Assembly (NCBI GenBank): GCA_015063745.1
Contig: SVTO01000021.1
Location: forward strand, 1 to 43,963
Direction: 5' to 3'
Origin: Oscillospiraceae bacterium
GTDB lineage: Bacteria; Bacillota; Clostridia; Oscillospirales; CAG-272
Length of the DNA: 43,963 nt
Shown here: one piece after another, positions 1-43,963 of the stretch
Layout: every line of letters begins with the position of its first letter
Numbering within the stretch: position 1 is the first letter of the stretch
Made by a program: the position numbers and the translations under genes
The notes under the pieces: generated by a model
What the model saw: the letters and a program-made list of their open reading frames with translations, nothing else
Told to the model about the DNA's origin: nothing
The model's database searches: none

Positions 1-1
1 C

Positions 2-2218
2 GGACTGATCAAAGAGGGAAGATTCCGCATGTACACAGGTTTTCTTGCCGTTGTGGTCTTCTCGAATTTCTATATCGGCTACATGACCTGCCTGTTCATC
101 CTGTTCTACTTCTTTGTCCGGTATTTCACCATGTCCGAAGCGGAGAGAAATCCCCGGGGCGTAAAACTCCATTTTGTCAAGACCCTGATCAGAATTGCCG
201 TATATTCCCTGATCGCTATCATGATCGCGGCCATCATCATACTTCCGATCTACTACAGCCTGTCCTTCGGCAAACTGGATTTCTCCACTCCCAATTACGA
301 ATCCAAGCAGATGTTTGATTTCCTGCAGCTGCTTACCAAAACCCTCTTTTCCTCCTACGATACCGTACGTCCCGCCGGCATGCCCTTCCTGTATTGCGGT
401 ATGCTTGTACTGGTGCTTCTGCCCCTGTATTTCCTGAGCAAAAAGATCCCCACCGGACAGAAGGTCGGTTCCTTTATAGCCATGGCTTTCCTGGTAGCCG
501 GCTTCAACTATAATGTATTGGACATCATCTGGCACGGCTTCCAGAGACCCAACTGGCTGAACGCAAGATTCGCCTATATGTTCGTCTTCTTCGCCGTCCT
601 GTGTGCCTACGATGCCTTTGTGCATCTGAAGGATATCGGTGTACGCAAGGTTGCAGTATCATGCATGGCATGGGCCGGTGTGCTGCTTGTGATCCAGACC
701 ATGGATTACAGCAATGTCCACGATTTTTCCACCATTTGGGCCGGACTTGGCATCCTCGCACTGTATGCCGCCGTCGTTCCCAACGCACTGAAAGAAAAAG
801 AACCTGGCGATATATTCCAGTATAACAACAGGGAACTGCTTCTTGTGGTCATCGTAATGCTGGAACTGGCGATCAACGGTGTCATCATGCTCTACGCCCT
901 CGACGCCGACGTAACCTATACCACCCGTGAATCCTACCGCAGCTCCACCGACAAATATTCGGCAGCTGTGGAGGTTATTGAAGAACTGGATCTTACAAAG
1001 TACGGCGAAAACAGCCTCTACCGTGCGGAAAAAACCACCCACCGTAAGAAAAACGATAACTTTGCCATCGACATCAACGGTCTGTCCAACTCCACATCCA
1101 CTCTGAACGCAAAATCTATCGAATTCCTGCATAACATCGGTATCGCCTCACGTTCCCACTGGTCCCTGTATCATGGCGGCACACCGCTGACCGACTCTCT
1201 GCTGGGAATCCGTTACCTGATGGTAGACCGAACCGCCAGCGACGTGATTCCGGACTATATCGCGGAAGATTACGATCTTCTCACCACCACAGAAGAAGAG
1301 ATCCAGATCTACGAAAACCCCTATTCTCTCGGGATGGCTTTTGTTGTAAACGACAATCTGCGGAATTACGCCGAGTATAAGGAAAAGAACGAAACCAACC
1401 TGGCTGAAAACGAGATGCCCACCATCGCCGAACGGTATCCGGATGCAAAAGAATACAAAACTCCCTTCGAATACATGAACCATATGCTGTCCGCCATGCT
1501 GGGCCGCGAAGTGGAAGTATTCACCAAGGTGGATACCTGGAATAAAGAAACCCAGGGCGTTGTAAGAGCATTTACCACCGGCCACGAAGGCTATAAGCAG
1601 GACGGGGAGCTGACCTCCAAGCTTGTATATACCTTTGAGGTGGAAGAAAAATGGCCCGTATATGTGTATTTCCCCAGTGAATACCCCCGTGACGTAAATA
1701 TGAAACTGAACGGATCCGATATCGGTACCTTTTTCGATGACGCTACCTTCTGTGTGCGTGAATTGGGAGATCTGCTGATCGGCGAACACGAACTGAGCCT
1801 GTATATGAAGGAAGACTACGTATATATTGCCAACGGCTGTAACTTCTTCTGGTACTTCCATGAAGACGTATTCGCAGATGTGATTGAAGAACTGCAGAAA
1901 GGCTCCATGACCGCCTACAGCAAAACCGATGACGTTATCACAGGTACTCTGACTACCACAGAAGAAAAGAACACCGTATTCACCAGTATCCCCTACGACG
2001 CTGGATGGAAAGTATACGTGGACGGTGAAGAAACCGAAATCTTTTGTCTGCTGGATACCATGCTCGGCTTCGCTGTGGAAAACCCCGGCGAACACGAGAT
2101 CGAACTCCGCTACCGTCCCGACTGCGTGAAATACGGCCTGATCCTCTCTGCAAGCGGCCTTGTGATCTACGCCCTGCTGTTTGTACTGGATGTCCGCAAA
2201 CGCCGTCTGAGCCGCTGA
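2..2218 (+). CDS. YfhO-family multi-pass membrane protein, 5' end missing
   Basis: The reading frame is open back to the left edge with no stop, so the first ATG (29) is probably internal and the true start lies outside the window. The visible part has several hydrophobic membrane segments in its first ~290 residues, including the SNFYIGYM motif typical of YfhO proteins. A long extracytoplasmic region follows, and the protein ends in one membrane helix with a basic tail (VRKRRLSR). YfhO proteins are GT-C-like membrane proteins; in Bacillus and Listeria they are linked to glycosylation of lipoteichoic acid or other envelope glycans. That role is known for the family and is not shown here. The stop lies 32 bases before ruvA, so the genes may be cotranscribed, but I see no functional link. 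Confidence 0.85.
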   Translation, partial: GLIKEGRFRMYTGFLAVVVFSNFYIGYMTCLFILFYFFVRYFTMSEAERNPRGVKLHFVKTLIRIAVYSLIAIMIAAIIILPIYYSLSFGKLDFSTPNYESKQMFDFLQLLTKTLFSSYDTVRPAGMPFLYCGMLVLVLLPLYFLSKKIPTGQKVGSFIAMAFLVAGFNYNVLDIIWHGFQRPNWLNARFAYMFVFFAVLCAYDAFVHLKDIGVRKVAVSCMAWAGVLLVIQTMDYSNVHDFSTIWAGLGILALYAAVVPNALKEKEPGDIFQYNNRELLLVVIVMLELAINGVIMLYALDADVTYTTRESYRSSTDKYSAAVEVIEELDLTKYGENSLYRAEKTTHRKKNDNFAIDINGLSNSTSTLNAKSIEFLHNIGIASRSHWSLYHGGTPLTDSLLGIRYLMVDRTASDVIPDYIAEDYDLLTTTEEEIQIYENPYSLGMAFVVNDNLRNYAEYKEKNETNLAENEMPTIAERYPDAKEYKTPFEYMNHMLSAMLGREVEVFTKVDTWNKETQGVVRAFTTGHEGYKQDGELTSKLVYTFEVEEKWPVYVYFPSEYPRDVNMKLNGSDIGTFFDDATFCVRELGDLLIGEHELSLYMKEDYVYIANGCNFFWYFHEDVFADVIEELQKGSMTAYSKTDDVITGTLTTTEEKNTVFTSIPYDAGWKVYVDGEETEIFCLLDTMLGFAVENPGEHEIELRYRPDCVKYGLILSASGLVIYALLFVLDVRKRRLSR

Positions 2219-2250
2219 AAACGCCTATAAACAATACTCGAGGTAAAAAT

Positions 2251-2904
2251 ATGATTGCAACACTGTACGGAACCATTTTTTCCATGGACCCGGTAAACTG
2301 CATCGTCATTCTGGAATGCTGCGGTGTGGGGTACCGTGTACAGGTATCCGCCGGTACCTTATCCCGCCTGCCATCCCCCGCATACCGCCCGGACGGCAGC
2401 ATTGAACCCAAAGGGGAAAACGTGCGTCTGTTCACCTATATGGCAGTACGTGAAGACAGCGTGGATCTTTTCGGCTTCTACACCGCCGAGGAACAGGATA
2501 TGTTCAAGCTGCTCCTGACCGTATCCGGCGTAGGTCCGAAGGCCGCCATGTCCATCCTGTCCCTTATGACGCCCCGTACCTTAGCTATGACCATTGCGGG
2601 AGAAGATACCAAGGCCATCTCCAAAGCCCCCGGTGTAGGCGCAAAAACAGCCGCACGCGTAGTACTGGAACTGAAGGATAAGCTGACCAAGCTCTATCCA
2701 GAGACCGGCGGCATCCCGGAAATTGCCGAAACACCCGCAGCGGGCAAACCTGCCGGAAAATCCACCAAGCTCACCGACGCAAGGGACGCCCTTCTGGTGC
2801 TGGGATACTCCCGTTCGGAGATCGCCGCCGCCATGAAGGATATCAACATGGAAGACTCCCTCGAAGAAATCATCAAAAAAGCACTGGCCAAGCTCATGGT
2901 ATAA
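2251..2904 (+). CDS. ruvA: Holliday junction branch migration protein RuvA
   Basis: RuvA binds four-way DNA junctions as a tetramer and loads the RuvB motor during recombination repair. The 217-residue product has the usual family length. It starts MIATLYGTI and has an N-terminal OB-fold, then two helix-hairpin-helix motifs (VSGVGPKAA near residue 91 and APGVGAKTA near 126). After a Pro/Ala/Gly-rich flexible linker (~150-170) comes the small C-terminal domain that contacts RuvB. The frame is also open upstream, but the start at 2251 is preceded by GAGG and fits the family N-terminus. ruvB follows after 27 bases, the usual ruvAB order. Confidence 0.97.
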   Translation: MIATLYGTIFSMDPVNCIVILECCGVGYRVQVSAGTLSRLPSPAYRPDGSIEPKGENVRLFTYMAVREDSVDLFGFYTAEEQDMFKLLLTVSGVGPKAAMSILSLMTPRTLAMTIAGEDTKAISKAPGVGAKTAARVVLELKDKLTKLYPETGGIPEIAETPAAGKPAGKSTKLTDARDALLVLGYSRSEIAAAMKDINMEDSLEEIIKKALAKLMV

Positions 2905-2931
2905 TCCCGGAAGAAAGGACGGTATAAAACA

Positions 2932-4005
2932 ATGGATATGGATAACAACGATTTCGATCTGGAAAACCGGATACTTTCTTCCAGCTTCACAGGGGAGGAC
3001 GCGGATGCCGAAGTGTCCCTGCGCCCCCATACTCTGGATGAATACATCGGCCAGGAAAAAGCCAAGGAAGTCCTGAAGATCTACATCGACGCCGCCAAAC
3101 TCCGGGGAGATAACCTGGACCATGTGCTCCTCTACGGCCCCCCCGGCCTTGGTAAAACCACCCTGTCCGCCATCATCGCCACGGAAATGGGTACCAACCT
3201 GCGCATCACTTCCGGACCGGCCATCGAAAAGCAGGGAGACCTTGCCGCACTGCTCTCAAACCTCGGGGAAGGGGATGTGCTGTTCATCGACGAAATCCAC
3301 CGCCTCTCCCGTTCCGTGGAAGAAATCCTCTACCCGGCCATGGAAGACTACGCGCTGGACATCATCATCGGCAAAGGACCCTCAGCACGGAGCATACGAC
3401 TCCCTCTGGCGCGCTTTACCCTGATCGGGGCTACCACACGTGCCGGACAGCTTACCACGCCTCTGAGAGACCGTTTCGGCGTTCTCCTGCGTCTTGAACT
3501 GTACACGCCGGAAGAACTGGCCACCATCGTCACCCGAAGCGCCGGAATCCTGGACGTACCGATCACGAAGGAAGGCGCACTGGAAATCGCTTCCCGTTCC
3601 AGAGGAACACCGCGTATCGCCAACCGCCTGCTGAAGAGAGTCAGAGACTTCGCACAGGTCAGAGGGGACGGCAAAATCACCTTAGCCATCGCAAGGGAAG
3701 CGCTGAGCATGCTGGAGATCGACGAGCTGGGACTGGACAATACCGACCGCCGTATGCTGGAAACGATCATCCGTTACTACGACGGCGGTCCCGTAGGACT
3801 GGAAACCCTAGCCGCCACCATCGGAGAAGAAGCGGTCACTCTGGAAGATGTATACGAGCCATACCTGCTCCAGATCGGATTTCTGAGCCGTACACCGCGA
3901 GGCCGTATGGTCACCCGACAGGGTTACGACCACGTGGGTATTCCCTATAAACCCAAGGAAACACCCCGCGAAAACGGCCAGATCGCTATGATGGAAGAAG
4001 AGTAA
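2932..4005 (+). CDS. ruvB: Holliday junction branch migration helicase RuvB
   Basis: This is the hexameric AAA+ motor that drives branch migration together with RuvA. The 357-residue protein shows the Walker A motif GPPGLGKTT (69-77), Walker B with LFIDEIHRL (117-125) and the GATTRAG sensor/arginine-finger region near 165-172. A C-terminal winged-helix DNA-binding domain follows, with the conserved RTPRGR stretch. The start at 2932 is preceded by AAGAAAGGA. It is the second gene of ruvAB and is followed at once by a strong hairpin terminator. Nothing is unusual in its sequence. Confidence 0.97.
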
Positions 4006-4009
4006 AGCA

Positions 4010-4049
4010 AAAAGCAGCCATGTACAAAAAGTACACAGCTGCTTTTTTT
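4010..4049. terminator. Bidirectional intrinsic terminator between ruvB and the convergent hydrolase gene
   Basis: The arms AAAGCAGC and GCTGCTTT enclose an inner TGTAC/GTACA pairing and are followed by seven T on the plus strand. Read on the minus strand, the hairpin ends in a run of five T. It therefore probably ends ruvB transcription and also serves the gene converging from the right. Confidence 0.85.
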
Positions 4050-4108
4050 GTGAAATAGATTGAACCAAACAACGATGCGGAAACAGATGAAAAAGAGGAT
4101 GGTTGATT

Positions 4109-6568
4109 TCAGGACTTATGTATTTTATTCCGTTTACGAATAATAAACAGAACCACACATAAACCGACACCGATAATACAAACGATCACAACCAAAGAGA
4201 TCACAAAACCAGTCGGAACCTGGCCAGAGGTGTTCCCCTGCACGGGCAAGGTACTGGGAACCGGAATTTCTTCTTCGGGAACGGATTCCCCATTTGAATA
4301 TATGGTGATGTCTGCAATTTTTGTAATCGAATAACTGTTTCCGGTTTGTTCACTGTACTCTGCTTCATAGGAAAGCGTGTTGAGTTTGTATTGATCGACA
4401 TTGACCGCTTCAGGATTCAGCAGAAGTATTTTTACGTAACGATAGACACCTTGCAGAGGTTCGTTGACAGAATCGTAATTTGTGGTACTTCTCATTGATG
4501 TATCGGTGATAATGGACCAGTTTTGTGCATCGTTGGAACCTTCCACGCGGAAACAGGGGAGAATGGTACCGGGTGCCGGGAGTATGGAGAGGTGCGTAAG
4601 ATCCTGTGAAGTACCTAAATCAAACAAAATTGTTTGCGACGGACGATGGGCACTGGGCATCCATATAGTAGTAGGATCTCCATCATACAGCCAGGCCGTG
4701 TTATCCGTAATGGTCTGGGAAGCTTTGTCCGGCCCATAGTAGGTAATTCCGCCGATAGCAGTTACGTTCTTGGGAGATACTTCGTGACCGGTCGGGGCGA
4801 TCTGCTCATTGTCAGGATTAAGATCGACAAAAACAGACTCTTCATAATGTTCTCCGAGACCAATGGATGTCATAAGGAAAACCCAGTCATTTCCGGTAGG
4901 CTTTTCGGGAATGGTATAGATACCGTCGGGAGAATTTACATCTTTTTCAAGAGAAATGAATTTTCCGGTCCGCGGATTATACCAATATGTATCGTAATAT
5001 TTTTCAGGATTCAAGCATTTATACTCACCTGTATTACGCCCGGGGGAATCATAGAAATAGGTAACGATAACGGAAGCATCGCTTGTTTTGGAAAGTACAC
5101 TGCGCTCACGCGAGAAAAATTCAGCATCGTCTTTGGAGGAGAAGCTTGGGATAAGCTGTTCCCAGGGACCGATTGCCGTAAAGAAATTTTTCAAGTACGT
5201 CATTTCGAATGAGCCGGGTTTATTAAGACCCATGTACCAGGGCTCATAACTATAGCTGCCGTACCAACCTGTAAAAGTATCGGTGGAGAAACAGTTTGCC
5301 CAGATACCGGTAGCGCCGTAAGTAAAACCGGCACAGCCGCAGAGCATAGCCTTCCAGGCACTGATACGGTTGGTATCATACCCGGTAAATTTACCGCAGA
5401 AGATGTCTTCGTAATGACTTTCGGATTCAATAACAGGTTTTACAGTACCGGAAGAATTGTTGTAGTAACCCTTATAGAATTTTTGAGTCACAATGTTTCC
5501 GTGACCGCCTTGCAGTAACCAATAATCGTGCCAATCGGTCTTATCCAGGCGGACGGGATATTTCTCATCTGCTTCGAGAGGCCACATGTGAGCTGAGTTC
5601 GGATGGTGATAACCATCAAGTGCTTCAACAAGAGAGGCTGCTTCCGAATAAAACTCAAAGGTATTATAGCCCTCTGTACTGGTCGAAGTAGATACTGTAA
5701 TCTCCTGGCCGGTGAGCCATACAACAGGATAAGCAGCATATCGGGCAACGATGTATCTGGTAAAACGCAGGAACGATTCCAAATTCATTTTATTCGGAGT
5801 AAAGCTGTGGCATCCCAGTCCCAGGGCAATAACCAGTCCTTGTTCTCCCAGATAAGAAAACATGTCATCCACTTTATTGTTGAAAACTTCTATGTTGGGC
5901 ATTTCATACTCAGCATCCAACCAAAGCGAGGGTTCACCGTTTCCGCCTTCCGGTACGAAATAAGTCTGATATACAGTAAATCCTTTTTCAATACGATTGT
6001 CCACTATGTGTTGGAACTGATTACCGCAAGTGCATCCGGGATAATTACAGATTGTTGTAGATACATTTGTAAAAACCTGCCAGTTTGTGTCACCGAGCCA
6101 GAAAAAGGGAGTACCGTCAGCATACTTAAAGTAACGCTGATCTTTTTCTAAAGTAACGAAACCGTGTTTGGCGACATCGGTGTCTTTTGTGCTTTCCACA
6201 GCTTGAATCACACCGGATGAGAACAGGCCTGCGTTGGTTGTATCGGTACAGGTAATTTCATATTCCCACTTACCGACCTTGATCGGTGAAAAACGAACAC
6301 ACCAGGTAGATCCCTCTTTCCAGAAACCGGGGAGGGCGATAGTTGTACCATCGGTATGTGTGAAAACAGCATTAATCTCTGTATCTGTATAAGGATTTTC
6401 GTAGGTAACGCTGCTCTGGAGAGAGATTTCTATCGGAGACCAAAGTTCAGCAGTCAGAGTGTCGGTATCATTACTTGCATGTGCCGCTACTGCGAGCGTT
6501 TCGCCGAAAAACAGAAAGGTGTTGCTTACCAGAAGCAGTGTAAGGATGAATGAAAGAATACGCTTCAT
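4109..6568 (-). CDS. Surface glycoside-hydrolase-like protein (DUF5060/DUF4038 type) with discoidin domain and C-terminal membrane anchor
   Basis: The product is 819 residues. I chose the start at 6568 because GGGAGGAAC lies just upstream and a signal peptide begins there (MKRILSFILTLLLVS). After the signal come a DUF5060-like beta domain (~45-120), a DUF4038-like (beta/alpha)8 domain (~135-470; motifs FFWLGDTNW, WLTGQE and VIESESHYED), a discoidin (F5/8 type C)-like domain (~615-740) and one membrane helix (~786-810) with a basic tail. DUF4038 relatives include GH140-type apiosidases acting on plant rhamnogalacturonan-II; here the substrate is unknown. VPTG lies just before the membrane helix, but there is no proper LPXTG signal. 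The gene stands alone between terminators and looks more AT-rich than its neighbours, which hints at horizontal acquisition. Confidence 0.8.
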   Translation of the reverse strand: MKRILSFILTLLLVSNTFLFFGETLAVAAHASNDTDTLTAELWSPIEISLQSSVTYENPYTDTEINAVFTHTDGTTIALPGFWKEGSTWCVRFSPIKVGKWEYEITCTDTTNAGLFSSGVIQAVESTKDTDVAKHGFVTLEKDQRYFKYADGTPFFWLGDTNWQVFTNVSTTICNYPGCTCGNQFQHIVDNRIEKGFTVYQTYFVPEGGNGEPSLWLDAEYEMPNIEVFNNKVDDMFSYLGEQGLVIALGLGCHSFTPNKMNLESFLRFTRYIVARYAAYPVVWLTGQEITVSTSTSTEGYNTFEFYSEAASLVEALDGYHHPNSAHMWPLEADEKYPVRLDKTDWHDYWLLQGGHGNIVTQKFYKGYYNNSSGTVKPVIESESHYEDIFCGKFTGYDTNRISAWKAMLCGCAGFTYGATGIWANCFSTDTFTGWYGSYSYEPWYMGLNKPGSFEMTYLKNFFTAIGPWEQLIPSFSSKDDAEFFSRERSVLSKTSDASVIVTYFYDSPGRNTGEYKCLNPEKYYDTYWYNPRTGKFISLEKDVNSPDGIYTIPEKPTGNDWVFLMTSIGLGEHYEESVFVDLNPDNEQIAPTGHEVSPKNVTAIGGITYYGPDKASQTITDNTAWLYDGDPTTIWMPSAHRPSQTILFDLGTSQDLTHLSILPAPGTILPCFRVEGSNDAQNWSIITDTSMRSTTNYDSVNEPLQGVYRYVKILLLNPEAVNVDQYKLNTLSYEAEYSEQTGNSYSITKIADITIYSNGESVPEEEIPVPSTLPVQGNTSGQVPTGFVISLVVIVCIIGVGLCVVLFIIRKRNKIHKS

Positions 6569-6646
6569 AGTTCCTCCCGGCCTGAAATATACAGGCACAT
6601 TTATACATAGGTTGTATGACTTAGAAGATTAGTTATGATAAGTGAT

Positions 6647-6685
6647 GAAAATAAGCATCCCCCCAGGTTAGAAGCCAGGGGGGAT
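6647..6685 (-). terminator. Hairpin terminator after the efp/CD1247 region
   Basis: The arms ATCCCCCC (6657-6664) and GGGGGGAT (6678-6685) have a GG/CC inner pairing. On the minus strand they are followed by a moderately T-rich tail at 6647-6656. It lies 12 bases after the stop of the leftward zinc-ribbon gene and isolates the hydrolase gene from it. Confidence 0.65.
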
Positions 6686-6696
6686 TGTTTTATTAA

Positions 6697-7152
6697 TTAC
6701 AGTTCTTCGATTTCATCCTCGTCGTCCAGCAGAGGCTTCTGACATGCAGGGCAGAGAATATCTTCGGGATTTACGGAATCGTCGAAGTAGATCTTGTCGC
6801 CGCAGTGAGGGCACATAGCACAGTAGTATTCCGTGTCATCTTCCTCATCTTCTTCGTCGTCTTCGTCCTCATCCTCGTCGTCGCAGCCGCAGCAGCTGCA
6901 GCAGTCGTCATCATCATCGCAGTCACATTCGTCTTCGTAGAGAAGTTCTTCGACAGCACCCAGATCTTCGTCGATTTCTTCGATGTAGTCGTGGAGCATC
7001 TTGGTGTCATCCTTGAGTACTTCGATTTCGCCGGCCATCTGTTCAATGATACCGCAGAGGGCATTGATCACCTTGGTTTCGGGCTTGTTTGCATCCAGAC
7101 AGAGACCTTCGCAAAGTCCCTTGATATAAGCACTGTATTCCTTAGTCGTCAT
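6697..7152 (-). CDS. CD1247-type protein: helical N-terminal domain, Asp/Cys-rich middle, C-terminal zinc ribbon
   Basis: The product is 151 residues. The first ~75 (starting MTTKEYSAYIKGL) are helical and resemble the CD1247 N-terminal domain seen next to efp in many Clostridia. The middle (~80-110) is extreme: a cluster of eight or so cysteines set in aspartate runs (ECDCDDDDDCCSCCGC), then a long Asp/Glu tract. The C-terminus has two CxxC pairs (CPHCGD and CPACQK) forming a probable zinc ribbon. AAGGAG lies just upstream of the start. The function is unknown for the family; it is sometimes mislabelled as an AraC regulator although I see no helix-turn-helix. Its position just downstream of efp suggests a link to translation, which is inference only. 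Confidence 0.8.
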   Translation of the reverse strand: MTTKEYSAYIKGLCEGLCLDANKPETKVINALCGIIEQMAGEIEVLKDDTKMLHDYIEEIDEDLGAVEELLYEDECDCDDDDDCCSCCGCDDEDEDEDDEEDEEDDTEYYCAMCPHCGDKIYFDDSVNPEDILCPACQKPLLDDEDEIEEL

Positions 7153-7253
7153 AACAAAACTCCTTCCGCTGTGGTACAGCTGATCAAATTATGAAATAAG
7201 ACTGTCCTCGCCGATTATGCCAAAGACAGCCTCATAAACAGATTCAGTAAGCG

Positions 7254-7811
7254 TTAAGCTCTTTCGAGGTATTCACCGGTTCTGGTGTCGATCTTAACAT
7301 TGTCGCCCTGGTTGATGAACAGGGGAACACGGATAACGGCACCGGTTTCAACGGTTGCGTTCTTGGTTGCGCCGGTAGCGGTATCGCCGCGAACACCGGG
7401 TTCACAGTCGGAGATTTCCAGAACAACGAACATCGGAGGTTCAACTGCGAAAACCTTTTCCTTGTAAGAGTTGATCTTGCAGATCATTTCTTCCTTAACG
7501 AACTTCAGGCTGTCACCGATGATATCCTGTCCCAGAGGAACCTGTTCGTAGGTTTCGGTATCCATGAAGTAGTACAGATCACCGTCATTGTACAGATACT
7601 GCATTTCCTTACGGTCGATACGGGCATCCTGATACTTGTCGGTGGGGGAGAAAGTCTTTTCAACAACGGCACCGGTGATAACATTGCGCAGCTTGGTACG
7701 AACGAAAGCTGCACCCTTACCGGGCTTAACGTGCTGGAATTCGATTACCTGCATTACCTGACCTTCCATATCGAAGGTAACACCATTTTTGAAATCGCCT
7801 GCTACTACCAT
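7254..7811 (-). CDS. efp: Translation elongation factor P
   Basis: EF-P rescues ribosomes stalled on consecutive prolines. The 185-residue product has the family length and sequence throughout: the N-terminal KOW-like domain with [19 protein letters not shown] (the modification loop, tip lysine in PGKG), then two OB domains ending in the conserved [12 protein letters not shown]. The start at 7811 is fixed by the family N-terminus MVVAGDF and by an in-frame TAG three codons upstream. The clearest Shine-Dalgarno, AAGGAG, lies about 36 bases before the ATG, which is unusually far; a short CCCG/CGGG hairpin lies between them. Confidence 0.95.
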
Positions 7812-7882
7812 AGTCGTCTATATTACCCCGCTGAAAACGGGATAAACTCCTTTCGAATTATATATTCATAAATTTTCACTTT

Positions 7883-7911
7883 ATTATACACGATATTCCG
7901 GATTTTTGCAA
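7883..7911 (-). promoter_or_regulatory. Sigma-A promoter of efp
   Basis: Read leftward, TTGCAA (7906-7911) and TATAAT (7883-7888) are separated by exactly 17 bases, upstream of efp with a leader of about 65 bases. Confidence 0.75.
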
Positions 7912-7973
7912 GATATTTTCGGAATTTTTTTGAGAAATTCGCAAATAATTCCCCGAAAAACGGCTCCCGCTCC

Positions 7974-8981
7974 TTACAGCAGGGGCACACCCGCATTTCT
8001 GCAGACTTCAATGGTCTCCGGATCCCACAGGCTGACCTGTACCTCACCGATATGTGCATTCTGCATCATGAGCATACAGAGTCTGGACTGACCGATACCG
8101 CCGCCCATGGTCAGAGGAAGCTCGTCATTCAGAAGCATCTTATGGAAGGGCAGGGACCGTCTGTCGTTGCAGCCCGCTTCGTCCAGCTGTGCGGCGAGGG
8201 ATTTGGCATCCACACGGATACCCATGGAGGAAATCTCAAAAGCTCTGTTCAGAACGGGATTCCAGAACAGAATGTCTCCGTTGAGGGACCAGTCATCATA
8301 GTCGGGTGCCCGGCCGTCATGGGGCTTGCCGCTCTTGAGCTTTTTGCCGATCTGCATTAGGAACGTGGTGGGATGCTCCTTCACATAAGCGTGTTCCCGT
8401 TCGTTCGGTGTCAGATCGGGATACAGCTCCTCCAACTCCGCCGTGGTGATGAAGGAAACATTCCGTTCGATCTTGGCATTCAGCACCGGGAATTCATCCT
8501 GCAGTGCCTCATTGGTGTCACAGATCGCATTGACAATGGACTGAACCGTATTCTTCAGATATTCGGTGGTACGGTTTTCTCTGGCGATCACCTTTTCCCA
8601 GTCCCACTGGTCCACGTAAATGGAGTGAATATTGTCCGGCTCCTCGTCGCGGCGGATGGCGTTCATATCCGTATACAGACCGTTGCCCACATAGAATTCA
8701 TATTTTTTCAGCGCCAGTCTCTTCCATTTGGCCAGGGAATGAACCACTTCCGCGTTGACCCCAACACCGGGAATGTCAAAGGAAACGGGACGTTCCACGC
8801 CATTCAGATTGTCGTTCAGACCGGAATCATCTGCTACAAACAGAGGCGCGGAAACACGCTTGAGATGCAGGGATTTGGCCAGACTGCGCTGGAAATACCG
8901 TTTGATATAATCAATAGCACGCTGCGTTTCATAAACGGACAGCTTGGCTTTGTAGCCTTCGGGAATATATGTTTTGCCCAT
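7974..8981 (-). CDS. asnA: Aspartate--ammonia ligase (asparagine synthetase A)
   Basis: AsnA makes asparagine from aspartate and ammonia using ATP, giving AMP and pyrophosphate. It has a class II aminoacyl-tRNA-synthetase-like fold. The 335-residue product is of normal length. Family motifs are visible: the N-terminal YIPEGYKAKLSVYETQ, DDSGLNDNLNG, RDEEPDNIHSIYVDQWDWEK and the C-terminal ATP-binding GGGIGQSRLCM. The start at 8981 (MGKTYIPEGY) is chosen over an upstream in-frame ATG at 9020 because GAGG lies just ahead and the extra residues would fall inside the promoter and leader. The gene is monocistronic, with its own promoter. Confidence 0.95.
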   Translation of the reverse strand: MGKTYIPEGYKAKLSVYETQRAIDYIKRYFQRSLAKSLHLKRVSAPLFVADDSGLNDNLNGVERPVSFDIPGVGVNAEVVHSLAKWKRLALKKYEFYVGNGLYTDMNAIRRDEEPDNIHSIYVDQWDWEKVIARENRTTEYLKNTVQSIVNAICDTNEALQDEFPVLNAKIERNVSFITTAELEELYPDLTPNEREHAYVKEHPTTFLMQIGKKLKSGKPHDGRAPDYDDWSLNGDILFWNPVLNRAFEISSMGIRVDAKSLAAQLDEAGCNDRRSLPFHKMLLNDELPLTMGGGIGQSRLCMLMMQNAHIGEVQVSLWDPETIEVCRNAGVPLL

Positions 8982-9010
8982 AATAACCTCAATTATAATA
9001 AGATATGATA

Positions 9011-9039
9011 ATTGTACCATCCGAAGCGGTTTCTGTCAA
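9011..9039 (-). promoter_or_regulatory. Sigma-A promoter of asnA
   Basis: Read leftward, TTGACA (9034-9039) is followed after 17 bases by TACAAT (9011-9016), about 23 bases before the predicted transcript start-to-ATG leader of asnA. Confidence 0.8.
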
Positions 9040-9071
9040 GGCAAAGCGGCGAATTTATTGGAAAACAACGC

Positions 9072-9110
9072 AAAAAAATACCGGGATGAACCCATAAAAG
9101 TCCATCCCGG
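9072..9110 (-). terminator. Intrinsic terminator of the esterase-like gene
   Basis: Read leftward, CCGGGATGGAC and GTTCATCCCGG form an eleven-base stem with one mismatch around a TTTTATGG loop, followed by TA and seven T (9072-9080). It starts 14 bases after the stop of the hydrolase. Confidence 0.88.
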
Positions 9111-9123
9111 CAAAATGTCGGAA

Positions 9124-9870
9124 TCATAACATATTCTGTCTGATAAATTCCAGAAGCTCTCTGTTGTCCTCCAGACAGTGAGGATGATGATTGCATCCGG
9201 CTTTGCCCTGACAGAAGAAAGGAATATCCGTCTTCCGATACGCTTCCTCCAGCACAATACCGTTCTCGTGATAGGGAACCACATCATCACTGTCACCGTA
9301 AACCATCGCCACGGGAAGTCTGTTTTCGATCAGCGTGGGAATACGGTCCATGGGATGTTCTCTGTACAGAATGAAATCACTCATGGTAAATCCGTAAGCA
9401 CTGGAAAATTCCTTGAACAGATCATCGTCTTCCCCAACCGGATTGCGGCTGCCGAAAGCCATGGGGAAGCTGAGCAGATTCAATACCGGCGCATCCAGAT
9501 AGAGCAGAGACATATAATCCGGGAAACGGGACGCGAAATTCACGGTATGCAGGCCGCCGCAGCTGAGTCCGATACCCACAAAACGGGGATTGAGATGGAA
9601 TTCTTCCGCAATGAAATCCACAAAACGAGCCTTGACAGCGTGGTCAGCATCGGTACCGCATCGGTTGGCATTCTGCAGATGGGCCAGATGGAAACCCACA
9701 TTCAGGAGTTCCTCTTCAATAATGGTAAACGGTTCAAAATACTCCATCATCACACAAAGACGACCGTTGCCCCAGCCCTCCTTGTTGGGGAAAACAATGG
9801 ATCCGAGCCGACCCTCAAAATAGAAATCGCCCCTCTTGAATCCGTTCCATTCAAAATTGATCATATCCAT
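9124..9870 (-). CDS. Alpha/beta-hydrolase (putative esterase)
   Basis: The 248-residue product carries the nucleophile elbow GIGLSCGG (Ser103), a later acid region YGDSDDVVPYH and a histidine-rich end (CNHHPH) that could supply the catalytic His. This fits a Ser-Asp-His alpha/beta-hydrolase. There is no signal peptide, so it should act in the cytoplasm. The start at 9870 (MDMINFEWNG) is preceded by CGGAGGG and is preferred to an in-frame ATG 18 codons earlier. The gene is a single unit with its own promoter and terminator. The substrate cannot be read from the sequence; acetyl-xylan or peptide esterases are among the possible relatives. Confidence 0.75.
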   Translation of the reverse strand: MDMINFEWNGFKRGDFYFEGRLGSIVFPNKEGWGNGRLCVMMEYFEPFTIIEEELLNVGFHLAHLQNANRCGTDADHAVKARFVDFIAEEFHLNPRFVGIGLSCGGLHTVNFASRFPDYMSLLYLDAPVLNLLSFPMAFGSRNPVGEDDDLFKEFSSAYGFTMSDFILYREHPMDRIPTLIENRLPVAMVYGDSDDVVPYHENGIVLEEAYRKTDIPFFCQGKAGCNHHPHCLEDNRELLEFIRQNML

Positions 9871-9914
9871 AAAAAGCCCTCCGTTCAATCGTAAATATCG
9901 GAAATTCTGAGATA

Positions 9915-9943
9915 AGTATAGCAAATCCGTTACCGAAAGTCAA
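9915..9943 (-). promoter_or_regulatory. Sigma-A promoter of the esterase-like gene
   Basis: Read leftward, TTGACT (9938-9943), a 17-base spacer and TATACT (9915-9920) lie 45 bases upstream of the chosen ATG. Confidence 0.8.
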
Positions 9944-10077
9944 GTCCCTTACCCGCACATTACGGATTTCCGCGAAAATTTCGTATCGGCGGTATCCGCA
10001 CAGAATTTCGGAAATCCCTGCATGAAAACCGGGATACGGTCAATACTACCTACAGTATAATGGAAAAGAGGTTTGAA

Positions 10078-10344
10078 ATGCGCAGTATAGAATACACAAT
10101 CCACGACGAAAACGGCATACATGCCCGACCTGCGGGAATCATCGTGTCCACAGCCAAGAAATATAACTCCGTCATCACCATACAGATACCGGAAAGCGGA
10201 AAAAGCGCCGACGCCAAAAAGCTCTTTTCCGTCATGGGAATGGGTGTGACCGGTGGAGACACGCTTCTGATCACAGCGGACGGAGAAGATGAAGCGGAAG
10301 CCCTTTTGAAGCTGGAAACGGAAATGCGGAGCGCAGGACTCTGA
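10078..10344 (+). CDS. ptsH: HPr phosphocarrier protein lacking the regulatory serine
   Basis: HPr relays phosphate from enzyme I to sugar-specific PTS enzymes II. With the start at 10078 (AGAGG just upstream) the product has 88 residues, the same as Bacillus HPr, and the active histidine falls at position 15 in GIHARPAG. An in-frame ATG at 10060 has no ribosome site. The regulatory site differs: where Bacillus has LKSIMGVM with Ser46, this protein reads AKKLFSVM, giving Lys48 (after a two-residue insertion) in place of the serine. HPr kinase could not phosphorylate it there. ptsI follows after 15 bases. A TATAAT at 10056-10061 is too close to the ribosome site to be a convincing promoter. 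Confidence 0.9.
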   Translation: MRSIEYTIHDENGIHARPAGIIVSTAKKYNSVITIQIPESGKSADAKKLFSVMGMGVTGGDTLLITADGEDEAEALLKLETEMRSAGL

Positions 10345-10359
10345 TGAAGGAGGAAAAAG

Positions 10360-12012
10360 ATGGAGATCATACACGGTAAAGGCGTCAGCGGCTCCATGGT
10401 CGGCGGCAGACTATGTATCATCCGCCATGCTTCCCAAAAGAGTCGCGACACCTTTACGGACATCGAAACGGAAACAGATCGATTCCGCAAAGCCTGTGAA
10501 CAGGTGAAAAAAGAACTGTCGGAACTGCAGAAACAGACCGCGGAAAGAACAGGGAAAAAGGAAGCGGATATTTTCGCCGTCCACCGCATGATGATTGACG
10601 AAGAGGATTTCCGTGACGGCGTGAGTGACCATATAAAAGAAGGCAAAACAGCCGCAGAAGCTGCCTTACTGACCGGAGAAAATCTTGCCCGGCTGTTCGC
10701 TTCCATGGACAGCCCGTATATGCAGGCCAGAGCAGCAGATATCCGCAGTGTATCCGAACAGATCGCCGGGGTACTGAACGGACAGGGAAATGTTCTGGAA
10801 AACCTGCGGACATCCTGTATAATTGCCGCCGACGATCTGAGTCCCGCCGAAACAGTACGGATGGACAAAACCAGAATCCTCGGATTTGTCACGGAAACCG
10901 GCAGCGAAAATTCCCATACCGCCATCCTGGCCCGTACCATGGACATCCCCGCCGTAGTGGCAGCCGGCAGGATCGATGACCGGTATGACGGCGCAGAGTG
11001 TATCTTGGACGGAAAAAACGGCATACTGTACATCGAACCGGAGGAATCCATCCGCAGACTGTGTCTGGAAACGGAACTGCAGGAGAAGGAAAAACGGGAA
11101 TCCAAGGAACAGTACAGAGGTAAAAGATGTATCACACCCGCCGGAAAACCGCTGTACATCTGCGCCAATGCCGGCGGACCGGAGGACGTGCTGGAAGCAG
11201 ATGAAAACGATGCAGAGGGAATCGGCCTGTTCCGCAGTGAATTCCTGTTCATGCGCTGGGGCAGATGTCCCACCGAAGAAGAGCAGTTCGATGCCTATAA
11301 GGAAACGGTATGCCGTATGGGCGGCAGGGAAACGATCATCCGTACCCTGGATGCCGGAGCCGATAAGCAGCTGAGCTGGATCCCCAGCAGCTCCGGTGAA
11401 AGCAATCCCGCCCTGGGCCTGAGAGCAGTACGGCTCTGCCTGCGTCATTCGGTCATTCTGTTCACACAGCTCCGTGCGCTGTACCGTGCCTCCGCCTTCG
11501 GACCGATCGCAGCCATGATTCCCATGATCACCATCCCGGAAGAACTGAAACAGGTCAACCGGATAGCGGCGCAGGTCAGAGAATCCCTGACCATGGAAAA
11601 CATCCGTTTCAATCCCGAAATGCCCATCGGTATCATGATCGAAACCCCCTCTGCCGCCCTGTACGCAGAAGAGCTGGCCGAACTGTGCGATTTCTTCAGT
11701 ATCGGTACCAACGACCTGATCCAGTATACCCTCGCCGCCGACCGGGAAAATCCGGAGATTACCTACCTGACAAAGCCCCTGCCGGACAGTGTACTGCGTC
11801 TGATGGAAATAACCGCTTCCGCCGCAGTAAAAGCCGGTATTCCGGTCGGCATCTGCGGGGAACTGGGCACGGAAGAATCCCTGATCCCCTTCTTTCTGCA
11901 TATCGGTATCACCAAACTCTCCGTCCCGCCTAATCGGATTCTGCAGACCCGCGGAAACGTATTGAACACCATCCGGAGTGAAAAACTGCAGAAGACCAAA
12001 GAAATATTCTGA
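10360..12012 (+). CDS. ptsI: PTS enzyme I (phosphoenolpyruvate-protein phosphotransferase)
   Basis: Enzyme I takes phosphate from phosphoenolpyruvate and passes it to HPr His15. The 550-residue product begins MEIIHGKGVSGS and has the helical HPr-binding region (~30-140), the phosphohistidine motif GSENSHTAILAR (His186) and the C-terminal PEP-binding barrel with GLFRSEFLFM, IGTNDLIQYTLA and catalytic Cys499 in ICGELG. The last motif usually reads CGEMAG, so this copy is slightly divergent, and the protein is about 20 residues shorter than average. AAGGAGG precedes the start. No enzyme II component lies in the window, so ptsHI must serve sugar transporters encoded elsewhere. Confidence 0.93.
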   Translation: MEIIHGKGVSGSMVGGRLCIIRHASQKSRDTFTDIETETDRFRKACEQVKKELSELQKQTAERTGKKEADIFAVHRMMIDEEDFRDGVSDHIKEGKTAAEAALLTGENLARLFASMDSPYMQARAADIRSVSEQIAGVLNGQGNVLENLRTSCIIAADDLSPAETVRMDKTRILGFVTETGSENSHTAILARTMDIPAVVAAGRIDDRYDGAECILDGKNGILYIEPEESIRRLCLETELQEKEKRESKEQYRGKRCITPAGKPLYICANAGGPEDVLEADENDAEGIGLFRSEFLFMRWGRCPTEEEQFDAYKETVCRMGGRETIIRTLDAGADKQLSWIPSSSGESNPALGLRAVRLCLRHSVILFTQLRALYRASAFGPIAAMIPMITIPEELKQVNRIAAQVRESLTMENIRFNPEMPIGIMIETPSAALYAEELAELCDFFSIGTNDLIQYTLAADRENPEITYLTKPLPDSVLRLMEITASAAVKAGIPVGICGELGTEESLIPFFLHIGITKLSVPPNRILQTRGNVLNTIRSEKLQKTKEIF

Positions 12013-12054
12013 AAAAAAGAACCGGTCCGTGAGACAATCCTCACAGATCGGTTC
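12012..12054 (-). terminator. Terminator between convergent ptsI and the oxidoreductase gene
   Basis: GAACCGGTCCGTGAG (12019-12033) and CTCACAGATCGGTTC (12040-12054) pair around a six-base loop. On the minus strand the hairpin is followed by seven T (12012-12018), a good terminator for the leftward oxidoreductase. On the plus strand the tail is weak, so it stops ptsI less well. Confidence 0.8.
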
Positions 12055-12068
12055 GGTCTTGTTACCGT

Positions 12069-13040
12069 TTAAGCAAAAATAATGCGATTCTGCTCCCGTA
12101 CCGTATCCAGCACTTCCATTTCCAGAGTGGAAACATCCATATACGTATGTTCCACATTTCCGCCCTCGATCAGATCCGCCAAAGTACGCAGCTCGTAAAT
12201 CATATTGTTGGAAACCGTACCGTCCAGCAGTTCCACCGGTTCCTTGCCGCGGAGCTTGAGCTGTACACTGCCGGGAACAGAAATCTTGTCAATGAGAATC
12301 GCCCCGTTTTCCCCGATGATGCAGCTGCCGTTCACGGAATCAATGATCTTGGCATATACGATCTCCGCCTGGAAATCCGTATAGGGCATAAAGATCGTCC
12401 CCATGCCTTCCATCCCGTTCGGCAGGAGCATGGATTTGGACAGAATCTCTCCGCACGGCTTGCCGAACAACTGCAGACAAACATGCACGGCATATACACC
12501 GATATCCATAATCGCCGCATTGCCCAGCGCCGGATTGAACGCATTCATGATCTCGCCGTTCTTGTACTTGTCATACCGGGAAGAGTACTGACAGTATTCC
12601 AGAGAAACCCTGCGGATCTGTCCCAGAAGCGGGAGGGCTTCTCTGATCTTCTGCAGCGCAGGATCAAAAGCGGGCCGCATTGCTTCCAGCAGAATCCGGT
12701 TGTTCTCCCGTGCTGTTTTCTTCATTAATTCCAGTTCTTCTGAAGTGGTGGCAATGGGCTTTTCGCACAGTACGTGCTTCCCATGCTGCATAGCGGCTAC
12801 AGCGTGCTGACAATGGAGAAAATTGGGACTGGCCACATAAACAATATCCAGATCGGAAGAGAGAAATGCTTCCATATCTGTGTAAACCGTGGGAATACCG
12901 TGTTTATCCGCAAAGGGCCTGCCGCTTTCTTCCGTACGGGAATACACAGCCGCCGAAACAAAAAGTCCGGTTTCCGCCGCCGCTTCGCAAAGCCAGTCAC
13001 TGACAAAATTGGTACCGATAATACCGATGCGATAAGCCAT
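12069..13040 (-). CDS. Gfo/Idh/MocA-family NAD(P)-dependent oxidoreductase
   Basis: The 323-residue product has an N-terminal Rossmann fold starting MAYRIGIIGTNFVSDW (GxGxxx-like, here IGTNF), the conserved YVASPNFLHCQHA stretch and the family signature HVLCEKPIATT, whose EKP lysine is catalytic. A C-terminal alpha/beta substrate domain follows, with GVYAVHVC. The start at 13040 is preceded by AGGAGC; an upstream in-frame ATG would overlap the next gene. Members oxidise or epimerise sugars, inositols or related polyols, and the substrate here is unknown. It is a single gene with a probable own promoter, so the context gives no hint of pathway. Confidence 0.88.
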   Translation of the reverse strand: MAYRIGIIGTNFVSDWLCEAAAETGLFVSAAVYSRTEESGRPFADKHGIPTVYTDMEAFLSSDLDIVYVASPNFLHCQHAVAAMQHGKHVLCEKPIATTSEELELMKKTARENNRILLEAMRPAFDPALQKIREALPLLGQIRRVSLEYCQYSSRYDKYKNGEIMNAFNPALGNAAIMDIGVYAVHVCLQLFGKPCGEILSKSMLLPNGMEGMGTIFMPYTDFQAEIVYAKIIDSVNGSCIIGENGAILIDKISVPGSVQLKLRGKEPVELLDGTVSNNMIYELRTLADLIEGGNVEHTYMDVSTLEMEVLDTVREQNRIIFA

Positions 13041-13070
13041 AATAACGCTCCTGAAAGAAAAAAGTATGAT

Positions 13071-13098
13071 ATAGTAAGTATACCATACTTTCTGCCAA
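13071..13098 (-). promoter_or_regulatory. Possible promoter of the Gfo/Idh/MocA gene
   Basis: Read leftward, TTGGCA (13093-13098), 16 bases, then TACTAT (13071-13076), about 30 bases upstream of the ATG. The match is weaker than at other genes here. Confidence 0.45.
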
Positions 13099-13110
13099 AC
13101 GTAAAGAGGA

Positions 13111-13875
13111 TTACGGCAAATCCTGTACTTTTTTCCCGCCACCATCCTTCTGCCCGTCCTTGTAAATCCGGATCAGCTCCCGCAGCTCCGCCAGCGCATC
13201 GGCAAGTCCCCCCGTCCGGTCAATCAACCCGCATTCCACCGCCTGATATCCGTCAATGATCGTCCCCGTATCCGTAGCGATCTCATCGGTCCGCAGCAGC
13301 ATATCCCGGAAAGTCCCCTCGGAAACACTCGAATGATCCGTAATAAACCGGATGATCCGGTTCTGCATCCGTTCGAAATAATAATACGTCTGCGGCACCC
13401 CGATCACCGTCCCGCTCATCCGCACCGGATGGATGGTCATAGTCGCCGAAGGGACAATGAAGGAGACATCCGCCGAGACTGCCAGGGGAACCCCAATGGA
13501 GTGACCGCCGCCCAGCACCAGAGAAACCGTAGGTTTGGACATACTGGCCACCATCTCCGCAATGGCAAGCCCTGCCTCCACATCCCCGCCCATGGTGTTC
13601 AGCACCAGCAGAAGTCCGTCGATCTCACAGCTTTCCTCAATGGAAACCAGCAGCGGAATGATATGCTCATATTTCGTAGCCTTCTGTCCGTCCCCGAGAA
13701 TATAATGTCCCTCAATCTGCCCGATAATGGTCAGACAGTGAATCGTCTCCTCCTCCGACCGGGAAATCACCCCGCCGGTCTTCATCATGTAGGAAAGATT
13801 GTCCTGCTCCCTTGTATCGTTTGAAGACTCATCCGCCTGCAGACCGTCATCCTTCGTTTTTTCATCCGTAAACAT
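13111..13875 (-). CDS. tepA: ClpP-like serine protease of the TepA type
   Basis: The 254-residue product matches the length and layout of Bacillus TepA, a ClpP/SppA-fold membrane-associated protease. After a charged, disordered N-terminus (~1-40) come the crotonase-like repeats. LLLVLNTMGGDVEAG supplies the oxyanion loop, GGGHSIGVP carries the probable nucleophile Ser126, and TMTIHPVR carries His149. ClpP has the equivalent ASMG and IHQP motifs. The start at 13875 is preceded by AAAGGGGA; two upstream in-frame ATGs lie inside the leuA promoter region. No ATPase partner is nearby. In Bacillus, TepA has been tied to protein secretion and to breakdown of small spore proteins; the role here is not known. 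Confidence 0.85.
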   Translation of the reverse strand: MFTDEKTKDDGLQADESSNDTREQDNLSYMMKTGGVISRSEEETIHCLTIIGQIEGHYILGDGQKATKYEHIIPLLVSIEESCEIDGLLLVLNTMGGDVEAGLAIAEMVASMSKPTVSLVLGGGHSIGVPLAVSADVSFIVPSATMTIHPVRMSGTVIGVPQTYYYFERMQNRIIRFITDHSSVSEGTFRDMLLRTDEIATDTGTIIDGYQAVECGLIDRTGGLADALAELRELIRIYKDGQKDGGGKKVQDLP

Positions 13876-13977
13876 AAAAATCCCCTTTCGCATAATAATC
13901 CGCTTATAGCATACCCGGAAACAAAAGAATATATGTGCACCCCAAACCGTCAAAAAACGCAGATTTCCGAAAAAGAC

Positions 13978-14007
13978 TTGACAGTACATATTCCTATATG
14001 CTACAAT
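13978..14007 (+). promoter_or_regulatory. Sigma-A promoter of leuA
   Basis: TTGACA (13978-13983), an 18-base spacer and TACAAT (14002-14007). The leader to the ATG is about 42 bases, too short for a T-box or a leucine attenuator, and no hairpin is evident. Confidence 0.75.
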
Positions 14008-14055
14008 AACCTTTGGTTATGCATACAAATCGCCGAAAGGGAAGGAGACAGAGCC

Positions 14056-15720
14056 ATGATGGATGCCGCAAAATACAGCGTGGGATATTTTCCCGTATCC
14101 GAAGAATACAATACATGGGTAAATAAGGATCATATCGAAAAGCCGCCGGTATGGTGCTCCGTGGATATGCGTGACGGCAACCAGAGCCTTGTCATTCCCA
14201 TGAGTCTGGAAGAAAAGCTGGAGTATTATAAGGTCCTTCTGGAAGTCGGCTTCAAGGAAATCGAAGCAGGATTTCCCGCTGCCAGCGAAACGGAATACGA
14301 ATTCCTGCGCAAACTCATCGACGATAACCTGATTCCCGACGACGTCACCGTGCAGGTGCTGACCCAATGCAGAGAACACATCATCCGCAAAACCTTCGAT
14401 GCCTGCCGCGGTGCGAAAAACGCAATCATCCACTTCTATAATTCCCTGAGTGCCGCCCAGCGGGAACAGGTATTTGAAAAATCGAAGGAAGAAATCAAGC
14501 AGATCGCTGTGGAAGGCGCCAGACTGGTCAAGCAGCTTGCCGCGGAATACGAAGGGAACTTCCGGTTTGAGTATTCCCCAGAATCCTTTACCGGCACGGA
14601 ACCGGAATACGCCCTTGAGGTCTGCAACGCCGTTCTGGACGTGCTGGAACCCTCGGAAACCAATAATGTAATCATAAACCTGCCCGTAACCGTGGAAATG
14701 AGCCTGCCCCACGTATACGCTTCCCAGGTAGCCTATATGAGCCGCAACCTGAAGTATCGTCCCTACGTAACCCTGTCCCTCCATCCCCATAACGACAGAG
14801 GTACCGGTGTAGCCGATACGGAGCTGGCCCTTCTGGCAGGCGCGGAAAGAGTGGAAGGAACTCTCTTCGGCAACGGCGAACGTACGGGCAACGTGGATAT
14901 CATCACCCTTGCCATGAATATGTATGCCCACGGCGTTGACCCGAAGCTGGACTTCTCCAATATGCCTTACCTTGTGGAAAAGTACGAATCCTGTACGGGT
15001 ATGCAGGTCTACGAAAGAAGCCCCTACGCCGGCGCACTGGTATTCGCAGCCTTTTCCGGAAGCCACCAGGATGCCATCGCCAAGGGAATGAAATACCGTC
15101 AGAAAAACAATCTCCGCCGCTGGAACGTACCCTATATTCCCATCGATCCCATGGACATAGGCCGTACCTACGATGCCGACGTGATCCGGGTCAATTCCCA
15201 GTCCGGCAAGGGCGGCATCAGCTACCTGCTGGAGCATACCTACGGCTATAACCTGCCGAAGAAAATGCGGGAACATTTCGGGTATCTCTGCAAGCATATT
15301 TCGGACATTGAACATAAGGAATTAAAAGCGGCAGAAGTACTGCGTATTTTCAAGGAAAACTACCTCGACGTACCGAGTGCCATCACCGTAACGGATTTCA
15401 GATTTGTCAGAGAAAAGGATACCGTAACCATCCATATCACCTTTGCGGAAAACGGCCGCGAAACTGCCATGGAGGCGACGGGCAACGGTTCTCTGAATGC
15501 CGTCAGCAACGCCCTGAAAGCCTATACGGGACAGGATTACGTTCTGGAAGTATTCACCCAGCACAGCATGCAGGGAAAAGGCTCCCAGAGTGTGGCCGTA
15601 TCCTATATCGGCCTGATGAACGAAAACGGAGAGCTGTTCTGGGGCGCCGGTACCCACACCGACGTGATCAGAGCCAGTACCAACGCTCTCCTGAACGCCT
15701 TCTGTAATATGACCCGGTAA
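14056..15720 (+). CDS. leuA: 2-isopropylmalate synthase (long LeuA type)
   Basis: LeuA condenses acetyl-CoA with 2-oxoisovalerate, the first committed step of leucine synthesis. The 554-residue product belongs to the longer group known from Actinobacteria and yeast rather than the ~510-residue type. It shows the HMGL-like barrel with MRDGNQSL (38-45), the metal-binding LHPHNDRGTG near 241-252 and LFGNGERTGN, followed by a C-terminal LeuA regulatory domain (~430-554) that normally binds leucine. The start at 14056 is set by AAGGAGACA; an open stretch upstream runs through the promoter and is not coding. No other leucine gene lies in the window. A MaoC-type gene follows after 22 bases. Confidence 0.93.
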   Translation: MMDAAKYSVGYFPVSEEYNTWVNKDHIEKPPVWCSVDMRDGNQSLVIPMSLEEKLEYYKVLLEVGFKEIEAGFPAASETEYEFLRKLIDDNLIPDDVTVQVLTQCREHIIRKTFDACRGAKNAIIHFYNSLSAAQREQVFEKSKEEIKQIAVEGARLVKQLAAEYEGNFRFEYSPESFTGTEPEYALEVCNAVLDVLEPSETNNVIINLPVTVEMSLPHVYASQVAYMSRNLKYRPYVTLSLHPHNDRGTGVADTELALLAGAERVEGTLFGNGERTGNVDIITLAMNMYAHGVDPKLDFSNMPYLVEKYESCTGMQVYERSPYAGALVFAAFSGSHQDAIAKGMKYRQKNNLRRWNVPYIPIDPMDIGRTYDADVIRVNSQSGKGGISYLLEHTYGYNLPKKMREHFGYLCKHISDIEHKELKAAEVLRIFKENYLDVPSAITVTDFRFVREKDTVTIHITFAENGRETAMEATGNGSLNAVSNALKAYTGQDYVLEVFTQHSMQGKGSQSVAVSYIGLMNENGELFWGAGTHTDVIRASTNALLNAFCNMTR

Positions 15721-15742
15721 AAATATCCGGAACGGAGCAAAT

Positions 15743-16171
15743 ATGTATTTTGATGATATAAAACTGCATACCGTCGTTGAGATCGACCCTGCTGTAATCG
15801 AAAAAGAAAAAATGCTGGATTTCGCCCGCCTCTACGACACTATCCCCCTCCATACCGACGAGGAATACGCAAAAAACACCCATTTCGGCAAACTGATTGC
15901 CCCGGGCGTTATGTCCTTTATGTCCGTCTGGGCAAAATATCTGGAAAAGGATCTGTTCGGCGAAGAGCTTCTGGCGGGAAAGTCCACAAAGATCGAATGG
16001 CTGAAACCCGTATTCGCCGGAGATATTCTCACCGGCAAAGCAGTCGTCACAAACCTCGTCCGCCGCAGTCCCCGCAACGGACTGGTGGAGATCACCATCG
16101 AAGCATATAACCAGAACGGCGAAACGGTGCTGACGAACGTAACCGAAGCAATCGTAAAATGCCGTCCATAA
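15743..16171 (+). CDS. MaoC-like hotdog-fold dehydratase
   Basis: The 142-residue single-hotdog protein carries the hydratase motif in LYDTIPLHTDEEYA, with the expected catalytic Asp32 and His37, followed by FGKLIAPGVMS. That fits an (R)-specific enoyl-CoA hydratase or related acyl-CoA dehydratase. The usual Gly before Asp is replaced by Tyr. It sits 22 bases after leuA, upstream of a shared terminator, so it is probably read from the leuA promoter. No fatty-acid or PHA genes are near, and the acyl substrate is unknown. Confidence 0.8.
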   Translation: MYFDDIKLHTVVEIDPAVIEKEKMLDFARLYDTIPLHTDEEYAKNTHFGKLIAPGVMSFMSVWAKYLEKDLFGEELLAGKSTKIEWLKPVFAGDILTGKAVVTNLVRRSPRNGLVEITIEAYNQNGETVLTNVTEAIVKCRP

Positions 16172-16181
16172 CCAATAACCG

Positions 16182-16224
16182 AAAAACCGATGCTATGGAA
16201 ATACTCCGCAGCATCGGCTTTTTT
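16182..16224. terminator. Bidirectional terminator between leuA/maoC unit and the polysaccharide operon
   Basis: CCGATGCT (16187-16194) and AGCATCGG (16210-16217) are flanked by five A on the left and six T on the right, so a U-tail forms in both directions. It ends both the rightward leuA unit and the long leftward operon. Confidence 0.88.
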
Positions 16225-16231
16225 ATTACAT

Positions 16232-17506
16232 TTAATTATAAATAAACTCGTTGATCCGCGCCGCCGCTTCACCGATATCAAAGGAAATGATCGCCATTCC
16301 GTTGTACCAGCCAAACTGATACGCATCGGTATAAGGAACATTCTGGGATTCTACCGTCAGCTTGGAAGCATTTCCCACAACGGAGGTTGCCAGTCCCACC
16401 AGATCCGTGGCGGAAATATTGGTCTTGATCAGAGAGAAGGAGTAATCCACAATATCGTAAATCTCCGCCGCCGTTTTATTGGTCAGAATCTGCTGGATCA
16501 TGGCCATAATGGTATCCCTCTGCCGCTGGGTACGACCGAAGTCATTGCCGATGGTACGGTTTCTCATATGTGTCATAGCTAAGTTACTGTCCAGATGATT
16601 CATCCCGGGCGCAATGGTCTTTCCCGTGTAGAGACTGTATAACTCCGCCTCTTCCTTGGTCAGATATACATCTACACCACCGATATAATCAATGAAATTG
16701 TTCGCACCGTTCAGATCGATGACTACAAATTCCTGAATATCCATACCGTACAGCTGATTCACCGTGTTGATCGCCAGACCCACACCGCCGAAGAAATACG
16801 CCGTATTGATCCGGTTCCAGCCATGTCCTTCAATGGGCACCAGCGAATCTCTCAGCAGGGAAGTGAGCTTCACGGAACCGGTTTTGGCATTGTAGGAAAC
16901 AATAATCATAGTATCGCTTCTGCCCCGGTCCATCGTAACATCCCGTGTGTCCGTACCCATAACCAGAATATTCTTAACATCGGGATCCTTCTGCGTCACC
17001 TTGTAAATCGGCGTCTTGCCGTATACGCTGACCGCATTGGGAGAGTTGGCAAAGGAAGCATCACGGTTGGGCTCAGGCACATTGACGGGCGCAGAGGGCG
17101 TGGGATTGACAACGGAAGCAATCGTTTCCGGGGGATCGTAACTGATCTCAACGGTTTCAAAGGCTGTCTCCGTCTCGGGTGCTTCCGTTTCCGTTTCGGC
17201 AGGCTCGGTTTCCGGCGCCGCGGTTTCCGTCTCAACCTCCGTCTCAACATCTGTCTCCGCCTCTGTTTCATCCACACCTTCCTGCCACTTGCCTTCGGTG
17301 TCGATCACAACATCGGGATACGCCGGCATGATATATTCGCTTTCCCGTTCCACCGGGGGCTGATACGTATACGAATTCTGCTGATAACGTACCACCAGAC
17401 TGAGGATAAGCACCGCAGCAGCAGCCAAAACCGCCAGCAGCAGAACCAGAATCGCCGTAAGAATGATCCGTTTCGCACTCCATTTTTTCTTTCTGTCGCT
17501 TTTCAT
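16232..17506 (-). CDS. LytR-CpsA-Psr (LCP) family glycopolymer ligase
   Basis: LCP proteins transfer undecaprenyl-linked glycopolymers onto peptidoglycan or other acceptors outside the membrane. The 424-residue product has a short basic N-terminus, a membrane helix (~14-38), a long Glu/Thr/Pro-rich linker (~85-130) made of TETE-type repeats, and an LCP catalytic domain (~178-400). Conserved elements include ILVMGTDTRD, GRSDTMIIVS, SLLRDSLVPI, the arginine-bearing HMRNRTIGNDFGRTQRQR and the INTVNQLYGMDI segment. AGGAGTATGAC precedes the start. It is the last gene of the leftward operon, nine bases after the nucleotidyltransferase. It likely anchors the polysaccharide made under control of this operon. 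Confidence 0.92.
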   Translation of the reverse strand: MKSDRKKKWSAKRIILTAILVLLLAVLAAAAVLILSLVVRYQQNSYTYQPPVERESEYIMPAYPDVVIDTEGKWQEGVDETEAETDVETEVETETAAPETEPAETETEAPETETAFETVEISYDPPETIASVVNPTPSAPVNVPEPNRDASFANSPNAVSVYGKTPIYKVTQKDPDVKNILVMGTDTRDVTMDRGRSDTMIIVSYNAKTGSVKLTSLLRDSLVPIEGHGWNRINTAYFFGGVGLAINTVNQLYGMDIQEFVVIDLNGANNFIDYIGGVDVYLTKEEAELYSLYTGKTIAPGMNHLDSNLAMTHMRNRTIGNDFGRTQRQRDTIMAMIQQILTNKTAAEIYDIVDYSFSLIKTNISATDLVGLATSVVGNASKLTVESQNVPYTDAYQFGWYNGMAIISFDIGEAAARINEFIYN

Positions 17507-17515
17507 GTCATACTC

Positions 17516-18715
17516 CTAAGATTTCAAACCAAGCTCCGTGAGCATCCCGCGGAAAACATCCTGCTCCTCCGCCGTCAGCGCACTGTTGTATTTCCATTCT
17601 TCCGCAATCCGTTTTGCCGTGTTTTTCGACAGCAGCCTGCACCACCGTCTCACATAGCAAACGGGCAGAAGCATTTTATGTCTCTGCAGTACCGGATATT
17701 CATATTTCATCCGGTCAAAAGGCGGAAACAGCCGGGATTTCAGATAAGATCCCCGGTCCGTATTCTCCAGCCGATTCAGCTTCAGCTTGTTTTCCACAGA
17801 ACCGTAAATCCCGCCGGAAAGAATGTATTCCTCCATCATCCCCATCAGCACCCGGTCCTCCGGATCACAGTCCACCCCGGAAAACCACATTTCCGCAAGC
17901 ACACAAGCCTTGTCGGCAAAGCGGAGAATCCCGCCTTCCGTCAGCAGCCCCTCTGCTTCACCGGGATCAAATTCGGGAATACGATGCCGGAAAACCCAGA
18001 GATCCAGAAACGTCCGTATCCCACAGCCGCCGTAAAGATAATGCTTGACCATATGGGCAATGTGGTAAAAATACGCAAACGGCATGGACATCACAAATCG
18101 GTGAGGATTACCGTCAGCCGGTACCGCATCTTCCCAGACCCCGGAAAGAACCGCGGCAATCTGCGGATAATCCTTCTCGTCGATCAGCGTGAAATGCAGC
18201 TCCAGAAAAACACCCGTGGGGGAAGAAAACTGCACATCATGCCCGCCTTCTCTGACTTTGGTATACCCGAGCGTATCCGTCAGCGCCAATTCCGCCGCTG
18301 CCAGATCATCGGGGGACACCAGTATATCCACATCACAGCTGGTCCGCATATCGGGAGCGGGATAAAAGGCCCGGATAAACGCACCCTTCAATAAAATATG
18401 ATCGATCCCAACCTCTCCGAACAGCGCGGAGACAGCCTCGGTTTCGTGGGCGATCTGCTCATACCGATATACCGCCTGAAACCGTATTCTTTTCAGGGAA
18501 GCAAAAACCTCGTCGGAAATCCGCGGACGCATCCGGCATAGAAAAGCCGCGGGAATATGTCCGAGATCCTGTGAAGCCGCCGAGGAAAGAATCTCCCGCG
18601 TGTTTTCCGGCGAAAGAAGAGACGTAAGCTCGTCCGGCGAGAACACCGCCTCGGGAGAAAGCTGACCGATTTCCGCCCGGATACAGCGAATCAGCAGATT
18701 CGATACAGATTGCAT
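17516..18715 (-). CDS. NTP_transf_5-type nucleotidyltransferase
   Basis: The 399-residue product resembles the NTP_transf_5 group of the polymerase-beta nucleotidyltransferase superfamily. ILLKGAFIRAFYP near residue 105 supplies the KG motif, and MRTSCDVDILV near 125-132 supplies the metal-binding DxD. A conserved HYLYGGCGIRTFLDLWVF follows. These proteins are of unknown function but recur beside PqqD-like, HPr-kinase-like and polysaccharide genes; relatives tailor some lasso peptides. AAGAAGG lies ahead of the start. The neighbours are the S26-type peptidase upstream and the LCP gene downstream in one operon. The chemistry could be nucleotide, sugar or phosphate transfer, and the sequence does not decide which. 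Confidence 0.82.
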   Translation of the reverse strand: MQSVSNLLIRCIRAEIGQLSPEAVFSPDELTSLLSPENTREILSSAASQDLGHIPAAFLCRMRPRISDEVFASLKRIRFQAVYRYEQIAHETEAVSALFGEVGIDHILLKGAFIRAFYPAPDMRTSCDVDILVSPDDLAAAELALTDTLGYTKVREGGHDVQFSSPTGVFLELHFTLIDEKDYPQIAAVLSGVWEDAVPADGNPHRFVMSMPFAYFYHIAHMVKHYLYGGCGIRTFLDLWVFRHRIPEFDPGEAEGLLTEGGILRFADKACVLAEMWFSGVDCDPEDRVLMGMMEEYILSGGIYGSVENKLKLNRLENTDRGSYLKSRLFPPFDRMKYEYPVLQRHKMLLPVCYVRRWCRLLSKNTAKRIAEEWKYNSALTAEEQDVFRGMLTELGLKS

Positions 18716-18737
18716 AATAAACCTTCTTTATCGTGAA

Positions 18738-19205
18738 TTACCGTCCGAAGGGATGCCGCAGAAAGGACACCACCCGAAAAATAAAAGGACGTACAGGACG
18801 TGTCGGATACCAAAGCGCATCCCGCAGACGCAGGAGAAAACCGTCGGGATTTTTCACTTTCCCGTCCCGGACGATCCCGCGCACCACCGCGGCAGCCTGG
18901 AACGGCATGACCACCTCACACCAGTTTTGGGCATCCCCGTTGACCAGAATCCTGCCGTCGGGCCAGATTTTGCGGATCCGGTGGAGAATAAACATCCCAT
19001 TGGCACGGCGGAAAAAGAGAATCTGTCCTCTCTTCAGCTTATCTGCCTTCTGCAGCAGTACAGTATCCCGTCCGTCACGCAGAAAAGGAAGCATACTGGA
19101 GCCTGTCACAAGAAGAGGGATCTGAACCCCGTCATCCAGCAGCCGCAGCAGATCATCCCCATCCTGCAGAGCATCAAGCGTTCTTGTAAATGATGTATCA
19201 TTCAT
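18738..19205 (-). CDS. S24/S26-family signal-peptidase-like protein with Ser-His dyad
   Basis: The 155-residue protein has the signal-peptidase serine motif GSSMLPFLRDG (Ser37 or so), then KRGQILFFRR, ILHRIRKI and ILVNGDAQN. In bacterial SPase I a lysine is the general base. Here the His of ILHRI sits where ER-type/SipW-like enzymes use histidine, so a Ser/His dyad is likely. It has no N-terminal membrane anchor and no clear signal, unlike normal signal peptidases. The ribosome site is weak (GTAAGAT). It is the gene between the kinases and the nucleotidyltransferase in the polysaccharide operon. It may process a secreted or modified peptide; LexA-like S24 repressors are an alternative, but there is no DNA-binding domain. 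Confidence 0.78.
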   Translation of the reverse strand: MNDTSFTRTLDALQDGDDLLRLLDDGVQIPLLVTGSSMLPFLRDGRDTVLLQKADKLKRGQILFFRRANGMFILHRIRKIWPDGRILVNGDAQNWCEVVMPFQAAAVVRGIVRDGKVKNPDGFLLRLRDALWYPTRPVRPFIFRVVSFLRHPFGR

Positions 19206-19258
19206 ATCTTACAAAATAATGACCGGACTGCCGCATGGAAATACAGCAGTCCGAAATT

Positions 19259-20821
19259 TCAGTTTTTACTGCCGGCACGGGAAGAAGAGGAGTGCTTCTT
19301 TCTGCTTGAGAAAACACTCTTTTTCCGTGACTTGCTGCCGGATCCGTATGAGCTTCCGTACCCATATCCGTAACCGTACCCATAACCATATCCGTAACCG
19401 TATCCATAACGACCGTAATGACTGCCGTAGCCGTAACCGTAACTGCCGATACCGGTCTGCATACCGTTGAGCACACAGCCGAGGATTTCCACATCGGAGG
19501 CCTGCAGCGTATCCAGAACGGAAATGATACGGGAAGTACGGATGGAGTCGGGCTTGATAACCACCACAGCGGCATCGGCGGCCTGTGCCACAACGGCAGG
19601 CTCGGAAGTGATGCCGAGAGGAGAAGTATCCACGATAATATAATCGTAATTGGCTCTGAGCTGATTGAACAGATGGTTCAGATTGTCAATCTCCAGAAAC
19701 TTCCACATGGAGTGGGCTGAGGTGTTGAAATTCAGCACGGAAAGGGAAACGGAGGACTTGATATGCAGTCTGGAAATCTTGCCCACATTGTTGTTTTCCG
19801 TAGAAATATCATCCTTTTTCAGACCGAATCTGGTATTGACATTGGGATTTCTGATGTCCGCATCCACAATGATGACATTCTTGTTCATCATCGCCAGAGA
19901 AAGGGCCAGATTGGTGGAAACGGAGGTTTTCCCTTCGCCGGGGGCTACACTGGTGACCATAATGATCTGGTGATTTTTCGGCATATTCATCAGGGAATTG
20001 CGCAGAGCTCTGAAGGATTCCAGATACCCGTCACCGATCATGGGATTTGTCAGAATAATAGAACGGTTGATCTGCTTGTTGTACTTCTTGAAATTCACAA
20101 CGGGGAGAACACCGAGGCAGTTCTGGTTCAGCAGACTCTTGACATCTCCGGGGGAACGAACGGTCTGCCGCAGGAATGCATAAGCCAGAACCCAGATCAT
20201 TCCCAGCGCAAATCCGATAATCAGACCCTTGAGAATACCGGAACGGTACGCAAACTGATTGGCCGGAACCGTCGGAATCACAGGCTCGGTCAGAATATGT
20301 AAGTCCGTATTACCGATAACATACTGAGAAACCACGGGATAATTCCGGATTACGGACTGCAGTACATCATAAGTAACCTGAGGATCATAACCGGTAGCCG
20401 TAATGGTAAACATATTGGTGCCGGAAACGGAAGACGCGGAAAGAGAGCAGGGAAAATAGGAAAGCTCCAGATCGTTGCAGATAACATCCTGCAGAATATT
20501 GCTGCGGATAATATTGGGGAAACTGCTGGAAAGCTGCGCCGCCGCCGATCTGTCATAGGAGAAGGAGTAGGAGGTAATGCCCATATTCCCGGAGCCGACC
20601 TGCTGTGTCTGCACCGTAAAGGTCACGGAGGACTGATAAACGGGCGTGAAGTGCACATAGCTCCTGTAGAACATAACCCCGGCCACCAGAACGGCAAGAA
20701 TGACACAGACCCACCAGAACCGCAGAAAGGATTCCAGAATTCTGGAAAGATCCAGAAACTGTGCCTGACTTTGTTCCGCCTGAGGGGATTTATTTTCGTT
20801 TTCGTTGTGTACAGTATTCAT
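19259..20821 (-). CDS. Wzz/CpsC-CpsD fusion: BY-type tyrosine kinase with (Tyr-Gly)n tail
   Basis: This 520-residue protein joins a polysaccharide co-polymerase (Wzz) domain to a bacterial tyrosine kinase. Membrane helices lie near 35-55 and 193-213, with the extracellular Wzz loop between them. The cytoplasmic kinase has Walker A APGEGKTS (~291), Walker A' IIVDADIRNP (~320) and Walker B IIVDTSPLG (~393). The C-terminus is striking: 14 tyrosines, nine of them in an uninterrupted Tyr-Gly run, followed by a Ser/Lys/Arg-rich end. Such tails are the autophosphorylation sites in this family. GGTGG precedes the start. A second kinase is encoded 17 bases upstream, and the CpsB-type phosphatase of the same operon is the likely antagonist. 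Confidence 0.93.
   Translation of the reverse strand: MNTVHNENENKSPQAEQSQAQFLDLSRILESFLRFWWVCVILAVLVAGVMFYRSYVHFTPVYQSSVTFTVQTQQVGSGNMGITSYSFSYDRSAAAQLSSSFPNIIRSNILQDVICNDLELSYFPCSLSASSVSGTNMFTITATGYDPQVTYDVLQSVIRNYPVVSQYVIGNTDLHILTEPVIPTVPANQFAYRSGILKGLIIGFALGMIWVLAYAFLRQTVRSPGDVKSLLNQNCLGVLPVVNFKKYNKQINRSIILTNPMIGDGYLESFRALRNSLMNMPKNHQIIMVTSVAPGEGKTSVSTNLALSLAMMNKNVIIVDADIRNPNVNTRFGLKKDDISTENNNVGKISRLHIKSSVSLSVLNFNTSAHSMWKFLEIDNLNHLFNQLRANYDYIIVDTSPLGITSEPAVVAQAADAAVVVIKPDSIRTSRIISVLDTLQASDVEILGCVLNGMQTGIGSYGYGYGSHYGRYGYGYGYGYGYGYGYGYGSSYGSGSKSRKKSVFSSRKKHSSSSRAGSKN
19355..19408 (-). repeat. Hexamer-like repeat encoding nine Tyr-Gly units
   Basis: Fifty-four bases made of nine imperfect six-base units (TAY-GGN on the coding strand) encode the uninterrupted Tyr-Gly run at the end of the kinase. 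Short in-frame units like these can slip and change the number of phosphorylatable tyrosines without breaking the frame. Confidence 0.9.
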
Positions 20822-20838
20822 TATGAAACCACCATAGG

Positions 20839-22338
20839 TTAAGTAGATTGATCGGATGAGGTATCCTTGTGATGAGCGTACTTGCTGTAGGAATTGTAAG
20901 AGTTGTAGGAACCGTAGTAACCCTTTCTGCCGTAATGGGAACCGTAATAACCGCTTTCGTCAAAACCGAACTGACCGAGCATGGAAAATTCCTTGTGCAC
21001 ATCGTTCAGAATACAACCTGCAAAACCGTCAGAGTTCTCGGACAGGGAAAGTACCGCATCATTGACTGCAGGCGTATAAACACAATCGGTACGGACAACC
21101 AGCAGGGAACGGTCCGCCAGATGGATGAGTCCCGTTACATCAGCGGCAACGGAAAGGGGCGGCGTATCAATGATGATGAAATCGTAACAGTCCAGATTCC
21201 GCAGATAGTTGAAAATATCATTTACATGATCGGAATAGATCAAGTTGACATAATCGTTGTGGCTCTTCTTGTTCAGCCCCAGATCCAGACCGGTCTGCTT
21301 GTATGCATAGAACGGGAAACCTTCGAGAGGGGAAGTACCGTCAAGCAGAGTAGCCAGATCAGGCAGGGTGGAATCATGCAGACCGAATACCTTGTTCAGA
21401 GCAGGCTTCTTGAAGTCCATATCCAGAAGCAGAACCCTGTTGTTCCGCTGTGCCAGAGCAATGGCAATGTTGGCAGCCGTAGTGGATTTCCCTTCATTTT
21501 CTGCCAGACTGGTAATCAGGAAAACCTTTGCCTTGCCGCTGCGGCGCATATATTCGAATTTCGTAGCCAGCTTGTGATAATCCTCGGTAAACCTGAAGGA
21601 GGCGTGGGCGTTGCTGATCAGGAGAGAAGCCTTTTTGCGCAGAATTCTGTCCTTCAGAGAAAGATGGGATTTCTCATGCCCTACAATCCCGAACAGCTTG
21701 GCATCCACCTCATGCCGGAAGGTATGCTCATCCTTCACCGTATCCCGCATCACGGACAGATAAACGATCAGGAAAAGCACCACCGCCGCACAGCCAAGAA
21801 CAGCAATGTTCTGGTAGCGCAGTGAAATGTGGTTGGAAGGCGAGAGTGGGAGATTGGGAGAGCGCATGACATCAATAACGGAATCGGCGAACACGGATTC
21901 GGAAATACTGGGATAGATCTCCAGAATCGCACACAATTCATCGTAGGACATCTCCGGAGAGGAAGAAGTAACGCTGACGGTGAAAATATTGGTGTTCGGC
22001 AGAACCGAAGAGGAAACGGAGCCGTAAAAACGGTCATTTCCCAGATGATCGGCTGCATAAGTCTTCATGGTAGGCTGAACAAAAACTTCCGTAAAGATCT
22101 TGGCCATCTCCGACGAGGAACTGAGATTCGTATAGGAATAAGCCGCGGAGTTTTTCAGATTGACAAGCAGCGTAGCCGTACTCGTATACATGGGCGTATA
22201 CATACTGCCGTTCCAGATGGAGACCGACATATACCCGATCAGCGCTGCCAGCACAATAACCCAGAGATTTCTGAATACATCCCGCAGGACACTGAAGGGC
22301 TCAATATGAATACCGTATTTTTTCTGAGATTGATTCAT
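20839..22338 (-). CDS. Second Wzz/BY-type tyrosine kinase with distinct Tyr-rich tail
   Basis: This 499-residue paralogue has the same layout: Wzz-type N-terminal part with membrane helices near 25-45 and 178-198, then a kinase domain with Walker A LAENEGKSTT (~275), Walker A' LLLDMDFKKP (~300) and Walker B IIIDTPPL (~386). The Walker A uses AENEGKS instead of the common APGEGKS but keeps the lysine and Ser/Thr. Its tail (~455-490) has nine tyrosines in GYY, SYN and SYS units, unlike the Tyr-Gly run of its neighbour. GGTGG lies ahead of the start. Both copies look active, so they may form mixed complexes or control different polymers. Confidence 0.92.
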   Translation of the reverse strand: MNQSQKKYGIHIEPFSVLRDVFRNLWVIVLAALIGYMSVSIWNGSMYTPMYTSTATLLVNLKNSAAYSYTNLSSSSEMAKIFTEVFVQPTMKTYAADHLGNDRFYGSVSSSVLPNTNIFTVSVTSSSPEMSYDELCAILEIYPSISESVFADSVIDVMRSPNLPLSPSNHISLRYQNIAVLGCAAVVLFLIVYLSVMRDTVKDEHTFRHEVDAKLFGIVGHEKSHLSLKDRILRKKASLLISNAHASFRFTEDYHKLATKFEYMRRSGKAKVFLITSLAENEGKSTTAANIAIALAQRNNRVLLLDMDFKKPALNKVFGLHDSTLPDLATLLDGTSPLEGFPFYAYKQTGLDLGLNKKSHNDYVNLIYSDHVNDIFNYLRNLDCYDFIIIDTPPLSVAADVTGLIHLADRSLLVVRTDCVYTPAVNDAVLSLSENSDGFAGCILNDVHKEFSMLGQFGFDESGYYGSHYGRKGYYGSYNSYNSYSKYAHHKDTSSDQST

Positions 22339-22368
22339 AAATTTACCACCAAAAAACGAAATTGTTGC

Positions 22369-23184
22369 TTAGTCTTCCACAATAACCGTCAGAATCGCAT
22401 GACCTTTCCGGTCCGCGGAATCTGTAACACGATAATGTACCTCATACATACCGGGCGTATCCGTATCCAGATTGGTGTCCAGCTGTACATCCCAAATGAT
22501 GTCATTGCCGGAAGCATCCAGCGCGGAGAGCAGATTTGCCGCCGGATCAAAGAATTCACCGGCTCTGAGATACAGTATATAGTGCTCCAGTTCGATCACA
22601 GGGGCGGAAAGATGCATTTCCTCCACATAAACGGGAATACGGATGCTGATCATATCCCCCTTACTGTTGGTAACTTTGGCGGAGATATAATTGACGCCGG
22701 CCACATTGGAGGTGTACTCATTGGCCGTGATGATCACCTTGTCGCTGATATCCCCGTCAATGGAGTCCACAGCACCGAGAATTCTGCGGATGTTGATGTC
22801 CTGGGAGATACCGAATACCAGCGAACCGGAGAGGGTAAAGCGCGGCGGCGTGTAATCGGTGTACACAATCTTACGTGAAGCGGAAACCGCATGGTTGTCC
22901 CCATCACAGACCGCATACACGACAACGGAAACACCGGGCTCGGTGAAGCGGGAGATGGACTCAACAATAATCTTGTGGGAAATATCCCCGTCTTTTTCGT
23001 CATAAGCCGTAACACCTTCCAGCAGATCCGCATCGGTTGCCAAAATGGAAACGTTCAGCACATTATTTTCAATGGAAATAACCGGATAGGATTGGTCCGC
23101 ACCGCTCTGCTGGTACCAGAAAAAACAGAACAGAAACAGAATAACCACAAATAGGGAAGAAACAGTGATACGAAGGATCCTCAT
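22369..23184 (-). CDS. Membrane-anchored protein with DUF5011/cadherin-like Ig domains
   Basis: The 271-residue product has an N-terminal membrane helix (MRILRITVSSLFVVILFLF) followed by at least three extracellular Ig-like repeats. They carry hallmarks such as TAYDEKDGDISHKI, AVDSIDGDISDKV and YTDYTPPRFTL, characteristic of DUF5011-type domains. I place the start at 23184, where AGGAG lies nine bases ahead; the frame is open far upstream, but that part overlaps the phosphatase gene. It sits between the phosphatase and the kinases in the operon and probably contacts the polymer or cell wall outside the cell. No catalytic motif is visible. Confidence 0.8.
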   Translation of the reverse strand: MRILRITVSSLFVVILFLFCFFWYQQSGADQSYPVISIENNVLNVSILATDADLLEGVTAYDEKDGDISHKIIVESISRFTEPGVSVVVYAVCDGDNHAVSASRKIVYTDYTPPRFTLSGSLVFGISQDINIRRILGAVDSIDGDISDKVIITANEYTSNVAGVNYISAKVTNSKGDMISIRIPVYVEEMHLSAPVIELEHYILYLRAGEFFDPAANLLSALDASGNDIIWDVQLDTNLDTDTPGMYEVHYRVTDSADRKGHAILTVIVED

Positions 23185-23233
23185 GTCAGAAAACTCCTGA
23201 AAAAAATACAAAAAATCGCAAAAAAACGAAAAA

Positions 23234-23977
23234 TCAGGTACCGAAGGGATGAATGACCTGATTGCGGAGCACACAAAGGGGATTGGTACTGAACAGATAA
23301 TCCGCATAAGTATGGGAAAAATGCAGACTGATATACTCATGTACATCCTGCATGGGCGGCGTACGTCTGTAGGGACTGTGGGCATCGCTGGCCACAAAAT
23401 CCGCCAGCCGTTCCTCCAGCATGAATCCGGCAATCTGCTGCACATCATATCCGAAAGCGCCTTTGATGCTTCCTTTGTTGATCTGCAGAAGCGCACCTGC
23501 CTGCTTCAGACTGTGGAGAACTCCGTAATCCTCCCAGACAAACTCATACCGTTCCGGATGGGCAACGATCGGCACAAACCCGGCGGCACGAAGCGCATCC
23601 AGCGCCGCAAACACCACCCCGATGTCCTCATAGGGATCAAATTCCACCAGAGGATATACGGATTGATTGAGCGTCAGAAACTCACCCGCCTCCAGGGCTT
23701 TTACAGCATAGGAGAACTGATGATCCAGAAAAATCTCCTGTCCGAGTGCCAGCTTCAGCCGCTTTTCATCAGCCGCAGCAAAAGCGGATATCCTCCGGAA
23801 AACACCGACCAGATCTTCCTTGGTATACGGACGGGACGGCAAACAGTGGGGGGTACAGATGATCCCGCCCGTATTGTGAGCCGCCGCGATCTCCAACATC
23901 TGCATGGTTTCGGTTTCGGAGAACGCACCGTCATCCAGACCGGGCAGAATATGGCAGTGAATATCGTAATATAACAT
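23234..23977 (-). CDS. CpsB/CapC-type manganese-dependent tyrosine phosphatase (PHP domain)
   Basis: The 247-residue PHP-fold protein shows all family metal motifs: DIHCHILPGLDDG (5-17), ICTPH, the region around GQEIFLD, VAHPERYEF and VASDAHS. CpsB-type enzymes remove phosphate from BY-kinase tails and so tune polysaccharide length and export. The two kinases two genes downstream are the obvious partners. The gene begins six bases after the stop of the dehydratase gene, which means tight cotranscription. Confidence 0.94.
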   Translation of the reverse strand: MLYYDIHCHILPGLDDGAFSETETMQMLEIAAAHNTGGIICTPHCLPSRPYTKEDLVGVFRRISAFAAADEKRLKLALGQEIFLDHQFSYAVKALEAGEFLTLNQSVYPLVEFDPYEDIGVVFAALDALRAAGFVPIVAHPERYEFVWEDYGVLHSLKQAGALLQINKGSIKGAFGYDVQQIAGFMLEERLADFVASDAHSPYRRTPPMQDVHEYISLHFSHTYADYLFSTNPLCVLRNQVIHPFGT

Positions 23978-23983
23978 GATACC

Positions 23984-25882
23984 TCAGTTCTCGGCAGTAC
24001 CGGCAGGTACATCGTTTTGGGGAACACGGCGGAAAGTGGGAACGATTTCCATCAGTGCCTTTTCCACCGCTTCCGGCGTTACCGCGGGATCCTCTACCAG
24101 TGTCCGGAGATCTTCCAGCTGTTTTTCGAAAACGGGCGGATCGAGAGGGATATTTTTGCCGATAAAAATTTTCTTGTTGGGAGTCTTGTTCAGACCTTCC
24201 TCCCGCATCAGAAGCTCTTCATACAGCTTCTCGCCGGGACGAAGACCGGTGTAACGGATGTTGATATCCTGTCCCAGCGTAAGACCCGCCAGACGGATCA
24301 TGTTTTTGGCCAGATCATCAATCTTAACCGCTTCTCCCATATCCAGTACAAAGGTCTCACCGCCGCCTGCCATTGCACCGGCGGTAAGAACGAGCTGGCT
24401 GGCTTCGGAAATGGTCATGAAGTAGCGGATAATGTCGGGATGGGTAACCGTAACATCCTGTCTGTTGGCAATCTGCTTTTTGAACAGAGGAATGACGGAA
24501 CCGTTGGAACCGAGCACATTTCCGAACCGTACAGCGGTAAAACGGGTAGTGTCGGAAAGACTTGCGGCGTACTGAATAATCATTTCGCAGATACGCTTGG
24601 TAGCCCCCATAATATTGGTGGGGTTGACCGCCTTGTCGGTGGAAATCAGAACCATAACCTGCACACCGGCATTCTTGGCAGCCATAACCGTGTTGAGGGT
24701 ACCGAAGACATTGTTCTTGACCGCTTCAGCCGGCACCTGCTCCATCAGAGGCACATGCTTGTGGGCAGCAGCATGAACAACAATCTCAGGCTTTTCTTTG
24801 GCAAAAACAGCATTGAGCTGATTCATATCGCAAACTGTGGTGATGTATACTTCAATATCGAGCGCATCACCATACTTACCGATCAACTCCTGTTGAATAT
24901 CGTAAGCGTTATTTTCGTAAACATCTACCAGCACAAGCCGTTCGGGATGACAGGCCGCAACCTGACGGCAGATCTCGGAACCGATGGAACCGCCGCCGCC
25001 GGTAATAAGCACCCGCTTGCCGCTGATGAATTCAGTGACATGATTGTCGGCAACCTCCATAGGCTCACGGCTGAGCAGTTCTTCGGGTGTGATGTTGCGC
25101 AGACTGGAGATCAGATTATTTTTATCATGAATATCCGGAATCACGGGAAGGGTCTTGACAATACAAGAAGTCTTGAGACATTCGGCCAACACTTCGGAAC
25201 GTCTGTCCTGGGACAGGGAAGGGATGGCCAGATAAATCACATCGATCTGTTCGCTTGCACAGATGGTAACAATATCGGAAAGACGACCGAGTACCCGGAT
25301 ACCGTGAAGCGTACGACGGATTTTCTGATTGGAGTCATCCACAAAACCGATAGGCTTAAGCTTGCAGTCACGGCTGGACTGAATTTCCTCCAGCAGTCTG
25401 GAACCAGCGGAACCGGCACCAATGATCAGAAGCCGCTTGGCATCAGCTGCATAGGTAGGCGTAGTCTTCTGCAGACAGATTTCCCGGTATACAATACGTG
25501 AGAGGACAATCAGCGTCAGCAGGATCAGAAGGCAGAAAATATAACTGGCAGTTGGCATATCATTGCGGAAAAGGAAAACAGAAATACCGTAGGATATGAT
25601 CCCCGCAAACAGATGAACAGCAGTGATGTAGAGATACTCATAGCTGCCTGCATAACGCCAGATGATGTTATTGACTCTGAGCAGCAGCGAGAAGATTGTA
25701 TGTACAGCAAGTGTAAAGAGTATTTCCACCATCAGCATCAGAAGATTGTAGGGTGCATGATAAGTGAGTATATGACAACCGAAGGAGAAAGTACAGGCGA
25801 AAAGAATGATCAGAGAATCGACCATATGGAGAAAGATCTTACGTTTTGGCGGTTTCTGATTGCTGTAAAAATGTGTGTTCAT
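23984..25882 (-). CDS. CapD/FlaA1-type membrane nucleotide-sugar 4,6-dehydratase/epimerase
   Basis: The 632-residue protein has four N-terminal membrane helices, a first Rossmann domain with IIGAGSAGSRLL (~157-168), and a second, catalytic SDR domain with VLITGGGGSIGSE (~290-302) and the active site STDKAVNPTNIMGATKR (~412-430). Met replaces the usual catalytic Tyr, as in WbpM-type UDP-GlcNAc 4,6-dehydratases. It likely makes the first deoxy-sugar intermediate of the polysaccharide. I chose the start at 25882: the promoter's -10 box lies at 25974-25979, so an in-frame ATG at 25963 would leave almost no leader. The ribosome site at 25882 is weak (GGGAAC). It is the first gene of the leftward operon. 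Confidence 0.92.
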   Translation of the reverse strand: MNTHFYSNQKPPKRKIFLHMVDSLIILFACTFSFGCHILTYHAPYNLLMLMVEILFTLAVHTIFSLLLRVNNIIWRYAGSYEYLYITAVHLFAGIISYGISVFLFRNDMPTASYIFCLLILLTLIVLSRIVYREICLQKTTPTYAADAKRLLIIGAGSAGSRLLEEIQSSRDCKLKPIGFVDDSNQKIRRTLHGIRVLGRLSDIVTICASEQIDVIYLAIPSLSQDRRSEVLAECLKTSCIVKTLPVIPDIHDKNNLISSLRNITPEELLSREPMEVADNHVTEFISGKRVLITGGGGSIGSEICRQVAACHPERLVLVDVYENNAYDIQQELIGKYGDALDIEVYITTVCDMNQLNAVFAKEKPEIVVHAAAHKHVPLMEQVPAEAVKNNVFGTLNTVMAAKNAGVQVMVLISTDKAVNPTNIMGATKRICEMIIQYAASLSDTTRFTAVRFGNVLGSNGSVIPLFKKQIANRQDVTVTHPDIIRYFMTISEASQLVLTAGAMAGGGETFVLDMGEAVKIDDLAKNMIRLAGLTLGQDINIRYTGLRPGEKLYEELLMREEGLNKTPNKKIFIGKNIPLDPPVFEKQLEDLRTLVEDPAVTPEAVEKALMEIVPTFRRVPQNDVPAGTAEN

Positions 25883-25973
25883 GAAGAGTTCCCATATCCC
25901 ATATTTGTAAATAGATTTTGAATATTTTTGCAAATTATACCGGTGAATGCTACTGTTAGACATTATCCTACAT

Positions 25974-26002
25974 ATTATACCATAACACATGTAGTTTGTC
26001 AA
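25974..26002 (-). promoter_or_regulatory. Consensus sigma-A promoter of the polysaccharide operon
   Basis: Read leftward, TTGACA (25997-26002), exactly 17 bases and TATAAT (25974-25979): both boxes are perfect. The leader to the chosen start is about 85 bases. The divergent promoter begins 170 bases to the right; in between I see no gene or clear hairpin. Confidence 0.9.
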
Positions 26003-26172
26003 TAAATACGGTGTGAATATGCAGTATTCCCGACCATCAAAGTTGAAAAAATCTGCCATTTGCAAGAAGTTCCGGTTGTACCTGATAATTCCGTGATACA
26101 GTTTTGGAATATCAGAGAAAACTGCCTAATAAAGCCTTGCACAATTTTCGGATCGAGAGGGATTTCTCACTC

Positions 26173-26201
26173 TTGCATTTTTATGAACAATATGCTATAC
26201 T
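26173..26201 (+). promoter_or_regulatory. Sigma-A promoter of the HprK-like/radical SAM/PqqD operon
   Basis: TTGCAT (26173-26178), 17 bases and TATACT (26196-26201) lie about 80 bases before the first ATG. The region between this and the divergent promoter is a natural place for shared control. Confidence 0.8.
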
Positions 26202-26208
26202 ACTAACA

Positions 26209-26259
26209 ACGGATATAAATCCTCTTATTCCGACTCGGGTAAAACGGATCAATATCCGT
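26209..26259 (+). promoter_or_regulatory. Structured leader hairpin upstream of the HprK-like gene
   Basis: ACGGATAT (26209-26216) and ATATCCGT (26252-26259) are perfect complements. Inside them, after a symmetric two-base internal loop, ATCC pairs with GGAT, and a CCG/CGG mini-stem sits in the loop. The element starts at about the transcription start and ends 21 bases before the ATG, just ahead of the GGAG site. It could be an RNA control element or a DNA operator. It matches no riboswitch class I recognise. Confidence 0.6.
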
Positions 26260-26280
26260 AAACTATAACGGAGATCATAA

Positions 26281-27036
26281 ATGTATCAGCAGATATATAC
26301 CTTCGGCGGTGTTCGTTTTGCAATATTATCCGAACACCCACTTGTGATCCTGCCGAAATTTGAAGCATTCCGTGCCGAAGACAATTCGCCTTGCGATTAT
26401 ACATTGAAAGTCGTTTGTTCAGAGAATTCCGAAGCCTCCAGGGTTACAGCCGACCGGCACGAGAATACCTTTACCGTGTATGTCCCGGAGCAGTACCTTG
26501 ACAGCATCGGACTTCGCAGTATCTTCAACGGAGTCAATGCAGCAAACCTGTTTCTGGAACACGACGGTTTTGTTCTCCATGCTTCCTATATTCTTTGGAA
26601 CGGCAGCGCGATTCTGTTCACTGCACCGAGCGGAACGGGAAAATCCACCCAGGCAGAATTCTGGAAAAACGAACGCGGTGCAGAAATCATCAATGGTGAC
26701 AGAGTCCTGATTACCAGGCGAAACGGTTCTTTTTTTGCAAACGGTGTTTTCGTATCCGGTACCTCCGGTATATGTCGTAACGAAACCGCACCTATAAAAC
26801 AGATCGTGTATCTGGAACAAGGAGAGGAAAATGAGCTTGTTACACTGCCGCCCCACCAGTTGTTTCTGAGGCTGCTTTGCCAGTGTACCTTCGATACGAA
26901 ATCGGAAACGCAATATGAACGGATCACAGCTCTTGTGTCCGAACTGATCAATACAGTCCCCGTGTGCTGTTACCGCTGCCGGTATCATCCGGATTCTGTG
27001 GCAGTACTGGAAAGGTTATTATGGAACAAAAAGTAA
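26281..27036 (+). CDS. HPr-kinase-like P-loop protein
   Basis: The 251-residue protein resembles the C-terminal kinase domain of HPr kinase. The sequence around LHASYILWNGSAILFTAP leads into the P-loop APSGTGKST (~114-122), followed by GAEIINGDRVLI, which aligns with the HPr kinase segment holding the catalytic aspartates; the second Asp is Arg here. HPr kinase's N-terminal domain is missing, replaced by ~85 residues of beta-rich sequence. Related HprK-like proteins accompany PqqD and radical SAM genes, and some phosphorylate lasso peptides. The genome's ptsH at 10078 lacks Ser46, so this is unlikely to be an HPr kinase for it. The radical SAM gene overlaps its end by 16 bases. Confidence 0.82.
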   Translation: MYQQIYTFGGVRFAILSEHPLVILPKFEAFRAEDNSPCDYTLKVVCSENSEASRVTADRHENTFTVYVPEQYLDSIGLRSIFNGVNAANLFLEHDGFVLHASYILWNGSAILFTAPSGTGKSTQAEFWKNERGAEIINGDRVLITRRNGSFFANGVFVSGTSGICRNETAPIKQIVYLEQGEENELVTLPPHQLFLRLLCQCTFDTKSETQYERITALVSELINTVPVCCYRCRYHPDSVAVLERLLWNKK

Positions 27037-28151
27037 AACAGAACACCGGTGTAGAACCCCTGTGGGCTCATTTTATACATAGTAAGGGTGCAGGAAAAGG
27101 ACTTCCTATCGCCGGCAATTTCGAACTGACCGCTAACTGTAATTTTCGCTGTAAAATGTGTTATGTCCACGAAGACTGCAGAGAGGGCATGCTGTCTGCG
27201 GAAGAATGGATTGCCATTGGAAAGCGTGCGGTGGAACAGGGAATGGTATTTGTACTCCTGACCGGCGGAGAACCTTTCCTGAGACCGGATTTCAAAGAGA
27301 TTTACAGCGCCCTTATCAAAATGGGTCTGCTGATTTCTATTAATACCAACGGTTCCCTGATCGACGATGATATGTTCGCATTTCTCGTAGAGAATCCGCC
27401 CATCCGTATGAATATTTCCCTGTATGCCGCCGATAACGAGGTATACAAAGAACTCTGCGGCAGAGAGGCTCTGGAAATCGTAAAAAAGAATATCATCAGA
27501 CTCCATGAAGCCGGCATATCGGTCAAGATCAACTCTTCCATCACACCGGACAATGCTTCGGAAATAGAAGCGATCTACGCATTCGGGGAAGAACACGGTA
27601 TTCCGGTTACAGCATCGACCTATATGTATCCCCCAGTGCGCATCAATGATAAAAAATACGGTTCATCCCCGGCAAGATTTACAGCGGAAGAAGCAGCCGC
27701 TTACCTGTTGAAATGCAGGGAACAGTACCTGACGCCCGATCAACTGCAGAACAGTGCAGCTCTTATCAACCCCGATGATGAGTTGTGCGACGGAGAAACC
27801 CAGGAAAATATGCGCTGCAGAGCGGGTAGAACTGCTTTCTGGATCACATGGGACGGCAGAATGCTGCCATGTGGAATGTTCCCGGATGAGGGGTATTCCG
27901 TAAGGGAAATGGGTTTTGATGCTGCCTGGGAAGCAGTAAAAGGCTATACAAAAACAATCATGATGCCGAAAGAATGTACAGCCTGCCCCAAGAAGGACCG
28001 CTGTTCCGTGTGTGCTGCATCCTGTATTTCGGAGACCGGCAGCCCGGCCATCCGACCTGACTATATCTGCAGACTTACCATGACCTACGACAAACTGCTG
28101 TACAAAAAATACCGTCCAGAGAAAAGCGAGGAATCATCCCATGAAGCTTGA
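27021..28151 (+). CDS. Radical SAM/SPASM maturase
   Basis: The 376-residue product has the 4Fe-4S motif CNFRCKMC (Cys40, Cys44, Cys47) that cleaves S-adenosylmethionine, then LLTGGEPFLRPDF and the rest of a TIM-type barrel. The C-terminal SPASM domain shows C-x12-GRMLPC and CTACPKKDRCSVCAASC, which bind one or two auxiliary clusters. Such enzymes usually modify ribosomal peptides (PqqE, thioether sactionine or AlbA types) or proteins. The start at 27021 has GGAAAGG ahead; it overlaps the kinase-like gene by 16 bases, and PqqD overlaps its end by 11 bases, so translation is coupled. No precursor peptide is evident. Confidence 0.93.
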   Translation: MEQKVKQNTGVEPLWAHFIHSKGAGKGLPIAGNFELTANCNFRCKMCYVHEDCREGMLSAEEWIAIGKRAVEQGMVFVLLTGGEPFLRPDFKEIYSALIKMGLLISINTNGSLIDDDMFAFLVENPPIRMNISLYAADNEVYKELCGREALEIVKKNIIRLHEAGISVKINSSITPDNASEIEAIYAFGEEHGIPVTASTYMYPPVRINDKKYGSSPARFTAEEAAAYLLKCREQYLTPDQLQNSAALINPDDELCDGETQENMRCRAGRTAFWITWDGRMLPCGMFPDEGYSVREMGFDAAWEAVKGYTKTIMMPKECTACPKKDRCSVCAASCISETGSPAIRPDYICRLTMTYDKLLYKKYRPEKSEESSHEA

Positions 28152-28407
28152 TGAAAACATAATCGTAAGAGAAATCGCCGGTGAATACATCCTGATCCCG
28201 ACCGGCAGTTCCGCCCTGAAAATGACGGGTATTTTCGCCATTACGGAAGTAGGCGCCGAAATCTGGAAAAAACTGTCCGAAGGCAAGGAAGAGGATACCA
28301 TCATCGCCGAACTTCTTGAAGATTACGATGTGACCGAAGAACAACTCCGTACTGATTATGCGGAATTTCTGTCCCGTCTTGAAGAAAACGGACTTTTGGA
28401 AAGATAG
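28141..28407 (+). CDS. PqqD-family peptide carrier (RiPP recognition element)
   Basis: The 88-residue protein has the winged-helix PqqD pattern: MKLDENIIVREIAGEYILIP, then LKMTGIFAITEVGAEIWKKL and two C-terminal helices. PqqD-type domains bind the leader of a precursor peptide and present it to a radical SAM enzyme. The start overlaps the radical SAM stop (ATGAAGCTTGA), indicating coupled translation and equal expression. It is the last gene before a terminator. Standing free, not fused, it fits a partner of the SPASM enzyme just upstream. Confidence 0.9.
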   Translation: MKLDENIIVREIAGEYILIPTGSSALKMTGIFAITEVGAEIWKKLSEGKEEDTIIAELLEDYDVTEEQLRTDYAEFLSRLEENGLLER

Positions 28408-28431
28408 ACCGGACAAAACCAAATATAACAG

Positions 28432-28469
28432 AAACGCAGAAGGATACAGATAATCCGTCTGCGTTTTTT
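28432..28469 (+). terminator. Terminator after the PqqD gene
   Basis: AAACGCAGAAGGAT pairs with ATCCGTCTGCGTTT (one bulge), with six T at the end. It closes the three-gene operon and separates it from the large surface-protein gene. The remaining gap up to 28607 holds no convincing gene. Confidence 0.85.
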
Positions 28470-28607
28470 GACTTTGTATCACCCTCAAAATCTGATATAT
28501 ACAACTTATCAGTATGTTTTCAGCTGTACCCATTCGCCAAAGAAGAAACATAATATATCAACAATTTGTAAAATATCCAAAACTACCAACATAAATCTCA
28601 AAATGCA

Positions 28608-28636
28608 TTGCAATCAAAAGAAAAATATGTTATAAT
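28608..28636 (+). promoter_or_regulatory. Sigma-A promoter of the giant surface protein
   Basis: TTGCAA (28608-28613), 17 bases and TATAAT (28631-28636). A strong AAGGAGGA ribosome site lies just before the ATG at 28709, so high expression is expected. Confidence 0.85.
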
Positions 28637-28641
28637 TATTC

Positions 28642-28655
28642 TGTACAACTGTACA
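28642..28655 (+). promoter_or_regulatory. Possible operator: doubled TGTACA at the transcription start
   Basis: TGTACA-AC-TGTACA lies immediately downstream of the -10 box, over the expected transcription start. Each half is itself palindromic. It looks like a repressor site, but no cognate regulator is encoded nearby. Confidence 0.35.
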
Positions 28656-28708
28656 TGCAAGCAAAATACAGCGAAAGCTGAGAAAAAGAACCATAAGGAG
28701 GATTTGCA

Positions 28709-31700
28709 ATGTTCCAAACATTCAGAAAATCCACAGCATGGCTGCTTACCATCGCCATGCTCATCGGTATGTTACCGTCTTTCGCCGGCATCGTAATGGC
28801 GGCAGAAGATAAAATAGAAGAACATACCGTCGTAACCGAATCCGCAGCACCGGAAACGGACCTGCCGGATAATGATGCCCTCTTCGCAGGGTACGCAGAA
28901 CGCCTGTTTAATCCCTACGGCGGCGTGTCGTTCTTCGGAATCGCAGCAGGTTCCCGACTGACCGGCACGGAAAAAGCCGTGTACGATGCACTTGTACCGA
29001 TTATCAAAAAGATCGCAAGCGGCGAACGTGCATCCACCCACATCGGCCTCGGTCAGGATATTACCTATGACGGAAAAAACTATACTGCCGATGTAGCCAT
29101 GAGCTTTACCGGATCTTCTTTCCCGCAGAGTTCTCTGAACGCTGTAACAAGCGCTTTGCTGGCAGACTACCCCTACGAAATGTACTGGTACGATAAGACG
29201 ACCGGTGTTTCGATGTGGTATGTTACCAGCGGCGGCAATATCGCGCATCTTTATTTTGAATTCACCGTAGCCGGCCAGTACCGCGGAGGAAATGCCTATA
29301 CCGCCGATACCGCAAAGACCGGTATTGCCAAAACAGCGGCAGCCAAGGCTATGGATATCGTAAACAAATACGCCTCCAAATCCGACTACGATAAACTGCT
29401 CGGGTATAAGAACGAGATCTGCAATCTGGTAAGCTATAACCAGAGTGCGGCGGACACGGGCGATTTCAAAACCCAGTCCGACCCCTGGCAGCTGATCTAC
29501 GTATTCGACGGTGATTCCACCACCAATGTTGTCTGCGAAGGATATGCCAAAGCCTTCCAGTACCTCTGTGACCTGACCTCCTGGAACAGCAGCAAGATCA
29601 TGTGCTATAATGTTTCCGGATACATGGTAGGCGGAACCGGTGCCGGACGTCATATGTGGAACATCGTAACCATGGACGACGGCAAGAATTATATTGTTGA
29701 CGTAACCAACTGCGATACCGGCTCCATCGGCGCCCCCGATAAGCTGTTTGTTGCCCACGCATCCGCAACCACCGGTGAGTTCACCGAAACCGATTCCTAC
29801 GGCAACAAGAAAACGGTAACCAAGAACGGTTATGCCGTAGCAGCGGGCAGTAATACCGTGAAATTTTTCTATGACGATGATATGTACGATATCTGGGGAA
29901 GCGATGCCTCCTCCATTCTGAACATTTCCTCCACCGCATACGGAAGTGTTGCCGTACATACCCATAATACCAACGGTACCGTAACCTATACCTATAAGGA
30001 TGGTGCAGCGCACATCAAAAAGACTGCATGCAAGGATTGTCCCGACAATTATGTAACCGAGACAACCGAAAGCCATACCGGCGGTACCGCAACCTGTGCA
30101 AGCGGCCCCGTATGTGAAAAGTGCGGCAATGCTTACGGAGAAGCCGATACAACAGCCCATGTATGGACTTACACCGCCTCCGGTGCATCCATTACCGCGG
30201 ACTGCAGCAACGCCGGCTGTGACGAAACCGGTACCATCACCCTGAAGGCACCCGCATCCGTTGTCTACGACGGCAATGATAAGACCGTAACCACCGAAGG
30301 AACCCTCCCCGGTGTAACCGATCCTGCCATTACCTATGAAGGTGACCGAAAGAACGCAGGTACCTTTACCGCCAAGCTGACAGTCGGTACCGTGACCGCC
30401 GTCCTGGACGTAACCATCACACCCAAGACCACAACGATCACCTCCGAACCCGCGACCCCCGTTAATCTCGGCTTTATTCCTACCGCCGAAGATCAGGTGA
30501 TCGCAGTTCTTCCGACTACTGTAACCACCGCGGACGGTGCATTTGCCATTACCTGGACCTGCGTGTCCCTGAGTACCGCCCCGAACGGCGAAAGTATTTT
30601 CAGCTGGACCATCACCGATCCCGCATGGAGTAACTATACCGCCGCAAAGACAAGCGGAAACGTAACCGCAATCGGCGGCGCAGCATCCTCCGTTACCAAT
30701 ACCGGCACCAATACCACCATTACCTATAATGGCGCTCCCTTTGACGTATCCACCATGTTCACCATCGACGCCAACGCCGGTACAGCAACCTACACCATTA
30801 CAAATGGTACCGGCAGCGCGACCCTGAGCGGCAAGGAACTGACCGTAACCTCCGCCGGTACCATCACCGTAAAGCTGACCACCGCAGCAAACGGCAGCTA
30901 CGCGGCAGGAGAAGCCACCGCTGTCCTGACTGTGGAAAAGGGAACACCTTCCTATACCGTTCCCACCGGTCTGACAGCCGAATACGGCGACACTCTGGCA
31001 GATGTAACCCTCCCGACCGGCTGGACATGGAAGAATACCGCATCCTCCGTCGGCAATGCAGGCAATAATGCCTTCACCGCAGTATTCACACCTGCCAATA
31101 CCGCACTGTACAATACAGCGGAAGTTGAAGTTGCCGTAGCCGTATCTCCCAAAAATATCACAGGTGCAGCAGTCGGCAGCTTCGACCTGACCTACATCGG
31201 AGAAGCCCAGATCCCCACCGCATCCGTGACCATCGACGGCATGACAGTAACCGGTACCTGGAGCGCAGTAACCAACGTAAACGATAAGACCACCTTTACC
31301 GCATCCGGCAACTTCACCGGTACCATCGCCGATCAGACCACCGGCATGGCAAAGGCAGATCCTGTTGTAACCGCACCCACCGCAGGCGACCGTACATACG
31401 ATACTACCGAAAAGGCCCTTGCAGCAGCAGGCAGCGTAACCGGCGGTACCATGCAGTACAGCACCGCAGCGGACGGCACCTACACCACCGCCATCCCCAC
31501 CGCAGCCGATGCAGGGGAATATAAAGTGTACTACAAAGCAGTAGGCGACGCAAACCATAACGATACTGCTCCTCAGTACATCACCGTAACCATTTCTCCC
31601 AAGACCGTTACTGCCCCCACCTTCGACGGTCTGGCAGAAACCTATGCATACGATAACGGCAATCCCATCAAGCCCACCTTCACACTGAAAGACGGCGAAA

Positions 31701-34672
31701 ACGTAATCCCCGCTTCCGAATACGAAACGGCATACGAAAACAATACCGCCGCAGGTTCCACCGCACAGATCCATGTAACCGACAAACCCGGCGGAAACTA
31801 TACCGTAAGCGGCAGCGCATCCTTTGCGATCGTATCCCATACCCACGACTGGACCTACACCGCATCCGGCAGCACCATCACCGCTGTCTGCAAGGGAACG
31901 GTAGGCACCTGCCCCGTGGAAGATAAGACCGCAGTACTCACCATCAAAGCTCCCGCCGGCAGTCTGATTTACGACGGTCAGGTAAAATCTGCCGTAGTGG
32001 AAGGCGAAATTCCCGGCGTAACCACCCCCGAAATCACCTGTTCCGGCGACTGCAAGAACGCAGGTGACTATACCGCTTCCATCAAGTTGGGTGACGCCGA
32101 AGCATCCGTTGCCTTCACCATCACCCGTAAGGCAGTAACCGTAACCGCCGATGCCAAGGCAAAATCCCTCGGCGCGGCAGATCCCGAACTGACCTATACG
32201 GCAGAAGGACTGGTAAGCGGCGAATCCCTGAACGGTGCACTCACCCGTGCCGCAGGTGAATCCGCAGGTACCTACAACATCGAAGCCGGTACCGTAACCG
32301 ATGCCAACAACCCCAACTACACCATCACCTATGTCGGCGCAGTACTGACCATCGGCCAGAACGTAATCACCGCCGCTGACGTGAAACTGGACGGTACCCT
32401 GACCTATGACGGCAGCGTACAGACCCAGAAGATCACCGTAACCGAAGGCATCACCTTCACCGTAACCGACAATACTGCAAAGGATGCAGGCACATATATC
32501 CTGAAAGTAATTGCATCCGGCGATTACACCGGTGAAGTGGAAGTAACCTGGACCATCGCTCCTAAGGACATCACCGGTGCCACTGTCGGAACCTTCAATG
32601 CGATGACCTACACCGGATCCGCCCAGACACCCAATGCCTCCGTAACCGCAGACGGCCTGACAGTAACCGGTACATGGAGTGACGTCACCAACGTGACCGA
32701 CAAGACCACCTTCACCGCAACCGGCAACTTCACAGGCACGATCGCCGATCAGACCACCGGCATGACCAAGGCCGCAGCAGCCTATACAGCACCCGAAGCG
32801 GAAGAACTGACCTTCAACGGTACCGAACAGGAACTGATCAAGGCAGGCAACACCGAAGACGGTACCATGCTGTACAGCCTGGACGAAACTACCTGGACAG
32901 AAACCCTGCCCGAGGCTATGAATGCAGGCATCTATACCGTATACTATAAGGTATCCGGAGACGAAAACCACGAAGACAGCACCGCAGAAAAGCTTGACGT
33001 AACCATAGCCAAGAGAGAACTGTCCACACCCGTGGTTCCCGTACAGAACCATCCTGCATCCACCGGAGCAGAAAACAATACTGTGGACATCGCAGCCCTC
33101 CTCCCCGCAAATGCAGGTGAAATCACCTTCGGTACACCCACAGTAACCGGTGACTTCTTCAAGCCCGGCACCACCGTTTCTGCCGAAGGTATCCTGACCT
33201 ACAGCACGGAAACCGCCGAAAGCAAGAAGACCGGCACCATCACGATCCCCGTGACCATGGACAATTACGCCGACATGACCATCACCGTAACCGTGGAACT
33301 GAACGATAAGACCACAGCCGTAATCAACGTACCCGCCGTACAGAACGGTACCTACAACGGCAAGTCCCACACCGGTTATACCGGCAAACCCAGCGTGAAG
33401 GATTACACCGGTGAGTTTATCATCACCTACACCGGCCGCGGCGATACCGACTACCCGGCAACCGACAAGGCACCCGTGAACGCCGGTGAATACACCGTAA
33501 CCTTCGAGATCCCCGAAACCGACCTCTACCACGCCGCAGCTGCAAGCATCGACTTCACCGTAGCCAAGGCAAAGGTAACCGTAACCGCCGATAACCAGAA
33601 AGCATATATCGGATTCCGAGTACCTGCCCTGACCTATAAGGTAAAGGGTCTGGTAGGAAAGGATACCATCAAGGTAAAACTGGCCTGCGAGGCCGATATG
33701 ACCAGACTCGGCAAGTTCCCGATCACCGTAACCGTAACGGAAGTCAGCAACAACTACGAAGTGACCACAAAGAACGGTATCATGCAGGTTCTGCTGTTCT
33801 ACCCCTACAACCCCATGTTCCCCGACAGAGAATATCCCATCATCGTGTCCCTCGGTAAGGGCGGCGATGCCGTGATCAGCGATCTGGAACCCAAGGAAGG
33901 CGCAATCGTTGACATCATTCCTCTCCCGTACGAAGGCAAGGAACTGGATACCATCACCGTAAAGGATCTGTGGGACCGTGACATCGAGCTTACGGATAAC
34001 GAAGACGGCACCTACAGCTTCGCACAGCCCCCGCGCAAGGTTAAGGTAACCATCACCTTCAAGGATGCGGAGATCGTAGTGATCGAACCCACCTGCAAGG
34101 AAGACCATACCTGCCCCATGTTCATCTTCGATGACCTGTACAGAAGACAGTGGTACCACGACGGCATCCACTACTGCCTGGAAAACAGCCTGATGAACGG
34201 TACCGGCAGATATACCTTCGAACCCGACACCGTCACAAACCGTGCCATGATCGTTACCATTCTGTGGAGACTGGAAGGCAAGCCGGTTGTGAACTACGCC
34301 ATGAGCTTCAAGGATGTACCGGCCGATGCATGGTACACCGAAGCCATCCGCTGGGCAGCAGCCGAAGGTATCGTCAACGGCTACAGCGCCGCAGAATTCG
34401 GTCCCGAAGACGAAATCACCCGCGAACAGCTGGCCACCATTCTGTACCGTTACGAACAGAACAACGGCGGCGGATTCAAGGGAATGTGGATGTTCCGCAT
34501 GGATTATAGCGACATCGCGGAAGTATCCGACTGGGCATACGAAGCTATGTGCTGGATGAGTATGAATCAGGTAGTGAACGGCAAACCCGGCAATCTTCTG
34601 GATCCTCAGGGAAGTGCAACCCGTGCAGAAGCTGCCACAATGCTGTATCGCTACTGCAGCATCGATAAATAA
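28709..34672 (+). CDS. Giant secreted surface protein: transglutaminase-like domain, Ig/MBG repeats, three SLH domains
   Basis: The 1987-residue product has a signal peptide (MFQTFRKSTAWLLTIAMLIG, cut near MAA) and a transglutaminase-like domain with the triad Cys276 (VVCEGYAKAF), His315 (RHMWNIV) and Asp331 (NYIVDVTN). A Cys-rich knuckle (CEKCGNAYGE, ~470) follows. Residues ~480-1680 are a long array of beta-sandwich repeats of MBG/YDG/Ig-like type, including near-duplicate blocks. The end (~1804-1985) has three SLH domains (for example FKDVPADAWYTEAI and YSDIAEVSDWAYEA) that should hold it on secondary cell-wall polymer. The transglutaminase-like part may act as a protease or crosslinker. 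Ala/Thr-rich composition and few Leu-TTA or Ser-TCA codons leave a long antisense frame open. Confidence 0.92.
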   Translation: MFQTFRKSTAWLLTIAMLIGMLPSFAGIVMAAEDKIEEHTVVTESAAPETDLPDNDALFAGYAERLFNPYGGVSFFGIAAGSRLTGTEKAVYDALVPIIKKIASGERASTHIGLGQDITYDGKNYTADVAMSFTGSSFPQSSLNAVTSALLADYPYEMYWYDKTTGVSMWYVTSGGNIAHLYFEFTVAGQYRGGNAYTADTAKTGIAKTAAAKAMDIVNKYASKSDYDKLLGYKNEICNLVSYNQSAADTGDFKTQSDPWQLIYVFDGDSTTNVVCEGYAKAFQYLCDLTSWNSSKIMCYNVSGYMVGGTGAGRHMWNIVTMDDGKNYIVDVTNCDTGSIGAPDKLFVAHASATTGEFTETDSYGNKKTVTKNGYAVAAGSNTVKFFYDDDMYDIWGSDASSILNISSTAYGSVAVHTHNTNGTVTYTYKDGAAHIKKTACKDCPDNYVTETTESHTGGTATCASGPVCEKCGNAYGEADTTAHVWTYTASGASITADCSNAGCDETGTITLKAPASVVYDGNDKTVTTEGTLPGVTDPAITYEGDRKNAGTFTAKLTVGTVTAVLDVTITPKTTTITSEPATPVNLGFIPTAEDQVIAVLPTTVTTADGAFAITWTCVSLSTAPNGESIFSWTITDPAWSNYTAAKTSGNVTAIGGAASSVTNTGTNTTITYNGAPFDVSTMFTIDANAGTATYTITNGTGSATLSGKELTVTSAGTITVKLTTAANGSYAAGEATAVLTVEKGTPSYTVPTGLTAEYGDTLADVTLPTGWTWKNTASSVGNAGNNAFTAVFTPANTALYNTAEVEVAVAVSPKNITGAAVGSFDLTYIGEAQIPTASVTIDGMTVTGTWSAVTNVNDKTTFTASGNFTGTIADQTTGMAKADPVVTAPTAGDRTYDTTEKALAAAGSVTGGTMQYSTAADGTYTTAIPTAADAGEYKVYYKAVGDANHNDTAPQYITVTISPKTVTAPTFDGLAETYAYDNGNPIKPTFTLKDGENVIPASEYETAYENNTAAGSTAQIHVTDKPGGNYTVSGSASFAIVSHTHDWTYTASGSTITAVCKGTVGTCPVEDKTAVLTIKAPAGSLIYDGQVKSAVVEGEIPGVTTPEITCSGDCKNAGDYTASIKLGDAEASVAFTITRKAVTVTADAKAKSLGAADPELTYTAEGLVSGESLNGALTRAAGESAGTYNIEAGTVTDANNPNYTITYVGAVLTIGQNVITAADVKLDGTLTYDGSVQTQKITVTEGITFTVTDNTAKDAGTYILKVIASGDYTGEVEVTWTIAPKDITGATVGTFNAMTYTGSAQTPNASVTADGLTVTGTWSDVTNVTDKTTFTATGNFTGTIADQTTGMTKAAAAYTAPEAEELTFNGTEQELIKAGNTEDGTMLYSLDETTWTETLPEAMNAGIYTVYYKVSGDENHEDSTAEKLDVTIAKRELSTPVVPVQNHPASTGAENNTVDIAALLPANAGEITFGTPTVTGDFFKPGTTVSAEGILTYSTETAESKKTGTITIPVTMDNYADMTITVTVELNDKTTAVINVPAVQNGTYNGKSHTGYTGKPSVKDYTGEFIITYTGRGDTDYPATDKAPVNAGEYTVTFEIPETDLYHAAAASIDFTVAKAKVTVTADNQKAYIGFRVPALTYKVKGLVGKDTIKVKLACEADMTRLGKFPITVTVTEVSNNYEVTTKNGIMQVLLFYPYNPMFPDREYPIIVSLGKGGDAVISDLEPKEGAIVDIIPLPYEGKELDTITVKDLWDRDIELTDNEDGTYSFAQPPRKVKVTITFKDAEIVVIEPTCKEDHTCPMFIFDDLYRRQWYHDGIHYCLENSLMNGTGRYTFEPDTVTNRAMIVTILWRLEGKPVVNYAMSFKDVPADAWYTEAIRWAAAEGIVNGYSAAEFGPEDEITREQLATILYRYEQNNGGGFKGMWMFRMDYSDIAEVSDWAYEAMCWMSMNQVVNGKPGNLLDPQGSATRAEAATMLYRYCSIDK
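31150..31605 (+). repeat. Surface-protein repeat block, copy 1
   Basis: About 150 residues, starting NITGAAVGSF and including TGTWSAVTNVNDKTTF and GTIADQTTGM. The block recurs at 32574-33015 with high similarity. Both units end in an MBG-type half with YKVYYK or YTVYYK. Confidence 0.8.
32574..33015 (+). repeat. Surface-protein repeat block, copy 2
   Basis: This is the second copy of the 31150-31605 block (DITGATVGTF, TGTWSDVTNVTDKTTF, GTIADQTTGM). The DNA also matches closely in places, so recombination between copies could remove about 1.4 kb in frame. Confidence 0.8.
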
Positions 34673-34687
34673 TTACAAACCAACTGT

Positions 34688-34723
34688 AAAGCGGTCGGGT
34701 ACATCGGTACTCGGCCGCTTTTT
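34688..34723 (+). terminator. Terminator of the giant surface protein gene
   Basis: AAAGCGGTCGGGTAC pairs with GTACTCGGCCGCTTT around ATCG, followed by a short T run. The gap from here to 34845 shows no gene. Confidence 0.85.
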
Positions 34724-34845
34724 CCGCGCCGTCGGAAACAGGTACTGAAAACCTGTCCGGGAACATATCATAAAAATATCGCACCTAAGCCACATATATC
34801 ATGGTGTCCTCCGACTACGTTGCCTGCCGAAATACGCAAATTCTA

Positions 34846-34874
34846 TTGCAATTTCAGGGAAAAGGTGATATAAT
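34846..34874 (+). promoter_or_regulatory. Sigma-A promoter of the O-acyltransferase gene
   Basis: TTGCAA (34846-34851), 17 bases and TATAAT (34869-34874). The leader of about 60 bases ends in GGAGG before the ATG at 34943. This promoter may serve the whole rightward surface cluster to 43731. Confidence 0.85.
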
Positions 34875-34942
34875 TATTAAAATAGGTTAATTTTTGCCGG
34901 ATAACGGTATATACGATAAATCCGAAATACCCGGAGGTATGA

Positions 34943-36352
34943 ATGGTATTCTCATCATCTGTCTTCATGTTCATGTTTCTCCCGCTGGTGTGGCTTCTGT
35001 ATACAGTCATCCCGGACCGGTACATCAAGGCAAAAAATGCAGTTCTCGGCATTTTCAGCGTAATCTTTTACGCTTTCGGTGAACCTGTATACATCGTGCT
35101 GATGCTCGGTTCCATCGTGCTCAATTATTTCGCCGCTGTTTTCATCGGAAAAGCATCCGAAAAAGGGAAGAACATCATTTGTACCGTAGCCATAGCAGCC
35201 AACCTGCTGGTGCTGGGCATTTATAAATACTCCCCGTGGATCGTCAGGGTTATCAACGACGCCTGCAGTACCGCATTCCCCGTACCGGAATTCACCATCC
35301 CCGTAGGCATTTCCTTCTATACTTTCCAGATCCTCTCCTATGTTGTGGATGTCAAGCAGGGCAAAGCAGAAATCCAGAAGAATATCTTCAACCTGCTCCT
35401 CTACATCGCCTTCTTCCCCCAGCTCATCGCCGGTCCCATCGTCCGCTACATTGATATTCAGAGCCAGATAGAAAACCGTACCGTAACCGCCGAAAAGACT
35501 GCCAACGGTATCCGCCGATTCATCAGCGGTATTGCCAAAAAGATACTCATCTCCAATACCGCCGCCGTCATCGCAGATGCTGCCTTTGCGGGAGAGGAAA
35601 TCTCCACCCTGTTTGCCTGGGCAGGTGCCATTGCCTACTGTATTCAGCTGTACTTCGATTTCTCCGGATACTCCGATATGGCCATCGGCCTTGCATCCGT
35701 CTTCGGCTTCACCATCTGTGAAAACTTCAATTACCCCTATTCCGCCGTGTCCGTCCGTGATTTCTGGAAACGCTGGCATATCTCCCTGACCACATGGTTC
35801 AGAGAATACGTCTACTTCGCCCTGGGCGGCAACCGGAAGGGAAAAGCACGCACCATTCTCAACAGACTGTTTGTATTCTTCCTGACAGGCCTGTGGCACG
35901 GCGCCAATTTCACCTTTGTAGTCTGGGGCCTCTGGCATGGCTTCCTCATGATGTTCGAACAGCTTGTGCACTTCGATAAACTGACTGCCATCCGTCCTCT
36001 GCGCCCTTTGACCCGTCTGTATACACTCCTGACCGTATGCCTCGGCTTTGTGGTATTCCGCGCTCCGGACATGACCTCCGCCATGCAGTACATCAGCCGT
36101 ATGTTCTCCTTTACGGGAAGCGGCGCCGACGCACTCGTCCATTTTTCACCCTATACCTGCCTGATTCTGATCTTCGGCATCCTGCTCTCGTTCCCCGTAC
36201 TGCCGACATTGCGTAAGCATCTCGCCGTATCCGGAAAGACAGCCGCCGCCTTTGAAATCGCAGGTTATGTACTGGCCCTGCCCATCCTCATGCTCTGTAT
36301 CATGCAGCTGGCTTCCTCCACCTTCAATCCCTTTATCTACTATAACTTCTGA
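34943..36352 (+). CDS. MBOAT-family membrane O-acyltransferase (AlgI/DltB-like)
   Basis: The 469-residue protein is almost all membrane helices. It shows MBOAT landmarks: FPQLIAGPIVRY, QLYFDFSGYSDMAIGLA, WKRWHISLTTWFREYVYF with LGGNRKG, and the catalytic histidine His319 in LTGLWHGANF. It moves acetyl groups across the membrane for attachment to an exported polysaccharide. GGAGG lies five bases before the start. The SGNH-type partner follows after 21 bases, the standard arrangement for polymer O-acetylation. The target is probably the glycan governed by the leftward operon, which is inferred from proximity. Confidence 0.94.
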   Translation: MVFSSSVFMFMFLPLVWLLYTVIPDRYIKAKNAVLGIFSVIFYAFGEPVYIVLMLGSIVLNYFAAVFIGKASEKGKNIICTVAIAANLLVLGIYKYSPWIVRVINDACSTAFPVPEFTIPVGISFYTFQILSYVVDVKQGKAEIQKNIFNLLLYIAFFPQLIAGPIVRYIDIQSQIENRTVTAEKTANGIRRFISGIAKKILISNTAAVIADAAFAGEEISTLFAWAGAIAYCIQLYFDFSGYSDMAIGLASVFGFTICENFNYPYSAVSVRDFWKRWHISLTTWFREYVYFALGGNRKGKARTILNRLFVFFLTGLWHGANFTFVVWGLWHGFLMMFEQLVHFDKLTAIRPLRPLTRLYTLLTVCLGFVVFRAPDMTSAMQYISRMFSFTGSGADALVHFSPYTCLILIFGILLSFPVLPTLRKHLAVSGKTAAAFEIAGYVLALPILMLCIMQLASSTFNPFIYYNF

Positions 36353-36373
36353 TAATAATCAACGGGTGAAACC

Positions 36374-37426
36374 ATGAAAAAAGTACTGTTCAAACTGTTT
36401 ACCCTGCTGTTCTTTGCCGTGTGCATCTTCTTCTCGCTGGGACTTGTCCTTCCCGGCGCATCCGACCCAACCGGAGAAGCCCCACCGGCTCTAATTACAG
36501 AAGAAGGTATAAACGACGATTTCGGTAATGTGTTCGAAGAATGGTTTTCCAAGCATTTCGCCTTCCATGACGAAGTGACCGACTTCTATGCCGATGCCCG
36601 ACTGACGCTTTTCAACGAAGGCAACGATCAGGTCATTGCAGGGAAGGATAACTTCCTCTTCTTCGACGATACAACCGCAGATTATATCGGTTCCGCACCA
36701 ATGACGGATGGGGAAATCACAGAAACCGCCGATGCTCTTGCTCTCCTGCACCGTCGGACCACGGAAGCCGGCGCATCCTTTCTGTTCCTGTGTGCCCCCA
36801 ATAAGAATACAATCTACGGCGAATATATGCCGGAAAGATACATAAAGAATCCGAACCCCACCGATATGGACCGCCTGTTTGCGGAACTGGAAACCCGCGG
36901 CGTCCCGTACATCGACCTGCGTCCCATCCTGGCAGAAGCTAAAGAAAAGACACTTGTCTATCATAAAAGAGACACCCATTGGAATGGTGCCGGCGCAGAA
37001 CTGGCGAACCGTGCCATCGCATCCCATTTCGGTCTGAATACCCCGGAATACGGCGGAACCGTAACAACAAACGATTTCGAAGGCGACCTGGACGCATTGC
37101 TGTTCCCGGGCAAAACCATGTACGATGAAAATATTACCTATAATTTCGAAGGTCTGTACGCCTATACTTCCGCCTACGCCACCCCGATGGATCTGGTCAT
37201 CACGGCACGAAGCGCAGGGGAAGGCAAACTGCTTATGTTCCGCGACTCCTTCGCCAACGCCCTGATCCCGTATCTGGCCACCACCTATCGGGAGATCCGT
37301 CTGGAACGCGTAACTCCCTACCAGACAAGCCAGCTTGAGACCTACAAACCCGATTTCGTCATCGTAGAAATCGCAGAACGCAATATCCGGGAAATATCCG
37401 GTTACATTACGCCCGACGAGGGATAA
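36374..37426 (+). CDS. AlgJ/AlgX-like SGNH acetyltransferase (DHHW family)
   Basis: The 350-residue product has an N-terminal membrane helix (VLFKLFTLLFFAVCIFFSLG) and an extracellular SGNH-like domain. The catalytic acid and base sit in RDTHWNGAG (Asp200, His202), and the nucleophile sits in MFRDSFANAL (Ser292), the same order as in AlgX. It should take the acetyl group supplied by the MBOAT protein and load it on the polymer outside the membrane. The upstream acyltransferase stop is 21 bases away, so the two are surely cotranscribed. A 109-base gap follows with a small hairpin but no strong promoter. Confidence 0.88.
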   Translation: MKKVLFKLFTLLFFAVCIFFSLGLVLPGASDPTGEAPPALITEEGINDDFGNVFEEWFSKHFAFHDEVTDFYADARLTLFNEGNDQVIAGKDNFLFFDDTTADYIGSAPMTDGEITETADALALLHRRTTEAGASFLFLCAPNKNTIYGEYMPERYIKNPNPTDMDRLFAELETRGVPYIDLRPILAEAKEKTLVYHKRDTHWNGAGAELANRAIASHFGLNTPEYGGTVTTNDFEGDLDALLFPGKTMYDENITYNFEGLYAYTSAYATPMDLVITARSAGEGKLLMFRDSFANALIPYLATTYREIRLERVTPYQTSQLETYKPDFVIVEIAERNIREISGYITPDEG

Positions 37427-37535
37427 AACAAACACAAACCCATATACTGAAATCATCCGACAGACCAATCTGTTTGCCGGAATACAATACAAAGCCGACG
37501 GAAACCATTTTGCCGGCTTCGGAGGTTAATCATCA

Positions 37536-38717
37536 ATGACGCGAAAATCCTTACTCTCCTTTTTGCTTTGTGCGGTAACCCTGCTCGGTTCCTGTACCGC
37601 CCGCGCCGGAGAACAATCGGATGAATCCATAGATATTCCCGCTGAGGTATTCTACACAGACGAAGACCTCGCCGCGGATCTTGGTATATCCGTAAAATTC
37701 CCGAAAGCCAGCGGACTGGGCCTGAATGCCTCTCTTTCGGATTACCTGAACAACAATGCGGGCAGCTCCGGCAGCGACAGCAGTACCGAAGACCGCAAAT
37801 TCCCCATGAAGGTTTACGATTCCATGGAAGTCTACGCATCTACCACATCTCTCAAGCCCATCCGGATCCTGTCCGACGGAGATGTCATCATGCTCCGTGA
37901 AATCGAAGGTTCCCGCTGGGCGGAAGTGTACTACAGCGATGGCCCTCTGATGGGCTATGCCAAGGACGGATTCATGCATACCATCTCCCAGGGCTCCGAG
38001 GTCTACGCCGAGCTGCCCATCGAATACGGTATGGCAAAAACGAATCAGGAAACCTACGTGTCCGCCTACTCCCATCTGGTCGACGTGCGTAAATACTTCA
38101 ACGTTTACTCTTCCAACGACACGCTGTCCCAGAACGTGGATTATTCCAAGTACGACCTGATCGTATCCATGAAGCTGTCCACGGATGATACCACCATCGG
38201 CCAGCCTTTCTATAACAGCAATATCTGTATGGTCCAGTACGACCTTCTGCCGATGCTGAAGAAAGCCATCGACCTGTTCAAAAAGGACGGCTATGTTATG
38301 GTAATCTATGACGCCTACCGTCCCACCAGCGTACAGCAGAGATGGTTTGACGTGGTCAAGGTACATAAATGGGTAGCCAACCCCGCAATTGGCATGGGCG
38401 GTGTCCATGACAGAGGAACAGCCGTGGATATTTCCCTTGTGAACTTTAACGGCAAGGAACTGGAATTCCCGACACCCATGCATACTTTCACGGAGGAATC
38501 CGCCAGAAGCAGTACAACCATGACCGACACAGCACGCCGGAACATGGACTACATGCTCGGCATCATGGTAAAATGCGGATTCACCTACATCAATTCCGAA
38601 TGGTGGCATTTCCAGGACGTAAACACCAAATACTACCTGCCCACCGACCACCCGATCGACACCATACCCCTCGTTCCGTCCGAACGCAATGAAGTCGGAA
38701 CGATCCCGGCGAAATAA
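37536..38717 (+). CDS. VanX-like D-Ala-D-Ala dipeptidase (M15D) lipoprotein with SH3-like domain
   Basis: The 393-residue product starts with a lipoprotein signal (lipobox LLGSC, Cys20). A low-complexity Ser/Asn/Gly linker leads to an SH3-like domain (~88-150) and then the zinc peptidase. The peptidase has YDAYRPTSVQ, GVHDRGTAVDIS (His291, Asp298) and SEWWHF (Glu355, His358), the full VanX-type set. VanX cleaves D-Ala-D-Ala in the cytoplasm in vancomycin resistance; this one is outside the cell and has no van genes nearby, so wall recycling or remodelling is more likely. GGAGG precedes the start. Confidence 0.92.
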   Translation: MTRKSLLSFLLCAVTLLGSCTARAGEQSDESIDIPAEVFYTDEDLAADLGISVKFPKASGLGLNASLSDYLNNNAGSSGSDSSTEDRKFPMKVYDSMEVYASTTSLKPIRILSDGDVIMLREIEGSRWAEVYYSDGPLMGYAKDGFMHTISQGSEVYAELPIEYGMAKTNQETYVSAYSHLVDVRKYFNVYSSNDTLSQNVDYSKYDLIVSMKLSTDDTTIGQPFYNSNICMVQYDLLPMLKKAIDLFKKDGYVMVIYDAYRPTSVQQRWFDVVKVHKWVANPAIGMGGVHDRGTAVDISLVNFNGKELEFPTPMHTFTEESARSSTTMTDTARRNMDYMLGIMVKCGFTYINSEWWHFQDVNTKYYLPTDHPIDTIPLVPSERNEVGTIPAK

Positions 38718-38728
38718 GGAGGACGGAC

Positions 38729-41074
38729 ATGAAGATCAACAGATATTTCAATGCACCGCTCCCGCTGTATCCGACGGATACGCCCGTGATCTGTGCCGGT
38801 GTCAATTTCTCCGTAAAGGATAACGGCAGACCGGTACTCCGCTTTATCATCAAGCGTGACATTTCGGTCAAAATCTCCTCTTTCACAATTGTCTACCGCT
38901 TCTCCGATCTCCCCATCGGCAGCGGTGACCCGGACAAACCCTTCTTCCGTCTTGTATGCAATAACGAAGATATCAACCTGCAGGAATTCATCGTCATCCG
39001 CGGCAATTACCGTGATGAGGAAATTCCGGCAGCCTGTACAGCCGTTGTAGCTTCCGTCACCCTGGCAACCGGGGAAGTACTGAACTACAAGCCCGACACC
39101 TTCCGTGATCCCCACTGCCATAGCGTAACAGCGGATAAATCCACGGTAGGACCGCTTCTGGACGCCTTCTTCCGTTCCCGTTCCAATGAAAAGCCACAGC
39201 CCCAGGCAACTCCCGCAAAAGGTTCCGTAAATTCCCTGATTGCCAGAGCCGCCGCCGTGCTGGACGAAGAAAACAACGGACAGGCAGCAGTATTCTTGAA
39301 AAAGAAACGCATAGGTCGTACCAAAGCGAAAGTAATCGCCGCCGCAGTCGCTGTATTCGCCATACTGCTGACAGCCGGTCTTCTGATACGGCATATGAAC
39401 CGTCCCGTAGTCAGTCCCCTGGAAGCGGCCGCCGCCGATCTGCTGGCTGACGGACGGTACGGAGATGCCTATAAAACCGTACTGGATCACGGCGACAATA
39501 CAATACTGCAGAGCGTATGCAGAACCGCGGCAGAGCATTACCAGCACATCAAGGATTACAAAACCGCCTACCTCTACGCCTGTGCCGCTCCCGAACCCTT
39601 CGATACCGAAATCATCAATTCCTTTATCGATATCCTGCTGAACCAGAGCCGCCAGGAAGAAGCCTACGAGTTCCTGCTGAACCTGCCCCAGTATACCGAC
39701 GCCATGCAGAAGGTGTGCGCCTCTGCCGTAGATGCGTTCTTGGAGCGTGAAGATTTTGCAAAAGCCTATTTCTACGCCGCCAATGCCCCCGAGTCTCTAG
39801 AAGCCTATGTGATGCAGAAATCTTCCGGCCAGATCATGGAAAGCGGCGAACTGAACGGCGGCATACTGGACTCTCTGGGCCAGACCGACGATCCGGAAAA
39901 ATTCGATGAAATGGCATCCTGGGCCGCCGAATCCCTCAGCAGCGGCGGAGCCTATACCGAAGCCGCCTCCGTGGCAAACCGTATCCACGACCCGGATAAA
40001 CGTTCAGCCGCACTGGAAAGCCTCTGCACTTCCGGTATGAAAGTATACCTGGACAAGAGCGACCTGCCCGGTGCCGTCAGCCTGTTTGAAAGCTGTTCAG
40101 CCGGTATGAAGGAAGAAGCCGCAGCGGGTATTATGGTTTCCCTGAAGGATTACGCAAACTCCATCGGAAACGCCGCCGGCATCCTGTATTTCTCCAATAT
40201 ACTCGGAGAGGACACATCCGCCCTCACCGTAACAGCCGGAGACTACGGCATCAAGCGCGCGGGCATCGTTTGGCAGTACATGACAACCGCCCAGAAACGC
40301 GCTTATCATGCCCGACCCCTGGACATTTACAAAGAAGTATACCGTATCGAAAACGGAACCGTGGAAGGCATAACCGATGCAGTATCCGTCGCCGCCTCCG
40401 AGCATATGGCGATCGTGCTGCTGAACAACGGTACCGTAAAAGCTCTCTCCAACAACGGCAGAAACAAAATTCCCGCACTTCCTGCCGATAATGACATTGT
40501 ATCCATGGACCTCGGTCAGGAACACGCCGTATTCCTCCACGCAAACGGAACGGTAACTGTCTCCGGCAATGCGGCATGGGGACAGAACGACACTTCTGCC
40601 TGGACCGACGTAACCAAAGTTGTGGCCGGCGCCTACTATACCGCAGCCCTGCGCTCTGACGGTACCGTATACGCCTGCGGCTCCAATAAAAGTGGCCAGT
40701 GCAATGTATCCGGCATTACCGGTGTCATCGACATCGCGGCCTGTGACGATACACTGATTCTGCACATGAAGGACAATACCCTGAAGCTGGTGGGCGATGT
40801 TTCCATGGGCCTGAAGGGTGCCGCAGGATTTTCTGACATCGTAAAAGTCCGTGCAGGCGGTAACACGATCCTTGCGGAAACCGAACGCGGTACCTGCGTA
40901 ATGGCCCACGCAAGCTTCAATGCCAGCGCCGGTCTGGTTCTGACCTGGAAGAACATGCCCGATTTCGCCGCCGGTTTTCTGTGCGCAGCCGGAATCAACG
41001 AAAACGGCACACTCCTTATCACAGGCGACGGCAGTGCCATCGTCCATGACGGTTACGAACCCGGTATTCAATGA
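38729..41074 (+). CDS. Membrane protein with helical repeats and C-terminal RCC1-like propeller
   Basis: The 781-residue product has a ~190-residue N-terminal domain of unknown fold (starting MKINRYFNAPLPLYP) on the cytoplasmic side. A membrane helix (~202-224) follows, then a long helical region (~235-540) of TPR/SEL1-like pairs (AYKTVLDHGD, AYLYACAAPE, AYFYAANAPE). The C-terminal part (~551-781) has RCC1-like blades (IVLLNNGTVKAL, AALRSDGTVYACGSNKSGQC, AVFLHANGTVTVSG). RCC1 folds bind proteins, so a scaffold or sensor role outside the cell is possible. GGAGG overlaps the stop of the dipeptidase gene. I know no family with this whole architecture. Confidence 0.85.
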   Translation: MKINRYFNAPLPLYPTDTPVICAGVNFSVKDNGRPVLRFIIKRDISVKISSFTIVYRFSDLPIGSGDPDKPFFRLVCNNEDINLQEFIVIRGNYRDEEIPAACTAVVASVTLATGEVLNYKPDTFRDPHCHSVTADKSTVGPLLDAFFRSRSNEKPQPQATPAKGSVNSLIARAAAVLDEENNGQAAVFLKKKRIGRTKAKVIAAAVAVFAILLTAGLLIRHMNRPVVSPLEAAAADLLADGRYGDAYKTVLDHGDNTILQSVCRTAAEHYQHIKDYKTAYLYACAAPEPFDTEIINSFIDILLNQSRQEEAYEFLLNLPQYTDAMQKVCASAVDAFLEREDFAKAYFYAANAPESLEAYVMQKSSGQIMESGELNGGILDSLGQTDDPEKFDEMASWAAESLSSGGAYTEAASVANRIHDPDKRSAALESLCTSGMKVYLDKSDLPGAVSLFESCSAGMKEEAAAGIMVSLKDYANSIGNAAGILYFSNILGEDTSALTVTAGDYGIKRAGIVWQYMTTAQKRAYHARPLDIYKEVYRIENGTVEGITDAVSVAASEHMAIVLLNNGTVKALSNNGRNKIPALPADNDIVSMDLGQEHAVFLHANGTVTVSGNAAWGQNDTSAWTDVTKVVAGAYYTAALRSDGTVYACGSNKSGQCNVSGITGVIDIAACDDTLILHMKDNTLKLVGDVSMGLKGAAGFSDIVKVRAGGNTILAETERGTCVMAHASFNASAGLVLTWKNMPDFAAGFLCAAGINENGTLLITGDGSAIVHDGYEPGIQ

Positions 41075-41099
41075 AAGAGAAGTGTAGGACAGAGCATTT

Positions 41100-43127
41100 A
41101 TGAAGATTGAAAATAAAAAGCGGATAGCGCTTGTCATCTCGATTGTATGTGCAGTCGTATTTCTGCTGTCGGTCGGCGTCCTTGCGGCAACCTTTGTTTC
41201 AGCCACTACCGAAAGAATCAAAGTAGAAGTCGGAGAAACGCCGGAACCGGAAAAAATACACGACAGCGAATTCTTATCCTCCCTGTACAACGTGGAACCG
41301 TACCAGATCGATGTTTCGGAGCCAGGAGAACACCATATCGGTCTGAAATTCTTCGGTTTCCTGCCCGGCGAGGTAACGGTTGAAGTATGTGACACCACCC
41401 CGCCCGTGCTGGAACTGCAGAATGTACATACTGTAACGGGAACAGAAATCACAGCCGCAGATTTCCTGCGCAGCTGCAGTGATGCCACCGCAGTAACCGC
41501 ATCATTCAACACAGCGATTACAACGGACGCGGCAGGCGAATACCCCGTGGAGATCACGGTCAGCGATGCAAAGGGAAACGCCGCCATCGGCCATACCATG
41601 CTGAAGGTATATGAAGCCGACGCCATCATCGAAGCCGAACTGAACGCGGCAGATATCGAAAACGCATTTCTGACCGCCTGTCCGGATATAACGGAAATCG
41701 ACATGAGCGATATCCCCACAGGCACGGCAGGAGAATACATCCTCCGCGGCCTGTCAGAGAACACCTTGTATATCTGGCCCGTACGTGTGTCCGATACGAC
41801 ACCTCCCACAGTATTGACCAACGACCGCGCCATCCGTCCCGGAGAAATCCTGAATCCGGATAACTTCGTTGAGTCCGTGGAAGATGCATCCGCCTATACC
41901 GTGAGCTTCGCCCAGAGTATCGATTTCACCGTTCCCGGCCTGCATGAAATCGTACTGGTCATCGAAGATGCCTACGGCAACCGTACCGAACCGACCGTGA
42001 AGCTGCTCATCGTGGATATTCCCACGGAAATCCTGCTGGAATACGGTGTCAGCACAAGCCAGGTGGGCGCGGCACTGCTCGGCAATACGGAAGACAGGGA
42101 AATGTACGCCCTGAGTGACTGCCCGACCGAAATCGGTATCTACGACCTGACGGCATCCACACAGTACGGAAGCTATATCATCCGCCTGGAAATTTCCGAC
42201 ACAACTGCCCCCAACCTGATTCTGAAAGAAACCACCGTCTTTACGGGTGACTCTGTGGGACCGGAGTATTTCGTCCTTTCCGCCGAGGATGCTGCGGAAG
42301 TCATCTACCGCTTTGACGGACCCGAACCCGTATCCGACACCCCCGGTGAATATACGATTAAGATCATCGCCTCAGACCCCTCCGGCAACCAGTCCTCCGC
42401 CGAAACGGTCTATTACGTGGCAGACGATACCACACCTCCCGTAATTTACGGTGCTGTGGATAAGCAGATTCTGGTCGGTGAAACGGTATCCTTCAAAAAA
42501 GGCGTATACGCTGTGGATAACCGTGACGGCGACGTGGCCTTCAAGGTGGATTCCTCCGCCGTCAATACCACGGAAGAAGGAATCTATCCCATCACCTATA
42601 CAAGCATCGATGCCGCCGGCAACGAAGCAAGCATTACGGTTTATCTGAAGGTGAAGGTAAACAATATGGATGCCGTCAACGAACTGGCGGACGGTATTCT
42701 GGCACAGATCATAACCGCCGGCATGACGGAACGTGAAAAAGCCTGGGCGATCTACAGCTGGATCACAGCAAGCCTGAAGTATTCCACCCGAACAAGCTAT
42801 CTCATGGGCAACTATACGGAAGGTGCCTATTCCGGCCTGACGATCCGCAGCGGCAACTGCTATATCTACTATGCGGTATCCGGAGCACTTCTGACCCGGG
42901 CCGGCATTGAGAACATCATGATCCAGCGTGATAAACCGGACAATCCCCATTACTGGAACATGGTGAAAATCGACGGTGACTGGTATCACTTCGATACCTG
43001 CCCCCAATATTCCGGCCATAAAATGCAGTGCTTCCTGAAAACCGATAAGGAGCTTGCCGCATATAACGAATACGAAGTTGCGGATTACTACAGCTTCGAC
43101 GCAACCCTGTACCCCGAAACCCCGTAA
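41100..43127 (+). CDS. Ig-like repeat protein with C-terminal transglutaminase-like domain
   Basis: The 675-residue product has an N-terminal membrane anchor (LVISIVCAVVFLLSVGVL) and a chain of four or more Ig/cadherin-like repeats. The repeats carry DTTPPVLEL, DTTPPTVLT, DTTAPNLIL and DDTTPPVIYG, then NRDGDVAFKV of DUF5011 type. The C-terminal transglutaminase-like domain has Cys587 (RSGNCYIYY), His617 (NPHYWNMV) and Asp632 (WYHFDTCP). Such domains act as cysteine peptidases or crosslinkers at the cell surface. The ribosome site is weak (TAGGAC, 11 bases ahead). It resembles the DUF5011-type protein at 22369 in its repeats. Confidence 0.9.
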   Translation: MKIENKKRIALVISIVCAVVFLLSVGVLAATFVSATTERIKVEVGETPEPEKIHDSEFLSSLYNVEPYQIDVSEPGEHHIGLKFFGFLPGEVTVEVCDTTPPVLELQNVHTVTGTEITAADFLRSCSDATAVTASFNTAITTDAAGEYPVEITVSDAKGNAAIGHTMLKVYEADAIIEAELNAADIENAFLTACPDITEIDMSDIPTGTAGEYILRGLSENTLYIWPVRVSDTTPPTVLTNDRAIRPGEILNPDNFVESVEDASAYTVSFAQSIDFTVPGLHEIVLVIEDAYGNRTEPTVKLLIVDIPTEILLEYGVSTSQVGAALLGNTEDREMYALSDCPTEIGIYDLTASTQYGSYIIRLEISDTTAPNLILKETTVFTGDSVGPEYFVLSAEDAAEVIYRFDGPEPVSDTPGEYTIKIIASDPSGNQSSAETVYYVADDTTPPVIYGAVDKQILVGETVSFKKGVYAVDNRDGDVAFKVDSSAVNTTEEGIYPITYTSIDAAGNEASITVYLKVKVNNMDAVNELADGILAQIITAGMTEREKAWAIYSWITASLKYSTRTSYLMGNYTEGAYSGLTIRSGNCYIYYAVSGALLTRAGIENIMIQRDKPDNPHYWNMVKIDGDWYHFDTCPQYSGHKMQCFLKTDKELAAYNEYEVADYYSFDATLYPETP

Positions 43128-43155
43128 AAATACAGAAAAAGAAAAGGTGACAACA

Positions 43156-43731
43156 ATGAAAAAGATCCTCTCCATGCTGCTTATTTCCGGTATGCTCTGC
43201 CTGATGAACGCCTGCGGCACTACTGACACCCCTGAAAACGAAACCACAGCCAATGATACCGCCGCCGTATCCGAAACCAACACAGCGGAAAACGCAGAAA
43301 CCGAAGCCCCGGAAGATACCGCAGATCCCATTTACTATACCGTTGCACTGGATAACGGCCATGTGTTTGAAATGGGCGCCATCGCGGACGATACCGTAGC
43401 ATCCCTCGGCGAACCCCAGTCCAAAGCGGAAGCCCCCAGCTGCGTGCACGAAGGCAATGACGTACTGTATACATACAGCGGTTTCACCCTGACCACCAGC
43501 CCCGATGCGGACGGCAATAACCGTATCCAGGAAATCGCCCTGACCTCCGATGCCGTATCCCTGACAAACGGCCTGTCCATCGGTTCCGATAAAGCAGCTG
43601 TGGAAGCGGCATTCGGTACAGATTACTCGGACGAATTCGGCGTTCTCACCTTCTCTCTGGAAGGCGCAAACGTATCCGTTGTACTGGACGCAGACGAATG
43701 TGTATCCGGTCTTGTGATCACTGCAAAATAA
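43156..43731 (+). CDS. Small lipoprotein of unknown function
   Basis: The 191-residue product begins MKKILSMLLISGMLCLMNAC with a lipobox (LMNAC, Cys20). A Thr/Glu/Asn-rich linker (~21-60) follows, then a compact domain (~65-191) with YYTVALDNGHVFEMG and two beta-rich halves, each with a conserved start (IADDTVASLGE and IGSDKAAVEAAFG). The fold is reminiscent of SmpA/BamE-like repeats in which a short helix opens each unit. The start at 43156 has AAAGGTGA ahead; the frame upstream overlaps the previous gene. It is probably the last gene of the surface cluster. Confidence 0.82.
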   Translation: MKKILSMLLISGMLCLMNACGTTDTPENETTANDTAAVSETNTAENAETEAPEDTADPIYYTVALDNGHVFEMGAIADDTVASLGEPQSKAEAPSCVHEGNDVLYTYSGFTLTTSPDADGNNRIQEIALTSDAVSLTNGLSIGSDKAAVEAAFGTDYSDEFGVLTFSLEGANVSVVLDADECVSGLVITAK

Positions 43732-43795
43732 AACGGAAAAAGCCATCCATACCCATCAATGTCATTAACTTAAGCAAAATCCGACAACAATGGAC

Positions 43796-43838
43796 ATCCC
43801 CCGCCAATCTCGTTTGAGAATGGCGGGGGATACTTTTT
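43796..43838 (+). terminator. Strong hairpin after the lipoprotein gene, possibly part of the insertion element
   Basis: ATCCCCCGCCA (43796-43806) and TGGCGGGGGAT (43821-43831) form a perfect eleven-base stem with a TCTC/GAGA inner pairing, then AC and five T. It can end transcription of the surface cluster, or it could be the outer hairpin of the IS200-like element, protecting it from readthrough. Confidence 0.6.
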
Positions 43839-43854
43839 GGTATCAACCAATAAA

Positions 43855-43963
43855 CCACCAGCTATGCTGGTGGAGCCGAAAAGCTTTAGCTTCAAGTTGA
43901 AAAAGAAAACCTCCTGTAGTAAAATGGAAGTGGTTTGGCGACCGCACCCCAAATACAGGAGGA
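43855..43963 (+). mobile_element. Left end and leader of an IS200/IS605-type element, truncated by the window
   Basis: Three features typical of IS200-like left ends occur in order: an imperfect palindrome CCACCAGC-TAT-GCTGGTGG (43855-43873), a small AAGCT-TT-AGCTT hairpin (43881-43892), and CCTCCTGTA (43910-43918), which is complementary to TACAGGAGG (43954-43962). The last pairing hides the Shine-Dalgarno site, as known for IS200 transposase mRNA. The window ends right after the ribosome site, so the transposase gene must start just outside. The exact left boundary cannot be placed. Confidence 0.6.

Follow-up and report, generated by a model that had tools for sequence, protein, structure and literature searches.

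The SynChlorMet cassette (ScmC, ScmE and ScmF) joins proteins of three types: HprK-like, PqqD-like and SPASM. In sactipeptides and ranthipeptides, a SPASM-type radical SAM enzyme is paired with a Cys-rich precursor. In lasso peptide biosynthesis the final Ser of the precursor is a target of phosphorylation by HPr-kinase homologues, and the paeninodin and pseudomycoidin systems (PadeK, ThcoK, PsmK, PsmN) also have a nucleotidyltransferase (N), a free PqqD-type protein (B1) and a Y/WxxP leader. The linear polyphosphorylated peptides (LPP; LppA/K/B/S/D/N) of Paenibacillus alginolyticus are encoded with an HprK-like kinase, a discrete RRE, an archaeal-type signal-peptidase-like leader protease, an NTP transferase and an MsbA-like exporter, and LPP clusters sit within Bacillota capsule loci (PMC13381572, Nat Commun, May 2026). 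LppK modifies Ser3, and LppS cleaves only with its RRE (PMC13381572). BsfK also modifies Ser3, and an HprK-like kinase alone does not imply a C-terminal site.

Here we analysed a stretch of 43,963 nucleotides (the window) from an uncultured gut-type Clostridia bacterium, whose metagenome-assembled genome (G000) is 82% complete. The original prediction had joined five of its genes, encoding an HprK-like kinase, a radical SAM/SPASM enzyme, a PqqD protein, an NTP_transf_5 enzyme and an S26-like peptidase, into one system and had named no described system with the full set. Four of the five families already form a published RiPP system, LPP, also found in capsule loci (PMC13381572); the radical SAM enzyme and the precursor lie outside LPP, and the main text of that paper nowhere uses the words 'radical SAM', 'S26' or 'nucleotidyltransferase'. 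We consider it likely that the genes constitute a split RiPP pathway making a modified peptide, set beside surface-polysaccharide genes. The product of these genes is most likely a small modified peptide and, again most likely, represents a new branch of a family of peptides first reported in 2026. The new elements are the branch with the radical SAM enzyme, the precursor family that belongs to it, a surface protein linked to the set and the occasional separation of precursors from their enzymes.

Gene organisation of the window

The HprK-like kinase, radical SAM and PqqD genes form an overlapping rightward trio opposite a leftward capsule-assembly operon (Table 1); the open reading frames and their overlaps bear out this part of the original prediction. 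The open frame of the radical SAM gene begins at GTG 26964. Its likely start, ATG 27021, overlaps the hprK stop by 16 nt, and its stop is overlapped by the pqqD ATG by 11 nt; the trio therefore looks coupled. Radical_SAM (99.6 bits, cut-off 29.5) and PqqD (61.2 bits, cut-off 23.4) were matched well above their cut-offs. The SPASM label proposed for the radical SAM enzyme holds in part: it rests on full-length matches, all below cut-off, to SPASM-type models of NCBIfam (PqqE among them) and on the conserved C-terminal Cys, while Pfam gave no SPASM match at E 0.01. The HprK-like protein had no Pfam match and its NCBIfam scores were below the cut-offs, the best being ScmC (E 2.8e-5, 23.6 bits vs cut-off 125). 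Its family profile matched the solved HPr kinase 1jb1 (E 1.7e-5), and in a tree of 37 rows it sits in a trio-linked clade of 27 rows (support 100/100).

In the operon, the CapD-like gene matched Polysacc_synt_2 at 385.6 bits, and matches to LytR_cpsA_psr, CpsB_CapC, Wzz and tyrosine autokinase were found. The proposed polysaccharide operon is upheld by these capsule-assembly families, but a scan of the eight leftward genes gave no match to any model of a glycosyltransferase. The operon does contain the NTP_transf_5 gene (136.6 bits, cut-off 31.2) and the S26-like gene, as claimed. An Ig-like gene of similar size was seen by eye in the trio locus L209. Divergent promoters had also been proposed: leftward there is a perfect sigma-70 consensus, but rightward only a weak match, and the search gave three sites in all vs 2.5 expected by chance.

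Table 1. Features of the divergent locus in the window
Feature	Position	Strand	Remarks
LytR-CpsA-Psr glycopolymer transferase	16232..17506	-	LytR_cpsA_psr family match; last gene of operon
NTP_transf_5 protein	17516..18715	-	LLKG...DVD stretch; candidate phosphoserine modifier, membership uncertain
S26 / archaeal-type signal-peptidase-like protease, soluble	18738..19205	-	Ser37, His75, Asp91; candidate leader peptidase
Wzz/BY-kinase fusion 1	19259..20821	-	Tyr/Gly-rich tail
Wzz/BY-kinase fusion 2	20839..22338	-	Wzz and tyrosine autokinase matches
Ig-like surface protein	22369..23496	-	Open frame; true start probably ~23208, from 279-aa orthologue in G008
CpsB/CapC tyrosine phosphatase	23234..23977	-	CpsB_CapC match
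CapD-like nucleotide-sugar enzyme	23984..26065	-	First operon gene; Polysacc_synt_2; actual start lies further into the open frame
Sigma-70 promoter match	25974..26002	- (leftward)	Consensus search; 12/12, TG before second hexamer
HprK-like peptide kinase	26281..27036	+	His100, Walker A APSGTGKST 115-123, Asp140 in NGDR
Radical SAM enzyme, SPASM type	27021..28151	+	CxxxCxxC at 40-47, conserved C-terminal Cys
PqqD-type free RiPP recognition element	28141..28407	+	PqqD match over cut-off

A precursor peptide family accompanies the trio

The original prediction of a peptide substrate is supported by a precursor family that adjoins the trios of relatives and is also encoded in the window's own genome. 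In related loci the precursors are mostly 78-100 aa, begin with a YxKP leader (consensus YxKPxIxFExFxLSxxIA) and have at least four Cys in 56 of 63 ORFs. The C-terminal residue is Ser in 61 of these 63, which include one identical pair (62 distinct ORFs, 60 with C-terminal Ser) and one ORF truncated where its contig stops. With a model of the leader only, C-terminal Ser was still found in 54/57, compared to 52 of 798 other ORFs. There is no conserved Ser after the leader; the conserved Ser is at the C-terminus instead. Searches of Pfam and NCBIfam gave no model for this family, which accompanies HprK-like, radical SAM and PqqD genes throughout the Clostridia, often in MAGs from the gut; among the carriers are the cultured Pseudoflavonifractor phocaeensis An569 and Lachnoclostridium sp. 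An76.

The precursor was found in 61 of the 80 named radical SAM loci and in 51 of the 63 that have all three trio genes. As a test of prediction, the 19 genomes with precursor-free radical SAM loci were searched, and 18 encode a precursor elsewhere in the genome. The background rate was 8/118 among relatives, where four weak matches (E 0.027-0.038) were taken as noise, and 3/391 among genomes of the class (E<=1e-4, scoring up to 14 candidates in each genome). Two trio genomes yielded no precursor: G015, which is 77% complete, and G062, whose trio lies where a contig stops. In G034 the precursor is present and HprK was not seen.

The window's own genome has one copy, outside the window on another contig (G000:C19:42996-43247), which is 84 aa long, starts MKKTYVKP and has five Cys and a final Ser. 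We assign it as the probable substrate of the trio, and a binning error is possible for this contig. A precursor inside the window was rejected by a leader-pattern search, by inspection of two intergenic gaps and by the precursor profiles. A tRNA-like end of contig C19 was likewise rejected, as ARAGORN finds no tRNA.

The peptidase and nucleotidyltransferase are correlated with the trio

Among 118 relatives, HprK, PqqD, S26 and NTP_transf_5 co-occur strongly. NTP_transf_5 was present in 42/52 genomes with HprK and in 14/66 without (Fisher 8e-11), and the correlation held outside the window's genus (p 7.5e-9). The original prediction had named a lack of correlation between the trio and the NTP_transf_5/S26 pair as evidence against it, and this was not seen. 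Free PqqD lay within 5 kb of 49 of 62 HprK places, always on the same strand. These counts leave out PqqD in frames of at least 400 aa (20/100), NTP_transf_5 below cut-off (3/78) and S26 rows with E above 1e-20 (51 kept). With genomes taken to average 2.3 Mb for the expectations, NTP_transf_5 was found in 16 of the 80 radical SAM loci (~0.4 expected) and S26 in 11 (~0.2 expected). Because the profiles for S26 and the precursor derive mostly from HprK loci, their linkage is partly circular. All five families were together in 5/80 radical SAM loci, and a genome of the window's genus has them on a single contig.

The S26-like peptidase had been described as lacking a membrane anchor, and indeed it has no membrane helix (top 19-residue hydropathy 1.06). 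HMM matches were weak, with Peptidase_S24 at 20.8 bits (cut-off 23.3) and archaeal-type signal peptidase I at E 6e-6, both below cut-off. A 21-row alignment revealed invariant GxSMxP (Ser37), His75-Arg76 and Gly90-Asp91, and the predicted structure (pLDDT 85) would consist chiefly of strands with helices at both ends. In trees that placed only part of the 51 strong S26 places, the window protein falls inside a trio-linked clade (support 99/96; 100/97 with rows added). S26-NTP_transf_5 fusions in two genomes parallel the B2-nucleotidyltransferase fusions of lasso clusters (PMC8498205).

The window NTP_transf_5 protein groups with ten solitary copies (100/99), outside the trio-linked clade, in a tree from which the partial row L152 was left out; we therefore rejected the view that it certainly belongs to the trio system. 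This placement agrees with a doubtful alternative in which the RiPP comes from the trio by itself, and S26 and NTP_transf_5 serve polysaccharide assembly, unrelated to the peptide. The pair lies 7-9 kb from the trio on the opposite strand, NTP_transf_5 is often solitary (several of nine such loci viewed by eye have capsule- or nucleotide-sugar-like neighbours), and neither G037 (96% complete) nor G053 (76%) shows an S26 match, although both encode the trio and a precursor. Against it stand both correlations of HprK with NTP_transf_5, the trio-linked clade of the window S26, whose nearest relative outside the genus (L188) has the same divergent layout, the five loci with all five families and the precedent of LppS. 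The claim that the five genes form one system is partly supported: the correlated families and the complete loci speak for it, the NTP_transf_5 clade and the two genomes with no S26 match against it.

Proposed pathway and comparison with known peptides

Our best reading of the sequences is a RiPP with a Cys-rich core, phosphorylated at its C-terminal Ser and trimmed by S26. PqqD would bind the leader via the YxKP motif and present the precursor, and the radical SAM enzyme would alter the core, most likely at conserved Cys (a thioether or related cross-link). The HprK-like kinase would phosphorylate the C-terminal Ser, NTP_transf_5 may attach a sugar or a nucleotide to this phosphate, and the soluble S26 protease would cut off the leader close to the conserved Ile-Ala, ~15-17 residues downstream of the Tyr, which predicts a cut within residues 20-22 of the C19 precursor.

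The LPP leader is YxxPxVLxHQxIxFETxxS and its phosphorylation is at core Ser3 (PMC13381572), in contrast to the leader and C-terminal Ser found here. YxxP is common to the two leaders, and an HprK-like kinase and a discrete RRE occur in LPP clusters and in the window alike. The LPP product is linear, made without a macrolactam cyclase (PMC13381572). Here trio and precursor contigs encode no Asn-synthase-like protein, but the core may be cross-linked by the radical SAM enzyme. The LPP cluster includes its SpI-like leader peptidase and NTP transferase (PMC13381572); in the window, S26 is in the operon opposite the trio with Ser, His and Asp conserved, and NTP_transf_5 is present as a member of the solitary clade. 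The window trio is likewise beside capsule genes. Relatives also have a second kind of cassette, HprK-PqqD-S26(-NTP_transf_5) with YxxP-like peptides of 34-54 aa, which looks like a clostridial LPP cassette; 8/9 of its short peptides lack a C-terminal Ser.

The predicted phosphorylation site is that of the lasso precursors in kinase-bearing clusters. A lasso peptide was rejected: a Transglut_core3 protein, which we take to represent the lasso B2 leader protease family, was over cut-off in 0/9 genomes, and Asn-synthase-like proteins, presumably of the lasso cyclase family, were on no trio or precursor contig in these nine genomes, matching on other contigs only. In their place the trio has a radical SAM enzyme. 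The CxxxCxxC motif, C-terminal Cys and Cys-rich precursors fit sactipeptides and ranthipeptides. The orphan enzyme set gains a likely substrate whose Cys are conserved and whose C-terminal Ser is near-invariant. If the pathway is correct, radical SAM chemistry can be coupled to the phosphopeptide machinery known from lasso and LPP peptides, and precursor and enzymes can sit at separate places, missed by adjacency mining.

Links to the cell surface

The modified peptide probably acts at the cell surface, because ABC exporters (17/80 radical SAM loci), a beta-strand protein anchored at the surface (c6), which is often found with the set, and a capsule-assembly module (CpsB, Ig-like protein, BY-kinases, LCP) in some cases are linked to it in relatives. 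The window itself has no ABC exporter by the ABC profile, in contrast to the LPP cluster (PMC13381572), and no c6. The capsule-assembly link makes the role of the peptides testable. It is unlikely, if conceivable, that a radical-SAM-cross-linked, C-terminally phosphorylated peptide is joined via its phosphate by NTP_transf_5 to a sugar or capsule polysaccharide and held at the surface with c6, as a separate RiPP class.

BY-kinase genes were found in 13/80 radical SAM loci vs 0.4-2.3 expected, an expectation based on a rough row count (21 BY-kinase rows were used in the correlation outside the window's genus), and L153 and L209 have other capsule-module genes as well. Such linkage would suit a modified peptide that is an internal signal or cofactor controlling capsule assembly through BY-kinases. 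We regard this as very unlikely, since precursors adjoin large secreted proteins and the surface-anchored protein and ABC exporters are linked, all of which points to an outward role.

A secreted-looking ORF of >600 aa lies directly upstream of 39/61 plus-strand precursors. That the true substrate is these giants, with the short ORF serving as adaptor, is extremely improbable, as the two scanned differ (VWA in one, no Pfam match in that of the own genome) and the RRE-type leader, conserved Cys and Ser are on the short ORF. The giants' tail was rejected as a shared amphipathic signal, with only 5/39 passing a strict cut and, by eye, no such tail in the own-genome protein. The helical moment of the tails was above that of controls (0.47 vs 0.35, p 8e-5).

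The divergent locus

The five genes that the original prediction placed around divergent promoters were all confirmed at their positions by open frames and family searches, and the genes of the rightward trio (HprK-like kinase, radical SAM enzyme, PqqD) overlap at both junctions. Family models support the S26 protease assignment only weakly. Ser, His and Asp are invariant across 21 aligned relatives, the best solved match was SEC11A (E 0.0014), and neither hydropathy nor predicted structure gave a membrane helix, in agreement with the anchorless peptidase that had been proposed. Describing the radical SAM protein as a SPASM enzyme is favoured by conserved Cys and by NCBIfam matches that stay below cut-off, but there was no Pfam SPASM match. 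The leftward "polysaccharide" operon is a module for the control and assembly of capsule; no glycosyltransferase model matched any of its genes. A perfect sigma-70 consensus precedes this operon, but nothing comparable was found for the trio.

Features of the window and of related loci
Location	Position (strand)	Feature
Window	16232-26065 (-)	Capsule control and assembly module: CapD-like, CpsB, Ig-like, two Wzz/BY-kinases, S26, NTP_transf_5, LCP
Window	19259-20821 (-)	BY-kinase with long Tyr-Gly repeat tail (GYGYGYG)
Window	25974-26002 (-)	Sigma-70 consensus
Window	26281-28407 (+)	Trio
Window	28709-34672 (+)	1987-aa protein, SLH + MBG domains, directly 3' of PqqD
Own genome, contig C19	42996-43247	Precursor, 84 aa
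L059	10560-12074	S26-NTP_transf_5 natural fusion, 504 aa
L107	1150-2640	S26-NTP_transf_5 natural fusion, about 500 aa
L042	8485-9597 (-)	Radical SAM protein of a trio, with Tyr in place of the first Cys of CxxxCxxC (error or decay)
L058	7132-10223	(b)-type cassette also holding 448-aa radical SAM protein, possible second recruitment
L041, L046, L051, L054, L058, L060, L062, L071, L072		(b)-type short peptides, 34-54 aa, YxxP (FxxP in L072)

A precursor family accompanies the trio

A short ORF adjoins the trios of relatives and encodes a candidate substrate peptide (precursor). Ten aligned precursors share MKK-Y-P, four Cys and a C-terminal Ser, and 28 have invariant Y5, P8, C27, F52, C60, C71-Y72 and S84 (own-genome copy numbering). 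The copies scanned had no credible match in Pfam or NCBIfam. Scanning the radical SAM alignment against species genomes matched at least 593 stretches, at least 543 encoding relatives, of which the best 80 loci were kept; these are not all independent, as several come from one MAG or are apparently relatives' contigs (e.g. L198, equal in length to G008:C115). Among these best 80 of at least 543, HprK was found in 74, PqqD in 67, the complete trio in 63, the precursor in 61, the surface-anchored beta-strand protein c6 in 56 and an ABC exporter in 17. NTP_transf_5 (16), BY-kinase (13) and S26 (11) compare with chance expectations of about 0.4, 0.4-2.3 and about 0.2, and five loci (L132, L134, L149, L153, L188) held all five families. 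The last residue was Ser in 61 of 63 precursor ORFs and in 54 of 57 precursors found by leader alone, compared with 52 of 798 other ORFs; clustering at 50% identity gave 37 clusters, two with a non-Ser member. Large secreted-looking ORFs, some with an amphipathic end, lie directly 5' of 39 of 61 plus-strand precursors (L130-L209, from the same best 80 of at least 543).

Leader-pattern, intergenic-gap and profile searches found no precursor in the window; none follows its 1987-aa protein, though elsewhere precursors often adjoin large secreted proteins 3'. The genome's own copy has a secreted-looking protein of 2571 aa on one side and a c6 protein on the other. HprK, free PqqD, S26 and NTP_transf_5 each had one match in this genome, with a second, sub-cut-off PqqD match inside a 471-aa frame. 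In the same-genus genome G008, one contig carries, in order, the capsule operon (S26, NTP_transf_5), a large secreted-looking protein, precursor, c6 and trio. A precursor was present elsewhere in 18 of the 19 genomes in which none was seen at the radical SAM locus (loci among the best 80 of at least 543); the comparison rate was 3 of 391 genomes of the class (E<=1e-4, at most 14 candidates scored per genome). Six such off-locus places were read: two lay beside a large ORF with enzyme genes absent from the stretch, two beside HprK, one belonged to a second complete cassette and the last was at the end of a contig. Both true separation and broken contigs therefore occur.

Co-occurrence of the families

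Among 118 relatives (window's genome included), HprK-like proteins occurred in 52 genomes, NTP_transf_5 over cut-off in 56, free PqqD in 58 and a clear precursor in eight. HprK correlated with PqqD (Fisher 5e-20; 1e-14 excluding the window's genus) and with NTP_transf_5 (8e-11; 7.5e-9), values inflated, like all co-occurrence values here, by kinship and MAG completeness. Free PqqD lay within 5 kb of 49 of 62 HprK places, always on the same strand. Strong S26 places lay within 3 kb of free PqqD (38/51), HprK (33/51) and NTP_transf_5 (13/51), counts that are partly circular, the S26 profile having been built largely from HprK loci. Two genomes encode S26-NTP_transf_5 fusions.

Surroundings were examined for 41 of the 62 HprK places and one more. 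Nine genomes had the trio (G000, the window's own, G008, G014, G015, G016, G037, G053, G062, G084), seven of them with a precursor; none was found in G015 or G062, and S26 had no match in G037 or G053. G034 has precursor, S26, NTP_transf_5 and BY-kinases (G034:C19 and C44; L089, L242) with no HprK match. The expected co-occurrence held for the two HprK correlations and the five complete loci, but the S26 absences and the NTP_transf_5 clade described below run against a strict five-gene unit.

Two cassette kinds

Cassettes were of two kinds: (a) HprK, radical SAM, PqqD, in most cases accompanied by precursor and c6, and (b) HprK, PqqD, S26, in some cases joined by NTP_transf_5 or an ABC exporter. 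The (b)-type cassette of G002 includes a different radical SAM protein. Nine (b) loci hold a short peptide, chosen by pattern and by eye, with no or one Cys; one of the nine ends in Ser, and the eight scanned had no NCBIfam match. These peptides look like clostridial precursors of linear polyphosphorylated peptides (LPP).

The two kinds separate in the HprK tree (27 vs 8 rows, 100/100). The S26 tree sets 18 (b) rows against trio-linked rows and capsule-operon copies, the window's among the latter (99/96); with 11 rows added, of which five joined the trio side and six the opposite one, the split was 100/97. Beyond its own genus, the window's S26 is closest to that of L188, which is a Lachnospiraceae MAG and shares the divergent layout. 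In the NTP_transf_5 tree, a single group (96/95) takes in 14 of the 16 trio-linked rows and also the copies of the precursor-bearing genomes G014 and G034. The proposal that the five genes form one system is backed by S26, which falls in the trio-linked clade, but not by the NTP_transf_5 copies of the window and G008, which group with ten solitary copies (100/99).

Relation to known systems and a possible mechanism

As described in PMC13381572, LPP systems of Bacillota combine four of the five families and lie in capsule loci; the term radical SAM is absent from its main text. The original statement that no such system had been described is thus limited to the radical SAM branch, for which no description of the combination was recognised in titles and abstract openings of the open-access papers matched by the searches. 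We class the system neither as LPP, as the LPP precursor motif and Ser3 site were absent, nor as a lasso peptide, as no B2 protein exceeded the cut-off in nine genomes and no cyclase was found on the trio or precursor contigs. Its mode of action appears to resemble both, and we conclude that it is a new radical SAM branch of the LPP/paeninodin type.

In PMC10368454 and PMC13381572, YxxP leaders are bound by PqqD-type RREs, which pass them on to kinase and protease; phosphorylation is faster with BsfB1 (PMC10368454), and cleavage by LppS requires LppB (PMC13381572). The PqqD-type RRE here may likewise bind the YxKP leader and present it to kinase and protease. PMC8498205 and PMC9266682 describe HPr-kinase homologues phosphorylating the C-terminal Ser of lasso precursors, with PsmN adding one or two hexoses onto that phosphate, or possibly nucleotidylating first. 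The HprK-like kinase would, by analogy, phosphorylate the precursor's last Ser; of the BsfK kinase residues H, G, K, S and D (PMC10368454), the counterparts His100, Gly120, Lys121 and Asp140 are invariant in the family, and 122 is Ser or Thr. Given that both the C-terminal Ser and Cys residues of the precursor are conserved, the simplest reading is last-Ser phosphorylation plus chemistry on Cys by the radical SAM enzyme. The near-absence of Cys from (b) peptides, which were picked by a different rule, fits this reading. The leader Tyr lies at -16 from the cut in LppA and -17 in BsfA (PMC10368454), distances that predict a cut near residues 20-22 of the precursor. Three ABC exporters of related loci had no peptidase domain by Pfam, so these loci must rely on a distinct leader protease. 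The predicted c6 structure (pLDDT 93) comprises an N-terminal helix and beta-strands, and the N-terminal stretch is strongly hydrophobic in six c6 proteins.
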